DNA of 24,033 nucleotides from Coemansia sp. RSA 922 (Eukaryota; Kickxellomycota; Kickxellomycetes; Kickxellales; Kickxellaceae): the NCBI GenBank assembly GCA_027577415.1, contig JANBQS010000263.1:1-24033 (forward strand), in the 5' to 3' direction. Below are positions 1-24,033 of this stretch, piece after piece. Positions within the stretch are counted from its first letter, which is position 1; each line of letters begins with the position of its first letter. A program made the translations under genes and the position numbers. The notes under the pieces are model-generated. The model was not told the origin of the DNA, did no database searches, and worked only from the letters and a program-made list of their open reading frames with translations.

Positions 1-500
1 TGGTCGTGGGGCCGATCTGAGAGGATGTTGTGCGGCATAAAATTGGCCGAATGGCTAGACCATGTGTGGACTTCGTATGGGAGCACGTCGTACTCGGTTC
101 GGAGCTCTTGGGCGTCATCGACCTGCATTGCATCGCCCGAGCTGCCGTCGATACCTGCTGCATCAGCAACCGTCGGTGACACCCAGGTGGACATACGAGT
201 CGAGGCAGCAACGGTGGTGCCTGGCTGCGAGAAGCCGCTTGACTTGTCGTTGACTGAGTCAGGGCCTGGGGATGGCGGAGTAATGCGGTAGTTGGGATTG
301 GTCATAAACGGGGCTGGCGAGCTCTTGTAGTCACGACGCTGCGTGGCGGCGCCTGGCAGGGCGGCTGAGCTCTCCTCGGTGTTGTATGCGTCAGCGCGGC
401 CAGAGGAGCCGCCAACGCCATTATTAACGCTGCCGCTGTGACCTCCAGCGCTGTCCATTCCGACCGGGCGAATGTTGCTGGGCGCATTGTTGGCCGTCAT
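1..500 (-). CDS. Muskelin-like protein, N-terminal part (runs off the left edge)
   Basis: Reading the minus strand from the ATG at 500-498 gives an open frame of 166 codons to the window edge. About the first 135 residues are low-complexity, rich in Gly, Ser, Ala and Asn, with no recognisable domain. The last roughly 30 residues (LPYEVHTWSSHSANFMPHNI, followed by LSDRPHDQ) match the conserved start of muskelin proteins, whose pattern is LPY-x-(V/L)-HKWSS...LPENILVDKPNDQ. In that family this opens a discoidin-like N-terminal domain followed by LisH, CTLH and Kelch repeats. Muskelin belongs to the CTLH/GID E3 ubiquitin-ligase assembly in animals. The long N-terminal extension is unlike animal muskelin, which starts almost directly at this motif. 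The remaining domains lie outside the window. Divergent to SME1. Identification is good for the family; function in this organism is inferred. Confidence 0.72.
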   Translation of the reverse strand, partial: MTANNAPSNIRPVGMDSAGGHSGSVNNGVGGSSGRADAYNTEESSAALPGAATQRRDYKSSPAPFMTNPNYRITPPSPGPDSVNDKSSGFSQPGTTVAASTRMSTWVSPTVADAAGIDGSSGDAMQVDDAQELRTEYDVLPYEVHTWSSHSANFMPHNILSDRPHD

Positions 501-1371
501 TCCCGAGCAAATTCCTCTCCGTAAAGAAAGATAAAATAAAAGCAATGGAAATAGTTTATACCGAGTCCGAAGGCAAGAAAGGAATAGGTTTGACTGGCCA
601 AGTGACGTTGCCGCCTTTAAGAGTCTTGAGAACTTTGGGAAACGTTCTGCGACGATGCAAGGTGCAGGGATCCTCCTCCCTAGTGCGCGTCTATTTACCG
701 ACAGCTAATCGATAAAGGAGGGATGTGCTGCGTACTAGCGAGTGCTAATGCTAGTAAGCGATGTGTGTAGATCACAGTCGACAACTAATATGCGCACTTT
801 GCGTTCACAAACGAGGGAGTCAAGCCAGGCGATAAGGATAACGACGTGCTATAGATGCCGCCGTTGAGAAGTGTCGATAAAAAAAAGTGAGCGGAGTATC
901 TAAAGTTCTATTAATGAGCATAGAAAAGGGTGGAAGAGAGAAAAGACTCGAGATAAAATCTTGAATGACGAAAAGGGCCCTGCGAAAGAAAAAAAAATAG
1001 GCTAGTAGCAAAGCTCGGATTTTCGCACACGATTTGAGCCACGCCATTCTTGCATTCTTCCCCGCATATTCTCCCCCCACTATATGCGCTGGAATGCGAT
1101 CACGATACCTCCCAAGCGAGAGCAAAGCTGCTTAGAGCTGACAAGAATACCCTGGCTAAGAAATAGTATACTGAGGATATGTCGAAATCTAAGCCTCAAG
1201 AGACGATATGAGCTCTATCCAGCTCTGACACTATTTATGCCATAATGTCAACCTAGATCACGTATGCCATTATGCCACAGGTGTGGATTTGCGCAAAGCA
1301 TTGAAAAAAATGTGTTTTCCATTTCTCTATATATATTATATATCCGCCTTGGCTTATATTTTGTTGTAGCC
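501..1371. other. Intergenic region between divergent muskelin-like and SME1 genes
   Basis: About 870 bases with no supportable gene. It must hold the 5' leaders and promoters of both flanking genes. Just before the SME1 ATG there is a pyrimidine and TA-rich run (about 1318-1352). Short reading frames here, such as the one at 820-1125 minus, are low-complexity and resemble nothing. I see no tRNA, snRNA or repeat in it. Confidence 0.6.
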
Positions 1372-1799
1372 ATGTCGACCCGAGTTCAAAAGGTGATGGT
1401 TAACCCCATCAACGTCATATTCAAGTTCCTACAGACAAAGTCGCGCGTTCAAATTTGGCTCTACGATCAAAAGGCTTTGCGGCTTGAGGGACAGGTTCTA
1501 GTAAGTTTCAACATTACACGCAGTTGTCTCTCCTTTTTGCCGACCACGCTCTGCTGTACATGCGCCATTAGTGCACTGGCCGCATAAAGTACAAATGTTT
1601 ATTAACAAGTGACTGATGACGCCTGCGCATATTTGCAATTAATGTATCATATTATTAATAGGGGTTTGACGAGTTTATGAATATCGTGCTCGGCGACGCT
1701 GAAGAATTACACGTCAAGAAGGGAACACGCACGCCGCTAGGCCGGATCATGCTCAAGGGCGACAACATCACGCTTATCCGCCAGGTGACGCCGCAGTGA
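1372..1799 (+). CDS. SME1: Small nuclear ribonucleoprotein E (SmE), two exons
   Basis: Exons 1372-1500 and 1662-1799 join in phase 0 to give an 88-residue protein. It is a core Sm protein: with B, D1, D2, D3, F and G it forms the heptameric ring on U1, U2, U4 and U5 snRNAs. The Sm1 motif spans about residues 14-58 ([20 protein letters not shown] ... [15 protein letters not shown]). The Sm2 motif is [13 protein letters not shown] near residues 71-83. The length fits the family (human SNRPE is 92). An in-frame ATG lies upstream at 1264, but it would add 36 residues absent from SmE proteins, so the start at 1372 is preferred. The gene is convergent with SER1, with only 90 bases between the stops. 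Confidence 0.95.
1501..1661 (+). other. Spliceosomal intron of SME1
   Basis: 161-base intron with donor GTAAGT at 1501 and acceptor AATAG ending at 1661, phase 0. Splicing restores the Sm1 motif exactly (...EGQVL | GFDEF...). Possible branch sites are CTGAT at 1613-1617 or ATTAAT at 1638-1643. Reading through the intron meets a stop at 1585-1587. Confidence 0.93.
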
Positions 1800-1889
1800 A
1801 GGTCTATGTTATCGTTTGGCACCAATGCTCCAATATGCGATTATAAATATATGGATAAAAGACAACACTAGTCCTAGCAGATTGCGTAT

Positions 1890-3095
1890 CTACTGGCAGT
1901 TTGCTGCGTAAAACTCTTTCATAAAGGCAACAAATGTCTGCGCTCCCTCCAGCGGCATGGCGTTGTACAGAGAAATGCGGATTCCACCCAGGCTGCGGTG
2001 GCCCTTGAGTTGAACCATGTTGCGCTCGGCGGCCTCGGCTGCAAACTTGCTTTCGAGCTCCTTAGTAGGCAGGTTAAAGACCAAGTTCATCTTGCTGCGA
2101 TATTGCTTGTCGACTACTCCGCGATAAAAGTCCGGGTGCTTGTCCATCATGTCGTATACGAGACCTGCACGCGCCTCGCGGAGCTGATCTAGTGCCTCAA
2201 TCCCCATTTCCTCCGCCCACTTGAACACCAGCCCACAGACGTAGATTGCAAATGTAGGCGGCGTGTGTGGCATTGACCCCGCGCTGGCATAGTATTGCCA
2301 GTCCAGCACAGAGGGTACGCCGCGGACTGCCTCGGTATCTGGCTCCTCGCGCTCCAAAAGGTCCTTGCGCACAATGACCAGTGTCACGCCTGCGGGGCCC
2401 ATGTTCTTTTGCGCTCCGGCAATGATGGCGCCAAACCGCTTGACATCGATGGGCCGCGATAGCATATTCGACGACATGTCACAAATGATAGGGACGGAGG
2501 GATCGACGGCGTCGACCACCAAGCTGGATGGCGTCTCTACGCCATGGATTGTCTCGTTCTCGCAGTAGTAGACAAACGCGGTCTCTTCAGGTTTGCCCAG
2601 ATTCCACTCAGACACTGGGGCCAAGCTGTTGTAAGACACTGCTCCGCTATCTGCGTCCTTGACACCGTCAACGACGACGTTGGTGGTCCCGCCCAGCCGC
2701 TTGACTTCCTTCAAGCCGCCCTTGGACCAGCTGCCCGTAACGAGGTAGTCGCACGTCAGCGGACGTCCCAGCTTGCGCTGCTTGTCGCGTACTGACTTGC
2801 ACGCAAACAAGTTCAGGTAAGACGCAGCAAACTCGCCGGTTCCTCCGCCCTGCATGAAGATAATCGCGTAGTTATCGGGAACCTTTAGCACCCGCCGCAG
2901 GGTCGCCTCGGCGCCATTGATGATGCTGTCATAGACCTTTGAGCGATGGGACATCTCCATCACAGACATGCCTGTTCCCTTGTAGTTCAACAGGTCACGT
3001 TGGACCTCCTCCAGCACGGAGACGGGCAGAGCTGAAGGCCCGGCAGAAAAGTTCCACACGCGGTCATAGGGGAGTCCAGTAGCTTTAGGTGACAT
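1890..3095 (-). CDS. SER1: Phosphoserine aminotransferase
   Basis: Single exon, 401 residues, close to yeast Ser1 (395) and human PSAT1 (370). It catalyses the PLP-dependent conversion of 3-phosphohydroxypyruvate plus glutamate to O-phosphoserine and 2-oxoglutarate, the second step of the phosphorylated serine pathway, in the cytosol. Visible motifs: the N-terminal signature FSAGPSALP (residues 16-24); the phosphate and substrate segment FMQGGGTGEF near 80-89; the acidic cofactor-contact segment CDMSSN near 205-210; the PLP-binding lysine, Lys230, in GAQKNMGPAG; and the C-terminal GHRSLGGIRISLYNA. The ATG at 3095-3093 directly precedes the conserved start, so the start is well supported. Its upstream flank holds the left copy of the 24-base direct repeat (about 90 bases before the ATG) and then repeat copy A. 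Confidence 0.96.
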   Translation of the reverse strand: MSPKATGLPYDRVWNFSAGPSALPVSVLEEVQRDLLNYKGTGMSVMEMSHRSKVYDSIINGAEATLRRVLKVPDNYAIIFMQGGGTGEFAASYLNLFACKSVRDKQRKLGRPLTCDYLVTGSWSKGGLKEVKRLGGTTNVVVDGVKDADSGAVSYNSLAPVSEWNLGKPEETAFVYYCENETIHGVETPSSLVVDAVDPSVPIICDMSSNMLSRPIDVKRFGAIIAGAQKNMGPAGVTLVIVRKDLLEREEPDTEAVRGVPSVLDWQYYASAGSMPHTPPTFAIYVCGLVFKWAEEMGIEALDQLREARAGLVYDMMDKHPDFYRGVVDKQYRSKMNLVFNLPTKELESKFAAEAAERNMVQLKGHRSLGGIRISLYNAMPLEGAQTFVAFMKEFYAANCQ

Positions 3096-3185
3096 GGTGC
3101 GAGAAAGTTAATTACTATAGTCAAAGTCAGTGAAGAGATAAGCAAGGGAGCAAAAACGCTCACAAAGTCGTGACGCACGAGACTA

Positions 3186-4190
3186 CTGGTAGTACCACTG
3201 ATCAGATCCGGAAAAGTCGTAATCCGCTAGGCATGACGATGATGATGAGACCGTTGTATTGGAGCCGTGTTTGGGTAGGAGTGGTGGTCCTTGACCTGAA
3301 GATCGACTAGAAGTGAGATATGATGGATTACATAGCTGATATACGAGTATGTTTTTTTACCAGTACTTAAAGTTATAATATAGTACAAAGGTCCTGTGTG
3401 ACGCTAGTCATGAATTCCTTTGCATTACATCAAAACCTTTAAGTAATGATAATAAAACAAACACCTGTCAACTTTATCATCACTTGCATCGGATCTAATA
3501 GATAAGAAAATCGTGAAGCCATTAATAAAACATTGTCAACAATACCCAACGCCTAGTTGCTTAGATAGTAGGAGAGTATACATGTGCACTCAAGTATTTC
3601 TGGTTCGGGTTCAATACAATGAGCGGAGGAACTTAGCAAGGAATTGGACCGTAGTATGTTTATTGGAAAGCATATAGAGAAGAGAAGACGATTAGATCAC
3701 TCTCCAGCCTACGGCAGAGCGCTGTTTTTATACACTTTTGACTGCCCTCTTCCAGTGTCGTATGTAAGAAGAACTGGGGAAGGGCGCGAGGGTTCATTGG
3801 CACTTCTTAGGCAATGGGAGAGGACAATGTGCTTGCTGCCGATGTCCCAGAGATGGCTACCGACAGCTCAAAGTTGTCTGTCGGCAGTTCTACATGTGGA
3901 CTGTCAGACCGGCTGCAAGCACCACCACGTTGCCCCAGACCACGCGTAGCAAGTGAGGAAAAAGTATTTATAGCATGTCTGCAAAGGATTGTCTGCCCGT
4001 TTAAGACGCCATCCTAAAGGCGCAAAGACAAGGAACCGGGTAGCCCAATACGGCTTGTCAAGCCTCCCTGATTACAAATTGGTAAGTTTTGGCCACATTT
4101 TCCATTTTTGTTCATGCTTCGACGGATCTACACCCACACTGAATCGCAAGTACAGCGGCGTTTCATACTCTTCATTCTTCGAGCGCAATA
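3186..4190. repeat. Dispersed repeat, copy A
   Basis: Aligns by eye with copy B (5430-6095) over most of its length, with many substitutions. Shared blocks in the same order include TTGGAGCCGTGT, CTGATATACGAGTA, the AATTCCTTTGC stretch, CAACTTTATC, GGTTCAATACAA followed by GAGCGGA, GTATTTATA, AAAGGCGCAAA, AATTGGTAAG and the CGGATCT-ACAC-TACACTGA region. Relative to B, copy A carries about 290 extra bases at roughly 3650-3945. Its left end (3186-3230) matches copy C upstream of PRP8. No protein domain is recognisable. Read on the minus strand, its right end holds an open stretch (SVGVDPSKHEQKW) with a decayed counterpart in B, hinting at ancient coding content. Confidence 0.7.
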
Positions 4191-4212
4191 ACGACGCCAA
4201 CAGTTCGACGCC

Positions 4213-5105
4213 TGATGGAACAAAGCGAACAGGCGCTTAATGACGACCGGAGTACCCTCCAACACCGAGGGCAATGGCAAGGACACCAACACGGCCCAGA
4301 TCTTGCGGCACTGCGTGATAACCGAGTTATACCTAGAGTACAGCCTGTTGCCAGTCAGATCGACGAACGGGTCGAGCAATCCCAGGACCTTGGCATTATC
4401 AGTGTCAAAGCGACTGCGCCAGAGTCCATGATACACGACCTCCAATCCAAAGTGAACAAAAATATGAGAATTGGCTTACAAGTAGTCGCGCTTGGGTCCG
4501 ACGTCTGTGTACCTCATGTGGACAGTCACTTTATCGTCACTAGTAATACACATCCGCTTCTGGAGCTCAGCTTCCTCGTGGCTCTTTTGCGTATCCTTGG
4601 CAGTCTTGGTCGACAGAGTCAGGTACTGGTTGATAATGCCGTGGCTGAACATAAGCAGATTTGGTGTTATACGACTGGTCGCGACTCAGACCCCGACAAA
4701 TATGATGCTACACGCCCTCGACAGCCTTTGGGTGCTTGGGTGTATCGGTTTCGCACAGGATATCGTGCAGCGGCGTCAGCAACATGCGCACGTTGTCAAA
4801 GGACCTGATCATTGCCAGCATCTCAAAGCAGTCAGCACCATGCTGAACTCTGGCCTCCCTGGTCTTTACCGTCTAACTCTCAGCATCCCTTTCATTGTAG
4901 TTAATATCAAACACGTTTTGCATTAGTATGCCGACAACAGGCTCAACGGTGTAGTCCAGATCGACGACCTGGGAGATGGTCATCATTTCTTCGAGCAGCT
5001 CAAAGATCATGTAACTGAGGATATGTATCTGCGGACCGCGCGACAAACTGGCGGTTAGCTCCTTCACAATAAAGCCAAAGTATGACGGGCTGAGGAATCG
5101 ATGTG
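4213..5105 (-). pseudogene. Broken fragment of UTP20 (U3 snoRNP / small-subunit processome component)
   Basis: Minus-strand reading gives consecutive blocks that follow the order of the HEAT-repeat protein UTP20/DRIM, a scaffold for 18S rRNA maturation in the nucleolus. First comes FIVKELTASLSRGPQIHILS, then a DLDYTVEPVVGILMQ segment, then MIRSFDNVRMLLTPLHDILC, then (after a frame change) LMFSHGIINQYLTLSTKTAK, then LLDPFVDLTGNRLYSRYNSV and LPLPSVLEGTPVVIKRLFAL. The frame is broken by stops at 4873-4875, 4708-4710 and 4476-4478 and by at least one frameshift near 4660. Only about 270 of the family's roughly 2,500 or more residues remain, and both ends stop inside repeat or unrelated sequence. 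It is a relic; an intact UTP20 should lie elsewhere in the genome. It sits between repeat copies A and B. Confidence 0.75.
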
Positions 5106-5429
5106 TTGCCTAAACGGCTTGAACCGATGGATGTTGGCTCCACCGCTCGTTCTCAGCTGAGGTGCTACGCCAGTGTCCTTTATTATCGGTCTATATACGC
5201 TGACCCAATTTCGAAAATAATATATAGTTTTTGGATAAATATGGAATAGAGGCAAACTAAAGGCACAGTGAGGTTGATGGCGAGTGGTTAAAGCCGTCTT
5301 TTGGAAAACAATCCGCCGTAGCAAGCTAAGTGTAGAGCGTAGAGCATAGCAGGTGTGTCAGGAGTAAAATAGAATGTATTCAAGTGTAAAAAGAGAGCGA
5401 TTAATACAGAACACAATCTACTGCGAGCT
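5106..5429. other. Spacer between UTP20 relic and repeat copy B
   Basis: About 320 AT-rich bases. A minus-strand reading frame (5064-5324) crosses it but has no recognisable content. I see no gene or structured element. Confidence 0.5.
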
Positions 5430-6095
5430 GCCGTTTATGATGAAGTCGTTTTGTTGGAGCCGTGTATGGGCACGAGCAAATGGTACTTAACTTGAAGATC
5501 AACTAGGAATGAGGCATGCTAGACTACATCGCTGATATACGAGTAAGTGCACTTAAAAGTTAATGGCTATAGTATAATACAAAGGCATTAATAGATGCTG
5601 GTCATAAATTCCTTTGCCTTACACCAAAACCATTAATTTTTAAGATACACTACCACCTGCCAACTTTATCGTCACTTACATCGGGTCTAATAGACAATAA
5701 TAACATGCAACTTATAAAAAACATTATCAGCGATACCCAACAGCATGTTGCTTTGATAACAGAAGAATACAAGTGCCCTTAACAATGTCTAGTTCAGGTT
5801 CAATACAACGAGCGGAAAGGTATGCGTTGGATAGTGACGATGCCAACAATTCAAAGCAAGGGTGGCAATGACAGGGTATTTATACTATTTTGGCAATGCA
5901 ATCATAAAGGCGCAAAAATAAGGAATGGGGCGACAACATTTGTTGATCTTCCCAAACCGTCCTGCCCGACCTCACCGACCATGTGAATTGGTAAGAGTAA
6001 GCCTCTTTTTCCATTTGGTACTCACCCCAACGGATCTGCACCTACACTGAGTCACAAACACACTGACACTTCATGGTTTCTCAGCGATTTTGCCA
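5430..6095. repeat. Dispersed repeat, copy B
   Basis: Diverged direct copy of the element at 3186-4190, same orientation, lacking the 24-base left block and the roughly 290-base internal segment of copy A. Like A it contains a GTATTTATA box (near 5876) and an AATTGGTAAG box (near 5986). Its right end runs straight into repeat R3 copy 1. The two copies flank the UTP20 relic. By eye the similarity is moderate, implying an old duplication. Confidence 0.7.
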
Positions 6096-6236
6096 TCGCG
6101 GGGCTTAGAGTCACAGTACACCGGCAGATGTGTACATCGTACCTGTACTCCACTCCTGTCTCAGCACTGTTGCAGTAGTTGTTGGTAGCACTACGAGTAA
6201 AGAGTGATGCCTTGCCATTAACCACTTGCATGTCTT
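6095..6236. repeat. Repeat R3, copy 1
   Basis: Aligns with 7935-8072 in the same orientation. Shared landmarks in order: GCGGGGCTT, CACAG.ACA, the CCACTC-TGTCTC stretch, CTGTTGCA/CTGCAATTG, TTGGTAGCACTAC/TTGGCAGCACTAC and AAAGAGT.AT. Both copies read open on the minus strand over about 45 codons with similar peptides (here starting MQVVNGKASLFTRSATNN), which suggests a decayed protein-coding segment of unknown family. Confidence 0.6.
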
Positions 6237-6465
6237 TCAGATCAGAGAAGGTACAAGGTTGCTGTTGCTAACAAGTAAAAAGAATGTGCAGGCCACCATG
6301 TCGACTTTTACTCACTACAAAATGCAGTGCTAGCCGCATAATCAAGTAATGGAGTTGGCCAATGTTTGGGTAAACTTGGCGATGGCTAGAATCATTCTGC
6401 TATGGTAGGTAGAGGCCACCGTACATCACTTGAGTAGAAAACCATCAATCCTTCCCCTACATGTC
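6237..6465. other. Non-coding spacer
   Basis: AT-rich sequence with no supportable gene. Its right end holds an imperfect hairpin (6456-6486, arms beginning CCTACAT and ending ATGTAGG) that overlaps the start of the tandem array. Confidence 0.4.
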
Positions 6466-6770
6466 CTTTGAGGAAAGGGATGTAGGACTTGGACATTGCC
6501 GCGCCCTTTTTTTTCTTGTTGAAGACAAGCGGAGGTGAGTGCACGGCACACCACCAAAAATCAATGCCTGCTGTATTGCTTTCTCTTTGATTCAAAGGAA
6601 ACTGGAGACTTGGATATAGCCACTTCCTTTTTTCTTGCTGCTTCTTGTTGAAGAAAAGCGGGGATGAGTGCACAGCACACCACTAAAAATAAAAACCCAC
6701 TTTATTGCTTTTCTTTGATTCAAAGGAAACTGGAGACTTGGATATGACCACTTTTGCTTTATTTTTAACC
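6466..6770. repeat. Tandem array, unit about 120-129 bp, two and a half copies
   Basis: Units start at CTTTGA-like boxes at about 6466, 6585 and 6713. Each continues with AAAGG...GGAGACTTGGATAT, a CCACTTC-type box and a T-run, then CTTGTTGAAGA-AAGCGG (6515 and 6644), GAGTGCAC-GCACACCAC and a TATTGCTTT box. The second and third units are nearly identical over about 40 bases; the first is more diverged. The array lies 170 bases upstream of the TATA box of the short gene at 7046 and may act in its regulation (inference). Confidence 0.75.
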
Positions 6771-6939
6771 TATGACGTAATAGTGGAAAGCAATGTGCAA
6801 AGCCTGCTGCCAAACAGCAAAAGATGACATCATCAAAGTCTGCGCAATATTTCACTACGTCATTGGAAAGTAGCTTTGGGAGGAGGAGAGTGGGTTTTTT
6901 TTAGTTCACCCTTGTAAGTGGGAATGTCCCAGTCTTTTG

Positions 6940-6951
6940 CTATAAAAAGCC
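6940..6951 (+). promoter_or_regulatory. TATA box of the short gene at 7046
   Basis: Sequence GCTATAAAAAGC lies about 95 bases before the ATG. It is followed by a C/A-rich leader (ACCATCCACCAACTACTCA) typical of a fungal transcription start and ending in ATCACC-ATG, a good initiation context. Confidence 0.65.
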
Positions 6952-7045
6952 AGCCTCCCTGGCACTATCAAACCATCCACCAACTACTCATTACTTTAAA
7001 CATTCTCAACTAGGCATTTCTCTGAACACCTTAGCTATTATCACC

Positions 7046-7384
7046 ATGACTTATTGCTTTGCCGCTATCCGTGGAGACGATAACTCTGTCAAGGTTGTTA
7101 ACCACGTTGAAATAACCAATGGTCTGGGAAATGCTGTCAAAATCCTAATGCCAAATGCCGACATAAATGAAGTTGGCAATGTACTTATTACCGAGAGTGG
7201 CTTTCGCAAAATCAAGGAATGGAATAAAAGTGATAGCAGTGTCTATATATTCACTGGATCCTATGAGCAATCACTGTGTGTAGTTACGCATTACGATAAT
7301 AATATGGCTGCCATCTTCAAGGACCTTATAGCCAGTGAAGAGATATATAAGAATACGTTACGAGAGCATGGGTTTGCCATCTAA
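7046..7384 (+). CDS. Short orphan protein, 112 residues
   Basis: I do not recognise this protein. The frame starts MTYCFAAIRGDDNSVKVVNH and ends TLREHGFAI. It has mixed hydrophilic and hydrophobic residues, no signal peptide, no membrane segment, four cysteines or fewer and no low complexity, so it looks like a small folded cytosolic protein. Support for a real gene comes from context: a TATA box 95 bases upstream, an ATCACC-ATG start, and an AATAAA signal 128 bases after the stop. Codons are more AT-rich than in the flanking conserved genes, in keeping with the accessory block around it. It could be a lineage-specific gene or the product of a domesticated element. Confidence 0.6.
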   Translation: MTYCFAAIRGDDNSVKVVNHVEITNGLGNAVKILMPNADINEVGNVLITESGFRKIKEWNKSDSSVYIFTGSYEQSLCVVTHYDNNMAAIFKDLIASEEIYKNTLREHGFAI

Positions 7385-7511
7385 TCATGTGCTGCCTGTC
7401 TAGTCCACACTTTACATTTGTTGACTGCTTTTGCATAAAGTTGCAAATGCTTATGACCATGTTACTTAGTAGACCCATTAAGGCACAACTGACATTTACA
7501 ACACGTTTTTA

Positions 7512-7517
7512 AATAAA
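7512..7517 (+). terminator. Putative poly(A) signal of the 7046 gene
   Basis: AATAAA hexamer 128 bases downstream of the stop codon at 7382-7384, within an A/T-rich 3' region. Confidence 0.5.
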
Positions 7518-7724
7518 TACTTTACACGGCTATACTGTTAACATTTAGTGTAACCTATTGTATATCAATTCAGAAGTGATATATGAAAATTTTGGATGTG
7601 TAGGATTTCGGCGTTCAGCGACGACATCCGACATTATTTATTGCTGCCTAATTTCTACGGCTATGATCAACGGCACCTCGATCACAAGCAGTAGCGCCGT
7701 TACTGCCCCACGGACCGTTTACCC

Positions 7725-7733
7725 CTATATAAG
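7725..7733 (+). promoter_or_regulatory. TATA-type core promoter without an assigned gene
   Basis: CTATATAAG followed at once by a GC-rich GGCCCCCGCACCAGCAGCCG leader, in otherwise AT-rich DNA. A similar TATA plus GCACCAGCA arrangement occurs at 8978-9005. The first ATG downstream on the plus strand (7874) opens a 73-codon frame that overlaps repeat R3 and is not convincing as a gene. Confidence 0.4.
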
Positions 7734-7934
7734 GGCCCCCGCACCAGCAGCCGCAGATGAGTTAGGCAATCACCTTTTATCTTTATTACTTTTATTTACT
7801 AAAATACAAAGACGTAAGGACTGGTGAACTTAGGCGTTAGCCGCAAACAACTCACATACTCCAAACCTACAGGATGTATGTAGTGCAGTGGCAATCCATA
7901 CCAATCAAACAAGGCATTGAGGTCATTCTGAATT

Positions 7935-8072
7935 ATGCTGTTGCGGGGCTTGGGCCACAGCACAGAGATGGGTGTGTATACCATGCCAGAACACCACTCT
8001 TGTCTCTTCCACCATTGCTGCAATTGTTGGCAGCACTACAGATAAAGAGTAATTTCTTGGCATCTATCACCA
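7935..8072. repeat. Repeat R3, copy 2
   Basis: Second copy of the 6095-6236 element, same orientation, moderate identity by eye. The equivalent minus-strand frame is open here too (AKKLLFICSAANNCSNGG region) but hits a stop after ATA where copy 1 continues. It lies just downstream of the 3' end of the gene at 8248-8550. Confidence 0.6.
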
Positions 8073-8154
8073 GCATACCATTCATTCTGGAGTAAGAACG
8101 AAGTATCTGTTGACTACATTTAAAAAAGACTGGAGTTTAGCTCATTAAAGCATT

Positions 8155-8161
8155 CTTTATT
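8155..8161 (-). terminator. Putative poly(A) signal of the 8248-8550 gene
   Basis: On the minus strand AATAAAG lies about 90 bases beyond the stop of the short minus-strand gene. Confidence 0.5.
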
Positions 8162-8247
8162 CTGGGAGCCGTCGTTGATATTTGTAAATGTTCTGTCATC
8201 TAGCATTACTTCTCATAATTGCTCTGAAGAGCAAGCCGATTCTGTCT

Positions 8248-8550
8248 CTACTGTTGAACAATGGCAAAGTAAATATTCATATCAATGCTAAATTCATCTC
8301 CGTTTCGAAGCAGTGTTCCACCCTTATTAGGGTGTCCACTATATAGCAATACAGCAAACTCTTTTGTCACCAAGTTCTTCAATCTGGTTATTACAAGAGC
8401 CCTTAAATCGAAAATAGTAGTGGTATTATCGACAGTACAATTGACCACTAGAGTATTTCCGCTTGCACATTGGTTCAAACATTTTATTTGAAAATTGTAG
8501 TTAACATGGCCTTCTGCAGTGCAACAATTGTCCATTTCTTCTAGTGTCAT
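8248..8550 (-). CDS. Short orphan protein, 100 residues, possibly ubiquitin-fold
   Basis: The frame starts MTLEEMDNCCTAEGHVNYNF and ends in a segment with alternating hydrophobic residues (TTIFDLRALVITRLKNLVTK, then EFAVLLYSG, then LLRNGDEFSIDMNIYFAIVQ). The order strand, helix, AVLLYSG strand, turn, and a final NIYFAIVQ strand resembles a ubiquitin-like fold with its helix and the LIFAG/STLHLVL-like strands. That is a guess from pattern only. There is no C-terminal Gly-Gly, so conjugation is unlikely. A TATA-like TTAAAAAG lies roughly 75 bases upstream of the ATG on the minus strand, and a poly(A)-like signal follows the stop. No signal peptide or membrane span. It could instead be an unrelated lineage-specific protein. 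Confidence 0.55.
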   Translation of the reverse strand: MTLEEMDNCCTAEGHVNYNFQIKCLNQCASGNTLVVNCTVDNTTTIFDLRALVITRLKNLVTKEFAVLLYSGHPNKGGTLLRNGDEFSIDMNIYFAIVQQ

Positions 8551-8970
8551 TTAAAATAATGTAAGTAGGTGTGTGCAGGGCAAAGAAGTGAAGGAAGAAA
8601 GAAAAAGCAAGGGCCGCTTGCTCTTCTTTTTAATGAGTGCCAGGATTTTCTTTACCCTCGTTTTTCCCGTTGATTGCGAGAGGAGGTGCTCTGACTGCAA
8701 ACATGTCAGGAGGACAGGAAAGTCCCTACTGTCACGTGTGGACTTGGGTGATCATATCAACTCCTTAAGCAGACAATCATTACCTTGATCCCTGGCATCA
8801 TCACATATTTTAATTTATTACATTATTGGCTCGATTGGAGCAGATGGTGCTCAAGTACATGGTGATAAATCAAGTTCTATCTTTTGGCCAGCACGGATCA
8901 GGCAAAGTGTTTATATCAGAGTAATTTTTAGCGGAGTAGGGTGTAGCTTGTATCAAATTCTGGAGAGCCA
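8551..8970. other. Promoter and spacer region
   Basis: Contains the presumed promoter of the 8248-8550 gene (TATA-like box near 8624-8632 read on the minus strand) and then AT-rich sequence in which I see no gene. A short plus-strand frame at 8573-8788 shows no family resemblance. Confidence 0.4.
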
Positions 8971-8977
8971 CGGTGAG

Positions 8978-8986
8978 TATTTAAGG
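8978..8986 (+). promoter_or_regulatory. TATA-like core promoter
   Basis: TATTTAAGG followed by GGCCGCGCACCAGCACTCTC, echoing the layout of the promoter at 7725. Downstream are a pyrimidine-rich leader and an AGGTAAG splice-donor-like site at 9102-9109, but no convincing open frame follows. Confidence 0.3.
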
Positions 8987-9089
8987 TAAGGCCGCGCACC
9001 AGCACTCTCCTGGCAAATATACTCTCTAACACTAATCGTTTCTATATTTCTGCTCTATTTCCTCATATTATGATACCTTGGTAAAAAAA

Positions 9090-9167
9090 AATTGATAGTC
9101 ACAGGTAAGACTATTTTACTAATGACGTTTTATTGCTATTGTTTTTAAATTGATAGTTAGAGGTAAG
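9090..9167 (+). repeat. Two-copy 20-base repeat with splice-donor-like core
   Basis: AATTGATAGTCACAGGTAAG (9090-9109) and AATTGATAGTTAGAGGTAAG (9148-9167) match at 18 of 20 bases and lie 58 bases apart. Each ends in AGGTAAG, the consensus 5' splice site. An ACTAATGA branch-site-like box lies between them near 9118. Confidence 0.55.
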
Positions 9168-9356
9168 TTTTTTGAATGGTAAGTATGCTGCAATTCATAT
9201 GGATGTCGCTGGTGGCAGTGAAAGACATCTAGTGGCGAACCATGAATATGCGAGAATTGATTTTTTTTAAATGAAATTGTATATTTTAAATTTTAGATGT
9301 TTGCGAGTAATGATTTACTGATCAAAAATATTAGACACTTTTCCGGCTTAAAGTTA

Positions 9357-9580
9357 TACAATATCCTCCATCTCCAGTGGTGGCGGCGGCGGTGTGGAGA
9401 CGGGTCAAACGTTACAGCAAGAGGAGGGTGCGGATATAACGGAGGCTGGCCATATTGGCCACATGGTGGAGTGGAGGTCCTAGCGTGCCAAAGGATGAGG
9501 GAGATGGTTGTTGGCCTGGCTGACCGAAGAAAAGGGGAATGGGTGGTGGGCCTGGCTGGCCAGATGAAAATGACAATGTA
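9357..9580 (-). pseudogene. Decayed proline/glycine-rich coding remnant
   Basis: Read on the minus strand, this GC-rich island in AT-rich DNA yields proline-rich peptides in different frames: SGQPGPPPIPLFFGQPGQQ, then after a frame change CGQYGQPPLYPHPPLAV, and finally STPPPPPLEMEDIV before a stop. Frames are interrupted, so this is either a broken low-complexity gene or compositionally biased junk. No family can be named. Confidence 0.3.
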
Positions 9581-9589
9581 TAATTAAAC

Positions 9590-9944
9590 ATTTTTTTAAA
9601 TAAAATTCAAATTTTATAAATAACAACTAGAAGGAGGGTTGAGAAAACGCTGGCAATTTATATCCTGAGAGTACTTGACTAGTGGAACATTTTCTTCAGC
9701 AAATGTCAATTTTGAATATTCCTCAAACATATCAGAAAAAGAGCATAAAATGAAGTCACGCAGGATAATTTACTTGTCAAAAACTGACTTTTAGGGACCA
9801 CAAGCATATTTAATTTCTGCACTGATATGTCATCTAAACCATGCCTCACTAGTTCTTCTGGCATATGATGTATGCACAAATGCAGTTCCAGATATTAAGT
9901 TGTCAAAAGAAACAAGATTAAAACAAGCTATTTGGGGTGGCTCG
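9590..9944. other. AT-rich spacer
   Basis: I see no gene, structured RNA or repeat in this stretch. Confidence 0.45.
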
Positions 9945-10337
9945 TCATAAGAAGTATTCTCCCTTCATCACAATTGTGCAGACCTTTTTCGCGCAGCACT
10001 TCTTTAGTACGCTCCTGACGCTTGCTGCGAGTAGATTCATGTTTTTGGGAGTTTTTTCTTTGTTTTGTTGCTCAGGATCGATGAAAGCCAGCTGATATTG
10101 CTGATTGTTCGGGTCTCCGATATGCTGTATCATGCCGAGCACCACCGAAAACGTCATGACCCCCTCACGTAGTGCTGCGCCAACCGGATGACCTTCTCCA
10201 GCCAGAGTCCTTATCTCTCCCAATATCTCTGTAGGCGATTTGGCGGTGTCTTTGAGCAAAAATCAAAGGGCATCGTGTACGCCTAGCGAGATAATTGCAG
10301 CACAGACCTTGCTGGTAGTACCACTGATCAGATCCAT
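9945..10337 (-). pseudogene. Reading frame with an in-frame TGA, unknown product
   Basis: From the ATG at 10337-10335 the minus strand reads MDLISGTTSKVCAAIISLGV, continues with HDAL, and hits TGA at 10265-10263. It then stays open for a further 105 codons or so (FLLKDTAKSPTEILGEIRTL ... VCTIVMKGEYFL) to a TGA at 9947-9945. The two parts have matching amino-acid character, as if a single codon had been lost to a stop. An intron skipping the stop would have to be about 34 bases, too short to be credible. No family is recognised; there are no signal or membrane segments. The first codons overlap the 24-base direct repeat, so the apparent start may be fortuitous. It may be a pseudogene or a shorter gene starting after the stop. 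Confidence 0.35.
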
Positions 10338-10400
10338 GTGGTAATCCGCTAGACACGATTTTCTCTCTCACTGGAGATCGACTTTTTTTCAGAAGTGCTC
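10312..10400. repeat. Dispersed repeat, copy C (left end only), with 24-base exact match to copy A
   Basis: 10312-10335 is identical over 24 bases to 3186-3209 (both start CTGGTAGTACC and end CAGATCC). A second exact block, GTAATCCGCTAG (10341-10352 versus 3219-3230), follows. Two weaker blocks, AGATCGACT and AGAAGTG (10374-10399 versus 3299-3315), follow in the same order. Both copies are on the same strand. This one lies about 230-320 bases upstream of the PRP8 start. Confidence 0.7.
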
Positions 10401-10628
10401 TCAGCGTCTACTGAGTTCAAATCGTCGCGTTCTTATATTTATATTTTTTGTTGAATTTTTTCTTGAAACCGCTACAGAACAATCGACACATTCGAAAAGG
10501 TAGGTCGCCACCCGTAGTCACAGAATGAGCAAAGGAGAAAAGCCAGCCCTTCGCTAAGCTAATTTTCAAAAAGTATACAAACATATCACTACTGTAGCCA
10601 AAAAGAAAAAAAAAACTATAAAAGGACG
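10401..10628 (+). promoter_or_regulatory. PRP8 upstream region
   Basis: About 230 bases of AT-rich sequence with T-runs and an A-run ending in ACTATAAAAGGACG directly before the PRP8 ATG. The TATA-like string lies only about 4 bases from that ATG, too close to position initiation upstream of it. It may be chance, or the true start may be a downstream Met (10644 or 10710). Confidence 0.4.
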
Positions 10629-13600
10629 ATGACTGGTTCTTCAATGAGCTCGTCACGCCGAGAGCGAGACGCGCATGGTAACCAGCAGCGTGCAGAGCCA
10701 GAGCAGTCAATGATTACTCCTCTCGATCCTCAGTTTGTACCAAGCGAACCTGCGCCGGCCGAGACGGACAAAAAGGCGCTCGAGTGGCGCAAGCTTAGCT
10801 CGCAGCGCTACGACACGAAGCGCCGCATGGGGTTTGCCGAGCAGGAAAAATGCGACATGCCGCCAGAGCACTTGCGCAAGATCATCAAGGACCACGGCGA
10901 CATGAGCGCGCGCAAGTACCGCCACGATAAGCGCGTCTACTTGGGAGCGCTCAAGTACGTGCCGCATGCCGTGCTCAAGCTGCTCGAAAACATGCCCATG
11001 CCGTGGGAGCAGGCGCGCGACGTGCCAGTGCTGTACCATGTAACTGGTGCCATCACTTTTGTTAACGAGATCCCCTGGGTTATCGAGCCCGTGTACATGG
11101 CGCAGTGGGGCTCCATGTGGATTATGATGCGTCGCGAGAAGCGCGATCGCAAACACTTTAAGCGCATGCGCTTCCCGCCATTTGACGACGAAGAGCCGCC
11201 CTTGGACTTTGGCGACAATCTGCTTGATGTCGAGCCCCTGGAAGCCATCCAGATGGAGCTCGATGAGGACGACGACGCGGCAGTCCTAGACTGGTTTTAC
11301 GACAGCAAGCCGTTGGCCGACGAAGACGAAGAGGACATTGCAAAGAGCGCGGTTGGCCGTCGCGTTAACGGCCCTTCCTATCGCAAGTGGAGGCTGGATC
11401 TGCCTGTGATGGCAAACTTGCACCGGCTTGCTAGCCAGCTGCTGTCGGACTTGATCGATCCGAATTTCTTCTATCTTTTCGACCTCAACTCGTTCATTAC
11501 GGCAAAGTGCCTGAATATGGCTATTCCGGGCGGACCCAAATTCGAGCCCATGTACCGCGATATCAACCCGGCGGACGAGGACTGGAACGAGTTTAACGAC
11601 ATCAACAAGATCATTATCCGTCAGCCAGTGCGCACCGAGTATAAGGTGGCGTTCCCGCACTTGTACAATTCACTGCCTCGCAAGGTACGCGTTGCTCCGT
11701 ACCACACACCAGCCGTGCAGTACGTGCGCCCCGACGACCCAGACCTGCCTGCGTTTTACTTTGACCCGGTAATCAACCCGATCTCCTCGCGCAGCCTCGT
11801 GTCGCAGTTCAAGGACGATGCGCGACTGGTCGAGGACGAGATCTTTGGCGACCAAGATGAGGACACCGACTTTGTGCTTCCGCTTGGCGCCTCGGCGTTC
11901 CTTGAGGATCAGCCCTTGGAGACCGAGAATACGGCTAATGGCATTGCTTTGTACTGGGCACCGCATCCCTTTAGCGCTCGCTCGGGCCGCACGCGTCGCG
12001 CAATGGACGTCCCGCTGGTTAAGGACTGGTACATGGAGCACTGTCCCCAGGGGCAGCCTGTCAAGGTGCGCGTATCGTACCAGAAGCTGCTGAAGAACTA
12101 CGTGCTGAACGCCATCCACTCCAGCCCGCCTCGTGCGCAGCGCAAAAAGTACCTGTTCCGGCAGTTCAAGGCGACTAAATTCTTTCAATCTACCGAGATC
12201 GATTGGGTTGAGGCTGGCCTGCAGGTGTGTCGACAGGGCCACAACATGCTCAACTTGCTGATCCACCGCAAGCGACTCAACTACCTGCATCTCGACTATA
12301 ACTTCAACTTGAAGCCCGTCAAGACGCTGACCACTAAGGAGCGCAAGAAGAGTCGCTTTGGCAATGCATTCCATTTGTGTGTTGCCGCGGGCACGCCAAT
12401 CAGTCTCGGCAGCGGCCTTGCTGTGCCCATTGAGCTTGTGCGTGGTGGTCAGGCGCTGCAATGCGTAGCGCCTAGTGACGACGGCGATAAGAGTGGTAGC
12501 AAGTCGATCCAGCTTTCAGGCCGCGCTGGCAGCGATGCGTTCCAAGTTCATGCATCGCCGCAGATATGCTTGCGCATTACCGGATTGGATGGGACCACGC
12601 TTGTCGTCACGCCATCCCACCCAGTGCTTGCCGTCCATGGTCACATTGGCGCTACCATTGAGGATGCCGAATACGTCCCGGCTGGGGAATTGACCAGGGA
12701 CCACTCCATTGTGTGCTCTGCCCTGTGGAGCGTCACTGACTCTCCTTCCAGCGACGCCGACTCTCAGTACCAGCTTTTGTCGTGGAACATGCAGAGCGAT
12801 CGCCAGCTCATTCTGGCATTTGCTCGCTTGCTCGGCGCCTTCCTCTCAAGCGGAGTCGCTGGCGTGAGCTCTAGCCAGCTCTGGTTCAGTCATGGCTCCG
12901 ATGCTGATCAGGCCGCGGCCGACATTGCTCTTATCTCCGGCGTGAAGGTCCTGATGCGTATTGGGTGTGGGCGAATCAACATGTCAGCACCTGGTGTACA
13001 CTTTGTGCTTGACGTGCCCGATGTTGTCAAGCAGATGTTTGCAAGTATCGAGTGCGCGCATGGCAGCCAATTCGTCTCTGCGCGCAGTGTCCCGCCAGTC
13101 ATTCGGCAGGCACCCGTGTCGGTCCAGAGAGAGTACTTGGCCGCTTGGTGGGGCGGCAGCTGTGCTGTCTCAGAGTCAGCCGAGGCTGCTCTTGGCAATG
13201 CACCTACCTCGTATGTCGCCGCTGATCCCAAATCGAACGATGTCCTGTGTGATTCGGTTCAGTGGATGCAGCGTGCTCTTCTCGAGAGCTTTGGCGTCGA
13301 GACCGCCTTTGTTGCCAACAGCAAAGTGCCGGCTGTCGATGGACACTACGCGGCAGGCTTGCGTCTGTTGCCAGACTCGTTTATGCCGTTTGTGGAAAAG
13401 GTCGGCGTGCGCTACTGCCGCCGCTTGCAAACCAGCTTTGATTTGTTGCGCCGCTGGCATGGCCATGTCAGCCAGCCCAGCACTGGCGACAGTTCGGCTA
13501 CCAAGCTTGCATTTGAGGCGTTTTCGCAGCTCGTGCGGTTGCCGTCAAAGTCGACTGCGCACATCGACAACTGGCAAGACGCGCTCGAGACAGCGGTGTT

Positions 13601-16600
13601 GATTCCTATTGTTCGAGTCGACGAGGAGGCCGAAGGGCGCCTAGTCTACGATATTTCGGTGCCTGGCCACGAGAACTTTGTCGCGGGAACTGTAGTAGTG
13701 CACAACTGCCGCGAGATTCTTCGTCTGACCAAGCTCATTGTGGATTCTCACGTCCAGTATCGCCTGGGCAACGTCGACGCCTTCCAGCTCGCCGACGGAC
13801 TGCAGTACTTGTTTGCGCATGTGGGCCAGCTGACTGGCATGTATCGCTACAAGTACCGGCTGATGCGGCAGATCCGCGCCTGCAAGGACTTGAAGCACCT
13901 GATCTACTACAGATTCAACTGCTTCCCAGAAGACCATCAGATCTTGACCGAGGATGGCTGGATGTACTTGATAGATGTTCAGAGGCACTTCGAGAGGCAC
14001 ACCAAACTGGGAATTGCCTGCTATGACGAGGGGCGCCTTGTATACCGCGATATTACCTCGGATAAGGTCACCGTGGCAGAAGAGACGCACGACCTTATCC
14101 ACATTGCCGAGAACGCTGAGGTTGCACGCAACAATATCGACCTCGTGGTAACTTCGGGACACCGCATGTGGGTCCGCACTGGTCCGTCCGCCCAAGATGA
14201 CGCGCCAGAAGGCGACTCGTTCAAAGTTATTTCGGCAGCCGAGGTGTATGAGCTCCGTCACTCTATCGGCCCTCACGCCTTGGTGCAGCTGGAGGCGAAC
14301 TGCCCACATGGTGTGGTGCAGGCCAAGCTCAGTGAATTGCCATTTTCGGCGTTGGGTCTACAATCCGATGACGAGATCTCGGCCTTCCTTGAGCTCTATG
14401 GGTACTGGCTTGGTGACCATGGCTCTCTGGACATGGGCTCTCGGACTGTAACCTTCGAATCTGCGAAGACTCGCGACTGGGACTATTTGGGCGTGCTCTT
14501 CGATCGACTTGAGCGTGTGTTGCCTTCAGTTGGAGTTGATACGGATCGGGTCGGGGATAAGTACACTGAAGTCCAAGGTCGTCGATATGTGGTCGATAAC
14601 GTGGCATGGTTCGAGTACATGGCCGCCGAGTATGGCGACAAGTGCCTATCTCCCAAGAGTGCCAAGTGGCTTTTCGAGTGGGTGCTTCGTGGATGCACCA
14701 AGGAACAGCTGAGGCTTATACTGCGTGGACTGAGTTTGGCTGATGGGGACGAGGCTTCGTCCCTGGCGAGCGGCAGTGTGGGCACGTCTTCAGTTAGGCT
14801 CAGGGATGAGCTACAGCGGGTGTGTCTGAATGCCGGGCTTAGCTGCTATTGGACCTTGTCGTATCCCAAGGGGACCAATAATGGCACCCACCAGCAAGGC
14901 CAAGCAATTATCGCTCAGCACGACCACTGGGTTGTCTCTTGGAGCGATGACGAGGCAGCGAGACCGGTGCTGACTGTTGAGAAGGAATTCAGCCAGGAGC
15001 AGCGCCACTGCAAAGTGTGGTGTGTCACAGTGCCGACTCAGCAGCAGCTGATCATTGTGCGGCGGGTGCGGCAGGTGCAAGACGGGGTCATTACATCCGC
15101 CTCGCGACCGGTCGTTATTGGAAACACTGGGCCAGTAGGAAAGGGTCCTGGAGTTGGCTTCTGGGCGCCTGGCTGGCGTGTATGGCTGTTCTTTTTGCGC
15201 GGCATTGTCCCCTTGCTCGAGCGCTGGCTGGGCAACCTGCTGGCACGCCAGTTCGAGGGCCGTAACTCCAAGGGCGTGGTAAAGTCGCTGACCAAGCAGC
15301 GCGTGGACTCGCACTACGATCTGGAGCTGCGCGCAGCTGTGATGCACGACATCCTCGATATGATGCCCGAGGGCATTCGCGGCAACAAGAGCAAGGTGAT
15401 CTTGCAGCACTTGTCGGAGGCCTGGCGGTGTCTCGCCCCCAACACTGAAGTCATCATGGCCAACGGCGCGATTGTCAAGGCGAAGGACATCACGGTTGGC
15501 AACAAGGTCCTCGGTCATGACGGCGCTGCCTTGACCGTCACGGACACTATGGTTGGCCAAGACGACGTCTACAAGGTCGCCTTCCTTCCTTTCTCATCTG
15601 CCCCCACGACGGACGAGAAGTGGACCTTTGTTGAAGACAACTTTGAGTGCAACAGCCGCCACACGCTTGTCCTCGTGTCACCCGAACTCGACGTAGTTAA
15701 CGTCTGCGACCTGGGTGAAAGCTGTACGTTCGAGGTGCATTACGCCGACCTTCTGCCCTGCAAGCCCATCGCAGGCGGTCCTACCACCGTGCTCGGTCAC
15801 ACGTCACGCACCTTCTCCTATTCCGTCGCCGGCATGTTCTCGTCTCTCACCGACGCCAAGGATGCAGCCAACAAGTTTGCAGCCGAGCTGAGGGCACGCG
15901 GATGCCTTACTTGGAATGTGGAAGCTGCGCAGTATGTCGCCTGGGCCAACATGTACCCCAAGGAAGCCGACAAGATGCGCATGTTCCGACCTCACGAACC
16001 GATTACCTTTCCCCTGGCCTCCTCTGTCGATGTCCTTGATGTCATCAAGAACACGCTTCACAAAGCCAAGCCAGGCGTCACCGAGTGCGACATCGCGTAC
16101 CTCATGGGCCTCCACATGGCCGCCGGCCACGGCACCTCGATGGAGTTCTTTGTCGGTCTTGACGAGATGACGATTGTGGACTTTTTCGAGGATATCGCGC
16201 CGAAGCTCGACCTCAACTTGTCCAAGACGCAACATGCAACCGAGAAGATGTGGATTGTCCGCCTGTCTCGCACAAACGGCATGGGGCAAGGCAATAACCT
16301 CCGCGACATCTTTGACGTCTTCGGTTATGCTAGCAAGGACTCTGTTGATGGCAATACTGTGTCCAACATCCTGAGCCAGTCGATCGCGTTCCGTCGCTCC
16401 CTCCTCGCCGGCTTTATTGACGGCGACGGCAATAAAGAGAAGTGCAAGCACTGCCTAGCCTCGTATGCCTACTCGGTCGTTCAGGGTGTCGACTCTGACT
16501 ACACCATCGGGCATGATGAGATTATCAAGCTTGTTCAGAAGGTTGCCCGTAGTCTCGGTCTCATTTGCGACCTCTACTCGTACACCAATGCTGCGTCGAC

Positions 16601-19600
16601 CGTTGCGACATCTGTGGGAACGCGTTGGTCCGCTTCGATAACTGGCGACAATGTCCATCTTATCCCATGCAGGGAGAAGCCAATCGGCCCTCACGACTGC
16701 AATGGCTCGACCTGCTATCTCGGTGTTGTCGATTTCCACATTCGCAAGCGCTCCCAGCCTGGACCTTACTGTGGTTTCACCCTCGACAAGTCGCCTCTCT
16801 TCCTTCTTGGCAACTTTGTGGTCACTCACAACTGCTACAAGGCCAACATCCCCTGGCAAGTACCAGGCATGCCCAAGCCCATCGAGAACATGATCTTGCG
16901 CTATGTAAAGTCCAAGGCCGATTGGTGGACTTCCGTGGCCCACTACAACCGCGAGCGCATCCGCCGCGGCGCGACAGTCGACAAGGCTATTGCTCGTCGC
17001 AACTGTGGACGTCTCACGCGGCTGTGGCTCAAGGCCGAGCAAGAGCGTCAGCGCAACTACCTGAAGGACGGACCCTACGTGAGCGCCGATGAGGGCGTCA
17101 CTATTTACGTAACGGCCGTACACTGGCTCGAGTCGCGCCGCTTCTCGCCTATCCCGTTCCCGCCCCTGTCGTACAAGCACGACCCCAAGCTGCTTATCTT
17201 GGCACTGGAACGCCTGCGCGAGTCGTACTCGGTCCAGGGCCACTTGAATTCGTCGCAGCGCGAAGAGTTGGGCCTCATCGAGCAGGCCTTCGATGAGCCT
17301 CACAGTGCTCTTGCTCGCATCAAGCGCCTGTTGCTCACGCAGCGTGCGTTCAAAGAGGTCGGCATCGAGTTTATGGACATGTACTCGCACTTGATCCCCG
17401 TGTTTGACATTGAGCCGCTCGAGAAGATCACCGATGCGTACCTGGACCAGTATCTGTGGTACGAGGCTGACAAGCGCCGGCTGTGGGCACCGTGGGTCAA
17501 GCCAGCCGACTCTGAGCCATCGCCATTGCTGGTCTACAAGTGGTGCCAGGGCGTTAACAACCTTGACGGAGCTTGGAACACGGCTAATGGCGAGTGCACA
17601 GTCATGCTGGAGGCCAAGCTTTCGCGCGTGTTTGAGAAGATCGACCTTACTCTGCTCAACCGGCTGTTGCGCTTGATTCTGGACCACAACTTGGCTGACT
17701 ACATGACTGCCAAGAACAACGTGGTCATCAGCTTCAAGGACATGAACCACGTCAACTCGTACGGTCTGATCCGCGGTCTACAGTTTGCGCCATTCATCTT
17801 CCAGTACTACGGCATGATTATCGACATTCTGATCCTCGGTTTGCAGCGTGCCAGCGAGATTGCTGGCGCGCCAACCATGCCTAATGACTTTTTGCAGTTC
17901 AAGGACGTCGAAACGGAGCGCAGACACCCGATCCGCATGTACATGCGGTACATTGACCGTGTCTATATGCTGCTGCGCTTTGACGACCAAGATGACTCGC
18001 GCGAGCTCATCCAGCGCTTCTTGACGGAGAACCCCGATCCGAATAACGAGAACGTTGTTGGCTACAACAACAAGCGCTGCTGGCCTCGCGACAGCCGCAT
18101 GCGACTAATGAAGCACGACGTCAACCTTGGCCGTGCCGTATTTTGGGATATCAAGAACCGCCTGCCGCGCTCACTGACGACGATTGAGTGGGACGACGAG
18201 GCGAGCTTTGTCAGCGTGTACTCGCGCGACAATCCCAACTTGCTCTTTGACATGGCTGGCTTTGAGGTGCGTATTCTGCCAAAGTGCCGCCAACTGACCG
18301 AGGGCTCGGCTGCACAAGACGGCTCGTGGGCACTTATTGACGATCGCAGCAAGGAACGCACGGCAACTGCCTTCTTGCGTGTTGACGACGCGTCGATTCA
18401 GCGGTTCAACAACCGAATCCGCCAGATCCTCATGTCATCGGGTAGCACGACGTTTACCAAGATCGCCAACAAGTTCAACACGGCGCTGATTGGCTTGATG
18501 ACGTACTATCGCGAGGCCGTAGTGCATACGCGAGAGATGCTCGATTTGCTGGTCAAGGCAGAGACCAAGATCCAGGCGCGCATCATGCTGGGCCTGAACT
18601 CCAAGGACAGCAACCGCATGCCACCCGTCATTTTCTACTGCTACGGCGCTGGCTTCCGCGTGCGCATGGCCGATGGGTCGACCAAGGCCATTGAGGACAT
18701 TTCTGTTGGCGACCAAGTTCTCGGCGCAGATGGACTGCCTCGCGACGTTGCTCACACCATGTCTGGCTCAGCGCCACTGTTCAGCGTGTCGCTAGCCAAG
18801 CCAAAGACCAAGTGCGACGATAACCACGTCCCACTGAACTACAATGCGCCTGTCGTGCGGACGGCTAGCAGCATCTCGGTGCAAAGCATTTGCTCAGGCA
18901 TCTCTAGCGACAGCATCGAATCTGCGCAAGGAGTGACTGACGCCGATGAGCTCTTGTTCAACGACTCGTTCCTTTGTAACGAGAAGCATCGGCTGGTCAT
19001 TCGCGTGTCGACCAAGTGTGAAATGCGCGAGAAGGCCTGTCGCGTGGCTCAGTCGCAGTGGTCTGATGTCGGGTCGTTCGTCGTCGAGTTTGTTACTCTC
19101 AAACTTGATGATGAGCTCGGCTTTGAGCGTCCGTATGTGGCCAAGCAGGTCTTTGAGTACAACACCAACTTCTTTGGTTTGGCCGAGAATGGTAAGGCAC
19201 TGGCGCTGAGAGAGGCCACTGCACACACAGAGAAGATGCGCGCGCTGGCTGTTAGCGCTGGCGCATCGCCTGACTGTGTGTACGTCTGGCACGACAAGCA
19301 AAAGGCAGCGTACCGGGTCATGTCGAACCGCTATCCTGAGAGCCTACCTCCTCCTTGTCGCTCGATGTGCTATGGCTGCGTGCCGGCTGCGTCGTCCAAT
19401 CTGGTGTTCAACTCGAAGGATGAAGCCCGGGCTGCAGCACAAGCCGCTAGCCCCAAGAGCGACCACATTACTTGGACTGTTGGCGTGGACGACTATCTGG
19501 AGTACGTCAGGCGTATGGACGCCCTTGGCGAAACTCCCGTGCCTTGCGTGATGGCCTACAGTGGCAAGGTCAGCACCTGGGTGCCAAGAGTTGGTACCAA

Positions 19601-22600
19601 TGCGTCAGCCAGATATCACCGTGGTATACTCAAGCTGCTTGCCGATAGCCCTGAGAGCCAGCTGGTCGACATTGAACAGCTTGCCTGGGCGCTTGGATGC
19701 TGGCTGTGTGGCAGCGACGCATTTGGCAACTGTGGCAGTACGCTGGGCTCTGGCATCGCTGAGTCTGTTGTGCTCCACTGGACCAAAACCGTAGCGACTG
19801 CCAACAATAACAGTTCTGAGCAGCCCTCCGCGTTTGCCACGCTGCTCAGTGGTCTTGGGCTTGCCGATACGCGCGAAGTATCTGTCGAGGCGCGCGACTT
19901 GCTAGTGGCCGAATCACCCGCGACGCGGTTCGCCTTGCTAGCTGGCATGCTAGATGTGTGTGGAAAAATGGCCAGCGATGGGCGCATGGTTATTGCGCAA
20001 CCACTGGCCAACGAGTCGTCGCTGCGCCTAGCTTACGAAGTTGCAAGGTCGCTTGGGCTGGAGACGATCACTAGAAAGAACGCCACGCATGGCTTTGTCA
20101 TGGTTCGTGGCGACTTTGCCGCAATGCCCAGCGTGACCTCCGTTTGCTCGGGCAATAGCTCCAGCGGCCGCTCGCTGTCTGACTGTGAAAGCACTAGTAG
20201 CTCGCAGCATGTCGGGCACTTTGAGGTTTCGACACTGCCTGTGACTACGGGCGAGTACTACGGCTTCCAGGTCGCCGAGGGCCAGTCGCCATTGTTCTGC
20301 CATGGCGACTTTGTGGTTGGATCCAATTGTCCCAAAGAGCTGGGCGGTCTGGGCATGCTTTCGATGGGCCACGTGCTTATCCCGCAGTCCGATCTGCGGT
20401 GGTTCAAGCAGACCGACACTGGTATTTCGCATTTCCGCGCTGGCATGTCGCATGAGGACGGCCAGATGATCCCCAATTTGTTCCGGTACATCTTGCCTTG
20501 GGAGAGCGAGTTTGTCGACTCGCAGCGCGTGTGGGCTGAGTATGCCCTGAAGCGGCAAGAGGCCAATGCACAGAACCGTCGGTTGACGCTCGAGGACTTG
20601 GAGGACTCTTGGGACCGTGGTATTCCGCGCATTAACACGCTGTTCTCCAAGGATCGCCACACGCTGGCCTACGACAAGGGCTGGCGTATTCGCACAGAGT
20701 GGAAGCAGTATCAGCTCCCCAAGGCGAACCCGTTCTGGTGGACTCATGCCAAGCACGACGGCAAGCTGTGGCAGTTGAACAACTACCGCACGGATATGAT
20801 CCAAGCGCTAGGCGGTGTTGAGTGTATTCTGGAGCACTCACTCTTCCGCGGCACGTATTATCCGACTTGGGAAGGTCTGTTCTGGCAGCAGCAGTCGACG
20901 TCGTTCTCAGGTGCCATGGGTCAGCGTCAGCTCACCAACGCTCAGCGCTCGGGTCTCAACCAGATTCCCAATCGTCGCTTCACCATGTGGTGGTCACCCA
21001 CGATCAACCGCTGCTTCAAGCCGGATACTAAAGTGTTTATGGCCAATGGTTCAGTCCGCGCTATAAAGGACATTTGCGCAGGCGACTACGTGCTGGGCCC
21101 TGACTCGAAGGAGCGACTAGTCGATTCGGTCCACTCGGGTATGGATACTATGTATGAGGTGCGGGAGTGGCGCCAAGATGACATGACGTCTGGATCTAGT
21201 GACATCGGACTTGCGTCGTTCGTTTGCAATTCGCACCACATCCTGCACTTGGTGTCGCGCATGTTTGTCAGTGACGTGATGTATGACGACGAAGGGTTTG
21301 GAACACTAGTCGTCGATTACACGGCGTTAAAGCTCACGACGCTTGTTGGCGGCGAAGAAGTAAAGTTGGTCGTATGGGAGAGGAAGAAGTTCCCCTTTTC
21401 GAAGGACGTCATATCGGTGGGTTTGGCTCACGAGGCGGCACATTGGTTTATTAAAGGCTTGGACATGTCGCCTATCACCTGGGAGCTGGATGCCCGCCTC
21501 TACGAGCAAGTAAGCGATTCTATCCGTAATCGCACTTATCAACTGGCGGCTCCAATTCTGATTGAGAACAACGTGTTTGCTCCACTGGTTACTGCAGTGG
21601 GCCTGCCTTTGAGCTCCTCGAACGAAGTTGCCTTTTTGATTGGACTCTGGATCAACTGCGGCGACCCGAGGGCCCCAGTACTCTACCTGCCTAACGGCAA
21701 GTTGGATATTGTCAGGCATGTTTTGCAGATCTGCGAGCATATCGGCCTTCGCGTCTCTGAGGAGCCAGAATCGGGTGAACCCGATGTTGAGGGTGCCGAG
21801 CCTATTTACATTCTCGACGACGTACCCGGGACGGACTCTAACAGGTTCTGGAATCTGATTCTAAAACTCGGACTCGGTACTTCGGATGCATCGTCTGTAC
21901 CAGAGTTCTTTGCCACAGATCTCCTCCAGGTCCGTGAACACCTGCTGGCTGGTCTTATTGGCTTTGAGAGATGTATTGTGGACCCAGCGCCGGCGACCAT
22001 CTTTGAACTCAATCTTAAAGCCAGTTCTGAACCGGCTCGTTACGCGGACTATAAAGCGGAACTAGATCAGTATTCGGGCGTGACGTTCTTCGGTTTGTCG
22101 GGTGCTTTTGTCCCTGGTTTATTTGCCATAGCCAGATCGCTTGGTATTCAGTATGATTCCCTGATCGACGAGGGAGAGTTGGCAGCCAAGCTTATGCCGT
22201 GCAGCGCAATGACCAGCGTCCTTGCTCTCGGGGTAGCCTATAACGGATCCATAAAGCCGCCTGCCGTTGTTCGCCGCTTCCCAGCCCAGTACAGATTCGA
22301 GGTGACCAAATATGGATCAAGCCAGGGCGAGTACGTTGGACTGACGCTGGAAGACTCGTCGGACCAGCTGTTTGTGCTGGCCAACAACACCGTCGTACAC
22401 AACTCCAACGTCTACGTGGGCTTCCAAGTGCAGCTAGATCTGACGGGTATTTTCATGCACGGCAAGCTGCCAACGCTGAAGATCTCCTATGTGAGCTTGT
22501 TCCGAAGCCATGCGTGGCAAAAGTCGCACGAGAGTCTGATCTTGGATCTGTGCCAGGTTCTCGACAACGAGCTGGAGCCCCTGCAGATCGAGACCGTGCA

Positions 22601-24033
22601 GAAGGAGGCGATTCATCCGCGCAAGTCGTACAAGATGAGCAGTTCGGCGGCCGACATTACTTGCTTTGCCTCGTACAAGTGGCCGGTATCGACGCCCAGC
22701 CTATTGACTGACGCGAGCGACCGCATGGATGCGGGCACGACGCAAAAGTACTGGATCGACGTGCAGCTGCGCTGGGGCGACTACGACTCGCACGATATTG
22801 AGCGGTACGCGCGTGCAAAGTTCCTGGACTACACGACGGACAGCATGAGCCTGTATCCATCGCCGACGGGCATCATTGTTGGCGTGGATCTGGCGTACAA
22901 CATGTACTCGGCATACGGAAACTGGGTGCCTGGCATGAAGCCGCTGATGCAGCAAGCCATGGCCAAGATCATGAAGGCCAGTCCCGCCTTGTACGTCATC
23001 CGCGAGCGCATTCGCAAGGCGCTGCAGCTCTTTTCGTCGGAGCCCACCGAGAGCTACCTCAACAGCACCAACTACGCAGAGCTGTTCTCGCATCAAACTT
23101 GCTGGTTTGTCGACGACACCAATGTGTATCGCGTCACTGTGCAAAAGACGTTTGAGGGTAACCTGACCTGCTTCCCCGTCGAGGACCATCAGCTGCTGAC
23201 AGAGTTTGGCTTCTGGAGCCTGGCTCAAGTTCAAACGCACTTCCAGAGCCATGCTACGCTGAACATGGCGTGCTATGTCGACGGAGTGCTCGAGTACCAT
23301 CCGATCACAGTCGACGATATCACCGTTGACGAGGGCACGCATGACCTGGTTGAGATGACTGGATCGACAGGAAAGCGTCCCGAGGATACCAACGACGTGT
23401 CGCTTATGCCGACTGCCAACCATCGCATGTTGCTGCGCGTTGGTGCCACAGTCAATGAGCGCGAGTGGGTGTCGAGCGATGATACGATGCTGCCGCCCTT
23501 TGAAGTGCACACGGCAGGATCGGTATTAGACAAGGGCAACAGCGATGAGTCGGTAGCTGCTCAGTTTATTGCCCGCTTTGCTGGAGGCGCAGCGACGACG
23601 GATTGTGCCGACAGACTGCCATTCATGGACGCGCTGGGCTTGCAGACCGACGATGAGGTTGATGCCTTCTTGCAGTTGTACGGTTACTGGCTTGGATCCG
23701 GGTGTCTGTTCGGTCGTGACGCAGACACTGTGCAGTTGGTATCCAAGATGCCGGCAATCGACAACTACCTCGATTCCTTGTTTGAGAAGCTCCATCGCGT
23801 ACTCCCAATGTCTGCAGGTGGTGCAGCTAGCGGAGTACATATGAGCTATATTGCGGAAAGTGCAGAACTTTCCAACTATCGCCTATATGGCATTGTGGAC
23901 GCAAGGTGGTTGGCGTACTTTAAAGCAGAGTGCCCTTACGATTACAAATGCGGAGGATGGCTCTGGGAGTGGGTGTGGAAGCGCTTGGATATGCGCCAGC
24001 TGCGCCTTATTGTCGTCGGCCTGCACACGGCCA
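10629..24033 (+). CDS. PRP8: Pre-mRNA-splicing factor PRP8 carrying at least six inteins (3' end beyond the window)
   Basis: One open frame with no intron or stop runs from the ATG at 10629 to the window end. The extein parts (10629-12377, 13707-13919, 15126-15428, 16833-18638, 20328-21011, 22404-23168) join to 1,840 residues closely matching the first three quarters of PRP8. PRP8 is the U5 snRNP scaffold that cradles the catalytic snRNA core. Visible landmarks: the N-terminal domain ([32 protein letters not shown]), the RT-like region ([36 protein letters not shown]), the linker ([20 protein letters not shown]), and the start of the RNase H-like domain with its paired Asp ([12 protein letters not shown]). 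The rest of RNase H and the Jab1/MPN domain lie outside. The first 40 residues are not conserved, so M1, M6 or M28 could be the true start. Each intein must be removed by protein splicing before PRP8 can work. Confidence 0.97.
   Translation, partial: [4468 protein letters not shown]
12378..13706 (+). mobile_element. Intein 1 of PRP8 (443 residues), degenerate endonuclease
   Basis: In-frame insertion between extein residues 583 and 584 (NAFHL | CREILRLTK). It has a complete splicing domain: Cys1 in [10 protein letters not shown], block B TPSH (residues 78-81), and C-terminal [20 protein letters not shown] followed by Asn443, then native Cys as +1. The middle should be a LAGLIDADG homing endonuclease, but the motif positions read LLGAFLSSG (151-159) and YLAAWWGGS (253-261). 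Neither keeps the catalytic Asp, so it is probably unable to home and is now fixed or vertically inherited. Its classic block F and TxxH motif set it apart from the other five. Codon use matches the host gene. Confidence 0.93.
13920..15125 (+). mobile_element. Intein 2 of PRP8 (402 residues), endonuclease motifs intact
   Basis: Inserted between extein residues 654 and 655 (LIYYRFN | TGPVGKGPG). The N-terminus is [14 protein letters not shown] and block B is TSGH (78-81). The C-terminus is [19 protein letters not shown] ... RPVVIGN, then Thr as +1; the usual penultimate His is Gly. Both LAGLIDADG motifs are preserved, [10 protein letters not shown] (159-168, Asp166) and LRGLSLADG (268-276, Asp275), so this is the best candidate here for an active homing endonuclease. 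It is clearly related to intein 6 along its whole comparable length and not to the others. Confidence 0.93.
15429..16832 (+). mobile_element. Intein 3 of PRP8 (468 residues), one endonuclease motif intact
   Basis: Inserted between extein residues 755 and 756 (LSEAWR | CYKANIPW), only 101 extein residues after intein 2. The N-terminus is [20 protein letters not shown], block B is NSRH (75-78), and the C-terminus is [19 protein letters not shown] with native Cys as +1. The first LAGLIDADG motif is degenerate (LMGLHMAAG, 225-233, Asp replaced by Ala). The second is perfect ([10 protein letters not shown], 325-334), followed by the SYAYSVVQG and [16 protein letters not shown] segments typical of fungal nuclear-gene inteins. 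One missing acid predicts loss of double-strand cleavage. A family with inteins 4 and 5. Confidence 0.93.
18639..20327 (+). mobile_element. Intein 4 of PRP8 (563 residues), large, degenerate endonuclease
   Basis: Inserted between extein residues 1357 and 1358 (PPVIFY | CPKELGGLG). The N-terminus is [20 protein letters not shown] and block B is NEKH (114-117). The C-terminus is [20 protein letters not shown] followed by VGSN, so Ser replaces the usual penultimate His. The +1 residue is Cys, where PRP8 relatives have Thr. Endonuclease motifs are decayed: LGCWLCGSD (342-350) and [10 protein letters not shown] (423-432, catalytic Asp replaced by Cys). It is about 100 residues longer than inteins 3 and 5, partly through a Ser/Cys-rich loop near residues 490-515 and a longer insert before block B. 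A [13 protein letters not shown] segment near 270-280 is a recognition-region motif of this intein family. Confidence 0.92.
21012..22403 (+). mobile_element. Intein 5 of PRP8 (464 residues), degenerate endonuclease
   Basis: Inserted between extein residues 1585 and 1586 (WSPTINR | SNVYVGFQV). The N-terminus is [20 protein letters not shown], block B is NSHH (73-76), and the C-terminus is [20 protein letters not shown] followed by His-Asn. The +1 residue is Ser, where other PRP8 proteins have Ala. LAGLIDADG motifs: [10 protein letters not shown] (208-217, Asp replaced by Cys) and LLAGLIGFE (311-319, with Glu at the catalytic place). Probably inactive for homing. The splicing domain appears complete. 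Confidence 0.93.
23169..24033 (+). mobile_element. Intein 6 of PRP8, N-terminal 288 residues (cut by window end)
   Basis: Begins after extein residue 1840 (KTFEGNLT | ...). In relatives the next residue is Thr, so the +1 is probably Thr as for intein 2. The N-terminus is [15 protein letters not shown] and block B is TANH (82-85). The first endonuclease motif is LYGYWLGSG (170-178), with Ser in place of Asp. The second motif position is reached exactly at the window end ([12 protein letters not shown]). Close in layout and sequence to intein 2, including PF-x-ALGLQ-DDE-x-x-AFL-x-LYGYWLG and FE(K/R)L-RVLP segments. The insertion lies just after the paired Asp of the RNase H-like domain. Confidence 0.9.

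Follow-up and report, generated by a model that had tools for sequence, protein, structure and literature searches.

A Coemansia PRP8 gene with six inteins and multi-intein PRP8 genes across the Kickxellomycota

Does a single PRP8 gene hold six inteins and, if so, how did they accumulate in it? This question is raised by a 24,033-base window (the whole stretch of DNA analysed), which is the entire contig C263 of a Coemansia genome (Kickxellomycota) assembled into 960 contigs (20.4 Mb). On its plus strand, an ATG at position 10629 opens a frame of 4,468 codons that reaches the contig end (10629-24032). A sequence-only reading had proposed that this single frame is a PRP8 gene with at least six in-frame inteins, five complete and one partial, and that the second and third exteins measure 71 and 101 residues. 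The borders mapped in the window bear this out, and a second, full-length copy of the gene on contig C261 contains exactly six inteins. The features of the frame are as follows (site numbers are residue positions in this gene without inteins; a slash within a motif marks a splice junction):

10629..24032, plus strand: PRP8 frame with six inteins, broken off inside intein 6 (complete gene on C261, minus strand, 2866-18267)
10629..12377, plus strand: extein 1, 583 aa, PRO8NT and start of PROCN
12378..13706, plus strand: intein 1, 443 aa, site 583 (human 546/547), C..HN/C; Intein_splicing E 2e-8, just below cut-off, intein_Cterm above cut-off
13707..13919, plus strand: extein 2, 71 aa
13920..15125, plus strand: intein 2, 402 aa, site 654 (human 617/618), C..GN/T; both endonuclease acids present, AlphaFold model matches VMA inteins
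15126..15428, plus strand: extein 3, 101 aa
15429..16832, plus strand: intein 3, 468 aa, site 755 (human 718/719), C..HN/C; Hom_end_hint E 6e-23, least constrained
16833..18638, plus strand: extein 4, 602 aa
18639..20327, plus strand: intein 4, 563 aa, site 1357 (human 1317/1318), C..SN/C; Hom_end_hint E 1e-17
20328..21011, plus strand: extein 5, 228 aa, containing the empty Prp8-a site (1546) and an altered 1585 loop
21012..22403, plus strand: intein 5, 464 aa, site 1585 (human 1544/1545), C..HN/S; Hom_end_hint E 6e-42, PI-SceI sequence match E 2e-26
22404..23168, plus strand: extein 6, 255 aa
23169..24032, plus strand: intein 6, first 288 of 409 aa, site 1840 (human 1799/1800), C..GN/T on C261; 39% identical to intein 2

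The C261 copy encodes 5,133 residues, and the earlier estimate of a precursor of about 4,500 residues holds for the truncated window frame but not for the full gene. Its seven exteins (583, 71, 101, 602, 228, 255 and 544 residues) sum to 2,384 residues, i.e. Prp8, and intein 6, complete on this contig, measures 409 residues. The frame in the window encodes PRO8NT, PROCN, RRM_4, the U5/U6-binding domains and domain IV, the remainder of which lies on C261. The two contigs are collinear, with 96.7% identity across the gene-bearing stretch and 86-89% in four upstream blocks, and look like two haplotypes or the products of a recent duplication. Extein 4 is 100% identical to a protein of Coemansia sp. 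S2 and 99% identical to that of C. aciculifera, while the cleaned exteins are 99.8-99.9% identical to fragments from Coemansia sp. S2 and S100, both of which carry inteins at the same sites wherever they cover them. The window also contains, on the minus strand, a class V aminotransferase gene (1890-3095) and a muskelin-like N-terminus (3-545).

All six inserts begin with Cys and end with Asn (intein 6 being read on C261), followed by Cys, Thr, Cys, Cys, Ser and Thr, respectively, which agrees with what had been read from the letters. Directly before the final Asn stands His in three of them (1, 3 and 5), Gly in two (2 and 6) and Ser in intein 4; replacements of the penultimate His occur in natural inteins. 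A TxxH or NxxH block B was likewise found in each of the six, as had been claimed (TPSH, TSGH, NSRH, NEKH, NSHH and TANH in the C261 copy), although such a string alone is weak evidence ([TNSVC]xxH is present in 73% of shuffled sequences) and its position agrees with the fold model for intein 2 only. The exteins, which had been said to rejoin into conserved PRP8, do so without alignment gaps against human Prp8 at all six junctions used.

The Pfam family Hom_end_hint matches inteins 3, 4 and 5, whereas intein 1 scores 34.6 bits against Intein_splicing (cut-off 35.8 bits) and exceeds the cut-off of intein_Cterm. Inteins 2 and 6, which share 39% identity over their full length, match no Pfam intein family; their lineage is undetected by Pfam and NCBIfam models, and intein 2 has no sequence match in the PDB. 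An AlphaFold2 model of intein 2 (mean pLDDT 91.4; input alignment of 39 sequences, including 38 relatives) was compared with known structures using Foldseek, which returned VMA inteins, including PI-SceI, as the best matches (E about 1e-13 to 1e-10, TM about 0.5-0.57), followed by LAGLIDADG endonucleases such as I-DmoI. Intein 2 is therefore predicted to have the HINT fold, which is likewise assigned to inteins 1, 3, 4 and 5 on the Pfam matches and to intein 6 through its identity to intein 2. For intein 2, the protein collection contains 39 relatives of suitable length. Most of those covered at both ends start with Cys and end with Asn, and for many of the 39 precomputed domains indicate hosts such as PRP8 domain IV, RPB2, dual-specificity phosphatase, kinase, GTPase and others. 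In seven proteins (P0140, P0143, P0144, P0146, P0148, P0149 and P0151) a relative of intein 2 stands directly before a Cys within ..H/C..N/CxAGxxRS, where CxAGxxRS is the active-site motif of dual-specificity phosphatases. Since inteins 2 and 6 are related, inteins 3, 4 and 5 are weakly related to each other and intein 1 has no significant match among the other five, the gene holds three intein lineages. A scan of viral contigs for a source of intein 2, which detects close relatives only, gave nine pattern matches and no confirmed relative.

Two other explanations of the inserts, to both of which we give practically no credence, are that they are removed from the mRNA as introns, and that the locus is an assembly artefact or a pseudogene beside a working gene without inserts. 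Fungal genes can hold introns and nothing further speaks for the former; the five complete inserts lack GT..AG up to six bases from their borders, and together they form 2,340 codons without a stop (log10 P about -38, mononucleotide model), which, with the frame being intact across the inserts of C261 as well, excludes chance. The two copies differ by no frameshift, the sole gap between them being in frame and in intein 6, and the inserts show both intein motifs and purifying selection on their residues. The latter was measured between C261 and C263, i.e. two copies from one genome. The exteins (1,840 codons) contain 88 synonymous and 4 nonsynonymous differences (dN/dS about 0.012), and their host product is therefore taken to be functional; the inteins (2,627 codons) contain 156 and 140, respectively. 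In inteins 1, 2, 4 and 5 the nonsynonymous share of all changes (11/43, 29/57, 16/46 and 26/53) is clearly below the neutral share of about 0.76, indicating purifying selection, while intein 3 (44/63, P 0.13) is indistinguishable from neutral in this two-copy comparison. The partial intein 6 has a dN/dS of 0.19. Constraint is strongest on the inteins at sites 583 and 1357 (dN/dS 0.10 and 0.16) and weakest on that at site 755 (0.69); splicing ends are somewhat more constrained than middles (pN/pS 0.20 vs 0.33, the split being approximate). As regards an artefact, it is true that the window contig ends within intein 6 and that two near-identical contigs exist, but both carry inserts at the same sites, as do the S2 and S100 fragments where they cover them, and the exteins are strongly constrained. 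No intein-free PRP8 was found in the assembly by searches with the 602-residue extein 4, which yielded only the two copies, and with domain IV, which yielded only C261 and C263.

The number and sites of inteins in other PRP8 genes, a survey of which the sequence-only reading had recommended, were determined from an extein 4 search among proteins of about 2,460-7,800 residues, using the best 120 of 431 matches together with the window. These 121 proteins contain 220 inserts at 19 sites (189, 583, 641, 654, 755, 808, 913, 967, 1305, 1330, 1357, 1463, 1497, 1546, 1585, 1634, 1666, 1840 and 1916), of which 214 start with Cys, end with Asn and are followed by Cys, Ser or Thr, the end motif missing in six; twelve inserts lying more than 4 residues from the 19 sites and without clean intein ends are outside the 220. 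A second search, for PRP8 proteins no shorter than about 3,550 residues, retrieved 28: 24 from Kickxellomycota (16 Coemansia, Mycoemilia, one Smittium and six Dimargaris/Dispira/Tieghemiomyces), one from Entrophospora, one from Favolaschia (with no intein-like inserts) and two others. Coemansia and Mycoemilia belong to the Kickxellales and Dimargaris to the Dimargaritales, all within Kickxellomycota, to which Smittium, Dispira and Tieghemiomyces also belong.

Multi-intein PRP8 is a clade-wide feature of the Kickxellomycota, with 3-10 inteins per gene. Among the listed proteins, those of Coemansia have 3-6 (six each in this gene, C. biformis, Coemansia sp. RSA 989 and Benny D115) and those of Dimargaris 8-9: nine each in D. 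verticillata and D. xerosporica (eight without the site-a intein, which was set by hand) and eight in D. cristalligena. Dispira simplex has seven and Mycoemilia scoparia ten, with a 13-residue extein between its sites 641 and 654. The same sites are filled across Coemansia, Mycoemilia and Dimargaris. Site 583 is filled in all Coemansia genes that cover it and site 1357 in nearly all, while sites 654 and 755 vary (C. aciculifera has no intein at 654, and RSA 2050 none at 755). Site 1546 is taken to be Prp8-a, because it is the common fungal site and is located in the 1585 loop, and it is empty in this gene; a placement of intein 4 at Prp8-a, suggested by a weak match to the Cryptococcus Prp8 intein, was rejected, as intein 4 lies at 1357. 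Outside the named Kickxellomycota, the PRP8 protein P0164 (JGI, 5,028 aa) has seven intein-like inserts (755, 808, 1357, 1546, 1634, 1840 and 1916), with endonuclease acids kept in the last four or so.

Compared across hosts, 208 of 226 inteins are matched best by an intein at their own site and 17 by one at a different site, and one has no match. The 18 exceptions comprise six non-PRP8 inteins of this genome, five inteins at once-sampled sites and seven that have same-site partners and are better matched elsewhere (Dispira 641, 755, 1463, 1634 and 1666, Entrophospora 1634 and Auxenochlorella 654). On a host tree of 23 rows, occupancy changes once at site 583 (20 filled, Mycoemilia empty, two without coverage), twice at 1357 and 1585, three times at 1546 and 1840, four times at 913, six times at 654 and seven times at 755. 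After masking of poorly aligned regions and removal of the S2/S100 fragments, intein distances track host distances at sites 583, 1357, 1546, 1585 and 1840 (13, 0, 0, 0 and 22 of 2,000 permutations as high, respectively) and more weakly at 755 and 913 (74 and 47), and do not follow the host at 654 (345 of 2,000). In uncleaned gene models no host signal was found at 583 (586 of 5,000 permutations as high), site 654 being null either way.

The site-583 intein tree recovers all five host clades, and the inteins at 583 and 1357, this gene's two most stable sites and also its most constrained between copies, are long-term fixtures of Coemansia, while those at 654 and 755 turn over. The history is not purely vertical: intein trees recover host clades A, B and F but miss C at site 1357, recover B and F but miss C and D at 1585, recover A and B but miss D at 1546, and recover well only F at 755, and site 654 does not track the host. 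The site-583 intein is 44% identical to that of the amoeba Acytostelium and 44-52% identical to those of four Coemansia outside the closest clade; since the Acytostelium value equals that of some Coemansia, the deeper history of this site includes transfer or very uneven rates. As sites 1840 and 654 share a lineage, inteins have also spread within the gene at some time.

An active LAGLIDADG endonuclease uses two acids, in blocks C and E (PMC10849329). Both were found in 3 of 117 Kickxellomycota inteins (2/80, 1/13 and 0/24 by lineage) and in 10 of 27 elsewhere (8/22, 1/3 and 1/2), with a Fisher P of 2e-6 for data that are not independent, near-identical species being counted. The counts include three non-PRP8 inteins of this genome and are without inteins of 330 residues or fewer, site 1546 and the proteins P0001, P0002 and P0019. 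Among the six PRP8 inteins here, only intein 2 retains both acids; inteins 1, 3, 4, 5 and 6 do not. Judging from the lost catalytic acids, most homing endonucleases of the clade are presumably dead, and most inteins are for this reason likely to be inherited vertically at present and not by homing.

The inserts are thus very probably self-splicing inteins, mostly with homing endonucleases that are presumably dead, and inherited largely vertically. One PRP8 gene (in two near-identical copies) would have been invaded at six separate sites by three intein lineages. The 5,133-residue precursor would be translated whole, and each intein would excise itself on its own flanks by the class 1 route (attack by Cys1, transfer to the +1 Cys, Ser or Thr and cyclisation of the last Asn), leaving the 2,384-residue Prp8; the anatomy would demand no order of splicing. 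Prp8 is probably inactive before splicing, given that conserved core sequence surrounds all six sites. Accumulation would be ratchet-like: repeated homing into near-invariant sites is followed by endonuclease decay, and loss is possible only by exact deletion, which would be difficult in a gene that cannot be broken. Repeated invasion of such sites together with the difficulty of exact deletion is probably the cause of the high numbers, although gain or exact loss does happen, because sites 654 and 755 turn over.

It is distinctly improbable, in our estimate, that the inteins act as a regulatory gate, an idea raised in the sequence-only reading and unsupported here, in which slow or condition-dependent splicing (metal, redox, temperature) sets the supply of active Prp8 and of the spliceosome. 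Across Coemansia, sites 583 and 1357 keep their inteins while the two endonuclease acids are not both retained, these inteins have the two lowest dN/dS values, and precedents exist in the inhibition of a Cryptococcus Prp8 intein by copper (PMC6805012) and in the two inteins of one DnaB, which differ in splicing rate and stress response (PMC6195587). Constraint on splicing is, however, expected for any intein in an essential gene, and purifying selection does not favour a gate, because the need for clean splicing explains it equally well; moreover, close species differ freely at 654 and 755. Self-splicing inteins remain the preferred reading. A proposal that we consider unlikely, if somewhat less so, is that Kickxellomycota Prp8 depends on three to ten splicing events and that the 583 and 1357 inteins, with endonucleases predicted to be dead, are no longer parasites and have been retained as a step of maturation, whether as an aid to folding, for timing or for the stress gating of spliceosome assembly.

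Occupancy at site 1585 goes along with a changed host residue after the intein. Here the +1 residue is Ser in all 16 filled rows (this genome counted twice, so that the rows are not independent), while in 106 empty rows it is Ala in 97 and Ser in 4; the mature Prp8 thus retains a mark of the site-1585 intein. At site 1357, the 24 filled rows have Cys (20) or Thr (3), one being unread, and the empty rows have Thr (57), Cys (32), Ser (5) or Ala (3), again with one unread. The 1585 loop, described as a motif helping both RNA splicing steps (PMC6805012), is located in extein 5 (window 20328-21011, spliced residues about 1544-1558). It is rewritten to QQQ[SV]TS..GAMGQRQ in this genome and in 20 of 20 covering Coemansia rows, whether the site-a intein is present or absent; the other rows have GFEE (87 of 99), a close variant (three) or no match (nine).

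Open-access papers describe seven Prp8 intein sites, a-g, with site a in the 1585 loop and site g in Acytostelium (PMC6805012), as well as 104 Prp8 inteins, eIF5B inteins in two fungal groups (PMC5784728) and the history of site a (PMC1508164). As 583 and 1546 are the only filled sites of the Acytostelium protein, site 583 is probably site g. The inteins of the present gene share with these the host protein, Cys1, the last Asn, the +1 nucleophile, conserved sites and a LAGLIDADG domain or its remains, but there are six per gene here and up to ten in relatives versus usually one, the usual site a is empty, and the examined proteins (best 120 of 431 plus the window) have 19 sites versus seven described. 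PI-SceI/VMA1 resembles inteins 3, 4 and 5 in Hom_end_hint, intein 5 by sequence and intein 2 by predicted fold; host and sites are different, and in each of inteins 3, 4 and 5 one or both endonuclease acids are missing. Archaeal and bacterial MCM, RFC, ribonucleotide reductase and DnaB are likewise essential genes with more than one non-allelic intein (PMC1635734, PMC10643990 and PMC6195587), several inteins per gene being frequent in euryarchaea (PMC10643990); the present case is different in that a eukaryotic nuclear gene holds six, of three lineages. Among the examples given in PMC1635734 are genes with three and four inteins, including Trichodesmium ribonucleotide reductase with four, named in 2006 as an example of a loaded gene, and RPB2 inteins; relatives of intein 2 occur in RPB2 proteins, but its lineage, shared with intein 6, escapes the Pfam and NCBIfam models. 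More than one intein per eukaryotic genome has been regarded as remarkable or rare (PMC5784728, PMC10849329), and a smut genome has three (PMC10849329). The suggestion that this is among the most intein-loaded nuclear genes therefore stands insofar as six is well above the numbers in these sources, but some of its relatives exceed it. No report of a multi-intein Prp8 in Coemansia, Kickxellomycotina, Kickxellales, Harpellales, Dimargaris, Mycoemilia or Dispira was found in the open-access literature, including PMC8778642 and PMC12292046, and broader searches of the same literature brought up none either.

Intein-bearing PRP8 thereby moves from a curiosity (one intein, at times two) to a natural experiment that spans a clade: about two dozen related genomes carry between three and ten inteins each in one essential gene, part of them fixed with predicted-dead endonucleases and part of them turning over. 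Whether inteins can become useful or are parasites and nothing else, a long-standing question, is thereby directly testable in the Kickxellomycota. These genes are also a source of numerous natural splicing elements, in places separated by very short exteins, such as that of 13 residues in Mycoemilia. It should be kept in mind that gene models and markers such as RPB2 can hide inteins in these fungi.

Inteins are not limited to PRP8 in this genome, which has them at at least ten distinct sites in at least five genes. A 432-residue intein was identified in VMA1 (contig C82, L018, 3569-6718 plus) and a 462-residue one in RPB2 (contig C2, L023, 2102-7255 plus). Three copies of an eIF5B-like GTPase (L019, L020 and L021, on the minus strands of contigs C504, C953 and C385, respectively; domains checked for L020) each contain a 378-residue intein inside the P-loop (GHVDTGK/C..HN/T), with 92-96% mutual identity. 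Finally, an EF-Tu gene, which by the look of its sequence is of mitochondrial type (contig C76, L022, 1788-4061 minus), has a 297-residue intein between HYAHVD and CPGHADY that is related to PRP8 inteins 2 and 6.
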